A stretch of 64,000 nucleotides of DNA from Benincasa hispida (lineage: Eukaryota; Streptophyta; Magnoliopsida; Cucurbitales; Cucurbitaceae). Within the stretch, counting starts at the first letter, position 1. The number at the start of each line of letters is the position of its first letter. Where the stretch lies: assembly GCF_009727055.1 (NCBI RefSeq), contig NC_052357.1, positions 88,212,587 through 88,276,586 of the forward strand. Direction: 5' to 3'. The translations under genes were made by a program, and so were the position numbers. The notes under the pieces were generated by a model. It was not told the DNA's origin, ran no database searches, and saw nothing but the letters and a program-made list of their open reading frames with translations. Below are positions 1 through 64,000 of the stretch, piece by piece.

Positions 1-290
1 ACACGATCGCGTGATATACGATATGAAGGCGCTCGCTAAGCGATAGTTTAGGCGATGGTGCTTTTTCGTATCGTAGTCGTTTAAACGATTGTATAAGGCT
101 TGCGTTGTGCGGAGCGCACTAGACGATCATTTACCTCGGGCTCCATCGCTTAGTAAAAGTTACACGATCGTTACTAAACGATCGTTTAGCTCTGGGAGCG
201 TAGGCAAACAATAAAGCAAATTGTTTGTTCTTTCGTGTAGATGATCGCGAGGAGTTTGGTGCACGATGGTTGGAGACACACTACTTCGTC
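1..290. repeat. CGATCG-rich degenerate repeat array, left end of element A
   Basis: Variants of AAACGATCGTTTAG and ACACGATCG recur in both orientations across the first 280 bases. A related array lies in the 3' LTR at about 7252-7400. This suggests that the window opens in or close to the 5' LTR of the same family, but the flanking sequences of the two arrays do not visibly align. Confidence 0.55.
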
Positions 291-484
291 CGGACGGTTC
301 AAGACCCGGTTCGCATGTTTTGAATCAGAGATTCCTTGGTCTTGTAATAGTTAGCTTTAGTTTTGTGGATTTGAGGCAATTTTACCCGATTCATTAACAT
401 TGGTTTATTATACTTGTGCTGTATGGTGTTTATATGACAAAATGTTTGACATATAGTTTAAAAAGCCACCTTAGATTGTGCAAT

Positions 485-700
485 TATTCATGCATCATGT
501 ATTATAAATGTTATAATCTAGTATGAAGAAATTACATGAAAGCATACGCATGCATCATGAAATATAAGAGTTATATTTTGCATGCAGTGAGCATAATCAT
601 GCATCATCCTTTTATTATAAGTGTTATAGTCTAAGGGTGAATGAAAGCATGTTGTGCTTGTTTCATTGCTGTTTTTGTATAAGCGTTATATAAAAGAAGT
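485..700 (+). repeat. Degenerate tandem repeat, CATGCATCAT core
   Basis: The phrase CATGCATCAT followed by an AT-rich stretch ending near GTTATA recurs at about 489, 551 and 597, with a weaker trace near 680. The spacing is roughly 45-80 bases. It lies in the non-coding leader of element A. Confidence 0.6.
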
Positions 701-1324
701 AGCAATGAATGAACAATGCATTGAGCATGACACTTAGGTTGTTTATAATCGTTATGAATATCTTGCATGTCTTAGCTCTGCATTGTGGTTTTGATTGTTT
801 CCGTTTATAGCTGTTAAAAAGGAAATTAGAACTAAAATCGATAAGAAATAGTTACATTCAGACTTAGGGTGAACTCACGTTTTTTAAAAGGGTTTTAAAA
901 TTGGATTGAGATAGACCTAAGTTCAAATGATTCTAAAGAGTTTAGTAACCTAGATTAATCTTTTAAAATCGGTTTAATAGGATTAAATGGATTGGCATAA
1001 AAGATTAAATTTGTTTTAAATCTATCTATAAGAGACCTTTTGTCTAAGGCAGGTTCTGTCTAGGCTGGGGTTCTTAAGCTGACAGAAACAAAACACCCTT
1101 ACCTAGGAACCTACCTGGAAAGGTGAATTAGATAGATTTTCTACAAGCATGCGACAATTGATCAAAGACTCCACTAAAGAGTTTAATGGATGATGATCAA
1201 AAGTTGTTTAACTATCTAAGGTAAAGTTACTCTTGGGAAAACCTAAAAGTCACTTAGTTAAAATCCTTAGCCATGTTTTTTTCTAAGTAAACTAAACCCT
1301 AGGTTATAAAATATTCAGTGGGAG

Positions 1325-1625
1325 GAATAGATGTATCTGATATGTCTATGATTCCACTCACGTTTCTCCCTGTATGTTCACACCGTGAGATTCATGCTTG
1401 GCCTCATGGTGCTCTGGGAGCATCTCCCTTTGGATGGTGTTTGCATGAGCCAATATCAAAGTGGACGGAGAAAGTGTTTATAGTAAATGGGTGAAGGATG
1501 TGTGTCAACACGTCCTATGATCTCTATCATTGGTTCACACCATGAGATCATTCTGTACTCCCTCATGGCGCCCTGGAAGCGCCCCCCCTTCGGATGGGTT
1601 ATGTACAATTGGTCAAGATCAACGT
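1325..1625 (+). repeat. Imperfect duplication in the leader of element A
   Basis: Two copies of a roughly 110-base segment, about 1355-1480 and 1510-1615, share the phrases CACACC(G/A)TGAGAT, CTCATGG(T/C)GC(T/C)CTGG and CTTTGGATGG or CTTCGGATGG. They differ by substitutions and small indels. No coding potential is visible. The duplication probably belongs to the untranslated leader upstream of gag. Confidence 0.6.
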
Positions 1626-1918
1626 GAACTCCAGAAATGGATAAGGTTGCCTTAGGTTTTGCCCCAATCGGATTTTTTCCCTTCGAATTGGCTGCTTGGG
1701 GCGAATCTCTAGGGCCTAAAATGGTGGGTCACACTCAAGAGAGATTGTTAAGTAAGTTAATGATCTCTTGACCAAATCAATGATGGCTAGCTGTTATAGG
1801 AGCAAGAGTTGTTCTGGTATTAATGATTGGTTGAGAACTTCTCAATTCAGAGGAGGGATAATTGACCTCACTTCGGCAACTTTTGTCCTAAACCTTTGAA
1901 GCGTCATTACCAAACTAG

Positions 1919-2343
1919 ATGTCACACGGGGTTCATATTAGTTTTGCTAAAACCTTATTGGATGTTGTTTGTTCTACAACGGGTATTTTCTTAAAACCTA
2001 ACATAGGTCAATGTGTTTTTCTTTTCAGCAACTCGTTAGTATTTTCATTTAGTGCTTTTAATATGACTGATTACATACAGTGGAAAGAATCGTGTAAAAT
2101 GTATTTCGTGGCAAACAACCTTGAATTTGTCATGGTTGAGGAGTGTCTTTAAGTCTTGACCCTTGATGCACCACAAAGTGTTCGCATTGCATATGAGGTG
2201 TGGATGAAGGCTAATTCATTGGCCCGACTTCACATTTTGGCTAATATACCTGATGTTTTGGCCAAAAGGTTGAGCACATGTTCATTGCACGCGAGATCAT
2301 GGACTCGTTGCAAGATTTATTTGAACGTCAGTTCTTACTTGTT
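1919..2343 (+). pseudogene. copia gag remnant (element A)
   Basis: Gag would coat element RNA in virus-like particles. A short gag-like stretch starts near 2064 (MTDYIQWKESCKMYFVANN) and continues past a stop at about 2150 with alanine/leucine-rich helix-like sequence up to about 2340. Shortly after comes the protease region. No CX2CX4HX4C zinc knuckle is visible between gag and protease, so the 3' part of gag seems to have been deleted. The piece at 1919-2063 upstream is of doubtful coding value. Confidence 0.7.
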
Positions 2344-3900
2344 GAGCATGAAGGGATGGATGACGAAACCAGTAGTGTTAGTTGTTCTGACACTGATCCC
2401 ACTACTCTCCAAAAGAGAAGGAAAGACAGTAAATCTGATTTATTGATCTTGGAGACGTATTTGGTAGAGAATGATGATTCTGCCTGGATCTTAGATTTGG
2501 GTGCTACCAATCATGTCAGTTCCTTTTACCAAGGATTCAGTTCCTAGAAAACGTTGCCACAGAGAAAGATGACTCTTAGAGTCGGTACTAGTGAGGTCAT
2601 TTCAGTTGTTGCTATAGGTAGGCTGAAGTTATTTGTTGATAAGAAACGTTATCTATTACTGGATAATGTTTTCGTAGTTCCTCATATTAAGAGGAATTTG
2701 ATCTCGGTTTCTTGTCTCATTGAACAAGACTACACCGTCTTCTTTTCTGAGAATAAAATGTTTATTTTCAAGAATGTAATGGAGATTGGTTATGGTTCAA
2801 TGGAAAATAACTTATATGTACTAAGGCCGTTAGTCAAAAAAAGCCTTGTTTTCAAAAAAAGTCTTGTTTAACACTGAAATGTTCAGTACGACAACAACAG
2901 CTAAAAGACCAAAGGTTTCTTCTAAGGAAAACACCTATCTTTGGCATCTAAGATTAGATCACATCAACCTCAATAGCATTGAGAAGTTGATGAAAAGTGA
3001 AATTCTAAAGATTTTAGAAGAAAACTCCTTGTCGGTATGTGAATCATGTCTCGAAGGCAAGATGACCAAACGACCTTTTACTGGAAAAGGTTACAGAGCC
3101 AAGGAAGCCTTGGAGCTTGTACATTAGACCTTTGTATTCCGATGAATGTTAGAGCTCGAGGTGGGTATGAATATTTCATCTCTTTCATAGATGATTATTC
3201 AAGATTCGGGTATCTTTACCTAATGCAACGTAAGTCTGAAGCCCTTGACAAGTTAAAGGAGTATAAGGCTGAAGTTGGAAACTTTTTAGGTAAGAAGATA
3301 AAAACACTACAATCTAATTGTGGTGGAGAGTATATGGACCTCCAATTCCAGAACTATATGATAGAACATGGAATTGCATCCCAACTCTCGGCCCCTGGTA
3401 CACCTTAGCAAAATGGTGTATCGGAAAGGAGAAATAGAACCTTGTTGGACATGGTTCAGTCTATGATGAGTTATGCTCATCTTCCAAACTCGTTTTAGGG
3501 TTTTGCAGTAGAGACTGCATGCTATATCTTGAACAACATTCCCTCGAAAAGTATTTCTAAAACACCTTTTGAGTTATGGAGAGGTCGTAAAAGTAGTTTA
3601 TGCCACTTCAGAATTTTGGGTTGTCCGGCACATGTGCTCGTGACTAACCCAAAGAAGTTGAAATAACATTCGAAGGTTTGCCTCTTTGTAGGCCACCCCA
3701 AGGAAACGAGAGGTGGATACTTCTATGATCCAAGTGAGAATAAAGTGTTTGTTTCTACAAATGCTATCTTTTTGGAAGAAGACCACATCCGGTATCATAA
3801 GTTACGAAGTAAGCTCATTTTGCGTGAGATTGAGACTGCTGAAGGTTCAACAAGAGTTGTTGAACAGACCGATAGATCAACAAGAGTTGTTGAGGTCTAT
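2344..3900 (+). pseudogene. copia protease and integrase remnant (element A)
   Basis: The aspartic protease site reads DLGATNHV (about 2491-2514), where the family has D-S-G-A, so the serine is changed. The GAG-pre-integrase zinc region follows (H-H near 2942-2965, C-C near 3040-3050), then the integrase core. There the family's second catalytic aspartate, in the S-D-x-G-G-E-Y context, is replaced at about 3310-3330 (QSNCGGEYMD). In-frame stops stand at 2545-2547, 3406-3408 and 3496-3498, with further stops later. Frame changes occur near 2860 and near 3125. All this shows long inactivity. Confidence 0.88.
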
Positions 3901-4119
3901 ACATATAGTTAACCAACTCAAAAGTTGAGACTGCCTCGACGTAGTGGGAGGGTTATGAATCTACCAGATCGCTACATGGGTTTAACTGAAGCCCAAAACA
4001 TCATTTCGAATGATGAGGTCGAGGATCCGTTGTCTTTTAAGAAAACGATAAGGATGTTGACAAAGATGAATAAATTAAAGCCATAAACCAGGAAATATAG
4101 TCTATATACTTCAATAACG

Positions 4120-5600
4120 TTTAGGAGTTTGTTGATCCACTTGATGGGGTAAGACCTATTGGGTGTAAGTGGATCTATAAGTGAAAAAGAGGTGTAGATG
4201 GAAAAGTGCAAACCTTTAAGACTCGACTCGTGGCAAAGGGTTATATCCAGGTTGAAGGAGTTGACTATGAGGAAACTTTCTCACCTATTGTCATGCTCAA
4301 ATCTATTAGGATACTTCTATCCATAGCCACATTTTATGATTATGAAATATGACAAATGGACGTCAAGACTACCTTTCTTAATGGTAATCTTGAGGAGACC
4401 ATCTATATGACTCAACCAGAGGAGTTCATAGTTCCAGATCAAGAGCAAAAAGTTTGCAAGCTTAATAGATCCATTTATGGGCTGAAACAAGCGTCTCGAT
4501 CATGGAACATTAGATTTGACATTGCCGTCAAGTCGTTTGGCTTTAATCAGAACGTTGATGAGCCTTGTGTCTACAAGAAGATCATCAACAGCTCAGTAGC
4601 TTTCCTAATATTGTATGTGGATGATATCTTACTCATTGGGAATAATGTAGGGCATCTGACTGACATTTAGAAATGGCTAGCTGCTTAGTTCCAAATGAAA
4701 GATTTGGGTGAGGCACAGTATGTTCTAGGGATCCAAATCATTTGGGATCGTAAGAAAAAATGGTTAGCCCCGTCTCAGGCATCGTACATCGATCAAATGT
4801 TGATCAGGTACATGATGCAGGATTCTATGAGGGGTTTGTTACCCTTCAGGCATGAAATCATTTTGTCTAAGGATCAATGTCCTAAGGCACCTCAAGAGAT
4901 TGAGGAGATGAGTCGAATTCCCTATACTTCAGCTGTAGGAAGCTTAATGTATGCAATGTTGTGTACCAGACCCAACATTTTCTATGTAGTAGGGATTGTC
5001 TGTCGGTATCAGTTCAATCCAGGATTTGATCACTGGACGGCATTCAAGACGATCTTCAAGTATCTTCGGAGAATAAGGGACTACATGCTCATGTATGGGG
5101 ATAAGTATCTGATCCTTACAGTATATACGGACTCTGTTTTTCAGACTGATAGAGATTCTCGTAAATCGTCATCGGGGTCAGTTCTCACTCTGAATGAAGG
5201 GGTTGTAGTGTGGTGAAGCATCAAGCAAGGATGCATCATGCACTCCACTATGGAAGCCGAATACGTAGCTACTTGTGAAGCAGCTAAGAAAGCTGTTTGG
5301 CTGAGGAAATTCCTTTCAGATTTGGAAGTTGTTCCAAATATGGATTTGTCTACCACTCTGTATTGTGATAACAGTGGGACTATGGTAAATTCAAAGGAGC
5401 CTCGGAGTCATCGTCGAGGTAAGCATATAGAGCGAAAATACTACTTGATCAAGGAGATCGTGCATCGCGGTGATGTGATAGTCACGAAGATCGCATCGGA
5501 GCACAATGTTGCTGATCCCTTTACAAAGGCTCTCACGACTAAAGTGTTCAAGGGTCACCTAGAGAGTCTGGGTCTGCGAGACATGTGGCATCTTTTCTAA
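4120..5600 (+). pseudogene. copia reverse transcriptase / RNase H remnant (element A)
   Basis: One continuous reading frame runs from about 4139 to 5600, broken only by stops at 4182-4184, 4350-4352, 4668-4670, 4686-4688 and 5214-5216. The YVDD polymerase motif is intact at about 4613-4624. RNase H motifs follow, including ADPFTKAL near the end. Against the usual copia residues, four of the five stops look like C-to-T or G-to-A transitions, as expected from decay of methylated cytosines. This is the best preserved part of element A. Confidence 0.93.
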
Positions 5601-5720
5601 GGAAAGTGGGAGATGATACCTGTCTCTTATACACATCTAGATGTGTATAAGAGACAGCACCTGGAGAGTCTGGATTCGCAAGACATGGGCCATCTTATCT
5701 AAGGAAAGTGGGAGATGATA
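5556..5720 (+). repeat. Direct repeat flanking the adapter sequence
   Basis: Segments 5556-5619 and 5658-5720 are similar copies of the same element-A sequence (end of RNase H and beginning of the 3' untranslated part). They differ at several positions and are separated only by the 38-bp adapter. They look like two different genomic copies of the element joined through a library adapter, not a true tandem duplication. Confidence 0.9.
5620..5657. other. Nextera mate-pair junction adapter (assembly contamination)
   Basis: Positions 5620-5638 read CTGTCTCTTATACACATCT, the 19-bp Tn5 mosaic end. Positions 5639-5657 are its exact reverse complement. This 38-bp perfect palindrome is the known junction adapter of Nextera mate-pair libraries. 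Its occurrence between two non-identical copies of one retrotransposon segment marks a chimeric join in the assembly and not plant DNA. Confidence 0.97.
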
Positions 5721-5792
5721 CTGGGGTATGCTCTAGTTTATTTTATATTGTACATGTTTTTCTTGTATTGTACATTAGTCTCCTGAGACATT

Positions 5793-5808
5793 AGGATAAG
5801 TGGGAGAT
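5793..5808 (+). other. Polypurine tract of element A
   Basis: The purine-rich stretch AGGATAAGTGGGAGAT lies directly before the TGTTGGG start of the 3' LTR. This is the usual place for the primer of plus-strand DNA synthesis in copia elements. A similar purine run (AAGGAAAGTGGGAGATGATA) occurs twice upstream, on either side of the adapter. Confidence 0.75.
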
Positions 5809-7812
5809 TGTTGGGATTGGAGTCCTAATTCTCCCAGAGTCTCGTTATTTGTAATTATACACATTGTTTTATGAATAAAACAATTGTTATTTCATTCTGA
5901 CATTTACTCATATCCAATAAACAAAGCTCCAAGGTTATCTTATGTAAACTTAAGCATGTATATGTGATATACAAGTGGATCATGTCTTAAGTAATAACCT
6001 AAATAGGTCTGTAGTATAAGGATTAAGGTGGGATACCTAATCCTGGTGACACTACGGATACGACCCGTTTTGTAGAGGTTTGCAAGTGTTGTAAACTACT
6101 ACAGATGGTAGATTCTGACCATTCATGTGGAGATATGCGAGTAGGGGTATCCTATACAAAGAGTTTGTATAAAACCAGACCACGAGATGACTAGACTCTG
6201 TATATAACGCTGTTGATACTGGAGACTTACAACTTACCTAAATGACCCTAGGTGACACAACCTCATTCTTGAGTGTTTTGGGAACTCCTGCCTTTGAGGA
6301 TGGTCCTTTAATTAGTATGGGTGAGAGTGGCCAGATTGCCAACTCAACATGCCTACCTTTTTGGGGACTTGTCTGATTTGGGAGCTGGGAACTCAATTAC
6401 ACAAGATGGAATTCATTCCTTCCCCAAAGTAGGGGTAAGTAGATAGATTGCTCTCTTAAGGGCTGATTCCAAGGCTTGAGCATAGTGGCCACAACTTCTC
6501 TTTGGAAGAGATGACTCAGTTATAGTAGGACTATGACTTATGTTCATTAGAGGATTCAGTTGTACTTAAGAAGTTAGATATAACTACAGGGGCATAACGG
6601 TTATTCCCTGAACTGTACTTACGAGCAATCTGTGAAGGGTTGTCACACTGTTGATTGGTTAAGATGGACATATAATATATCTGTGGTAAGGAGAGTAGTG
6701 GAGTGCCTGGCAGTTAACAGATGGTGGATCCCGTGACTAAAGAGTTTAGTCAATTATTCACATACCGTTGGACTCCTTGGTAGCTCAATGGATTCAAGTT
6801 GGGGATCAATTCTTGGTGTTGATTTGAAATGTTCAAATTAACAAGAAGTAATTCGATTATATATGATATGATCGGTATGGTGTATGAGATACATCAAATG
6901 GAGGATTAATGTAAATGAGATTTACATTAAGTGCCATGAAATAGAAAAAGAGCTATGGTTTATATGTTTCATAAGATGAAATATTAAAACTATGGATTAT
7001 AAATATATTATAATAAGTTAGTTATCATTTATATTTATAATAATATTAATTGTTGGATAATTATCTCTTTTTCTCTAATAACCAATTGAGTGGGAGGTTA
7101 TTGGTGGTTTCATGGTAACCGTGAGATAAAAGGAAAAATGTTTTCCTATTTTTAGTAAGGATTTTCAAAATTGTTCATTTGAATTTTTCACTCTCGGAAA
7201 ATACTCACGGAGAAGTTGTCAAGTAAATCAGTTACTCAGCGACAGCCTGGAGTTAGCTAAACGATCGTGGAGTGTTCTTACACGATAGACACTCAGCTAG
7301 ACGATAAGCTAAACGATCGCATAGCTTTTGCTAGACGACCGCATAGCTTTTTCTAAACAATTGGGGATCGACCTATACGATAGGTTATTCCATCTCCCAC
7401 TTGCTCAATCGTTTACGATTGTGGTTCCTCCATTTTTCTGCCTCTAACCAAGTCCACACAGAGCCCACCCTCTGGATTCTCACAATGAGAATACCAAGGT
7501 AACCTTCTTGGTGGTGTCATACTCAATTCGATACTGTTGAGGTTCTGTGGAGGCCATTCGCGGTGTTCGGGGTGTTCGTGACCTTGATGTTGCTGTGATC
7601 GAGCATTCGTGATCAAGGAACTTGAAGATGAGTCTACAAAGGTTTGTTAATTCTTCCATTGATTTGTAGTAAAGGATGTTGTGATTTCTATTTTATGCAT
7701 AACCGCATGTTTCCATTCGTGATTGTAATTGTAAAGTTCATATACGATTGAAATTTGGAAAGATCCTTCCGCTGCTCATGAAAATCCTCGTGTTAGATTT
7801 CCTTCAATAACA
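5809..7812 (+). mobile_element. 3' LTR of copia element A
   Basis: It starts TGTTGGGATTGG after the purine tract and ends AATAACA, with TGTT/AACA ends as in copia LTRs. At 7813 the sequence turns abruptly into reverse transcriptase sequence of element B on the other strand. The length would be 2004 bp. A degenerate CGATCG/CGATAAG array lies at about 7252-7400. The short reading frames inside carry no recognisable protein. Confidence 0.82.
7252..7400. repeat. CGATCG-rich array in the 3' LTR
   Basis: Degenerate copies of (A/T)AAACGATCGCATAGCTTTT and CTAGACGA(T/C)(A/C)G repeat with a period of roughly 25-30 bases. They resemble the array at 1-290. Tandem motifs in LTRs can be enhancer-like, but nothing here proves that role. 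Confidence 0.6.
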
Positions 7813-8451
7813 ACCGGCTTAATCTCAAAATGATCAAATTTTCTCAGCACCTTCTCTATATATTGAGATTGAGAAAGTATGTATCCACTTAAATTTCTTG
7901 TTATTCAAATCCCAAGGATAACATCAGCAAGACCAATGTCTTTCAAATCAAAGTTGGATTTCAACATCCTTTTAGTAGAATCAATGGCACTTCTAATTGA
8001 GTCCATTATCAACATATCACCGACATACAAGCAAACAACGACACATTCTTGATCTATAATTTTAACATAGACATATTTATCACACTCATTTATCTTAAAT
8101 CCATTTGATAATATATAGTGTGATCAAACTTTTCATGTCATTGTTTGAGTGCTTGTTTCAACCCATAAAGAGACTTGACAAGTTAACAAACTTTGTCTTC
8201 AAGTCCTTTAACAACAAACCTTTCATGTTGTTCTATATAGATTTCTTCATCAAAATCTCTATTTAAAAATGTAGTTTTACATCCATTTGGTGTATTTCCA
8301 AATTTTGTAAAGCTATTATTGCAATTAACATTCTTATATATGTAATCCTCATTACTGGAGAATACGTATAAAAGAAATCTAACCGTTCTTTTTTACAAAA
8401 GCCTTTAGCTACTAAGCGAGCTTTGTACTTATCAATAGTACCACCAACCAT
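7813..8451 (-). pseudogene. copia reverse transcriptase remnant (element B)
   Basis: The best stretch begins KYKARLVAKGF near 8430 and includes QMDVKLHF near 8263-8290. Further on, the catalytic YVDD site is changed to YVGD (8016-8027), and sequence typical of the following ILSQSQYIEKVL region reaches 7813, where element A interrupts it. Several frame breaks separate these blocks. The polymerase cannot be active. Confidence 0.88.
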
Positions 8452-8639
8452 CAGCTTTCTCTTAAAAATCCATTTACTCCCAATTGGTTTACTTCTAGGA
8501 GGTAAATCAAATAGTACACAAGTATTGTTATGTAAAATGGATTCTAGCTCACTATTGATAGCTTCTTTCCAATAAGGTACATCAAAAGATGATACAACTT
8601 CTTGAAAAGTCTTGAGGCCCGCCTTCTATTATCTAAATT

Positions 8640-9525
8640 ATGAAATCATGTAAAAAAAAAAGAAAGAAAGAAAGAGTAGCTTTCTTAGCTCTTTTGCTTC
8701 TTCTAGGTTAAGATTAGTAGTCTGATCGTCTTAATCTTTTTTAAAGTTGGCTTCATTAATTTTTTTGGCACCATAATTTTGTGTCCTTCCTATTTTAAAG
8801 GAAAAATATCCTCAAAGAATTCATCCTCAATTGATTCCATTATGGTATTATTATTAATATCAGATATTTTTTATTTAATCACCGTGAATCTATAAGTAGC
8901 ACTATGCATTGCATATCTTATAAAGACACAATCAATTATCTTAGACCCAAGTTTGGTTCTTTTTGGTAAAGGAACTTGTACATTTGTCAAACACTTCCAC
9001 ACTTTCAGCATATGATATGAGTGTAACTTTCCATTCCACACTTCATAAGGTGATTTATTAGTTCTCTTGTGTGGAATTCCATTTAGTACAAAATTTGTTG
9101 TCAGCAAAGCTTCCCCCCACAAATTATGAGGTAAACCTGAACTATTCAACATGCAATTAACCATGTCCTTTAAAGTTTGGTTCTTTCTTTCAGCTATACG
9201 ATTTGTTGTGGTGTATAAGGTGTCGTATTTTGATGGATTATATCATTAATTTCACAAAGTTCACAAAGTGATGATGATTTATATTCACCACCTCTATCTA
9301 ATCTAAGCACCTTTATTTTCTTCTCAAGTTGGTTTCAACTTCTGCATTATATATTTTAAAAACATTAAAGGTTTCATCTTTACTATGTAATAAATATACG
9401 TGGTAATTTTTACTATAATCACCAATGAATATGACAAAATATCTCTTACTACCTGATGTAGCAGTACTTTTTATGTTACATACATCACTGTGGATTAAAT
9501 CAAGTAACTCATTACTTCTTTCCAC
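8640..9525 (-). pseudogene. copia integrase remnant (element B)
   Basis: 9313-9525 reads as an integrase core start (DLIHSDVCNIKSTATSGSKR then FIGDYSKNYHVYLL). 8871-9164 reads as the integrase C-terminal half (NLWGEALLTTNFVLNGIPHK, then KSPYEVWNGK). The two blocks are separated by frame breaks. A short AAAGAAAG-rich tract near 8655-8680 interrupts the part further downstream. Confidence 0.85.
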
Positions 9526-9782
9526 AGATAAAAATGACTTTCAAGTAAACTTTGATTCAAAACAAACTTCGCATTTATGTCTATCACTAATGTTAAAATT
9601 CGACAATAGTCATAAACTTACCATTCTATTTAAAGAAGATAATTGACATACCCCAATCTAGAATGTCAAATATCATAACTCAACAATATAAGCAAAAGAG
9701 TTGATATTATTATTATTCTTTGGTATTTGTGCCAGTACATTCAGTTTGAACATGTCATCACTTAGATAGCCTTTTCCCACTT

Positions 9783-10250
9783 TCATATCCCCATTTTTTT
9801 AAAAAAAATATCAGACTCGAATATAAGCTTGAGCCTATTTTTGTTAAATAGAGTTTCTGACACTATATTCTTTCGGATCTCTGGCACATGCCACATATCA
9901 TTGTAGGTAAGTATTTTTCCAGAAGCCCATGTTAGTAGGACTTTGCCTTTACCTTTCACAGAGACAGTTGAAACATTTCCCATGTATAGCTTATCGCTGT
10001 CATCTAGCTTCTCATATATAATGAACAATGACTTGTCCTTACAAATGTGCCTAGTAGCACTAGTATCAATCCACGAACCTTTGTGTTTGAAGCTATATTT
10101 ATCTAAAAAATGATGACAACCAAATCGTTATTTTCCATGGCATTAGACTGATTGTTGGAACTTTTTTCCTTCTTGCGTTTGCACATTGCAACAGTATGAC
10201 CACTCTTACCACAAACCTAGCAATTTCCTCAAATGTGCTTGCAAGCATCA
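9783..10250 (-). pseudogene. copia protease region and gag zinc knuckle (element B)
   Basis: A CCHC zinc knuckle, C-x2-C-x4-H-x4-C with the sequence VCGKSGHTVAMCK, is preserved at 10181-10223 apart from a stop between the first two cysteines. Further along the minus strand, 10028-9783 matches the protease/pre-integrase part (WHVPEIRKNIVSETLFNK). This order fits the gag-protease junction of copia elements. Confidence 0.8.
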
Positions 10251-10639
10251 TACCTTGACCTATGATTTGCATTTTACTTCTTGAAATTATGCTTCTGGGT
10301 TATTCTTTTAAGCTTCAACAATGTGAGCCTTAACTTCAACTTCTAACATAGTTTTATCTCATTTTCTGTTTTCCTTTTCTATATAGAGTTTTTCCACGAG
10401 GTTCTCCATGGATAACTCCTTTCGCTTGTGTTTGAGATAGCACTTGAGGTCCTTTCAGGAAGGAGGCAACTTTAATCAGAACAACTTGTAATAGCTCACT
10501 GATGTCTAATTCTTCACTTTGCAAATCACTGATGATAATTTACAATTCTTCCATCCCATTGACTACCAACTTGGTATTAATCATTTCATAATCTAAGAAT
10601 TTTTCCACGAAGGAATTTCTTAGTACTAGCATTTTCCAA

Positions 10640-10999
10640 CTTGTACTTCTTGTTTAATGCCTCTCACAATAGTTTTGATGTATTGTGGGCATTGCAATAA
10701 ACGTTATATAAAGTGTCCTCAAGACCACTAAGTATATAATTATGGTACAAGAAGTTCGAGTGCATCCATGCTTGTTTTGCAGCTTTCGTTTCAAGAGTTA
10801 TAGCTTCTGGTGGGGTCATTGGGCAATCTTCCTTCAAAATGTGAGCAAGATTTAGTGTGGTGAGATAAAAGATCATCTTCTGTTTTCGTCTCTTGAAGTT
10901 GTCTCCTTTGAACTTTTCTAGTTTTTAAGCATGAGGTTTGACAATGGACGATGCCATCATAGCAGATGTAGCGACATTGGTGGAGGAGTTTGCATCCAT
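10640..10999 (-). pseudogene. copia gag N-terminal remnant (element B)
   Basis: The start ATG on the minus strand is at 10999, 28 bases inside the LTR end. The frame reads MDANSSTNVATSAMM, meets a stop at about 10927, and continues with typical copia gag sequence (MIFYLTTLNLAHIL; KAAKQAWMHSNFLYHNYILS) to about 10664. Gag would form particles. The stop and the later frame breaks abolish it. Confidence 0.82.
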
Positions 11000-11026
11000 C
11001 GATTCAGATATTAATTGTCTTCAGAT

Positions 11027-11767
11027 TGTTGGGAGAAAATAGAATATATGAACTAAATACACTATAAAACTAGTTACACCTCAATTAAGAAATAGTACAC
11101 TCAATATATAATATTCAAACTCAAACTTAAGCCAAATGATATAATAAGGCTTAGATATGGAAATAATCAAAGACTTGAAAGAAGCTCGAAAACTTTGGAG
11201 ACTCAAGACATAGTCGAGGCATGCTTCTGGTAAGCGTTGTCCTGAAGATAATTATTTGCTCTGCACAGGCTGTAAACAGACTACAATGATCGCCTCAACA
11301 TGATACAACAACTAACTCCGTAGAACTGCAACCTTGAACTACTTAGATCTGGCAGAACTTTTGAATACTTACTCTAAACTCAACTTAAGAACAAAATAAA
11401 GAAAGAAAGAAATGAGATAACTCTTCAATTTGGAATGGGATGCTATAAATGAAGAACCAAGTTGCTATTTAGGCTAGCGACTCAATAACTCTCCAAATTA
11501 AAAAAAAAAAAAAAAAATACAAAAATTAAATCATTTATCAAATTTAACTCAATTGAGTTGTTACTTAACAAAAATCAAACAAAACTCATTCAAATTAAAG
11601 AAATTACAAATTTAAATATCATACATTGTGCACGAAACATCATGTTAATTTGGAGTTTCAATCCAATTTGAACATTTATAAACAACGAATTTAATCTACA
11701 CAATTAAATCCATTTTTATGTTTCAATGTTCAATTGTTTCACTTCCTTTCACTATATATATCCAACA
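11027..11767 (-). mobile_element. LTR of copia element B
   Basis: It is bounded by TGTTGG (11027) and CCAACA (11767), a perfect 6-bp inverted terminal pair, and lies directly upstream of the gag start in the minus orientation. The length would be 741 bp. Outside it comes a T-run, so no target duplication can be judged. A clear primer-binding site was not recognised next to it. Confidence 0.82.
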
Positions 11768-13955
11768 TTTTTTTTTTAATAAAATATAAAGTTTAGAGGT
11801 ATTTTATATAATTTAGCCTAAAAAGTTTGTAGTTAATATGTTTTTCATGGTTTAAATAGAAATGGAGTAAGAAATAAAATGTTTAAATGAAAATATAATA
11901 ATATGACAAATTGAGATGATGTGATAATTCATATTTAATTTTATAGATAGGGCAAAAGAGTCTTCTTTTCTGAGTCTATCCTTTCGACTACATTTACTCT
12001 AAGATAGTCTAGGGATTTCTCCTTCCTACCCTTGAAGTAGATACATATATTCTCAATAAAAAATATAAATATTTTGGATCATTGATATGAGTTCAGGTTA
12101 AAGTAAAAATGTTTGGAATTTTCATTGAAAATTTCTCAAATAGTTATCATAACTAGTATTTGTGAGACTATCTAGTTTACTCACATGACTAAAATTCGAA
12201 TAAAACTTTGACATAACTTGTTAGGTTAATGGATCGTTTATATCTCTATAATTATACGTTATCATTCATTTTGAGCCTAAGAATATAAGATCTTACCTTG
12301 GGATCTATTCTAAAAACTTCTAAGCCTAATAACTAAAGCTATATAACTCTTCCTTATAAATGTACGATCCTTTTTTCTATTTGAATTTCAATCATTCTTC
12401 TAACAGCATTAAAGTGGGATAGATTGTTCTTTCCCATGGAATCTTTAAATTTATTTCATTGGCTTAAAAAACACAACTAGGAATGGTGCATGCATCAAAA
12501 CAATGTGTCCTAATACCCATTATAAAGATTGGGATTTCTTTGTTTATTAAGTCCATTAATACCTAAAACTTTTGGAAGTTCCACCAATTACATTGGATGA
12601 AATTTAACCAATAGAAATTGTACGGACACATCATATTATAGTTTGAAGGTCTACCAACCCCAATCCCCTAGAATTTTATTCCACTATTTTTTCCATGTAG
12701 GCACTCTCCCCAACTATAAGAACCCTAAAATAAAGAAGCCCCACTTCCTTTTTAACATTGTTCTTTTTAAAACTTTACAATATCAAACTCAAAAGCTTTA
12801 CAATTCATTATGCCAGAGTGGAAAAAGTACTAATTTTTCAGTGTCATATTTGTATAATCCAAGTGTTCTTATGCAAATATTATATGAGGATATAAACCAT
12901 TATTTTTGTTTGTACTAGTAATCATTTAATGCATTTTTACTATTGATATTGGATCACTAATGGATTTTAAATCATAGAAAATCTCATTTTATTTTATTTG
13001 TGTAGATCAAGCGACATTAAAAATATTTAATGTGTTGGCATTTAGTTTTTCACTAAGGGTTAAAACTTTAAAAAGCATTATTAGAAACAAAATTGAAGAA
13101 TAGTATATACTTTTAGGATTTAAGGATAAAACAACTTTATATATAATATACTTTTTTTTTTACATGACATTTAGATTATTATTCTAGTGTCACCAGGAGA
13201 AATAAATAGATAAATATATTAGAGATTTGAGTTGTTGTCTCATCCTAAAATTTGCACTAAATGAGCAACTCTTTGTTAGTCACTAATTTAAGTTTTATGA
13301 GTGAGGATTAAAGGGTTGAAATGATCATTAGGCATTTAGATTCAAATGATAGGCTGATAATTAAAGTCAAACTCTTATTTTAAAAATGAAAAGTTCATAC
13401 CTGTTTAGGGGGGTCAAAGTCAACAATGTGTGGGACATTCCCATTGATAAAAAAAATATTACCTTTAAATAAATTTAAAAAAAAATCTAAAAAAGCAAAG
13501 AAAAAAAAGAAAAGAGAGAAACACAAAAGAATTATAGTTTAATGTATCAATTTCACATTGGCTTGTTTGAGATCCATTTATTTGGCTTGTCCTTGGGTTA
13601 CTATTTATTTCTTTTAAATAATGTGTGTGTTATTATTTGTTAAGGTTGTATAATATTATTACAAGAACATTTTCGTTTTGAGCGTAATATAGTTACTTAA
13701 CGCTTCAAAATTACTATGATTACAATAAGAAAATAGAGATTTTCAAAATTAGAAAAATAAGAGAAATTATTACACAAAATAGTAAAATTTTAATCTTTTA
13801 GAAGCTGATAAAAGTCTATCATTGATAGACGGTAATAGAAATCTATCAGTATTTTTTTTTTTTTTTTTTTGCTATTTCTATAAATATTTTGATATTTTTT
13901 CAATCTGTGAAAATTTTTCATAAAAAAACTTATTAAATGCTTATTTTTAGTACAA
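11768..13955. other. Intergenic AT-rich stretch
   Basis: No gene is recognisable. The longest frame (12643-12918) is low in complexity and has no known motif. The stretch has A- and T-runs and, near 13815-13860, a GTCTATCATTGATAGAC palindrome followed by a T-run. That palindrome belongs to a short dispersed fold-back motif also found near 22100 and 57050. Confidence 0.6.
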
Positions 13956-13957
13956 TA

Positions 13958-14045
13958 GGGAGTAAGGAATTCAAACCACAAACTTCATGGTCATAACACA
14001 TACAATATATTAGTTTAGCTATACTCGTTTTGACAAGTACATGTG
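13958..14045 (-). mobile_element. Possible degenerate SINE (tRNA-like promoter boxes)
   Basis: On the minus strand, TAGCTAAACTA near 14018 resembles an A box. GGTTTGAATTCC near 13966-13977 resembles a B box about 40 bases further on. Both differ from consensus (TRGCNNAGYNGG; GGTTCRANYCC). No clear poly(A) end was assigned. Chance similarity is possible. Confidence 0.3.
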
Positions 14046-14160
14046 TTGGACTTCTATATTGTAGAAGAAAAAAATACAAGTTATATAGACATACATCTAA
14101 TTTAGAAAATTATTTTTAAGTGCACAAAAGTATAGTTGAAAATCATTTTAGATATATACT

Positions 14161-14700
14161 AGGGTTGGCAATGGAGCGAGGCAGGGTTGGGGATGCAGTC
14201 CCCGTCTCCATCCTCGTTGGGATTTGTAATCCCCGTCCCCGACCCATTCTCTGTTTTGGGTAGTCAGGGTCAAAGTCAGAGAATCCCCATTCGAGGATCT
14301 GGTCCTCAAAGAAAAAAATTTCCGATCTTTAATTTTTTTTTATTAAAAATCAATTAAATTTTTGTATTTATATTGAAATTGTAAATATTTTAGGTAACAA
14401 GATAGTATTATTATTATTATTTTATTTATTTAAATTAATAATAAAAAATATTTTAACATTTATTTATTTTAAATTAAATAAAAATTTATTATATTATGAA
14501 ATTAAATTTTTTTAAAAAAAAAAACAGAAACAGTAGCTTTTATATAAATACATAAAAGTAAATAATAAATATAAATATACATATACATATAACCAAAAAA
14601 ATATAAATATATATTAAAAAAGATAATAATAAATTATTCGGGTGGGATCAGGGTCGGGGACGCGGCGAGGATACCCTCCCATGCCCGATTCGAAAGCCTG
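14161..14700. mobile_element. Probable non-autonomous element with GGGGACGGGG-type ends
   Basis: A G/C-rich block at 14161-14310, with repeated CCCCGTCCCC and GGGGATGCAGTCCCCG phrases, and a second block at 14636-14690 (GGTCGGGGACGCGGCGAGG) flank an extremely AT-rich core. Such GC-rich ends around an AT core are a pattern I associate with short plant DNA elements. The ends do not form a clean inverted repeat here and no target duplication was found. Confidence 0.45.
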
Positions 14701-15793
14701 TTTGTTTGACCTTATCTCCAATCAACCTTCCGGAATTCCTTGCCTCGGTTGAAACAGGTAGATTCCTACATAGATTTTTGCCTAACTCTAATATATACAC
14801 ACATATATGTTGATCAAAGGCACATTTTTTTTTCAAAACCATCCCATCAAACTTTCTCGTTCTTAAGAACATGAAAAGTATTTAAAATCACCATCTCTCA
14901 CAAGCATTTCAAAACACACACTAATAGAACAATTTTCTTTTACTTTTATCCTTCTCGGGCCTATACATCTTCCAAGGATCTCGATATTTATTGGAAACGA
15001 CAGGACCCTCAGAATAAGGGACAATAAACGGTCAAGGCACAACGGTCAAGGCACGACGGTCAAGCAAAGAGCAAAACCTGCAAAACAAAAACTGTCATCC
15101 CTAAGATAAAACAGCCAAAAGATACCCGATCGGAACACACACCGGCCTTCAACGTTGAAGGGTAGGGAGCAGAAAAGACGGTGAAGGCCACGCCCAACCA
15201 GACGGACAGTGGCGCGCGTGTGGGACGTCCACCGAACCCACATTGGTCTATCTCCTCGCTCTCTCCAAAACATGGGTACCCCTTAGAACCAAAACTCAAA
15301 ACTCAAGATTTGAGTATATAAGGGAGGCTTCCAATACCAAATTTTTCAATGTGGGATTCCCCAACCAAAAGGTTGGTTCTCTCTTATTTTGAAAGTTAAA
15401 TTTTCACCCAACAATATCAAATCCAACTTAAAAGTTAAAACTCATTTTACACAAAAAAAAAAAAAAAAAAAAAGGAAAAAGGATATGAACATCCTCTTTA
15501 ATAGATATTTGTTTTTATATTTAAAAATTAAGTTTATAAATACTATTTAAACCTAAGAGTTTCTCTGTTATGTAATCTACTTTTGTAAGTGCTTTAAAAA
15601 AATCAAATCAAGTTTAAAAACTAGAAAGAAAAAATAATTTTCAAATACTTTTTTTTTTTTTAGAATTTGACTAAGAATTCACATGTTTGTTTAAGAATGA
15701 TGAAAACCATTCTAAAGATTGGGGTAATAACAAGCACAAATTCAAAAATTCAAAAGCTAAAAATTAATCAAATAATTATCAAACCGAGTCTTT
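14700..15793. other. Intergenic, with a GC-rich segment of unknown origin
   Basis: 15000-15300 is much richer in G and C than its surroundings and has the near-repeat GGTCAAGGCACAACGGTCAAGGCACGACGG cut into two units of about 15 bases. A TATATAA box-like sequence at about 15314-15320 precedes a stretch ending CACCCAACA (about 15407-15414), which is reminiscent of a retrotransposon LTR. No partner copy is in the window. The frames within it have no recognisable motif. Confidence 0.4.
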
Positions 15794-16450
15794 GGCCCCA
15801 TTTGGTAACAATTCCATTTTTTGTTTTTGGTATTTGAAAATTAAGTCTTTCTTCTTCATTTCTTATAATGATTTGCATCTTTATCAAGTACAATGGTTGA
15901 ATTCTTAGCCAATTTTCAAAAATAAAAACAACATTTTAAAAGCTACATTTTTTAATTTTCAAATTTTGGCTTGATTTTTTAAAACATTAGTAAAAGTAGT
16001 TTTCAAAGTAAAGTCTATAGGCTTAATTTTCAAAAACAGAAATAAAAAATCAAATGGTTACCAAATAAGACCTTAGTTTTTTTGTTTTGGTTTTTGTTTA
16101 TGAAAATTAAGTCTATAGACATTACTTCCACCTCCAAATTTCTTTCCTTATTATCTACTTTTTTTCAATGGTTTAAAAAACTAAGCCAAAATTTGAAAAT
16201 TAAGAAAATTTGGATTTTAAAAACTTATTTTTGTTTTTGGAATTTGGAGGGGATGGGGGAATGAGCTTGATTTTCAAAAACCAAACCCAAAAAATGAAAT
16301 GGTTACCAAAAGAGACCTTAGATTTTAACTTGGTTTTTGATAAACATAACAAAAACTAACTATATATGACAAAGAAACTCATATTCATAGATACAAACAA
16401 TGTTTGTAAGCTTAATTTTGAAAAACCAAATGGTAACTAAATCAGACTTT
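15794..16450. mobile_element. Cluster of TTTGGTAACC-type MITEs
   Basis: A first copy (15794-16075) starts GGCCCCATTTGGTAACA and ends ATGGTTACCAAATAAGACC, giving imperfect inverted ends around a core rich in TTTTTGGTTTTTGAAAATTAAG. It is followed directly by related partial copies ending near 16320 (ATGGTTACCAAAAGAGACC) and 16450 (AATGGTAACTAAATCAGAC). These short non-autonomous DNA elements lack coding capacity. Their superfamily is uncertain because no clean target duplication was found. Confidence 0.7.
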
Positions 16451-16879
16451 AGTTTTTAGTTTTTGGTTTTCAAAATTGTGTTTGTTTTCTAACAATTTCT
16501 TAACTACGTTTTTTTTACTACCTATGTAAACATTTGAATTCTTAGTTAAATTCTAAAAACAAAAGCCTGTTATTACACCAAATCTTTAGAATGGTTTTCA
16601 TCATTCTTAAACATGCTTGGAGACAAAAATATGAATTCCATTTATATGTATGTGGTGTAAAAAAATAGTTTGGAATTTATATTTGGTGTAATAACATGCT
16701 TTTCATATACATACATACTTTTCCAAATATTATTAACCCTCCTATTATATCTTAATTCAATTAAATAAAAATATATTTTACAAATTTCTATGTACAAATA
16801 TTGTATGTAGACAAAAATATTATTATTTATATAATCAACAACCCTACAACATACTTTAACAGTCATCAGTTTTATAATA

Positions 16880-17640
16880 GTCGGAAGTGGTTATTGAAGA
16901 TAATTTTCACTAGAATTTGTAGTCGAACGTGGTTGTTGAAGTATGAAGCTGGTCGAATGAAGGTGGTATTGGAGTTGGTCATTGCAGTTTTTCGTTGGAG
17001 GTGGTTTTCGAACCCCGAAGTTGGTCCCACTAAGGTGGTCGTCGAAGTTGATCATCGAAGATGATTTTCGTCGAAGTTTGTAGTTAGGGGTGGTTGTCAA
17101 AGCCCCAAGTTAGCCACATAAAGGTGGTATTAGAGTTAGTTTTCGGAGTTGTCGTCGGAGGTGGTTGTTAAAGTCTAGAGTTGGTTGTCAGAGTTGCTCA
17201 CTTGAAGGTGGTCATCGAAGATGATTTTTTGTTGAAGTTTGTAGTTGGAGGTGGTTGTCGAAGTTGGTCATTGGAGTTTGTTGTTGACAATGGTTGCCAG
17301 AGCTTGAAATTGGTTGTCGGAGTTAGTCGAACGAAGGTGNACTAAGGTGGTCGTCGAAGTTGATCATCGAAGATGATTTTCGTCGAAGTTTGTAGTTAGG
17401 GGTGGTTGTCAAAGCCCCAAGTTAGCCACATAAAGTTGGTCATCAGAGTTGATCGCCTGAAAATTGGTGGTCGGAGTTGGTCGAACGAAGGTGGTCGTCG
17501 GAGTTGGGTCACCGAAGTTGTCATCAGAGGTAGTTGCCGGAGCTCGAAATTGTTCATCGGAGTTGGTCGTCCATAGGTGGTCATTGTCAGGGTCTGGAGT
17601 TGTCATCGGAGGCGGTTGTTAGAGCCCAAAATTGGTTCCC
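16880..17640 (+). repeat. Degenerate GTCG/GAAGTTGGTC tandem region
   Basis: Units resembling GGTGGTCGTCGGAGTTGGTC repeat many times with variation (GGTGGTTGTCGAAG, GGTCATCGGAG and similar). Frames across it stay open on both strands because stop codons are rare in the unit, so they are not evidence of a gene. The region looks like a decayed minisatellite. It contains the gap at 17340. Confidence 0.75.
17029..17435 (+). repeat. Exact 95-bp duplication around a one-N gap
   Basis: 17029-17123 and 17341-17435 are identical. The single N at 17340 stands immediately before the second copy. An exact copy beside a placeholder gap points to an unmerged contig overlap more than to biology. The true locus may be shorter by about 312 bases. 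Confidence 0.8.
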
Positions 17641-18394
17641 AGAGTGTGACAACGATAATCACCAACATTGGCCCATGAATAGAGCTATTGAAAACATTGA
17701 AAAAATAGAGAGTTGGGGTGAGTTTGTAAAATATATCAACTCAATTCTACCAACATTTAAAGTTGGTGGGCCTAACATTGAGTTGATATATTATATCAAC
17801 TCAATTCAATTCATGTTGATGAGCCAAACACCCCTTAGTTTCAAATTTTGTCTTAACATTCCTAAAATGTAGCCAATAAAACATAGAAAGTAGAAATTAT
17901 AGGGGGAAGTGGTCCTTATAGACTTAATGTCCAAAAACAAAAAGCCATAAATCAAATGGTTACTAAACAGGGCTAAAACTATATTCACTTTTCAAAAAAC
18001 TCAAATTCCTAATAAGACTTGATATTTGTTTGATAACATTTTTGCTTTTAGTTTTTTATTTTTTAAAATTTATGCTTGTTTATTTTTCTCTCAATCTCTT
18101 CGTACTAGAGTTTTCAGGTATGTTTGGATTGATTAGAGGAAAAATGTTTTTCAAAACAATCATTTTTATTTAAACTCTTTTGGCAAAAACTATTTAAAAT
18201 ACACTTTAAAGTATTTCAAATGCTATTTTGATCCGTTGCCAAACACTTCAATTTTTTTTTTCAAAAATGACTTATTTTCAAAATTAAACATTTAAAAAAT
18301 TAAAACCAAACACACCCTTCATCTTTCTCAAAGAAACATTTAAATTCTAGTCACATTCAAAAAACAAAAACTAGTTTCTGAAAACTATTTTTTA
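17641..18394. other. Intergenic with MITE fragments
   Basis: No gene is recognised. A partial right end of the MITE family stands at about 17930-17975 (AATCAAATGGTTACTAAACAGG). A nearby direct repeat, ATATCAACTCAATTC, occurs twice at about 17730-17810. Confidence 0.5.
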
Positions 18395-18667
18395 GGCCTC
18401 ATTTGGTAACCATTTATTTTTAAAAAAATTAAGCGCCCACAAACACTATTTATTGGTTTCTAGATTTTGTTGTCTACATTTTACGAGTGTTTTCAAAACC
18501 AAAGTCAAAGTTTGTGGAAAAAAACTATTTTCAAAAACTTTGTTTTTGTTTTGGCCAAGAATTCAAATGTTTATATACAAAATATGAAAACCATGAATAA
18601 GAAATTACGAGAAAACAAACAAAATTTTAAAAAACTAAAAACCATATAATTACTAAATATGGTCTTA
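18395..18667. mobile_element. TTTGGTAACC-type MITE
   Basis: It begins GGCCTCATTTGGTAACCATTT and ends ACCATATAATTACTAAATATGGTC, imperfect inverted ends of the same family as the cluster at 15794. The core has the same AAAACCAAAG and TTTTCAAAAAC phrases. The length is about 273 bp. Confidence 0.6.
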
Positions 18668-19185
18668 ATTTTCAAAACCTAACTCAATTTTTGAAAACAT
18701 AGGTCAAAATTTGATAAAAACAAAAACAAAGAAACTTAATGATGAAAGTAATATTTATAAATTTAATTATCAAAAATAAAAAATAAAAGATTAAATAGTT
18801 ATCAACGAGATAACATATTATACATATTTCTTAAAGTGGTGAAATATATATAATATTTATTGAATTGGAACAAATACGGAATATAAGAGATCTAAAGTTT
18901 CTGCAAAACAGCTCAAGAGTTGGCATTATTAGGCCAACCCTTGTAATTTCATTGCATATTTCAACTTTCAAATGAATCACTTTAGCACAATCATGAATAA
19001 ACATTGGTGGGGAGACATTTATTTATTTACTCTTTTCACGACAAACAAACAATGTCACTTTTTCTATTTTTTGGTTTCCGTACGATGTCGGTAATAATTT
19101 TTTTTTTTGACAAGTTTAACGTTAGTTTAATGTAGAAAATTAAGATTGTGTAAAGTTAATCAACAATCTATTCTTGGCATGTAAC

Positions 19186-19194
19186 TATTTATAG
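19186..19194 (+). promoter_or_regulatory. Probable TATA box of the first CLE gene
   Basis: TATTTATAG stands 52-60 bases before the ATG at 19246. This would place transcription start roughly 25 bases before the ATG. It was assigned by position and sequence only. Confidence 0.55.
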
Positions 19195-19245
19195 ATCACG
19201 AGAAACTCCATTTTCTTCACTTTCATATTTGAACAAATCAGAGTC

Positions 19246-19464
19246 ATGGCCACAGCCATTGGAATGATCAAGTCCTTGGCTTTTTGCTTTATTATTGTGA
19301 TAACTTTGCTGTCATTTTTTAGCTTTGGAGCTCCTTCTTCTTCTCCTAGTGGGTTTATGGAAAGTGCTAGAGAAGCCTTAATGGCTAGTCTCCATAGGCA
19401 AGGTGGAAAGCCCTTTCAAGTGCAACGGAGCACCCCTGGAGGACCTGATCAACACCATCACTAA
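19246..19464 (+). CDS. CLE: CLE signalling peptide precursor, divergent motif
   Basis: This is a single-exon precursor of 72 residues. Residues about 6-28 form a hydrophobic signal peptide, the middle is variable, and the last 12 residues, RSTPGGPDQHHH, form the CLE domain. CLE peptides are cut out in the secretory pathway and perceived outside the cell by leucine-rich-repeat receptor kinases of the CLV1/BAM type. The motif keeps R1, P4, G5-G6, P7, D8 and the two histidines H11-H12. The usual RLSPGGPDP(R/Q)HH pattern is altered at positions 2 (S), 3 (T) and 9 (Q in place of P). The closest known group is CLE1-7 of Arabidopsis. The first ATG is chosen because it precedes the signal peptide and follows a TATA box. 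A second CLE gene lies 4.4 kb downstream on the same strand. Confidence 0.9.
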   Translation: MATAIGMIKSLAFCFIIVITLLSFFSFGAPSSSPSGFMESAREALMASLHRQGGKPFQVQRSTPGGPDQHHH

Positions 19465-22400
19465 TGATTAGGGAACCTCTGGTGACTATAATACTATGTT
19501 AAATTATATAAAATATTCCTAAACTTTGAAGTAGGGTTAAGGTTTCAATTATGTTCCTAAACTTTGAAAAGTGTCGTTTCTAAGTATCTTGAACTTGGGC
19601 AGTTTGTTTAAAAAATGCTTGTTGTGAGTTTTTTTTTTTTTTTTTTTAAATAAGACGGAAATTGACGAGATGGTTAATGTGAATGTGAATTAAAAAGCTA
19701 TGAAATATTATGTATACAATATCATTTACATGAATTAGCATGATGGTTACTTATATGTGAATGATTTAAATGATATAATTTTCGAATAAAATAAATGGAT
19801 AACAACAATCTTTCCATTTTTTACAAATCAGTTACCATGTCAGTTTTCGTAACAACAATCATAGGTGTAACCATGCATCTCCTTCAATTCAATTATAAAG
19901 GGAGAAAATATATTTTCTTAAAAAAAGGAAAATTTTCACGTGACAACTTGTAATTGAACATCTAGATAGACTGTATAAAGATAGATACAACCTAGAAATA
20001 CTCATGTATTTTTTAATTTAACACTTACTAAGAGAAAAATCTTAAAATATAAAAGACTATTAAATAAGAAAAATAAATAAACAATAACTAAATTAAAAAC
20101 CCATTAAAAAAACATAAACACCCGCGGACTAACTTTCAAGTTTTCATATTAAAATTGGAGCATGTGTGTTAGTGTGTATTATGGGAAGTTGGGCCATGGG
20201 AACATTGAATAAATATATATATATTCTATGTTTCTTCCTAAAATTGAAATGTCAATGTGCCATTTTGACTTACTTTCTTTCTATATTATTATTATTACTA
20301 TTATTTTAAAAAAATCTTTCTATAATATGGAGATTAAAAGGTTAAGATGCTGAAAATTAATTAATTAAACCTATATTGAAATTGAATTAATTTTGTTTGT
20401 AGTAAGAACAGAAAGTAGTGCTCCAATCGGAATATCACTATTTGAGATTAGATAATAAAAATAAATTTTTGCTAAGTTAATTATGTGTATATATATATAT
20501 ATATATAATCACCACAAAACATTATGCTGAAATTACAAAACTATTTTTTCCTTCTCTTTTATTGCTTGCTAGCTAATATATTATATATTATTTATTTTTA
20601 TATGTATTAAAAAGCAAAACGTTTGCATGTGATTGAGTACTCGAATTCATATTGTATTTGTTGGAAATGTAAATTAATATTATCCTAAGATATGAGGAAA
20701 CAATGTTAGATATAATAAAGATAACATCTAATTAAGAAGATATATCTTTTTAATTGAATGGAGCTATGGTTTGTTAGGGAGGAAATTTTAGTGATGACCA
20801 TCACAGTGGTAAGGTATTTAAATATAAATCCATTCAAACTCCATTTATGCACTTTATTAGTGGAATAAAGTAAAACAACGATTAAGATGAATGCACGCGA
20901 GACTTGATCGATGAACTAAAAAAAAGAAAGAGAGATAGAACGAGCTCACCTAATAAGCTAAACAAGGCGATATAGATTCAAAGAGATTTTAGATTTCTTT
21001 TACTTAGTGTATGCAATAACATATGTTGGCGACGGTACTAGAGACCAACAAAAAAAAATACCTTAATGATCAAAAAGTGACTTATATATAAATATATAGA
21101 CTCTAATATAATCATAATGTGAGAAATTTGCTCACGAGAGAGAAAATTCACTCAAACCAAAACAACTAGATACTACAATGATAAAAGTAACAAATACTAT
21201 ACATAGCTAGGGCTATATTTTAATTTTTGCTTCAACAACTTATATTTGACCAAACATACACCACACACATCTATAGATGTTATTCTCTTCTTCTATCAAA
21301 ATTTCTCGAGAAATAATTGATTCCCTTACTTATATATTTGACGAAAAATCTCCCATAGATTCTTATGTTGGGAAACACTAAACATTTTTTAGAAATGGAA
21401 GCTCTATTTAGTATAAAGTCGAATATGATGAATTTGAACCATTAAGTTCAATTCTTTTTGATACCACATTATCGATCTCTTAGTTTTTCCTTTCAAAATT
21501 AAATATTTTTTATTGGCCCAAGTAATAAAGACACGTTTAGAATGAATTTTTAAATATTTATAACAAAATTTTTAAGTGTGAAGAAAAAAATATAAATATG
21601 TGATCATCCCGAATAGAGCCGAAGTTAAGTGAGATCGAAGGTTAAGAGGAAGAAGGTCAAAAGAAAACACGAAGGCTTAGGTTGAAAGTGGAGAAACCGT
21701 CCTAGCAATATATTCCACTTTGAAAAAGTTTGTGGTAGCTGACTTTTTCTAAAGAAAAATGTTTTATTTGGGGATTTAATTTTTGTGACAACTAGAGAAC
21801 GTTAACCACTTTATTTATCTTTAACAAGTTTCGATTATTATTATTATTTCCATATGTTATTCAAAAGAGAATTCTCCAAAGTTCTGTCTTGAATTTAAAT
21901 TTAAGATTTTCTTCTTTCGTGATCTGTTTTTGTGTTTTTTTTTTTTTTAATGGTAAAAATTGGGCCCTCAAATTTATACAGGTATTAAAATTGAACCATC
22001 AAATTTACATAATTGTATAAATTTGTCATAAGGGAAAGTTGCAAAAATATAGCAATTAGACCCAAAGTATTAGCAGATATAGCACAATGCAAAAAAAATT
22101 GCAATATAGTAAAAACTTGAAGTCTATCAAACCAATAGAGTCTACCACCAATAAATTTTGCTATAGTTGCAATTCTTTAAAAATATTATTATATACTTAA
22201 TTATTAGTCTTAGAAATACTATCTATGAAGTGTAATTATCTTTATAACGACGGTATAAATTTGAGGATTGAATTTTTATCATTTGGGGTTCAATTTCTAC
22301 AACTATTATAAGTTTGAGAGTCTAATTTTAACATTTTCTGTAGAAATTTGAGAGCTCTAATTCTTATAATTGAAAGATTGAGGGTGTAATTACAACTACC

Positions 22401-23830
22401 ACCGTACTTCATGAGTGATTTTTGTAATTTATAATTTTTTTAAAATACACTTTTAATTTTTCTTTTGACATATATTTTTTGAGAACTTTTTGAGAAACAA
22501 AAATATATATCAAAAGGAGATAATGGATGTATAAGTGAGATCTTAGGTTGATCCCAGTCATTCTGAGTCATAAAAAATCCTTGTTTTCCACTTTTAAGCA
22601 GTTCAAAGCTTCAAATGCCCATCAAATGGTTAGTCTATGAAAGGCATAAAAATAATAATCGTTTGCTTATGTTAGCACCAAGAAAACAAATTACTGGTCC
22701 AATGGACACATTATACAGAAAGCCAGTTCACCACCAACTTCATTTTTCAGTTAAATTTTTTCACATTTAAATTAAAAAGTTCATGTCTATCCTCCTTTGC
22801 ATTATCTCCTAAAACGGTTAACTGTAATCTATCAACTTAAATTTTTTAATAGTTTGATAACGACTTAATATGGTATTAAAGTTAGATATTATCTTATATA
22901 CAAGCCTTCTTATAGCATCATTTTCTCTCAATTTAATTAGTTAAAGATGTCGTTTGTATAATCTATTTAGTTTAAGCTTTTGAGTTTAGTAACAGTTTAT
23001 TAATGATCTAACATGGTGTCAGAGTTAGATATTATCTCGTATACAAACTTTAATAATATCAGTTTCTCTCAGTTAATATCGTTGGTCCCTTTATTGCATA
23101 TCAATCGTTTAAGCTTTTGAGTTTAGCGATAGGTTAATATTGATTCAACTTATAGTATTAGAACCAAGTATATATTATGATCTTAAACAAAATCCTTAAT
23201 AACACATCACTTTCTGTCGATTGTATCGACGGTTGCTTATATAACCTATTGCCTTAAGTTTTTGAGTTCAGTAACATTCCAATAGAATCAAACATAGTAT
23301 TAAAGTAAAATATTATCTTGCATACAAAATTTTGGTAACTTCGTTTCCTCTCAATTTAACATCAATGATTTAAGTTCTTAAATTCAGTAATAGTTTAATA
23401 ATGATTCAACAATGTTGGTATTAATTAATTAACAAACTAAATATCATGTGTGTATATATATATATTAAACTTTGATATTATTATTATGGAGATGATCGCT
23501 TATAGAATCAATCTATTTAGTAATCCCTTAAGCTTTTTAGTTGAATAATAATTTTATCTACTCAAAGAAATTAAATGAACTGAGGGCAAAATTATTATTT
23601 TAATTTTTTAATTTACAGAAAAAGGTAAAAGAAATAATTGCCGGCGGAAGAGATTATGGCAAATTGGTTGGGAAAGCCACTGACTTTTATTTTAATTTTT
23701 CTCTTAAAAAATAATAAAAATCACTTTTTCGTCACATTGACTTTTTATTTTTTATTTTTTATTTTTTGCACTCACTAACAAAATTTTGTGTTTTTTTATT
23801 GACCCTTTATTTCTCTTTGCTTATGAAATC
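19465..23830. other. Intergenic between the two CLE genes
   Basis: No further CLE motif (PGGPD) was seen and no gene was recognised. The stretch is AT-rich, with a (TA) run at about 20485-20508. A degenerate copy of the TCTATCA...fold-back family lies at about 22030-22180. Around 22840-23420 a phrase close to AAGCTTTTGAGTTTAGTAA..TTAATAATGATTCAACATGGT recurs several times in diverged form, which suggests an old tandem duplication. Confidence 0.55.
22840..23420 (+). repeat. Diverged tandem repeat (GTTAGATATTATCT / AAGCTTTTGAGTTTAG)
   Basis: Phrases such as AGTTAGATATTATCT(T/C)(G/A)TATACAA followed by CTTTCTCTCA(A/G)TT and AAGCTTTTGAGTTTAGTAA appear near 22880, 23020, 23160 and 23300, about 140 bases apart. 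The copies are eroded by substitutions and indels. The origin is unknown. Confidence 0.6.
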
Positions 23831-23840
23831 TATATATATA
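23831..23840 (+). promoter_or_regulatory. Probable TATA box of the second CLE gene
   Basis: TATATATATA lies 70-79 bases before the ATG at 23910, in a suitable place for a core promoter. Confidence 0.5.
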
Positions 23841-23909
23841 GGTTATTGTATAAGGTGTTAGGAAATCCAACAAAGAAAAGAAAAAACTAAACTCTCTTGA
23901 AGAAGTTGA

Positions 23910-24152
23910 ATGGCTTGTCGTCTAAAGCTCTCGTTTTGGGTCGTGGTGTTGATATTGCTCTTGTGTTCTTTCAATTCTGAAAGTCGTTTGCTTTCGTCAT
24001 CGCCATCACCGTCTTCGAATAAGAAAAACGAATTATTTGTAAAGAATGTGGAAGAAATGTTGAAGTTTATCATGGAAGAGAAAGAGAAGCTTGGAAGGCA
24101 TTTTGTTTCCAAAAGACTCAGTCCTGGAGGACCTGATCCACGCCATCATTAG
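23910..24152 (+). CDS. CLE: CLE signalling peptide precursor, CLE1/3/4-type motif
   Basis: This is a single-exon precursor of 80 residues. Residues 7-22 (LSFWVVVLILLLCSFN) are the signal peptide core. A serine-rich and then charged, probably helical, middle follows (KKNELFVKNVEEMLKFIMEE). The precursor ends exactly with RLSPGGPDPRHH, the dodecapeptide known from Arabidopsis CLE1, CLE3 and CLE4. In that group the mature peptide is hydroxylated at P4 and P7, arabinosylated at P7, and acts through CLV1-type receptors in roots, with reported links to nitrogen supply. Expression here is not shown by the sequence. With the gene at 19246 it forms a same-strand pair of the same subgroup, probably from an old local duplication given the diverged middles. 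Confidence 0.95.
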   Translation: MACRLKLSFWVVVLILLLCSFNSESRLLSSSPSPSSNKKNELFVKNVEEMLKFIMEEKEKLGRHFVSKRLSPGGPDPRHH

Positions 24153-24680
24153 ATTTCTTCTTCTCTTTCATTCTACACTTCTTTTTCCTCTTTATTTTTA
24201 GTTCAACAATCGCCGTATGGAAGTTGAACTAGAAATGATACCGAGTGCCTTTGTTCATTCGATTATGCTCATATTAATATCATTGTACGTTTGTTTTTGT
24301 TTTTCTTGTGAGTTGAGAGAGGATAATCTATGTCGGTTTTGTAGATCAAAGAATGAGATAATATATGTCTATATATATACCACATTATTATTCCCTCTTA
24401 ATTTGATTTTGTTTTTTATTAGAATTTTTTTTTTTTTTTTTACATAAGAGAGATAAAGAGTTTTAGAGTCGCAACAATGTATATCTAAAGTTATTCATGT
24501 GATTTTGATCTATGATAATGACGGATAACAAAATTAAAGCTAATTATTCTCTATCTTTTATGGAATTGAAATTTTAATCTTTTGGACGAGAATACACCAT
24601 TTATATTATAGAAACTAAGAAGAAAATAATTGCGGCGAGCCAAAAGGAAAAAGTATATGGGAGAAAATAAAATAAACAAA

Positions 24681-24688
24681 TATATATA

Positions 24689-24746
<58 letters not shown>
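24681..24746. repeat. (AT)n microsatellite
   Basis: About 66 bases of almost uninterrupted AT dinucleotides, with one break near 24694. The long frame read through it on the minus strand (Tyr/Ile repeats) is a by-product of the repeat. Confidence 0.95.
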
Positions 24747-24748
<2 letters not shown>

Positions 24749-25060
24749 TTTGGATAAGTAAGAAAATAATGTGTTGGAAGAATAATTTGGTCAAATGTAT
24801 TATTGGGCTTTCCTTTTCAAATTTTGCAACCCCCATTTCATGAAAAAAAAAATGTGCAAATGCAAAGAATTTTGTGTGGTTTCTATATGACAATGATGAA
24901 GTCAGAAAATGGAAACAAAGAGATCAAGAAAATGACATACAAATTGCTGCTGCCCTTTTACATTTGATGAGAGCCTATATTATATAATTTCTAATTTGCT
25001 TTTGGGATTTCTTTTTCCATTCATTGTTATCTATAGATACAAAACTCAAGATTCACTTTG

Positions 25061-25061
<1 letters not shown>

Positions 25062-25101
<40 letters not shown>
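25062..25101. repeat. (AT)n microsatellite
   Basis: About 40 bases of AT dinucleotides. The phrase ATACAAAACTCAA(G/T)ATTCA stands on both sides of the array, so the repeat sits between two short direct repeats. Confidence 0.9.
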
Positions 25102-25103
<2 letters not shown>

Positions 25104-27136
25104 AAACTCAATATTCATGTTCGGGTTTAACCATTTAGTTTTTGGTTTTTAGAAATTAGTTAGTCTATACACTAATTTTACTTATAAATCTATTTTTAAT
25201 GTTATCTATTTTTTAGAAATGTTTTTAAAAACGAAGCCATCTATGAGAACTCAAAAAAATAGTTTTTTTTTTTTTTTAGAATTTGACTATCAAATATTTT
25301 TTCAATAAAAATATAAACTATTATGTAATCGGCAAATAAAAATTAAATGATAAATAATTAACACAGAAATTTACTTGGTTCACTAACAGTGTTAGTTGCA
25401 TCCATGATAATTCAGATTACAAAATAGATGTGCAAGGCAATGGTATAAAAAAGAGAGAGAAAAAAGAGATTCCGTATCCATATTCAAAGCATATTCCAAC
25501 ATAAATCATGGTAAAAATAATTAAAAAAAAAATGAAATTGTTATCCAACATACCATAATTCAAATAAAAATCTGCAGAAAAAGATTAAAAAGCAAAACTT
25601 TTGCACCTGTATTGATTGATTAATGGTAAAATCACCATTAATATGTTGCTCAAAAGTATTTGTGAATATATAATATATTTTCTAGGATTATGATATCATA
25701 TAGTTTGGCCACTTTATAAATAAAAAGTCCCCACATAGTCAACTTTATTCTAATAGGGCATGGCCAAATTTTGGGTGTTTGATAAAAACATCATAAAGTG
25801 AACTGTCCTTCCCATCTTTGGAAAGATAGAATAACAAAAATTAAAGAAATTAACCATCTACGTGTCGTATTCTTATTACTTTAGAGCACATCTTATTTCA
25901 ACCTCATGGGAGAAAAAAAAAAAAAACTATTTTTGACCTTTTTACACTCAATCTAACAAAGAGGTTAAAAAAAATTTAGTATTGATTCAACTTTCAAGTG
26001 TTAAATTTTAATTATTAAAAGGTAGTGCCTATCAAAATAATCTTCTGCTTATGAAAATAAATTTGAGTTAAATTTGATGGAGTAAATTCTTAAGTGTTAA
26101 CAAGTTGTTATGATAATTCAACAAAAAAATGAAATTAATTATTTTTAAAAAAAAATCCTAAGCTAAATGAAAATTTTTTAGTTCTACCGACGCTATCTCC
26201 TTAGAATCGGCAAAGTCTAAGCCACCATTTTAAATCCAATGTCAAGAATGCTAAAATTTTCCGATGATTGCACATGTTGGCGTTGGTAAAACAACTCTTG
26301 ACAAGACTCTATCAATAATTTTAACTGAACATTAGGATAGCTTCTTTTTACACGTTTTGTTGTTAAAAAAAGCCTAAATTTTTTTTTGTAGTATACATAA
26401 AAAACCCGTCAAAGATGTAGTATCTTTTTAAAAAAATAAAAAATAGAAATGAAAAATTTCAAACTTTTAATTGAAATCCACTTAAAAATTGGGGAATAGT
26501 TTGGATAAATTCAACCATAAAAGTTTAAAAGAGGATAGAGACAGAAGCATAGTTAAAATAATAATAATAATAAAAGTAAAGGAAGTAATCCAATAAATTG
26601 GCAAATAATTTTAAGTTATCTAATTATAAGTAGGGTTTAAGTTATCTTATAATAAGTAGGATTTTGCTACACTTAACATAAAAATAAGGTTACCTTTTGT
26701 GGGTCAAAAGCTAAGGTATCGAAAAACACATTAATTTTGAAAGCCAAAAAAAAAAACTAATCTAAAACCGACCAAAAACAAAGAGTGTTAAAAGTTAATA
26801 ATAGCATTTCATGTGGACAATAAGCCTAAGTCGGTAGATTTAATTTATACCTTTAATTTTTGCTTGTTCACTCTCAAGTGGCCAAACTATAAATATATAA
26901 TCCATTTTCTTTGTTTTTCCTTTTCAAAGTGCTTCTCTCTCTCTCCACTCCTTCTTTTTCACATTATCCTCAACTTCTCTTTTTTCTTTTTTCTTTTTTC
27001 TTTTTGTTGGAAAAAAAAAAGTCTTTTAGCTAACTTTCAATTTTGTTTTTACTTCCTTTGATCAAGCTTTTGAAATGATTATTTTAGACTTTATTTTAAA
27101 AAAAATAATAATAACTTATATCTCACAGCAAATTAA

Positions 27137-27163
27137 TCCAACAATGTTCCGAACATTGTTGGA
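27137..27163. repeat. 27-bp palindrome with one-base centre
   Basis: TCCAACAATGTTC, one C, then GAACATTGTTGGA form perfect 13-base arms. The right arm contains the TGTTGG that begins the suspected LTR at 27157. It may simply be a chance meeting of LTR end and flank, or a true stem-loop. Confidence 0.8.
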
Positions 27164-28041
27164 GATTTTTTTTCTAAAGTAGTGGTTTCTACAATTGTCT
27201 CAAATAAAGTCTTAACATCTGTTTGTGACGTCAGAATATTTTCATGCAGAATATTGTCCTTGTTTGAAAATATCTAATATTTTGTTCGATATTTTCTTTT
27301 ATTGAAGCATGACCTTCCTATTTCAAATGGGGATTTTTTTTTTTTTTTTCCTTTCTTGGATTCGATTATTTAAATAGAATTATGTTGTTCATTTAGGTTA
27401 GTCGTATTTTGTTTTATTGAGCAAAACAATTTCTGTTCGACGGCTAAATTGTTCTACATTGTGTTCTTGCTCGGTGTTCATTATTTCGTTGTGCAAATTC
27501 TTCATCCATTGAAGTGAAACACATTGAAGTTAATCACGGTCTTAGAGGGAGCATAAGTCATTGCTATTGAGAATGGATTTTTAGTCTTAGGGGAGCCTAA
27601 GACTCAGCTGCGAATAAGGAGTTCTCCATCTTAGGGGATCCTAAGATTCATTAGTGGATGGAGTTCGCTAACTTGAAAGGAAGATAACAACGTTGAAAGG
27701 AATCTCACATATTGACGGAAGTCGAAGTGTTCAACACTAATATTATTAAACTTAGGAAGAGCCTAAGTGCATTTGAGACAGAGTCTCGCATCTAGAGGGA
27801 GCTTAGGTGTTCAATGAGTTGAGCTTTACGTGAGTTTCTATGATGTCATGTATTACAAATAAATACTATGTTGTAAGCTATTTAACTCTTTAATATTAGT
27901 GAATTATCTTTCTGAGGCACACTGCCCTCAGACGTAGGTAGATTATTGTCAAACTGAGTTATCAACTTCTATGTGACTGTTCTTGTTTACTTGTTAATAA
28001 TTTTGTTGTTATAGTGCTTGTCGTTGTTTTCCATTTAACAT
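27157..28041 (+). mobile_element. Probable solo LTR (copia-like)
   Basis: A start TGTTGGAG, repeated CTTAGG(G/A)(G/A)AGCCTAAG phrases (about 27577, 27632, 27749, 27800) and a distal part with CAGACGTAGGTAGATTATTGTCAAACTGAG resemble copia LTRs, where such CTTGGGGGAGC and ACGTAGG phrases are common. A likely end is at TTTAACA near 28041. No internal region or second LTR lies beside it, and no clean 5-bp target duplication was found, so both limits are approximate. Confidence 0.5.
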
Positions 28042-31000
28042 TCGTATATCGAGTGATGAATCATCCTATCGTCTTTTCAAACATATATAGTTCAACTATC
28101 ATATTAATGTTTGAGAGACGATTAATGGATGAGTGGATATTAGATATAAAAATAATATAGGAATGACAAAGATAATGATTTCAAAGTTCGTGAACAATAG
28201 ATATACTTTGAAAGTTCATTGACCAATTACAAAATTATAAGAATGTGGACATTATTTTAAAAGTTTGGAGCAAAAAATAAACTTAATATGAAATGGTATT
28301 TAAACCATGATTTTAATATGTTTGAATCTATCATTGAAAATATCGATATTAATTTAGCAGCTTAGTTTCTTTTTCTTTTTTTTTCTTTTTTTTTTTAGAA
28401 AAAATCAATTTTAATTTTACCCCTAAGCTTGTCATCAATTTCCCCTCTAAATTTTATCTTCATAAAATTACACCTCAAACTTAAATATATAAAATTGTTG
28501 TGATCTTGATTGTAAACTTAAGAAATGTTATAATTTTAACTCTCAAATAAATTTTCATTCGAGATATTGTTAAAAAAATAAATAAATAAAAAAAAAAAAA
28601 AATCTCACATATGGTACAAATTTGATAAGATTGCAATAAAACAAAATTAAAGCTAAATTCTAGGTCAAATTTGAGTTTTGGAAGTTTTTCAATATTTAAG
28701 CTATATATACCTTAATTTTGTGGGAAAAAAAAGGTTGATTTTATTGAAATGAGTAAGTTTATGATGTTACATTATTATTTAATTAATTGATTATTTGTTA
28801 TTTGTTAAACTTAGTAAGTGAATTAGTGAAAATTGAATAGATGGTGAAAATATTGCAATCTTTGTTTAAGTTTAGGGTTCATTGATAAAATTTAAAGATT
28901 ATGATTAAAATTGATACAACATTACAAAAGAAGGGGTAAACTTGATGTTTTATTTATTATTTTTCTTAATTTGGGTGTACCAAAAAGTAGAATATGATTG
29001 ACATAATAGAAAGAAAAGGATGCCTTTAATTCCACATTTAAGTGCTTAATTAGTTGTTAAATAAAAGTTGACAAAGATCTTCTTGCAGATTTTTCACTAA
29101 AGTTAATCTACATGTAAAGCAAAACAAAGCATTCAAAATATGACTTGACAAAGAGAACAAATCAAGCTTTTTTTTCCAACTAAATCTATAAATCAAATTT
29201 CATTCTCTCTAATTACAACCAAAAAAAGAAATCATCCAAAATGGTATTCCAAAAAATTTTACCACATTCTGTTTCTTCACACTTAAATGTACATTTAAAT
29301 GTGTAAAATTATATAGTGCTCGAATCTATTATATGACACTGAACGATCAAGTACATGAGGTATTTTCTTTCCAATAATAAACCTGCTCTCTCTTTTTGTC
29401 TGTGGATGTAGCTATCATACTGTTAGTGAACTACGTAAATCTTTGTGTTGATTTTTTTACTCTTTTACGTTATCTGTGTTTCTTTGATTGTCAATTTTTT
29501 AACAATAAAGATGATGAATCTTTTAAGTTGTAGCTTTTGTACAAATTCGTTTACGTGACCAAATAGTTCAAGGCACACGTTTGAATTTTTACCTCATATA
29601 TATGCATATTTATTGCAATATATGGATGGTTGATAAAATTCTCAAAGAAAAGAAAAGTGAGTGTTTTTTGAAGATGCCCAAGATATGTCATGTTCTTGTT
29701 ATTGATCTAACATTTGGTAATGGTTTGGTTTGGTAGGAGTGAAATCAGCCAACCAAAAGTTGATTGATCTGACTAAACCACGGCCCATTGATTTTGATGG
29801 TTCTCTTCTCATCCATTTCAAATACTTTTAGTTTTAACTTTGAACATTATATTTATTTAGTCTTTAAACTTTATAAAAGTAATTTTTTGCGATACATTTC
29901 TATTTAATCTTTGATGAAATGACGTTGTTGTGACATGTTCATTAGTTTATTAATTGTTCGACGCATTACACTAATTAACCAACCCAAAATTTCAATTTGA
30001 ATTTCGAACTTTTTTTTTCTCTTGGTTTTTTTCCTCTCTTTTTTTTCTGGTTTCATCTTTTCTAAGATTCAATCATACTTGATCTGCATTTTCATTCTAA
30101 TTTATGATTATAATGTTCATTATTATCATTAACTTATAGTCTTTTCATAATCTAAAGAGTTTTCAGAAAAAGCAGAAGCTAAAAGAAGGTAGCATTTCTT
30201 TTAGCTTCCTACTTTTATGTGGATGTGACCAATATTTTCAATGGGAGGGGAGATCATTACTTTAGCCATCCTTTTTCTTTTTCTTTTTTTTCTTTTTTTT
30301 TTTTGGCTCAAATATGGACATTTTACAGCCTCTCCATGGCATCTCCTCAATGTTTTCTTTTTAAGTATTTTATAGCCATCATGTTTGATATGAAACCCCC
30401 AATAAACACATATGGCCCATGTTGTTTTAGGCATATAATAAAAATCCAACAAACTAGAAGGCAAACTTCTTTTCAAAATCCACTTAAATCATCATTTCTA
30501 GCAGTACCTAACTCAGCTTTTGTAGTATAATAAAATTCTCTCTCCCAAAAAAATTGATTTTACATTACAAATCATTTCCAAGTCTTGTGTTTCTATCAGA
30601 TGCAGAAGAAGTAACAGAGTTGAGAAGAAAGAAAGTTATGTCATCATCATCTCTATCCAAAATGGGGAGAGATCATCATAAAAGAGAATGGATAGACTCT
30701 AGAGTAAGCTATCACTATAATGCACAAGGGAAATAACTAATACAAGTGCATGGAGTATAGTATAGAGAATGACATAAATGGATAAAACCAGCTGATAAAG
30801 TTTTTTAAAAAGTGAGATAAAAACTGATGTCAGCTGCTTATCTGATATCCACTACATGTAAATACTAGGTTGGCAATCAGAACCATACTAATTTAAGTGG
30901 GAGCTTCATCATGAACACTCACAATAACTTATGATTCAGTCACATTTATCCCCTAATATTATGTCAGCATATCAGCCTTTGGAGAGAGGGAAAAGACAAT

Positions 31001-31340
31001 CCTTTTCAAACTTATAGATCCAATACTAATAGTACTCTACTGGATGACTCTGTCTAAAGCTCTACACTATTGGATCTCGAGAGAATATAGCTAGCTAGTC
31101 CACTATCTTAACAAAGATATAGAAAAACTGAAACCTGAATGAGACCATTAAATCAACAGTCTATTATGAGTTGGGTAAAAACACAGTGATGATCTTTCAC
31201 TTCAAAGACCAGGTTCCCAAATTCATCTGATTTTGAGTTTGGCTGTTAATGATTGGAGCAATGAGAAATACAACCACAGAAAATCAGCATCTAACAGAAT
31301 TTGACATTGAACTTGAAAGAAAAACTACTACATAGCCAGA
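28042..31340. other. Intergenic AT-rich stretch
   Basis: No gene is supported. Reading frames at 30201-30530 lie over a T/C-rich tract (TTTTTCTTTTTCTTTTTTTTC) and the one at 30554-30736 has no recognisable motif or splice context. The part around 30900-31340 has near-neutral composition but no identifiable exon. Confidence 0.5.
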
Positions 31341-31344
31341 GTGA

Positions 31345-31450
31345 ACATAGCTCAAGAATAGTTGGTATGTTCTCCATCCCTCGAGGTCGGAGGTTCTAAT
31401 CCTCATATCCCACTAATTGTACTAAAATTGGAAGGAAAAAAAAAAACTAC
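31345..31450 (+). mobile_element. tRNA-derived SINE
   Basis: An A box (TAGCTCAAGAATAGTTGG, 31348-31365) and a B box (GGTTCTAATCC, 31392-31402) are spaced as in a tRNA-type RNA polymerase III promoter. A short body and an A-rich tail (31435-31448) follow. This layout is that of a short plant SINE. Clear target duplications were not identified. The element is not a functional tRNA gene, since no cloverleaf can be formed. Confidence 0.65.
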
Positions 31451-32194
31451 ATTATAACATTTCCAGGCTGTTCCAACACGAAGAGACAGAGACTATCATT
31501 CCAACATGATGGTACTCAGATGTCAAACTTTGTAGTAAAAGTTCCAATGACAATAAAGTATGCGACAGAGCCACAAAATGCAAAGTTAAGATTTACTGTT
31601 TGTAACTTTATATTTCATTGACATCATTCTACCAATTATGAAATGACCCAATTACCTTACCAGTCTTCTTCAGAGGAGCAAGGAACGGGAGCCTGAAAAA
31701 TTGAGAGTGGTTGAAGGTGGAATGGGATTTTGTCCAAGTGTCTGGATGGGGAAGAAAGAACAACAAAGGCACTTCTAACTGTTGAACTCATCATAAGAAC
31801 AAAAGATATAATAGTGAGTAAAAGAAAAAGCCCACAAGTTTTCTTTTCAATTTAGGCGAGAGAAGGTCAAACAAAGAGCAAATCTTTTCCAAACACAGAG
31901 AGAAAAAAACAAGACAGCTTTATTTACCAAGGATATGTATATTTAAATAAATTAATTAATTAGAACATCATAGGTTCACAGCCCAGAAAGAGTGCCATTA
32001 TGTGCAAAATTTATTGCAACTCATTTATTTTGGAATTTCCAAGGTTACTTGTGCCTGGTGTCATTTACTGCAATAGATAAAGTGACTTGAGTAGGTATTT
32101 ACATACTCGCTTTCTCTTGATCTCCAGCATAGAGGATTCGCCTCCATCTGGAAACAATACTGATTGCAGAGACAAACCAAATTAGTAGTCTTAT
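31451..32194. other. Likely 3' UTR and downstream region of the minus-strand gene
   Basis: No coding sequence is recognised. The part just below 32195 should be the 3' untranslated end of the five-exon gene on the minus strand. The limit of the transcript cannot be placed. Confidence 0.45.
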
Positions 32195-35100
32195 TTACAG
32201 GACCTCCCACTCAGAGTCAGATACATAACTAGTTGATGCATTCTCCTTCTCCAACTTCTGTGAATTGTTTGTACTGAATTCCAGATCAGTATCTCCATAC
32301 CAGATTGCTAATTGTTCGTACTCCTTTGCCAACCTCTTTTTGGAAGAAAAAGCATCCTGGATTCTCTTCTATTTTTTAGAAAGTAAAGAATAGATAAGAA
32401 ACAAAAGGTAGAATATTTTAGCACCTTGGATATTTGTGGACATGGGAGAAAAATAGACAAGTAAAAGTAGTGGCATTTTATTAGACAAACTTTAGGCTCT
32501 TACCTACCAGTAAAAATGAACCTACTACATTTTCATTTTAGTTATAAACTCTTTCGTTCTGTTTTTTTTTTTAAAAAAAAAAAAGCTGGAACAGTTAGTG
32601 TTAAACATTATCATCTTAAAGAGAAACAGGTGTTTCCGGGTCTTAAATGTCTTCATCAAAACTTAAAATTGCTAGAGGAGACTCATATATGTAACTTTAG
32701 ATGTTATATGAAATGAAAAGTTAGTTGAGGGAGAGAGACCTTGTAAGAACGGAGCTTTTGGGTTCTGCGAGAGACAGCATGGAGAGTTTTATAGTCAACA
32801 ACGTCACTTTCATCTTCAAGGGTCACTTTATGTCCCAAATCCACCGTTTCCATTTTAGAATAGTCACTGGAATCATGTGGACAACCTGAGAAATGTTTTT
32901 AAGATAATTGTTTAATTCCTAATGAGAAAGGGAAAGGATGGGGAAAAAATTAAAAGATAAAATATTTTCTTGATAGACTCGTTTCTCACTTCATAAGTTT
33001 CAAAGAAAACAATATAAACCGTTCCCAATAGTAAACAGCTAATCTCTTTTAGTTCAAAAAATATACTCTCATAGGTTGACTTTGATTTAAGCTAATCATT
33101 TCCTAAACAGACGAGCAACATTTCCATCTACAATGAAAATAGCCTACATATTGAAGTACCACCTTGTCATGATAATTATAGATAACACTAGAAATTTGAA
33201 AGAATGGTATGAAAACAAGCTTAGGGACACACCTCCTTCAGTAGATAAACTTGGAATCCCAGAACTAGTAGATTTGGAAAACTCACCCTGGCTACGAGTA
33301 TAGAATTTAGGAAGAAATGCAGCATCATTGGCTCTTGAAGCATGAATCTCAGCTGAGTCATGAATTGTTTAAGAAAATCAGAAGAAAGCACAAATACTTA
33401 TCCTAGGATAGAAGATAAGAGTATATACCTAATGGTTCCAATGATGATAAGGAGCTTTTAGAGGAGACAAATTTCATCTTCGAAGCCTTATTTCCATAAG
33501 ATGGACTAGCGATCACTTCGAATGATGGACGAGATTCACATTCAATGTATGCATTCTGTTCAACAGGTTTTTCATGAATGACAGTGTTATTAGAAAGGTT
33601 GCTGACCAAACTTCTGAAAGCAGAAAAAGAAACCTTTGCTAGGGGTTTCAAAGAGGAGACTGGCTCTGTCTCTTCCACAGTCTCCCCACCAGTCAAAACT
33701 AAAGAAGTAGCATCTACAGCATTAGAGGAATAGTCAACTCCATTTTCCAAGTACTTTGAAGTTGTCTCCGTCCTTGGTGATAAGCCAACTGAATTGTTTA
33801 CCACGATGCCGGAAGCTTGTTTTACATTATGGATGGATTTAACATCTGCACAATGAATCGAAGTTTTCTGTGGATTTCCATTTGAAGTCACAATATCCCC
33901 TTCACTTTCATTACCATAACTGCACAAAGTTTCCTTAATTGACTCTTCGCCACAATGCAAAGTTAACTCAGTTGATAATTCTAAATTGGCCTGTTCTTTA
34001 CAACTTGCATCTGATGCTTTATCTATTAAAGCATTACTATTCTTCCCAAAAATAACCTCACTCTCCAACTTTAGAAAAGAACCATTTGAAACTGCAGAAA
34101 CTTCTTCATTTTTATATTCTATGCTGCTTGATGTGCATCTTGGCCGGTTCATTAAAGGATAATTTGCATAATGCTCCAACTCCAAGATGGTATCATTTTT
34201 TAAGCTTTCATTGAGGTATTTAACTGTCAAGGCATCATCATTCTTTCTAGCAAGTATCTCAGTCGCCAACTGCTGATGGTTTCTATCAAAAACCATAATA
34301 GCTTCTTTGTTGGTGAAACTAATTCCATCTGCATGCCTGGGCAGATTTAACAAATAACTGTTAGGACCATCGTCAAAGATAGCTTCTTCGTTGTTTACCA
34401 AGATTCTGGAAGCTCCTTCTTCATTATGGATGGATTCAACATCTGCACGATGAATCGAAGTTTCCTGTGGATTTCCATTTGAGGTCACAATGTCCCCTTC
34501 ACATTCATCACCATAACTGCACAAAGTTTCCATAATTGACTCTTCGCCACAATGCAAAGTTAACTCAGTTGATAATTCTAAATTGGCCTGTTTTTTACAA
34601 CTTGCATCTGATGCTTTATCTATTAAAGCTTTACTAGTCTTCCCAAAAATAACCTCACTCTCCAACTTTAGAAAAGAACCATTTGAAACTGAAGAAACTT
34701 CTTCATTTTTATATTCCATGCTGCTTGATGTGCATCTTGGCCGGTTCTTTAAAGTATAATTTGCATCATGCTCCAACTCCAAGATGGTATCATTTTTTAA
34801 ACTTTCATTGGAGTATTTAACCGTCAAGGCATCATCATTCTTTCTAGTAAGTATCTCTGTCTCCAACTCCAGATCGTTTCTATCAAAGACCATAATAGCT
34901 TCTTCGTCAGTGAAGCTAACTCCATTTGCATGCCTGGGCAGATTTAACAAATAACTGTTAGGATCATCCTCAAAGATAGCATTCTTCACAGGACTCTTAT
35001 TGAAGTCTTTATCCATCATGGCATGACCAATTCTGGCTGAAAGCACCACAGACTCGAAAAATAAATTAGAATCATCAGCTTCTTTACTTACAAAGTTTGT

Positions 35101-36314
35101 CCCACTCCATACATGACTAAGATGGTTTTCATTCAAATGATCAGCAGTGTTAGGTTCCATGGTGACAACCTTCTTTAGAAACTCATCTGAGTTCTCATTT
35201 GATAAGTCGCCGTCATTCTTCCACAAGAATCTGGAAGATTCTATCGGTAAATGAGAATTATCCAAAATCAGTATTGGTTCTTCATTTGTAACTTTAACTT
35301 CACAAGATGTACAATTAGCCATATGCTTCAAAGGATCACTAGCATTGAACTTCATGGTGATATCCTCTTCAGAACTCTTACTTTCATCTTTATCTGTTAA
35401 AAGCTCATCATCGTTCCCTACTAAAAGTACATCATCCTCCAATTTCATATCAAAGCCATCGCAAACCGAAGAAGCTCTTTTATTAGTATCATTAATTTCA
35501 GTACTTACATTGCTCAATGAACAACTCAAAGGATCACTAGCATCTGACTCCATGAGGGTAAGCTTATCAGTCAACGAGCCATCATTTTTCTCTGAAAGTA
35601 GTTCACTAACGGCATTTTCTTTCATGTTCTCATATAAGTCTTTATCTAACAAGACATCATCATTCTTTTCCAAAGGTAAATCAGCATTCAACTCTAGAGA
35701 AGAATGATTAGGAACTTGAGCAACTTCTTCATTTACAAAGGGAACTATACAAGATGCTTGACTTCGGTTATCTATTTGATCAATAGTTCTAATATCATGC
35801 CCCACAGATGATTTATTAAAAACATTACTTGCAGCTTTTCCTTCATTGTGTGACAGTGACCTGAAATATGCATTAATTGGAACATGCCCCCTCTGAACCG
35901 GTTCTTTAGCTTCATATTTCATGGGATCCCCCATAGGTGGAAGCAAACCTTGAACAACATCAGAGTATAATCTCTTCACATTTGCACTTGCTGAACTAAC
36001 CTGGTTTTCAACATATTTAACCTTATCCTGTGTATAAGATCAGTTTAAAAGTTATTACTTACTACACAAAGAAGGAATTAAACCTCAATGACAAGTTACT
36101 CATTTGCATGATGAACAATCGAGTTGAGGCACACAATCAACCCAATAAGAAAGCCACCACGTGAAACCTTTGACGAAATATTAGATCACTAAATGTAAAA
36201 AAGAAAAAGAAATGAGGATACCTGATTTATAATATTATCCACTTCCTGGCAAACTGCTTCAAACTTTTGGAACATGTTTCCAACCCATGATATACCTTTA
36301 TGTTTTAAATCCAT
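32195..36314 (-). CDS. Plant protein of unknown function, five coding exons, about 1043 residues
   Basis: Exons on the minus strand are 36314-36222, 36027-33429, 33352-33233, 32885-32740 and 32368-32195. All introns are GT-AG, the phases agree, and the coding length is 3132 bases with stop. The start MDLKHKGISWVGNMFQKFEA opens exon 1. Two short N-terminal segments (MDLK..WVGNMFQKFEAVCQEVDNII and VKYVENQV..VKRLYSDVVQGLLPP) and the C-terminal end (KRLAKEYEQLAIWYGDTD then SDSEWEVL*) look like conserved anchors. I recall similar ends in uncharacterised land-plant proteins but cannot name the gene. The long middle is acidic, serine-rich, probably disordered, and contains a recent 199-residue tandem duplication. 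No signal peptide or membrane segment is seen. The function is unknown. Exon 3 has an unused strong donor (CAGGTGAGT, 3' of RSQ) that would shift the frame. Confidence 0.82.
33790..34985 (-). repeat. 597-bp in-frame tandem duplication within the large exon
   Basis: Two consecutive copies are offset by exactly 597 bases: the phrase ATCTGCAC at 33844 recurs at 34441, and GCATGCCTGG at 34331 recurs at 34928. They encode about 199 residues each (for example PNSYLLNLPRHA and LELSTELTLHCGEESI occur twice). The copies are roughly nine-tenths alike by eye and the frame stays open. Confidence 0.93.
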
Positions 36315-36635
36315 CTTCATTCACCTGCAAGAGTCATAATCCTTAAAACCAAAGAAACAGTACTATAAAACTTCCACCAAAATGACAACTCATAGAAAAG
36401 GCCACAATAACGCATTCTACTATCATGTAGTCCATATTTCTTGACTACAAAAACAAGTTGGTTTGAACAAGAAAAACTGACATTGTACAAGAATAACACC
36501 TCACTTGTAATTAATCATCAGTCTTACAACCACAAAACATAAGTAACAGCAGAAACATAGTAATGATTTCCTAATCTTTCATTCACCCATTACTATAATT
36601 TAATTAAAGAACCCACTCAAACTCATTGAATTTAG

Positions 36636-36671
<36 letters not shown>

Positions 36672-37000
36672 CCCCTCCAAGTTCAGTGTTGTTTAACGTT
36701 CATAGCTCCGAAGTCAAGGTGGAATGAAAATATAGACATTGGAGCCATGTGATAAGCGTATTTTCAGTTGTGATCAGCAGAATCACATTGTTTTCCAAAA
36801 TTCAACGACTAAAAAGGGGAAAAAATCAATCTTTATGCAACATTCACATAAAGCGAGCGGCGGAATCAAAAGGGTTTTGCGATCAACAGCAGACAAAGAA
36901 GAAGAAGAAAGAACCTGAGCAGCCGGTCGAGGTCTATAATCACAGGGTTGGATGACTGCTCTTCATCGGCAGCTGCCCAGGAACAGGGTTTTAGTTTTTT
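36315..37000 (-). other. 5' UTR with intron of the five-exon gene
   Basis: The acceptor TTGCAG before GTGAATGAAGATGG (near 36327) and the donor GCTCAG|GTTCTT (near 36914) suggest an intron of about 590 bases in the 5' UTR, with a first non-coding exon up to about 36990. A run of about 33 A (plus strand, 36637-36669) lies in this intron. The transcription start is not defined. Confidence 0.55.
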
Positions 37001-38500
37001 TTCAAAAAGATGAATATCAGAGAGGTTTAAACTTCAAATTAAAATCTTATTTCATATTCAGATTAAAATTTTAAACTTAGATTTTTTCTTTAAATAGAAC
37101 CTCATATTATTAAAATACTTAGAAAATTAATTTTTAAAAAACAAAAATATATTGTTGGCTTAAATATTCTTTTTCAAAAAAAAAATAATTTTTTGTTATA
37201 GGTATTTGAATTATATATAGATGTCCATAAATTATATATTCACAAATATCTTTACTATTATCTTTTAGTTTTTACAATATCTCTATATTTTCATATCTAG
37301 AGACTTTTAAAATATATGATTAAATACATAATATATTCGCTAGACTTTCTTTTATCCTTAATTTATTCTTGTTTTACAAATTTCAACCAATTACCTTTAG
37401 AGATAGTAAACTAATTTATTCTTGTTTTACAAATTTCAACCAATTTCCTTGAGAGATAATAAACGAGACGAGTATATATTCAACTTCACTCCAAATAGGC
37501 CTGATTTGGACACGAACCTTTATCATTAAAAGTAGCTTTCTATGTTCAGTGGATGGTTTTACCTAAAATTTATTTATTAGAATAATATTAAATATTATAT
37601 TTGAAAGAAAAATTGAAATGACTTAAAATGAAAACAATAGTTTACTTATTTCAAATACCATCTCACAAATCATACATGTTAAATAAATATATAGAAGAAG
37701 AAAAAAATGAAAATGTAACAATTAATGCTCACAATCTTAACTTCAATTAATACTCCACATCTTAATCCAAATGAGAACAAGCGCTATAATTTAATGACCA
37801 TAAAGATTACAGATTGCATAATGGCACTATCTAACTTGTTTAATTTATTTTACCATTTATAAAAATAAAACATCCAGATCCAGAATTGCATTTCTCTACC
37901 AAGAACCCATTTTATGTATTATTTTAATATATAACACATTTGAAAGATATTACATAGTACCAATAAATTGGGGTGAAGATGCTACTAAACAAATGTACAA
38001 ACTAGAAGATATGGGAATCATCCAGGGTCTTTCACAAACTGCAGCTCGTCGATTAAATTGCATATTGTTGACCTTGCAAAAATCAATATTATCACTTGTT
38101 CTTCCATGGAGGTTCGCCATGAAGGCTCGCAACACCTAGAGCTCGATCATTACCTCGCACACAGTCAAGCCAAAAATGGAGCCACGAGCACAAGTAGCAG
38201 AAGAGATTCAGCGTCACATAGAAATGAACAAAAGGAATACGTTATTATAAACCTGCAGACAGATTATGTCTTTCTAACCACCTCACCATAGGTGGGAAGG
38301 CCTGCTAGTTATACAAAGATGTTGATTTCACTGAAAGAATTTGACAACCGTCTCTAAAGTTCAACCCTAGTTTGTAAAAATGGGCTTAACTACACATATG
38401 AAGTGAACTGTTCACACGTCAACAAGTAAATGAAGGTCAAAATTCAAAGAAAGCAAGTAAATGACAAACTTCCTGCCACACATCACAAGTCAAGGATTTT
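37001..38500. other. Intergenic AT-rich stretch
   Basis: Between the promoter side of the five-exon gene and the 3' end of the UBA2-like gene I see no gene. A short direct repeat, TTATTCTTGTTTTACAAATTTCAACCAATT, occurs twice at about 37365-37395 and 37412-37445. Frames here are short and lack motifs. Confidence 0.5.
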
Positions 38501-38539
38501 GGGGGCCATAACATAGGTAGAGTACAAGTTCATTGCATT

Positions 38540-38653
38540 CTAAGCATCGAACCAAAAAACAGTGTCAAACATATTGCGATTCACCCCATCTGACAAACCA
38601 GAAAGATCAGACACCATTTTCATCGACTCAATTGCAAAGTCAGGCCCTTCCAT
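38540..38653 (-). CDS. Possible 37-residue downstream ORF in the 3' UTR
   Basis: On the minus strand, ATG at 38653 opens a 37-codon frame (starts MEGPDFAIESMKMVSDLSGL, ends VFWFDA) just after a plausible splice acceptor (CTGCAG, about 38659). It does not join the RRM protein's frame. It could be translated only from some splice forms, or not at all. No homology is known to me. It may be a chance frame. Confidence 0.2.
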   Translation of the reverse strand: MEGPDFAIESMKMVSDLSGLSDGVNRNMFDTVFWFDA

Positions 38654-39321
38654 TTATCTGCAGATATGAGCAATAGAAATTCTCTATACTTTTGTGTACG
38701 TGGATGACCCCAGTAAAACAAAAGTCAAATATCACAACAAAAAATTAGCCTGATCTCTCAAAAGTCAAATATACATAATTTAATTCACTAAAAACCACAC
38801 ATACAAAATCAATTGTTTGGCTCACAGATCTTAAATCATTAATAGCACTATACAAAACCAAATGAGTTCCATGCAGCACAAAAACTCAGATGTACTACCC
38901 ATCAGAAATCAATGATCTTTTTAAAGGTCATTTGTAGAACCATTGTAATTTTGACACTTGACTTATTCATATATAAATGAGGACAAGAAAAAAATCCATG
39001 AACGGTAAGGAGGATGATGTTTGGGAGGAGTTGAATGGGGCAGAGGAGTGGGGTACCCACTCCTTGTTTGGCTCAAAAAGTTCTAAAGTCACTTAAGACC
39101 TGTGACTTGTAAACATCAATATCTTAACTTAAATAACTTCTGAATGAGCCCCTACAACTAAATAACTCCACTTTGCTCCAAACAACTCCTAAAGCTTATA
39201 TTGTTTTCAGACAGCACATGTCGAAAACTTAAGAGTTACCAAAAAGTTCACTAAAACTAATTCACAACTTTTTTTAGTCTAGCCCTTTGGTAGCAAAAGC
39301 AGAGAACTCATTCAAACTCTT

Positions 39322-39327
39322 NNNNNN
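39322..39327. other. Assembly gap (six N)
   Basis: Six unknown bases stand before CCAAAAAAAAAAAAAAAAC, so the gap is at a homopolymer. The true length is not known. Confidence 0.95.
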
Positions 39328-41396
39328 CCAAAAAAAAAAAAAAACAATAATAATAATGAGGAGAAAAAAAAACCACCAACAGAGAAACTGCAAAAATGAT
39401 CACTGCCAAAATATATTTCTAATCACAAGTGCAAGTACAATTACAAGCCTGATTGACCACATGCGCAAAAGGTAAGTCTCTCTTCAACAGCCAGCAGACA
39501 TACCTAACCATAAGCGCATAAAGCACTTCCCAACCGTTAAAATTTGTAGGAAGCTTTAGTGGATAGACAAGAACAACCATACAAAACTACCCATGAACTC
39601 AAGTCCCAGCAAAAGAAAAGGAGGAACAGAAATCAGTGATCATTTATTAGACTAATTTGGAGGAGGAAAAAAACCAAAAGCATATTAATTGTTGACAAGT
39701 ACACGAAAACACCATTGCATGATTTCTTTCTACAAGCACTCATAAATACATCTAAAAAAGAGGTCACAAAAGCACAGCCAATACATTCACCAAATCAGAT
39801 TGATAGTCGGCATTCTACGCAATCAGGTGAAGCACATAAAGCATCTGCATCCAACAAGATAAACTGAATCAAACAACCAAGTTGAACTCACTTCATCAAA
39901 TCAAGTCAAATGCAAAGGGCTCTGAATTAATTCAATATCAGATTAATAGAAACAACAGTGTGACAACCAAACAAACTGCCATACCATGCAAACACACACA
40001 CACTTCAACATAAATTTCAAGACATTGATTAGTTTCAATTATGTTTGTCATCCATAGACAAACTTATTACCAATTAGAGAAAGAAAATGCAACATAAGTT
40101 ACAAACTTCGCCAAGGAGTAAAATCAATGGTCTACAACAAAAATAAAATAAAACAGGAACAAAAAAATAGAACGTTTAGCTTCAAAAAAAACCACACAAA
40201 AAAAAAAAGGAAAAAAGAAGAACGTGTTTAAGCTACAAATTCAATAGATGCATAGGCCTTTAACTGAATAGCAATAACAAACATATGAAATTAAAAAATA
40301 ACTGACCGTTAGTACATATGAAATGACAAAAATGAACAGTGCAAGAAGAATAGCTAAAATTTATAGAGCTCCAACTGTTCAAGGGAAAAGACTGCACGAC
40401 TGTTACAGGTATGTAACAACAAACAGATAAAGGCTGTAAAAGACCTCATCGTTAATCTGGAAGGCTTCCAGGAAAACACCTGAAAGAGATTGAAGCTAAA
40501 GGGGTTTCCAAAATCTTAAAAATAGAACACAATTTCTACCAGCAATGGCGAGCAAAAACAGACAATTTCAAAAGAAACGCAGGCTTTATGCCCTGAGAAG
40601 TAACACTCCCCATAAGAATTATTCAATTCAAATTGGAAAGCCCAAAAAGACAGTCATTCCCTAGCTCAATCTTAAACACGTGAAAGCCATCAACAAAGAC
40701 AAAAAGGCAAGGAGTGAAAAAGAGACCAAAGAAAAACATGTAGGGAGCAATGCACCAAAGAGTACGAGGATTGAAAGATAAAAATCCCCAAGTAACAAAT
40801 AAAAAAGTGATGCAGGCTCATTTTCATACCTTAAAAAAATTATGATTTCCATCATATACTAATTAACAATTAGCTATTGTTTTTTATGGAAAACTGAAAT
40901 GAAACAATACAAGAGCATATAAAAAAGAAAAGTGATAAGAGGGTACTGCTTAACTATCATGCCAAGCATAAAATACTAGATGAAGAAAAATAAACACTAC
41001 TGGAAAGAAAAAATGCCTTCAAATCATTGAAATGAGGAAGCCTGTCATACAGAAGATTGCGGCTGGGCAAAGGAAAGTTTTCAAAACAACATATGACACA
41101 GAAACATAGAGACGCCATGAAGTAAGCTCCAAAATGAGAAGGAAAAGACAGGTAACTGGTAAGCCGTCCCTATACTCATTGTCCCGGAAAAAGGACTTGC
41201 ATATTGCCAGCCTTCCCAATACCAAAAAGGTACGATGCAATAAAATTGTGAAAAAACAATATATGTCGATACCCATTTTGAGAACGACTTAGATCATCCA
41301 AATGAAACAAAAATGGTGCTAAAAGAAACCCTGCAGATCAATAAGAATGGCACTAAAAGCAAAATTTTACTACTTGGCAAAACAGCATGAGCATTA

Positions 41397-41397
<1 letters not shown>

Positions 41398-41431
<34 letters not shown>
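41398..41431. repeat. Poly(A) tract
   Basis: About 33 consecutive A on the plus strand, which would read as poly(T) in the minus-strand transcript (3' UTR region of the UBA2-like gene). Confidence 0.9.
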
Positions 41432-41433
<2 letters not shown>

Positions 41434-41876
41434 GTCTCCTGGAAGATTTGAACTAATACACTTCTACAATAGCATATGAAAATATTAGAACATGAGATGT
41501 TAAGAAACAAAAGTAAAGCAACAAGGATGTATGAAAATTACATAATGCCAATGGAACAAACAAAATTAAAGGAGATCATAAATCATATCCACAAAAACAA
41601 TAATTGGGGTACTGTTAACGCTAACAGTAGGTCAGTAACCGGCAAGAGCGTCATCAAAACAAAAAATAAATAAATAAAACACACGCACACCACACCACAT
41701 GCACAAATTACAATGGACAAATGAAATAAAATCCCAGGGATGCAACAAACAAGTTAGTGAACGTATAAAGTTAAAACCATCAAATAGTAACCAAAGAAAC
41801 AAATTTCCATTGCAGGTGGAAAAAAGAATGGACAACAGAACAGCAGTGATCATAAAGGACATGCTCGAAAATTACC

Positions 41877-43208
41877 TCAATAAAAAGGCGGTACGTTAGG
41901 GTACATGCCCCCAGGCGGCACTCGAGGCGCTGGTGATGTACCTGTCGTCTGTTGATGCTGATTCGGATAACCAGCCAAAGACGATAAACTATATGGCAAA
42001 CTTTCGGGATAACCATTCGACGGCATTCCACCAGAGTTCGGGGGCAACCTGTACAAACCAGATCCTGTTCCAGCAGTGGCACTTCCGAGGCCGCCGGCTG
42101 CACCAACGCCCATACCAGAAAACCCAGATGACCCAGGACCACCATATCCTCCACCGTAAGGGACGCCGCCAAGCCCGCCACCATACCCACCAGTACCATT
42201 AAGAGAATTATGTGTCTGACTACCCATAGAAGACAAGCCCGGCCCTGGACCACCCAACGACGAGTTAATTGGATTATGACCGAGCTGTGGTGGAGGAGCA
42301 TGGAGGCCTCCTGAAAATCCACCGTATGATCCAATGCCGACAGGTCCCCCATAATGTCCACCCATTGAACCAGGCAACGGAGCCTGCGAAGGCATACTCA
42401 TCCCATCTCCATGTACACTACCTTGATTACCTACAGAGCCCTGAACACCATCAGGCCCAGCACCCCCAGGCTTTCCCTTTTTCCCATCGTTGGCATATTT
42501 ACAGCTAACTTGCCGCCCTTCTATTGTTTTAATCGGGTCCACCAACGCCGCTTGCGCACCCTCCGGCTTCTTATAGACAAACAATGCATAACCCCTACAC
42601 TTCCCCGTCTGCTTATCGAACCCCAAAGGCCCTTCTTCAATCTCCCCGTACAGAGCAAAATGCGAAAGCAATTTATCAGCAGCCATATCAATCGGCACAT
42701 TAGCTACGTAAATTTTCCTCAACGACACATCGGGAGCATTCGAGTTAGACCCAGTATTCCCTGCGGCTGCTAGTTGAGTCACGGTAACACGCCCATCAAT
42801 AGTTTTACTCGGTTCTTTCAAAGCCAATAGAGCACCATCCACATGCTTAAACGTAACAAATCCATACCCTTTCGACTTCCCCGTGGCTTTATCTAGGATA
42901 ACGACGGCTTCTTCAAGTTCGCCATACACGGAGAAGAGCTTCCGGAGACCCTCGGTTGAAGTATCCCAACCAAGCCCACGAACGAAAAGCTTACGCTGAG
43001 CAACATCGTGATCAGCAACGGAACGTACGGCGTCAAGAACATCGGAATGGCGGGAAACCGCATCTTGAAGAATGTCGATGAGTTGATCCTGAGTGAACCG
43101 CTCGATGATCTTGCGAGCATCTTCCGTTGAAAGTTTTAATACTGAATGATCGGAATCGTCAAGAAGGACGCCATTCTCGTCCATCTTTCGCTTCTTGACG
43201 ACATCCAT
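41877..43208 (-). CDS. UBA2C: UBP1-associated protein 2-like RNA-binding protein (two RRMs)
   Basis: A single coding exon of 443 residues. Residues 1-70 contain a lysine-rich start (KKRKMDENG, nuclear-signal-like) and a helical segment ([20 protein letters not shown]). RRM1 has RNP2 LFVRGL (74-79) and RNP1 KGYGFVTF (113-120). RRM2 has RNP2 IYVANV (166-171) and RNP1 RGYALFVY (205-212). From about 245 to the end the chain is rich in glycine, proline and serine, likely disordered. UBA2 proteins are nuclear hnRNP-like proteins of plants that bind U-rich RNA, interact with UBP1 and affect mRNA stability, senescence and defence. UBA2C is the best guess among the paralogues. The ATG at 43208 begins the conserved MD.KKRK start. 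The stop abuts a splice donor. Confidence 0.9.
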
Positions 43209-43301
43209 GGCGGAGTACGGAACGAAGTGGATAACACATGGAGGAGTATTCGTAAACCCTAATAAAAACCTACAAATTTCCTAAACTGAGGTGTCGCTTA
43301 T

Positions 43302-43354
43302 TGGGCTTTTTTGGGCCGATGTCATTCTTGGGCTAAGATGATGTTTATGGCCCA
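43302..43354 (-). promoter_or_regulatory. Four site II (TGGGCY) boxes upstream of the UBA2-like gene
   Basis: TGGGCT at 43302-43307 and 43329-43334, TGGGCC at 43312-43317, and its complement GGCCCA at 43349-43354. They lie 94-146 bases before the start codon. Site II boxes bind TCP factors and mark promoters of growth-related and housekeeping genes in plants, which suits a broadly expressed RNA-binding protein. Confidence 0.7.
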
Positions 43355-43360
43355 CAGAAA

Positions 43361-45133
43361 TAGGTGCATTTTCATATTTGGCCTCGTTAAATTGCGATTT
43401 AGTTCTGACTTAAATCGATCGAACTTACTTGATATTAGGGCTCTCATATTGTCAATTCAATGTTTGCTATTTTGTAGGGGATAAAAATTCTAATTTAAAG
43501 TACAGTATTCCCTTTCTTCGCTCTATAATGGCAACTCGTAAATATGATTTTAATAGTAGTCGACTCTACATCAATTAACGAGAGTAGTACACGTATTACA
43601 CTAATATTACACCCAATAGTATATATATGCTTTTCAAATAAATAACATATACCATTTATGCTTTTCAAATAAATAACATATACCATTTTTTCTCAATGTC
43701 GTGATCCATCCCTAGTAATCATATGCAGTATTCCAATTGGTAGATGATGCTATTTCAAGTTTATAAGTCATTTATAAAAATCTAAAAACGTGAGTAAAAC
43801 TAACAGTTGAATTAGTAATTTAATTTTTTAACTTTCAAATTTGTATTTTATTGGATATTTGATAAAATGTCTATGAATATTTAAACTTCTAGATTTCTAT
43901 CAAAGTCACCAAAACTCATTTGTGTATTTTATACCAGTCTTGGGTTGATATGAGCAAATCGTCCTTTCACGTACGAAATATAACCAAAAAGAGGAGCCAC
44001 ATCCAACTTATTCATGGAAAATTAGTGTGAAGGTATCTTGGAGGAGGGTTGGTGGTTAAATATAAATTATTAAATGGGATTATTACAATACAACTTACTC
44101 ATAATAATGGTTTCGTATAAATTAAAAACATGTACATCTCTTAGTGACCATTTGATACAAATGTAAAGTATCTCTCACACGATCTAATAAAGATAGACTG
44201 GTCAGGTACATTACGTGGACTCACCAAGCAATCTCTAGATCGTCAAGGGATTATCGGTTTACTTGTAGTATTTCTTTGCAATTTGTTTACACGTATCGTG
44301 TTTTGATCATTTGATACATAATTCTAAATCATATATGATCAACTGTGATCGTTGCATTTCTTTACTATTTCTATCGAGATTTTATTGATGTTGTAACTAC
44401 ATCTAGCATTATTAAGTTGATTAATATGATAAACAAGACCATAATTAATATAATAAACAAGATCATCACAATAAAAAGGAATAACTAGGTCAAATTTCTA
44501 TATTAGTTATAAACCTTAAATTCGCACGACGCTTCTAGATATGATTTAAAGTAATCTACTGACAATAAAGTTGGGGTTCAATCAAGAGTTGCCATTTATC
44601 AAAATTAACCGTTATGCGGATTATAAAACTAAATTGTTATCTATCTCTTTGGATCAGTATTAAATTCATATCTTAAATACTCGATTGCAACACATATCCA
44701 GAGAATATGGATTAATTTTTTAAAATGTTAACATTATATCAAATAAAACACAACTTTTATCAAATCAAATTTTCATCCTCCGTGGTTAGACTATAAAACC
44801 GAATATTTTTTTCTTTTTTGTTTAACATCACAGAGATCTATTAAATAGTGAACAATGATTTTTTATCTGTCAATTTTCATTTTTTGATAAATTAACATTT
44901 TAGTATCCATATAGTGTGGCCGCAACTCCGACACTCAATTCAACAAGGGTTGAAAAGCACCATAGTAATGAAGATAATCAAATAGTATTTTTTTTTTCGT
45001 GGTTCCTTTCACTATTGAATTTCTACCATTTACCCTCCATCTCTTCTTTTTCCTCCGATAAACATTACCATTATATTGTCATTCGCAGTCGGCTCACATC
45101 ATTTGTCGCTCCCTAATTATAGATAGTTCGTGT
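43361..45133. other. Intergenic stretch
   Basis: No gene is supported. A perfect direct repeat of about 40 bases (ATATGCTTTTCAAATAAATAACATATACCATTT or nearly so) stands in tandem at about 43625-43690. Short frames lack motifs. Confidence 0.5.
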
Positions 45134-45950
45134 GTGATGACTTATGAAGTACAAATATTTCATGTGAGACAAAAAATCAGTATCAGACATATATCGGATA
45201 CCGATACTTTCAGATACTTCTCAGATACGTATCTGACGTGCGATTTGACATATCTATATTTTTAGATACTTTTTAGATATGTATCTGACACGTGAATTGA
45301 CGTATCTATTTCTATGCGTATTTTTTTTCTAAAGAAAAAAAAAAAAGACAAGTAACTCATATAATATTTCCCAATCTAAAATTAGACAATTTATTTAAAA
45401 AGCTCACTACTCGAGTCAAAAACTAAAAGGAAAAAAAAAAAAAAAAAAACCAAACCCTAAACTAGAATCATCTAATCTTCATATTCACATTCGAGCCCCC
45501 ACAAAGTCCACCAAAATATAAACAATTTGGATATAGTCAACAATTCAATGAATAAGTTATTTGTTTATCTTCATATTTATCTCTCTAATTTTCTTATTCT
45601 TCTTTGTAATATGAGTCACTTTTCTATCGCATTTTATTAACTATTGTACTTTAACATCTCAGATGTTGCCTTTTTATATTGTATTTCAGTGTTTACATTA
45701 TATTTTGTGCTATGATTATTAACTTGTATGCTAAATTTATTTATATCCTATATGTTTTTAAAGAAAAAAACGTATCTTCAACGTACCAGTATTCTCGTTT
45801 TTTAGAAATATATATTAAAAAATATATAAAAAATGACGTATCCTTAATCGTAACCATATCTTAATTTTTTTTAGAAATTGACGAATCACCGTATCCGATC
45901 GTATATGTATCATGTAGCCGTATCTGTGTCTATGGTTCATAGGTGATGAC
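45134..45950. mobile_element. Non-autonomous element with GATAC-rich ends and 8-bp target duplication
   Basis: GTGATGAC occurs at 45134-45141 and again at 45943-45950. Between them the sequence begins TTATGAAGTACA and ends TATGGTTCATAG, weak inverted ends. Both subterminal parts are rich in GATAC/GTATC (left 45175-45310; right 45770-45935). The core has A/T tracts and no coding sequence. An 8-bp target duplication is typical of hAT elements, though the inverted ends are poor. The element body is 801 bp (45142-45942). Confidence 0.65.
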
Positions 45951-46436
45951 ACTGGTAGCCAAATCACGATCAACAACAGAGAGTTACACCTATTATTGAA
46001 AAAGAGGAAACTATGGATTGACCCATAGTGCAACATGTCATAGATAGAATTAACAAACAATTGAACCTCGTTCGTAGCTCTAGCTTTTATTGTTAGTAGA
46101 TTCCAACTGATGATGGAATCTATTTCAACTCAGGGGAAAATATATCAACTTTAATAGCTTCGAATTTATTTATGAAGGTATATAACTTTCTTAATTTGAC
46201 TATTAAACGCAATCAAATGCTTATTAAATAAACTTGAACAGTTGATATGCACTATGTGTAAGTTTTAATCTATTGTCGTTTAAACAATAGTATTGTTATT
46301 TTTTTTATAATATTATATGTTAAATAAATAGGTTTAGATTAAAACGTCTTACTTAAATATACGTTACTAATGGATTGATTGGTACTTTTTAGTTTAAATG
46401 TTGGGAGTAAAGATGCCATGACATGTTGGATGACAA

Positions 46437-46744
46437 TTAGGGGTCTTCAAAAAACTCGGTAACCCGATCAACTCGGACTACCCAACCCAAACCGCAAAGA
46501 TTGGGTTGGGTTAAAAACGTTAAAAAATATTAAATTCGGGTTGGATCGAGGGTTACCCCATTCCATAGTCGGGTCGGGCCTAAAATATATATATATAAGT
46601 AATGGAAAAAACAGTCAAATTAAAAAAAAAAAAAAAAAAGAACCGGTGACCCAACCCAACCCAAATTTTTAGCCAATCCGAATTTTTGGGTTGGTCCACA
46701 AAAATCTTCCAACTCGGCCCAACACGGACTATGTACACACCTCA
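46437..46744. mobile_element. hAT-like MITE with 8-bp target duplication
   Basis: The 308-bp body starts TTAGGGGTCTTCA and ends TGTACACACCTCA, inverted ends matching at 9 of 13 positions. It is flanked by GATGACAA on both sides (46429-46436 and 46745-46752). The interior is rich in AACCCAACCC and GGGTTGGGTT, the telomere-like subterminal repeats seen in many plant hAT MITEs, around an AT-rich centre with an A-run. It has no coding capacity. Confidence 0.88.
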
Positions 46745-46752
46745 GATGACAA

Positions 46753-49463
46753 AAAATAGCCTAACACGTGAAACGATGCTTACATTGGCATGTATTGAAT
46801 AGTTACGTTACATGTGAAATGAAAACGAGTTTTATCGTGTTGATCTTTTTGTAGTCACTCTTTATGTGCACCTAAGGGTTAAAAAAACATGTCAATGCAC
46901 GATAATTTGTATGACTTTTTTTTATTATTATTAAATAACATCATAATTTGAACATGTTAATGGATATTTGAATAAATTGATTATAGAAAACGCTACAAAT
47001 TAAATTATCAACTAAGATGTATCTATGAGGTTTCTATCAAGCTTGTAGCACTTAATTTATATACATGACCACTTATACAAATATAACATATTTTTGACGA
47101 ACTGCAATAAGATGTTTGAAAATTATTTACTAATAATTTATTAATAGAATCATTAGTAAATTATCTGATCGAGACAAGTTAATTGAATAAAAAAACGTAA
47201 ACATAAACACAATTTAATTGATCGAGACACCTGTTATAGGGGAAAAAAAAAGCACAATAATTTTGAATCTCCCACTACACGGGTTGAATTAAACTTTCAA
47301 AAGTACCCTAAAAAAAAATTGAAAAACACCCTCGTTAGATCTTGATGAAAACTATTGTTATTTTATTTAAGAAAAGAACCTATAAACTTTAAAAGATATA
47401 TACATTTTTTTAAAAAATGTCTTTAAACTGAAAAGAAATGTTAAAAAATACCTTCACCGTTAGCAAGTGAATGAGAATTGTCGATACCTTGTTGCAAAAA
47501 CATGCATATATGAACTTTCAAAAGTTGTATCGGTACACTTAAAAAGAAAGATTAAAAAGTGCCCTCATCGTCTGTCTATGACTCGTCGCCTATCTCTTTC
47601 TACTCAAATATATGGACCTAATACCTGTTTATTTTTGTGTTTTCTCTCTATCCCTTCTTCAATACCCTGTTACTCTGATCATTATGTACTGCTTGACCTT
47701 TGTTATCTAAAAAATGGGAAAAAAAACCACCTTTAGTGAAAATACTTAAACTACATCCAGAAGAAAAATATTAATGAAACCATCCATAGACATCATAACT
47801 TAAATATTTTACAAGATTGTAAGCCAGTGGTTGAGTGACTATTAATAGCCAAATACATTTTTTTTTTTATTATTTTTTTTTTTTATATTTCGCTATCTAT
47901 TGTTTTGATGAGTTTAAAGGGAGATCTTGATCTTGAGATTTTTGTGATTAGACGAATGATAGAAAAAACGAGAGCATTTAAATGAACACAAAATACGGTG
48001 TATTTGTATAAATTATTTTAAAATTGGCTCTTTTCCAACTTAAACAATTTTAAATAAATAGATTACAATACTAATAGTAAGAGCATTCATTTTTTTTAAT
48101 ATTAAAAACATCAATGCAACTTTTGAAAGTTTGAGAACATTTTTAAATCGAGGTATTAACCGTCTTCATCCACATACATCATAAATGTATTTTTGAACAT
48201 TTTTAACATATTATTGAAACTTTTAAATATTTTTGAAACAAAATATTAACGGGTTCCATCTAAAGCTAATGATAAGGTAGTTTTGAACATTTTTTGTCTT
48301 TTTAAATTTAAACTTTGGAAAGTTCAAAGATATTTTTGACGCAAAGTACAAAATTATTATTTTTATAATTTATCATAAAACAATATTATAAAAATAGGGC
48401 TGAAAGAGCAAAAAAAAGAAAAAACATCCAAATTAGAGAGAACAACATTCAACGATCATAAAGGAAAAATATAATCCCAAAAGACTCGAGACTCCTGAAA
48501 GGAAAGAGTAGCGATTTTGATAAACAAAAACAACTTCGAAAGACTCTTCAGGAGCCATATAACGAACTACGAGATTGCTCGACTTTAGACAATGGGCGAA
48601 CGAGACAGCTCTCACTTCTCGAACAAGCCTTCTAATTTCGTCAACCACTGGATTAGTTATAGCCACGCGAACTGGATTTATGGATCACATTACTCGTATT
48701 TTGGGTGTCATTATTTTTTATTTTTCATGTGAGGAAATAATCGAGTTTTTATCTTTATTTATCTTTAATCCTTCAAATGTAGCCTATTCATTTACTTTTT
48801 TACCGCTGTCTTTTCAAAAGGCAAGTTTTTCAAACTTCTATACCCATCTTTTCTCCGGGGTCATATCTCATAAAATATAAATATATAAACCTCATATAAA
48901 AAAAGAGCTTCGAAATTTGACTAACATCAATACTTCCTTTTTAGAATATACTAAAATAACTACTTCATTAACAAAACTACAAAAGTGCAAATATATTATT
49001 TTAACGTCAATAACTTTTATTCTCTCACTAAAAGAATAAGCCCTTTTTTTTCCTTTTCCCAATAATTAGAGTCAATTTTCAAATTCAACCTAGTTACCCC
49101 CCCCAAAAAAAAAAGAAAAAAAGAACCACAAATCTTACATCACTCTTTGAAAAATAAAATTGATATATTCAACCTTAAAATTCCAACACAATATTTTCCA
49201 CTTATGGAAAAGGTAAGAGATAATTTAGTATTAATATTTTTCAAAATTAAAATATTGGCAAACAAAATAAATAATTTTTTAATAAATTAAGTAAAACAAT
49301 GGAATGGAATTGTCTCCAACAATTTTGCTAAATTGGATATTAATCATAATCAAAAACCAAAAAGGAAACAGTTTTACAAAAAAGGGTTGTCCAAAGCTTA
49401 TCCATTTGATGAAAGCAAAATCATTAAATAGGGAGATGGATTTTGTTAATGGAATCTCCCTCT
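46753..49463. other. Intergenic, with one weak RNase H-like trace
   Basis: No functional gene is recognised. Phrases such as CTTTCAAAAGT, ACCCTC(G/A)T(T/C)G and their complements recur at 47280-47600 and, inverted, at 48110-48340, which suggests a worn inverted-repeat element of about 1.1 kb. T-runs lie at 47860-47885. Confidence 0.45.
48510..48666 (-). pseudogene. Possible RNase H-like (RVT_3) fragment
   Basis: The minus-strand frame from 48666 reads NPVVDEIRRLVREVRAVSFA, then HCLKSSNLVVRYMA. It resembles the final helix and strand of plant RNase H-like domains (pattern: DxIRxLLRxxxxVSFxHxxRxxN..A). Only about 40 residues are covered, with nothing recognisable before or after, so it is a relic at best. 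Confidence 0.35.
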
Positions 49464-51412
49464 TCACTTGAATCCAATGAATTGCAGTGTGAAAGAAAAT
49501 GAAATCAGAAGCTTTGGGGGTTTATAAAAATAATCCCAAAAAATGGGGGAAGGCCAAGGCAGAGTGGGTCGTGACTCAAAAATGGGGGAAAGCCCGAGTG
49601 GGGAAAGAGAAAGAGAAAAAGGGGCGAGAAGAAACGGTTTTGGTGAGAGAAAAGGCGAGTACTTGTAGATGGGTTTTGCCATTTGTTGTACTTGGGGCAA
49701 CTGTTCCCTTTCTCAAAGCTATCTCGCTTTCTTGGCTCGGTGACCAACCCTGAAGAACTTGCTGGAGATGATGAGGATGGTGATGCGAAGGGAAAACGCT
49801 GTTCTGATTTTCCTTTGGACTTTTCTTCACATCGGTGCCATACCCATTACCATTTTCAAATCTCTTAACCCTAATTCATCTTGTGATTCTTGATTCCACT
49901 TGCATGTTGATGGCGAATGCACTGCCTAGTTGAGGTGTTTTTTTTTTTTTTTTTGTTGTGGGTTTGTTGTTTTTTTCTTTTTTTCCTTTTTTCTTTGTTG
50001 TTTGCCATTTCGACTTAGCTAGAAATGGATGAATGTGGTTTATATGTGCTGTTTGATGGAGTTGGATTGAGGGGAGAGATGAGATTCATGCGGTTTCTGA
50101 CAATTGGCCTTGTGAGATTTCTGCAAATGGGTATGAATAGGTTTTTTTAGAATTTTGTTTTCTTCTTCTCGTTTGTCGGATTTCTGGAAACTGGTAATGT
50201 AGTTGAATGGTTTATGAGTTAATTGCTTGGATTTAGAATAGAGAATTTGATACAAGGACCTTTTGGAAAAGGGTATCTCATGCATGTTTGTTTCGTCTAA
50301 TCATCTATTCTATTTGAAATGCCGAGTGTCAAAGAATGTAGGGATAGACAGAAACTGCTTGAGGGGGTTGAGCAACCGCTTTCATGGCTCAGTTCTTTGC
50401 TTTTGGCTCCAGGGAAGAGAAATAGGGGCGGGTAGTTTAAGAAGTTAGCCTTTCTGTGGACAATTAAAATGAGAATGTAGAAACGCCATTTCTTAACAAA
50501 CTTATGAGATTTATGGACGAAGAAAGCAGGAGTCGCCCCTTCCACACATTTTTCTCTCCTTTTAGCTTACCTGGTCATTTGTTTTAAACAATAGGAAGAA
50601 GAAAATCCGAAGAATTATTTTCCAAAAAGTAAGGGCAAAGCATGCGAGAGAATTATTTCTAACTTGGCAGTCATTCTTTAATGTTTTTATCTCATCAATG
50701 TTCAAAACAAGCAACATGGATTGTCGGATCGTGGATGTAATTGACGAAAGATTTACGAAAATGTCAAAGAATATGAAAGTGCGGGTATCAATGACTTTCT
50801 TCACTTGCTTTATTTGAATTTTATTGAAGTGAAATGAAATTGGTGCTAACGGTATATAGAGTTTGAAGTAGTTTAAAATTTCAATTCTCTTCAAGGCTTT
50901 AGTGGCGTAGGAGTTAAGAGAAATGTTTAGCATGTCAAATTCCTTTATGCCTATCTTCTCTGCATATACATACGTACCACTCATTTTATTTATAGGACTC
51001 CATCTTTCTTATTACTTAATAATTAATGAACAATAAATAATTGGTACTAGAACATTTTCTCTTGCAGATTTGAGAGTACTTTCTCAGATGTGTTCCTTGT
51101 GCTATCCTAAATTATAGGAGCGTGTAGCACATTTTATTACTTTCTACCAGTGGCTACTCAACATAACCCTCCTTGTATAATATCATCATTGGCAATTGCT
51201 TTCACTATCTTTTATCCACATTCAATGTCTGATGTTATGTTATTACTTGTGTTCTTTCGTTTGGAGCTGATTTAAGTAAAAATTCTTATTTTTCTAAATG
51301 CTCAAAAGTATGGTTTGATTTCTTATGTTACAGGTCCTGCCTTCTGAATTAGTGTATGCATAGGGTGGATAAGTAAGGGTTGGTAGCTTAAGAAGCTTAC
51401 TGATCCATCGTC
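49464..51412 (+). other. 5' UTR and leader intron of the IDM1-like gene
   Basis: A GC-richer block at about 49500-49940 probably holds the first, non-coding exon. A donor TTGAG|GTGTTT near 49936 and a clear acceptor (TTATGTTACAG|GTCC, about 51333) bound an intron of about 1.4 kb. Frames in the first block overlap on both strands and do not resemble known proteins. The promoter and transcription start are not fixed. Confidence 0.5.
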
Positions 51413-54400
51413 ATGGATTTCCAGGATGATGGCTTTGAGGGATCTGTAAACGAAGAAATTATTTTTAAGGAAGTTTTCTTTGGGAACGGTTCTAGCCGTT
51501 CCAATATGAGGTGCCCTCGCAAGACATTTAGTTATGAACATGGGCCCTGTAAAATTAACGATGCATCTTTATGTTCAAGTAGTGAACTCTCAACAGTGTC
51601 CAGTTATTCATACTCGAGAAATATAAAGCTTGATGAATGTTACAATCCTACGGAGAATATTAAGACCAGTTCTGCACCTGATAGTCTTCCATGCAAATGG
51701 ACTTCAGTGGAAGGGGACAATGTGAATGCAAGTGCCAAGCGAATAAAACTGTCTACTGATGAAGCTTCTGATTCTGTGCCTAATCTAGTTAAGGTTAAGG
51801 AATCATCAGATAGTGTAAGAGATCCTGTTTCCACTAATTGCTGTCCAGTTGAGGACTGTGATTCTGAATCATTTACATTCCACATTGTAGAATCGTCTAG
51901 ACAGGGAATTATATCAAGTTGCTATCTGCTAAAACACTTTGTAGAAAGGGACAGTAATCTGGGTGATCCTGATGCCAAACGAACATCATTGAATTTAGAA
52001 GGTAATGATGAACCCAATATGGTGAATAAAGTTAGTGCTTCGCCCGTTTCCCAAGAGAGCTCCATGACCAGGCTGTTGGTAGCAAGTCCTGATACACTCA
52101 ATGAGAAGTTTGGATCTCCACTACATCTGGAGGTAGGACAAATGAAATTTCCATGCCCAGAACTGGATGCTTCCTTGAAGACAGATTTGAGTAGGGATCC
52201 CCGTCCTCTTCTCCACTATCATGTTGTTCACCTATTTATTGCAGCTGGATGGTCTATTGAAAGGGTCAAAAGACCTTGCAGGCGTTATATGGAAACAGTT
52301 TACAGATCACCCCAGGGAAGAGCCTTTCGTGAATTTTCCAAGGCTTGGAGGGCTTGTGGTGAACTTCTATTTGCTGACAGGTGTAGTTTTGTAAAGGAAG
52401 TTGACAGCAAAGAATGGACTGGCATTCATCAATTCTTATTTGATCTTTCTGACACATTGTTAAAGGTTGGGAAGGAAATGAATCAGTTAGGGGCTACAAC
52501 TTCATTGGCTCAATGCTGGGTTATTCTAGACCCCTATGTGGTGGTTGTGTTCATTGGCAGAAAGATCGGTACACTTAGGAGGGGAGATTCAGTTAGGGCT
52601 ACCTGTAGTATTGGGGTTAATGGGAACAATAAGACCGAAGCTTTTGTGACATTAACAAATGAAGACAATAGTATTTGTAACCTGTCTGCTGACAAAAATG
52701 CATCGCCACTACATGATAATTCACCATCTGCCAAGAGTGCATTGACAGAGGCTGCATTAAAAGATCTTGATGGGGGCAATTGTGCTTTTGATGAGCAAAC
52801 CTGTGATACAAGTTTCTCTCATTACTATGGGCATACAGAAGATGGAACAATGAAATTTCTGACAAGGGTGTCTAATTATGACCCCAATTTTGGGAATGGT
52901 CTGAATTGCATGGGCAGTCATTGTAATGAACCTGGGAACAAGATAGACACTGAGGATTTAACTTCATTACCTGCTTATTTTTCAGGTTCCTCCTGCAAAC
53001 CTAGATGTCTGGCTGATGGTCCTGTTCCATCTGGAAATTCAGATAATGTTGTCAGAATTTCTGGCCTTACATCTCCTGATGAGGATAGCACTTTATATTG
53101 TTCGGATGAACAGACCTCTGAAAATCATGTTGAAAAGCCTAATGAAATGGTGAAAAATGTACAAACGTGTTCCCTAGTAGAAGAAGAAAAGGTGGAAGTC
53201 CCACTCGATGATAAGGGGGATAATAATTTGGAAGAATCTCCAAATGACTGTCCAAACTATACAAGTGACGATTTATCTCATTCTTGTGCCTCAGGGGTTG
53301 TACAGAAGTCTTCACAAAATGAAGAAGGTGGGCTGCACTTTTCAGCATCAATGCTCAAAACAGAGAATAAAGTTCCTCCCATACATTCTATTTTGAAGAA
53401 GAAAGGGCGTCGAAAGTGTAAAAAGATATCTGAAATTAAACCTTCCTTGCCACCTCAGATTGATATTGTGAGTGTGACACCTGTAAAAAAAACTGAGTTG
53501 TGGGATATTGATGGGAATTGCTCTCAGTTAGATATGATTGAAGACCAAAAATCTCATATAGCTGATACTAAAATCGTGGACAGTCATGAGAAGAGCTTGT
53601 CTCTCAGTCCTATCTCATGCCATTCTGAGAGGAAAGGTTCAAAGTTCAAAAAGAATTTTGACAGTCTTAAAGGTTCAAAAACCAGAAAGAAGAAATTGAA
53701 TGAATGTCAAATTGAAGATGATGACCTATTAGTTTCAGCCATTATTAGAAACAAAGATGTCAGTTCAAGTGCTGCCGGATTTTCCCATATAAGAAAATAC
53801 TTAAAATCTAGAGCAAAAATGAACCGCAAAAGACAAAAGAGTAGTTGTAAGTTGCTCCTAAGAAGCTTGGGTAATGGGGAAAAGAATTATAAAGATGGCA
53901 AGTGGTATGCTGTAGGGGCCAGAACAGTGTTGTCATGGTTGCTAGATGCTGGGGTTATATCCTCAAATGATATAATCCAATACCAAAGCCCTAAGGATGG
54001 TAGTGTAGTTAAATATGGTAGAATCACTGGAGATGGCATCATCTGCAATTGCTGCAATGTGCTACTCTCAATATCTGAGTTTAAAAGTCATGCAGGTTTC
54101 AAATTTAATCGCCCTTGTTTGAATCTTTTCTTGAACTCTGGGAGGCCTTTCATGTTGTGCCAGCTTCAGGCCTGGTCAACTGAGTATAAGACAAGGAGAA
54201 GTAGGACCAGAACAGTTCAAGTTGATGAAGATGATCGAAATGATGATTCATGTGGGATTTGTGGTGATGGTGGAGAACTAATATGCTGTGATAATTGCCC
54301 CTCTACATTCCATCATTCTTGTTTGTCAATTCAGGTTTGTCTCTTCAATATGTGTGGTAATTTGATGATGAATCTCTCATGTATTCTTACTGCATACTAG

Positions 54401-57400
54401 ATTTGCGATACTTGTACTAACTCTTTAAAACTACTTTAGGTTTTCTCATTTTCAATATGGTCATATTCATTTTTCTCTCTGCTTGAACATGTCAGAACTT
54501 AAAATTGTTCTGCAAGCTTCTTGAAATTTGTTAGCTGAATAGGCCACAGTTCTCTGGTAAATGGCATCATATCTTCACAGTGAACTGTAGGACGGAAATC
54601 TTAGTAGATGTAAAGCCACTGTGCAGGTTCTCTTATGGGGATTTGCTGATAGATTGAGTGGTTCTTTTGTGGTAACAGCGTTTTGATTTTTTGCAGTAAA
54701 TTTATTAAACAAAATTTCTCTGAGTGTGTATAATTTTTATTGATTATAGAGCTATGGATTTCCAAATAAATTCAAACATTTTCAAAGACTGAAAAATTAT
54801 GAAAAGCGAAGGATAAGACACAAAGGATAATTACAAAACTCTCAAGGTTACAAACATCCAAAAGAAGGTGTTAGATAACCTATAACCCCATAACCCCACC
54901 GGGGATTCTCCACCTCTGCAAAGTTCTCTATTTTATCTTGAGCCAGTTGTTTTATAAGTTAGCAATTAAGGCAGCCCTCCACAAAGCTCTACAAAGCTCT
55001 TTGATCATATCTAAACAGAGAATGGACACACCTCCAACATTGAACAACTTAATCCATTATATATTGTTGAACTGACTTGTAACTAATACAAATACGATGT
55101 TTTTTTTTTCCATCCAAGCTAGCTCATGTACCTTCTGAGTTGCGACTGATTCCATGGTTGGTAGAGTTGCATTAAGTTCATGTTCTTAGATGCACAGATT
55201 CTGTCTTACTCTTACTAGGCACAATTAGAAGAGCAAAAACCGCCAAAATTAGGTGCTAGATATGAGCGGCAATTGTAGATATTGCCAAGAGATCCGATTT
55301 TTATTTTATTTTATTTTTCCTTAGCAAGAAGCAAACTCTACAATACAAGGGAGCGAAAAAAGAAAATATAATTTACAATGGAAAAAAACGCAAAACCACG
55401 TGTGGCATAAAACTTGAAAAGAATATCCAACAAGGAGATCGGAAAGAGAACACCAACAAGAGGCCAACAAATGAACTGAGCCGAACCCAACATTGAAATG
55501 AGTAAAGGACTGCTCGATTGCATAATGGTGAGGAGATGACGAAGAAGCCAAAAACAACTAAAGACCGAGATCTCCTCTACTTCAATGTATGAATGTTAAA
55601 ACTAGGGACTTTCCAGAATAAAAATCTTCAACCAATGACCAAATTAAAAGTACAAAAAGAGTCCACTTATTGCCAAATCAAAAAGATAATCAGGAAAGGT
55701 GCGAACTAGACTTAAAAACCCTAGAATGATAAAATGAAAATTTTACTGATAGCAACCAAAAAAAAGAAAAAAACCCAGCCACCCGCTCTTGAAGTCTATA
55801 AGAACTTAATAAATTTAGCATCAAGATTAAATCTTAACTCGAGGAAACAGGATAGTTTTTTTCATCTGCAATTTACCTTTATTGAAGATGAAAACTCGGG
55901 AGGAACTGAACTTGTCTTTGCAACTGGCGAATAAAGATCAATGTTCAAACAAATAATCTTGGACATCAACCGAGAATAAGTTTTCAAAAGCATGAACAAA
56001 AGAATCAATAGCATAAAGAACTTCAATTTCTCTTTAATTAACTTCAGATTCAGCTTCAGAATCAATATCATTAATACAAGAATGGAGGACAATTTCCTTG
56101 GGAGGAGAAGAACTAAAGGTGCTGTTAACTTGGCTGAAATTGCAAACGTGGTCATGGTCACATAGCATGACAAAAAGTGCTGATAACTTGGTTGATACTT
56201 TTATTTGCTCTTGGAAGTAGGCTAATGTTGGCGTCGTGTAAACAGACTACTGATTGACATTCGAGAGTGTGCCTATTTTTCTTAGCAATTTATTTGGTTT
56301 GAAACTTTGTATGTATCACTGGAAAACAATAAATCAAGCTTCTTATTTCCTGCAATGTATAAGAATCTCATTGTAGCTCTTTTCTCGGGCGATTGAGTTG
56401 GAGAATTGCTGGTTTTTGTTGTTGGTTAATTTCCAGTTTTCTACAATTAACTAAATGTCTATAACTATTGAACTTCTTTAGGAACTCCCTGAAGGCAACT
56501 GGTATTGCTTGAACTGTACTTGCCGGATATGTGGTGGTCTGGTGAATTATGAAGAGACTTCAAGTTCTTCTAATGCGTTAAAATGTTCTCAGTGCGAGCA
56601 AAAGTGTAATTCCTATGCCTACCTAGAATTGTTTACACACGTATACACATACATACACATATACATATACACATACATACACATATACATATACACATAC
56701 ATACACATATACATATACATATATACACACATACATATACATACATACACACACACACATATATATACATATNATATACATATACACATACATACACATA
56801 TACATATACATATATACACACATACATATACATACATACACACACACACATATATATACATATACATATACATACATACATGTATATCTAGATAGATAGA
56901 TATGTATGTATGTATGTGTGTGTATATATATATAATGTGTGTATATATACAAGAAAACTCTGTTAGTGCTTGATCGATTTATTGCATTTGATAATTAAGA
57001 ATAATTGTTTTAAATGATGAAACTGTTGGAAATATTTTCAACTATAGCAAAATGTCACTGTCTATCATGATGATAGATGGTGACATTTTGCTATATTTGT
57101 AAATAAATTAGCTCATTTTCCTATATTTGAAAACACCCCTTTGATTAAACTCTTTCCTTTATATTTTATAAAGCTCGAAACTTGCATGCCAATTTCTGCA
57201 AGGATAACGCATTACTTGATTTGTTTGAATTTATAATTTAGGAAAAAAAGTACCTTTTTAGTCCCTGAGTTTTAAAGAAGAGGTGTTTGGCCCCTAAGGT
57301 TTCAAATTGGCCAATTTGATCCCTGAGTTTTAATAAATAGGTTTAAAAGGTCCCTGCTATATTAGTTAGGTATTTTTTATTTTATTTATACCAATATTAC

Positions 57401-60400
57401 ATTTTTTAAATAAATAAATAAAAAAAGAAATGTTCTCTCACCACTTTCTTCCCATTTTTTCTCACCTCCCTCGGTTTCTCTCCATTTTTCCCTCTCCTTC
57501 AACCCCACAAGAAGCTTTAAGATAAAAAAATCTCCCATGTTGCAATACAATTTTTTTTTTTTCTAATTCAAATATGATCCCACCGTCCCTTTGATTTAAG
57601 CTTGAGGACTTGAGCTTTTTTCAGCATGGGAGAATCAACTTTCTGGTGAGGTCTTGCTGACGATATTTATAGGGGTTTGTAGTTTGGAGGTATTGGACCT
57701 TTTGAAGAATGGGTTTTCCAGAGGATTTTAATTGAGGGAATTTATCTTCTTTGAATCTGTGGAGAACTGATTTACCGAGAATATTCACCATGAAAATTAG
57801 AAGAATTTGGAATTTGTAGAGTTCGTAACGGGGCAGAACAATTTTTTGGTCGTCGTCTGGAGTGTATTCTTTTGTTTCTCTTTGTTTTTTTCTTTTCATT
57901 TTCTTCATGCAAGCTTCCTTAATCCTTATCACCCCTCCTTCCTTTTTATAGTTGCTATTGTTGCTGAATATAATGTATTAGATGCTCTGTACCTTGGATT
58001 TGAGCTCCAAGAAATATAGTTAGTGATCATTCACAGTAATTCACCTTAATTTGGAACTCTAATTGTAGTAGGAGGGACATTTTAATTTGAAGAAGAGTAA
58101 GAATGGGAGGGAAATAGCCCGTGGGATTGAAGGCGAGGGAAAGATGGAGAGAGACTGAGGGAGGAGAGAGAAAATGGGAAGAAAGAGGTGAGAGAAAACA
58201 TTTATTTATTATTATTATTTTTTTAATTTTGAAATTGTATTATTACTATTAATATAATTAAAAAAAAAACCTAATTACTGTAGCAGGGATGTTTTAAACC
58301 TATTTATTAAAACTCAAGGTTTCAAATTGGCCAATTTGAAACCTTAGGGACCAAACGCATCTATTCTTTAAAACTACTTGGGGGCTAAAAGGGTACTTTT
58401 CCCTATAAATATTTCTGCCTAAGGACTTCTTTTTCATCAATTATTTACTGCCTCTCCACCCCCCTCCTCGTTATAGATATTGTGAGGGAACAAGTTTAAT
58501 CAGTAGAATAATATGCACTAAAAGGACCAAGCTGGGAAAAGCAATCCCAATGGCACTAAAAGGAGTTGAGAAAGAGACCTTTTATTGAATTTTAGGTTAA
58601 TATTATGCTAAGCACATCATTTAATATCCTTGTAGAGGCAACATGGTAAACTTAGAGTCTAATCTGTTGCTCAGCTGTTGTAGATTGTTGGCATCTTGAG
58701 GAGGATTTCCCCCCCTTTCTATTTGTGCTCAAGTTCTTATGAGGGAACTCCTGAAAATGGGGTATCGCATCCTTCTAACAACTAGTTGTTGAAACAGATC
58801 ATGGGCAATGCCTGAAACAAAAAGACATTGATTCTGGAGTAGAATCTCATATTTGGTTTTGTAGCTGGAGTTGCCAGAAGGTATTTTTGCATGATTCTTG
58901 TGTCTTATTATTTCTATTATGGATGACAAATTTATTGGATTTGGTGAAAAATGGCATGATGCCTTACAGATGTAAATTTAAAAAGATTTCCAAAAAAAAA
59001 GAAAAAAAAAAGAGCAAAGATATTCCAAACAACAAACATTTTCAATTGCCGAGTTCGTCACAGATGACATGCCTTTGATTTTGGCGTTAGTTAGCTTGTA
59101 CATCATATGATTGATGTTGTTGACCTATGTAATGCATGCCTACTGTGTCTTCTTTAAAATGTGTTCTGATTGTGACCATTTATTGTTGATCTTACTGATT
59201 CTGATTATTTACATAATGTTGTTCACTGATGTGCGCAGATCTATACTGCTCTTCAAACACGACTTGGATTGATTAATCAAATTGCAAATGGACTTTCATG
59301 GATGCTTCTTAGATGCATTCATAACGACCAGAAAATTCTGTCTACCCCACGCTTAGCTATGATGGCAGAATGCAATTCCAGATTAGTAGTGGCTCTTACC
59401 ATCATGGAAGAATGCTTTTTGTCCATGGTAGATCCAAGAACGGGAATTGATATGATACCACATCTGGTGTACAGCTGGAAGTGAGTACCTTTTTCATTTG
59501 CTTCTTTTTCTTTCTTGGTAAGAAACGTACTTTTTATAATCAAAATGGACAATAGAAGGAGAGAAAATGATACATCCTCTCAACCCAAAAACCAAAGGAG
59601 GTCATAAGAGTACCTCCTCTCCTCCCAAAGGAGGTAAGAACTCATTTGTTTCTCTTTCTTTATTTGGTAAGAAACTTACTTTGTATAATAAAAATGGAAA
59701 ATTCAAGGATTGAAAAGGATACATCCTCCAACCTACAAAAACCAAACCAGGTCACAAGAGTACCTCCTCTCATCAATATTTAGTAAAGAGGGGGTGTAAT
59801 TTCAATATAATTTGATCACCAAAAATCTGCATTAAATTTGAGAAATTCCCCAAAATCTGAAAAACTAAAACTGTCTTAAAAGATCTTGCATTTCTTCCCA
59901 GCCACAATTTCCAAAAGCAGGTTTTCTCACTTTTTTCACAAGTGTTTTGGCTTTCATATTGAATGGCGCACCATGGGTACCACATTTATTTATGGTCACA
60001 TTTGTCTAAAGATCCTTTTCTTTGTGAATCAACCTCCAAAGCCATGCAAGGAGGAGCATTCTTCCCTTCTTTCAAAGATTCTATTCCAAGACCGCCTGAA
60101 ACAAGAGGAAACCAACAAGGCCCACCTTTAACAGCTCAAGCACCATCCCAAATGAAGTCTCTAATATAATATATGGGCTCAAGAAATTTTGTGGGGGCTT
60201 TGAAAAGAGAGAAATAGTATGGAAGAATTAATCGACCCAAAGTGAGTCCGCCTCCTTTAGAAATGGCAATGTTTCTTTATTTTGCCATTTTGGCCTTGAT
60301 TTAATCCAAGAATGGCCCATGAAGAGTCACCCTTAGATTTTTCTCCAAGAGGGCTGCAATTTGGTCTTTGGGTTCCCAAGAATGGCCCATAATTGAAAGG

Positions 60401-63400
60401 CAGATCCCACATCATAAAAAAAAAAACTAAAATCAAAACAGATATTTGGTCCCTTGTTAGATTTCATGTCCTCTTTGGGCTTCGATATCGAAGGTTTTTT
60501 ATTATTATTCGTTAGGATATTGCACAATTGGAGCCCCTTTCTTTAGTGGTCTCCTTTATAAAAAAAAGAAAGATAAGCTATAATGTTTAATAGGGTGCGG
60601 TCTCCTTTATAAAAAAAGAAAGATAAGCTATAATGTTTAATAGGGTGCTTAATTTTGCACCAAGAGAAAGCAGTAAAAAGAACTGATTCTAAAAATGTAT
60701 CAAAAGAGGAAAAAGAGTCACTAAACAGACGACCATTTCTCTCGCTCCAAAGTAGCCAGAAGAAAGCACACAGCGGAGCCAGCCAAATCATCTCTTTAGT
60801 ACCACCAAATGGATGACCCACCAACAAAATAGCAAGAAGGTCAAAAATAGAATTAGAGCATGGCGGAGAATAACCAAAAGCCTCCGTAGTCATGGTCCAA
60901 AATCTAGATGCAAAAGGGCCATGCATAAACAGTAGTAAGAAGGTAAAAAATAGAGTTAGGACCTTGAACACCTTTTCTTTCTTTATTATTTCGTTTGTTT
61001 GTTCTTATTAAAAAAATATTATTTCGTTTCTTAAATCTGGTGGCAAGTGTTTAAGACGATGGATATTTTCATAACTCTCCAATTTTATCTAAGTTGCTAT
61101 TGCCTAGCCAAGTACCTATGTCGAGATAATCTTCATTTTCCCAACACAAAGAACAAATCGAAGGCATGAGATACTGCTAATGGGAGCTTTTTCTGCAAAA
61201 TCTCAGAAGAGTTAAGACTCCGATTAAGAATGAACCATGTTGGGATATTAACTTTTGTCGGATTCCGTGAAGCCAAGTACCTATTTTGGTTGGCAGTTTT
61301 CTATAGCATCAAGTTTTTCAGTGTTCCAAATTGTCTTACCTGTTCCTTCAAACTGTCATCTGTTAAATCTTTTACAGAAACATTTCTCAACTTCTTTCTA
61401 TTCTCTGATGTGATGTGCAGGTCTAGTTTTCCTCGTCTGGACTTTCATGGATTTTACACCGTGATACTCGAAAAAGATGATGTGCTGCTATGTGTAGCTT
61501 CTATCAGGTACCTTAAATTATTATTTATTAATGTTTTATCTTTAAAATTTAGGTTAAAATATCATTTTGGTCCTATACTTTCAATTTCATTCCATGTACT
61601 TTCAAATGATATCTTTGTACTTGTAAATCTTAAAAAAAAGTCATGGTTGTTTTCCCAAATAAAATTAGTCTCTATTGCATTCCCTTAGTTTGGAAAATAT
61701 ATTCACGTAATGTCCATTATTTTGCAGGTAGATTATTATTATTATTATTTAACCAATTTTGACAAAAACTAACTTTGAAGGACTAATTTAAGATTTATTG
61801 AAAATAAGGGGACTAACTTTCAATTGAAAGTACAAGAACTAAAATAGAATGAAATCTAAAGCAGGGACCAAAACGATATTTTAACCTAAAATTTATTTGT
61901 CTTGGCCTATTGAAGTATCTTACTTCTTTTTCTCATCCAAATAGAAATACTCAACTAACAGAATGAACGTACCATATTATTGTCAACATTTTAAACAATA
62001 ATATGGATCATTTTTGTCAATGTTTTAGTTCATACGTCCCTGAAAGAAAAATATGAACTTTTTCAACCAAACCGAATCATTGGAAGCAATTCATTCTTTA
62101 CTGCACCTACATTCTCAGCCTATGTATCTTGACCAACAATAAACTCCCTAAGTGAATGGAGGCCTCAATCTCTGACGTCAATGGAAAGCTTAACACTTCA
62201 AAGTAAAAGAGGAAAAAGTACACTGTAAGGGAGTGAATGTATGAACATATAATATAGTTTAAATCTTGGTTTTCATCATATATATATTTTAATAATTATG
62301 TAAATTAGTTCCAAACTTTATTTTCCGCAACCTGGCCTTATTCGATGCTTTGCCAGAAAGATGGCTGGATTTCAGCTCCTGCAAGTTATTCTTTTGAAAT
62401 TATTTTATTCTATTTTTGGTATTTAGTTGTCCCTTTATGTGTTCTCCCTTCATACAGATGTGGTGAAGATAGTACTCTGCCTAATGCTTCTTTTTTGTTT
62501 TTTTTTTTCTTTGTTTTTGCTATTTTAGGACATAAGTAGGAACATAAATAGGAACCTGAAACTTACCCCTCTGTTTTTTTTTTCTTTGGGTTAGAATCTA
62601 ATCATGGAATGAGATAGACCCTATATGCATTGTTATTGTCGATTCTTATTATGGAGAGCACTTTATTGATTTTATGACTTCTTGAGTATTTGTGACCTTT
62701 AATAAGTACGGATCTGAGAATATCCAAATGTGATCTTTTATTGTACATAATAGAGTTCAGCTGATGACATTCTTTTTCTAACAATATTCTTACAGTTTTT
62801 CCCTTCCAAACAATATTCTTACAGTTGTTGAAAGAAACTAAAAGTCGTACTTGTTAATTTACCTTGTGAGCTCCTTTAAAGGCCTGGAGTCCTACTTTCA
62901 ACACAATGCTGCCATATTAGCCACCCTGCATTGCTCTAACGGTCAATAAGGGACTATGTAAATAATAAGGGGATTTGTGAGAATGATTTCAAGTCCTGGT
63001 AGTCACCTACCCATATTATCCCACGCATCATCTTGGCAACCAATGTAGTAGGATGAAGTGGTTGTCTTGTGAAAATATTTGAGGCGTGTGCAAACTGCAA
63101 CCTTTCCAAACACTCGGGGATATTAAAAATGAGACACAATGATATTTGTTGTTGATTCTTGTCGAGACAGTAGCTAGTAACTTTGCAGCTAGTACTTTTT
63201 ATTGCTTTCTCACCATCGATTACTTCTATATATCTGATGACTTTGAAGAACATTTCTCTATTGGAAATATTATATTTTTTAGGGTTCCAACTGTTTGTGA
63301 CCTATTACAAATATAGTAGGCATTTTCCATGTTTATTTAAACTTTCTTGTTGCAGGGTACATGGATCAGAATTGGCTGAGATGCCCCTTATTGCAACTTG

Positions 63401-63455
63401 TAGTAAATATCGACGTCAGGGAATGTGTAGGCGTCTACTGAATGCTATAGAAGAG
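51413..63455 (+). CDS. IDM1-like TDBD-PHD-GNAT nuclear protein (3' end beyond window)
   Basis: Six exons lie in the window: 51413-54334, 56482-56605, 58798-58880, 59239-59480, 61421-61507 and 63356-63455. All splice as GT-AG with matching phases, and 1186 codons are present without a stop. The N-terminal part is long and acidic. A conserved block [14 protein letters not shown] lies near residues 279-292 and a basic [10 protein letters not shown] stretch near 661. Next comes a TDBD-like region (about 815-930; ends in FMLCQLQAW). The first PHD finger starts [20 protein letters not shown] at 947. A second zinc region (CRICGG, CSQCEQKYHGQC, WFCSWSC) is assembled from exons 2 and 3. From about 1090 a GNAT acetyltransferase fold follows, with its acetyl-CoA loop [14 protein letters not shown] at the end. 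Relatives include IDM1/ROS4, a histone H3 acetyltransferase that aids active DNA demethylation. Which paralogue this is remains open. The last part of the GNAT domain and the stop lie to the right. Confidence 0.9.
54335..56481 (+). other. Intron 1 of the IDM1-like gene, with repeat fragments
   Basis: 2147 bases between CAATTCAG|GTTTGT and CTTTAG|GAACTC. Segments at about 54740-54870 and 55310-55600 (CAAGAAGCAAACTCTACAAT and similar) look like antisense ends of non-LTR retrotransposons, but this is a weak judgement. No exon-like sequence is seen. Confidence 0.5.
56630..56950. repeat. CATATA/CACATA microsatellite with one-N gap, hairpin-forming
   Basis: This is a complex array of ACATAC, ATATAC and CACACA units from 56636, beginning 31 bases after the donor of exon 2. 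It turns at GTATATCTAGATAGATAG (about 56882) into the complementary TATGTATGTATGTGTGTG units, so the two halves can pair. Frames through it on either strand are by-products. A single N stands at 56773. Confidence 0.92.
56683..56863 (+). repeat. Exact 90-bp duplication around a one-N gap
   Basis: 56683-56772 and 56774-56863 are the same sequence, separated only by the N at 56773. As at 17340, this looks like a contig overlap that was not merged. The true array may therefore be about 91 bases shorter. Confidence 0.8.
57045..57093. repeat. Fold-back (49 bp) in intron 2
   Basis: The arms TAGCAAAATGTCACTGTCTATCA and its near complement pair at 21 of 23 positions around a 3-base centre. The TCTATCA/TGATAGA core is shared with segments near 13820 and 22110. 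It is a dispersed short fold-back motif. Confidence 0.8.
57241..58405. mobile_element. Long-TIR MULE-like element in intron 2
   Basis: The left end (GGAAAAAAAGTACCTTTTTAG...) and the right end (...AAAAGGGTACTTTTCCC) form inverted repeats of nearly 300 bases each. They share the blocks CAAATTGGCCAATTTGA, AATAAATAGGTTTAAAA and, further in, CTTTCTTCCCATTTT with CTCTCTCCAT. The middle (about 57520-58090) shows no transposase. Long TIRs point to the Mutator-like group. The flanks TATAATTTA and TATAAATAT are only a poor 9-bp duplication. The element is about 1.17 kb. Confidence 0.82.
59500..59790 (+). repeat. Imperfect tandem duplication in intron 4
   Basis: Two copies of about 130-140 bases, near 59507-59625 and 59645-59770, share TTGGTAAGAAAC(G/T)TACTTT, AAAATGGA(C/A)AAT and GTCA(T/C)AAGAGTACCTCCTCTC. 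They may be 3' untranslated remnants of a non-LTR element. Confidence 0.6.
60543..61215 (-). pseudogene. LINE (non-LTR retrotransposon) 3' coding remnant in intron 4
   Basis: On the minus strand, sequence near 61150 reads [16 protein letters not shown], like the zinc-binding (zf-RVT) region after the LINE reverse transcriptase. The frame from 60971 to 60543 continues with [20 protein letters not shown], a typical end of plant L1-type ORF2. Frame breaks separate the two parts. The orientation is opposite to the host gene. Only this terminal part remains, as usual for 5'-truncated LINEs. Confidence 0.72.
60548..60648 (+). repeat. 51/50-bp tandem duplication
   Basis: GGTCTCCTTTATAAAAAAAA up to TTTAATAGGGTGC is present twice, at 60548-60598 and 60599-60648. 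The copies differ by one A in the A-run. It lies at the tail of the LINE remnant and extends its open frame with a repeated YKGD-containing peptide. Confidence 0.93.
61544..61894. mobile_element. MITE with AAAATTT target duplication in intron 5
   Basis: The body 61551-61887 (337 bp) begins AGGTTAAAATATCATTTTGG and ends with the near complement CCAAAACGATATTTTAACCT. AAAATTT stands on both sides (61544-61550 and 61888-61894). It starts 43 bases after the exon 5 donor. It carries no coding sequence. The superfamily is not certain. Confidence 0.82.
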
Positions 63456-64000
63456 GTACTTTTCCATGCCTTGCCATGAAACTTGTTGATGGTTTTATTC
63501 ATCATATTTTCTACATGAAACAAGTTCAACGTTCATTGTTGAAAGGAGAAATGCAATGAAGAGAAAGAGAGAGTTATGTAACTCACTAATTAACCTTTAT
63601 AATAGATCACGAGTCTGGAAAATCAAAGAACTACTCTACAGTCTAGATGCCTAACCCTAATTTTAATTACTAAGAGAGAGAATCCTATAAAAAAAACTAA
63701 GGGAGAGTGATTTTGAGTTATCATTATTTTATCTTCACTCCCTTTGGGAGTTTGTAACCATTAAACATTTATTCCTTTTCATTATACCAATGTGATTGTG
63801 AAGAGTTTGCATGGCTACAACTTTTTGTTCTTTTAAGAAGCATTAGAAAGTTTCATTTCAGATGGCTACAACTTCTCATAACAGCTTCATCGTAAAAGTT
63901 GAGCAGTAGTCTCTGTTACTTCAATGAAAATCTTGTCTCATGTTTCTGGAAAAAGGAAAAAGAAAAAGCTTCAGCTTAAAAGGGCTTCAATCGAGGGGAG
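63456..64000 (+). other. Start of the next intron of the IDM1-like gene
   Basis: After the donor GAAGAG|GTACTT no clear exon was found before the window ends. The missing C-terminal part of the GNAT domain must lie beyond 64000. Sequence at 63530-63760 looks like repeat-derived filler with no motif. Confidence 0.55.

Follow-up and report, generated by a model that had tools for sequence, protein, structure and literature searches.

A Tn5 mosaic-end dimer between two versions of a retrotransposon segment in the wax gourd reference assembly

Introduction

How does a 38-bp palindrome built of two Tn5 mosaic ends come to stand inside a plant retrotransposon? The palindrome lies in a stretch of 64,000 nucleotides, called the window hereafter (C9:88212587-88276586), of an assembly of 912,946,352 bases in 1,791 contigs which agrees with that of line B227 of wax gourd (Benincasa hispida). 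The B227 assembly is described as 912.95 Mb long with a contig N50 of 68.5 kb (PMC9905507); to build it, ALLPATHS-LG was run on paired-end and five mate-pair libraries (2 and 8 kb), gaps were filled with PBJelly and a genetic map was used (PMC6856369). Kit and trimming are left unstated in the main text of PMC6856369, in which 'Nextera', 'adapter', 'trimm', 'contamina' and 'transposase' have 0 occurrences, and no report of adapter contamination in wax gourd was found in the literature searched.

The mosaic end (ME) is a hyperactive derivative that replaces the natural Tn5 ends (PMC4248319, PMC6201506, PMC3046479), and the ME oligonucleotide is printed in PMC3046479. During mate-pair preparation, each end of a multi-kilobase fragment receives a 19-bp adaptor from the transposase, and the two adaptors are joined head to head when the fragment is circularised; of the resulting 38 bases, NextClip searches for 34 (PMC3928519). 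Trimming of this junction adapter has been described for other genomes (PMC10998396, PMC6289116). An earlier note on the window, made from the letters alone, had taken the palindrome for such an adapter. Here we follow up this reading in the window, across the assembly and in public records.

Results

A mosaic-end dimer at 5620-5657 of the window

The features on which the analysis rests are the following.

2548..5600, forward strand: coding pieces of a Ty1/copia-type element (element A), with the frame broken in several places; Pfam families on 4/9 pieces, open frames
5556..5619, forward strand: left copy of a 64-bp segment of the retrotransposon, where the coding region ends and the 3' untranslated part begins; 56/64 identical to 5658-5721, abuts the adapter
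5620..5638, forward strand: first 19 bp of the junction adapter, a Tn5 mosaic end; exact match
5639..5657, reverse strand: last 19 bp of the junction adapter, the Tn5 mosaic end as its reverse complement; exact match
5658..5721, forward strand: right copy of the 64-bp segment, presumably from another family copy; abuts the adapter, single in 38/38 other family loci

The window carries at 5620-5657 an exact CTGTCTCTTATACACATCT followed by its reverse complement, which makes a Tn5 mosaic-end dimer of 38 bp, and the boundaries of the palindrome fall exactly on 5620 and 5657. The claim of the earlier note that a 19-bp mosaic end and its exact reverse complement stand back to back at this place thus holds to the base. 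The two halves are the sole matches to the 19-mer in the window when up to 3 mismatches are allowed, for 0.03 expected from shuffles. By base composition, chance would yield 7.8e-7 exact 19-mers and 5.6e-18 exact 38-mers in 64 kb. The identification as a Nextera mate-pair junction adapter, also made by the earlier note, agrees with the adapter described or printed in PMC3928519, PMC7357533 and PMC3046479. Compared by length and build, the dimer is the same as the junction adapter that NextClip handles, namely a 19-bp adaptor and its reverse complement, 38 bases in all, arising from tagmentation and circularisation; but that adapter is known in reads, whereas ours lies inside a finished assembly (PMC3928519). 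The two mosaic ends are 0 bp apart, leaving no cargo DNA. No 9-bp target duplication is present at the site (left AGATGATAC, right CACCTGGAG), so that it does not stem from one insertion event.

An open frame runs through the adapter (5622-5657) and translates as VSYTHLDVYKRQ; this peptide, which might serve to mark contaminated protein models, was not found in the literature searched.

The dimer recurs across the whole assembly

The earlier note had proposed to search the whole assembly for the 38-mer and to regard the contamination as general if many unrelated loci carried it. With up to 2 mismatches allowed, the 38-mer was found at 10,759 places at unrelated loci, about one per 85 kb, while the reversed pattern gave 0 matches in the same assembly. 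The exact 19-mer alone matched 10,766 times in forward and 10,764 times in reverse orientation (reversed control 0); 8/100 among the matches listed were without a partner, so single mosaic ends also occur. Adapter contamination is therefore assembly-wide. Since the adapter recurs some ten thousand times in the assembly, the spot in the window reflects faulty assembly rather than biology. We found no counter-evidence to an adapter origin, and the 38 bases are almost certainly an artefact, a junction adapter that a Tn5-based (Nextera-type) mate-pair library left behind in the assembly.

One locus (C1:2861251-2861789) holds four adapters with three identical 129-bp units between them, as an adapter loop would give.

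The adapter flanks carry most of the Tn5 target preference

The Tn5 target consensus is AGNTYWRANCT, and transposase libraries are said to resemble it weakly (PMC3046479). The first nine bases outward from the adapter were compiled for 93 distinct flanks of the wax gourd genome and for 266 flanks from public records. The wax gourd set showed G1 at 43%, Y4 at 79%, W5 at 84%, R6 at 76% and C9 at 40%, and the public set 46%, 70%, 77%, 73% and 42% at the same positions. Tested against the Tn5 cut site (GNTYWRANC), the flanks as a set fit at positions 1, 4, 5, 6 and 9, the two flanks of one site being unable to show a preference. The consensus T3 and A7 were not enriched in either set, and weaker departures persisted at position 11 (and at 12 in the wax gourd set). 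On the strength of this preference, the ends next to the adapter are read as made by transposase in the tube. The identical 38-mer is also printed for a biotin ring adapter used on circles of about 4 kb (PMC7357533); there the fragments are ultrasound-sheared and ligated, whereas the Tn5 preference of the present flanks speaks for tagmentation.

A rival reading is a real mini-Tn5 devoid of cargo and inserted in the plant DNA, and the two ends are indeed oriented as in a Tn5 transposon. Such an element would however have inserted without its 9-bp target duplication, would carry no cargo, would occupy 10,759 places of the genome and would be flanked by a 64-bp repeat where a target duplication is expected. 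A real Tn5 insertion was rejected for the first three of these reasons, and we regard it as extremely improbable.

Two versions of one retrotransposon segment flank the adapter

Positions 5556-5619 and 5658-5721 represent one 64-bp segment present twice, each copy abutting the adapter. Their 8 differences consist of 5 transitions and 3 transversions, in keeping with the statement of the earlier note that the same retrotransposon segment occurs on both sides in two slightly different versions. As the copies differ at 8/64 positions, we rejected the idea of a self-ligated 64-bp fragment that had been read twice around. We compared both strands of 38 other loci of the family (37 distinct copies, L180 and L193 being the same). 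The segment is present once in each of the 38, and none has the adapter; the parts that flank the segment are exactly 64 bases apart in 33/38 loci and 63, 63, 62, 49 and 44 bases apart in the rest. Compared with the layout of these copies, the arrangement at this place is 102 bp longer. Among the 38 loci, the left version prevails at 6/8 differing positions and the right version at the other two, the first and the last. The right segment thus looks like the more diverged copy, and the two sides may belong to different elements.

The flanks form a direct repeat, as would a natural tandem duplication of the 3' end of the element around a chance palindrome. Against this stand the number of exact 38-mers expected by base composition, given above, and the 38/38 other family loci in which the segment is single and the 38-mer lacking. 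The latter count led us to reject a natural tandem repeat, whose probability we put at practically nil. The sequences to the left and right of the adapter rather derive, probably, from different genomic copies of the family; this is what the earlier note had proposed, and the 8 flank differences together with the 38 single-segment loci support it, the joining step itself being deduced.

The element into which the adapter is set has nine coding pieces between 2548 and 5600. Pol_BBD, rve, SH3_retrovirus and RVT_2 were found on separate pieces between 2548 and 4667 (4/9 pieces), and no Pfam family on the other 5/9. The integrase (rve, 3043-3405) precedes the reverse transcriptase (RVT_2, 4353-4667), which is the Ty1/copia order. 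The piece at 5217-5597 has 937 relatives, and the named ones among the 120 matches listed are from plants, mostly Cucumis melo and one Acer. The family is abundant: the 300 bases to the left of the adapter gave 7,694 first-look candidates and the 300 bases to the right 5,691, of which 40 were scored on each side. A search for a pair of LTRs (1-5600 against 5701-12000) returned no direct repeat and one inverted match of 149 bp at 66%, and the 5' end of element A may lie outside the window or have been lost. Further downstream, a third copy of GTGGGAGA followed by a TGTTGGG-like sequence (5800..5816, forward strand) is possibly a polypurine tract and the start of a 3' LTR. The earlier note warned that any claim about element A's 3' end across the adapter is unsafe, and the warning was justified: reads would be needed before the 3' part past 5620 is assigned to the same copy, and 5556-5721 should be given no biological interpretation.

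Direct repeats abut the adapter at other sites as well

We then considered the layout of other adapter sites, namely the first 50 of the 10,759 (40 loci in the first 6.1 Mb of C1), which are not a random sample. Abutting repeats were scored either by an ungapped measure (85% identity, repeat touching the adapter) or by a BLAST rule (direct repeat at most 12 bases from the adapter on both sides). By the ungapped measure, an abutting direct repeat of at least 8 bp was found at 21/50 sites and one of at least 17 bp at 20/50, 9 of these being exact. The same measure applied to 7,891 control positions, each at least 600 bases from any adapter, gave 26 repeats of at least 8 bp and 8 of at least 17 bp; of these 8, 6 come from 56.7-57.3 kb in the window and 2 from another locus (L199). 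By the BLAST rule, 18/50 sites had an abutting direct repeat and 23/50 unrelated flanks, while 6/50 had direct repeats that did not abut on both sides and 3/50 only inverted similarity further out. The repeat in the window (64 bp, 87.5%) belongs to the abutting class.

The exact 38-mer is also present in public records: at least 120 bacterial stretches from at least 19 assemblies, 7 viral stretches on 6 contigs, and 5 plasmid records. Neither 50,697 phage records nor the complete E. coli genomes contained it. Out of 154 public junctions, 7 with a flank below 60 bp were left out of the counts; all 7 lie at most 35 bases from a contig end, which indicates that contigs do end in adapter. Among the remaining 147, an abutting repeat of at least 8 bp occurred at 32 and one of at least 17 bp at 28, and 119 had no abutting repeat of the latter length. 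The control for these junctions, which includes adapter neighbourhoods, gave a repeat at 7/1,260 positions of the same loci (6 of at least 17 bp). Some of these 147 bacterial and viral junctions share with the window a layout in which the adapter stands between two copies of one sequence (X-adapter-X). They differ from it in that 18 of the 28 repeats of at least 17 bp are exact, whereas the copies in the window differ at 8/64 positions.

The adapter dimer is also found in records titled chromosome or complete sequence (L025, L101, L115, L120), as well as in the five plasmid records.

Two routes from the library to such a junction have to be weighed, both of which start from the same adapter. 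In the first, a single junction read from a true mate-pair circle, whose fragment ended in two copies of the element, would have been built into the assembly. Junction reads are what a mate-pair library contains, the family is abundant, as seen from the candidates counted for either 300-base flank, and the unrelated flanks at 23/50 wax gourd sites are as expected of fragment ends kilobases apart. This route nevertheless demands that both ends lie no more than 64 bp from one and the same point in the element. Moreover, abutting repeats recur at 20/50 sites against 8/7,891 controls, a recurrence that bridging of overlapping ends explains more simply. A single junction read is accordingly an unlikely source of the window junction, albeit one to be kept in mind. 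In the second route, ends of different family copies would have been joined through the adapter, and we favour this bridging as the probable origin of the junction. Overlap bridging is not the sole route to junctions of this kind, given the 23/50 wax gourd sites with unrelated flanks and the 119/147 public junctions with no abutting repeat of at least 17 bp; these wax gourd sites may stem from genuine junction reads of the mate-pair library or from the joining of ends that have no relation to each other.

Discussion

We propose that bridging proceeded as follows. Some mate-pair junction reads would have been left unclipped, so that a read or contig end leaving one copy of the retrotransposon ended in adapter, while adapter stood at the start of another, derived from a different family copy. 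Assembly or gap filling would then have bridged the two ends through the 38-bp palindrome that they shared and not through a true overlap; the software step behind the bridge would be a contig or a gap-filling step. The product would be an X-adapter-X' arrangement that is 102 bases too long and has a chimeric 3' end.

The roughly 10,700 junctions, about one per 85 kb, are spaced on the order of the contig N50 (68.5 kb), which suggests that many contig joins are mediated by the adapter. We therefore lean towards the view that the B227 reference is partly stitched through untrimmed adapter palindromes, a good part of these junctions bringing false duplications or chimeric retrotransposons. Biologically the junction means nothing; it is a data-quality matter for the users of a crop reference. 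Repeat annotation, the dating of elements, calls of tandem duplications, primer design and gene models are possibly wrong at the places where they cross an adapter. As the adapter frame is open, its peptide could end up in protein predictions. Screening for the X-adapter-X signature is easy.

Other spots of the window were recorded along the way. A single N at 17340 is followed by a stretch (17341-17450) that repeats 17029-17137 at 97% and is minisatellite-like; it is perhaps an unmerged contig overlap. Another single N, at 56773, stands in an AT-rich array between exact 90-bp copies (56683-56772 and 56774-56863) and looks like a contig-overlap join marked by one N or a collapse of the array. 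Six N occupy 39322-39327, and no related flanks were found around them. Inside an open frame on the reverse strand (33403-36039), positions 33794-34690 hold a 300-bp direct repeat at 94% with a spacing of 597 bp, which could be an internal protein repeat. Finally, a fragment of a host gene at 51404-54400 is 98% identical to Benincasa hispida 'increased DNA methylation 1'.
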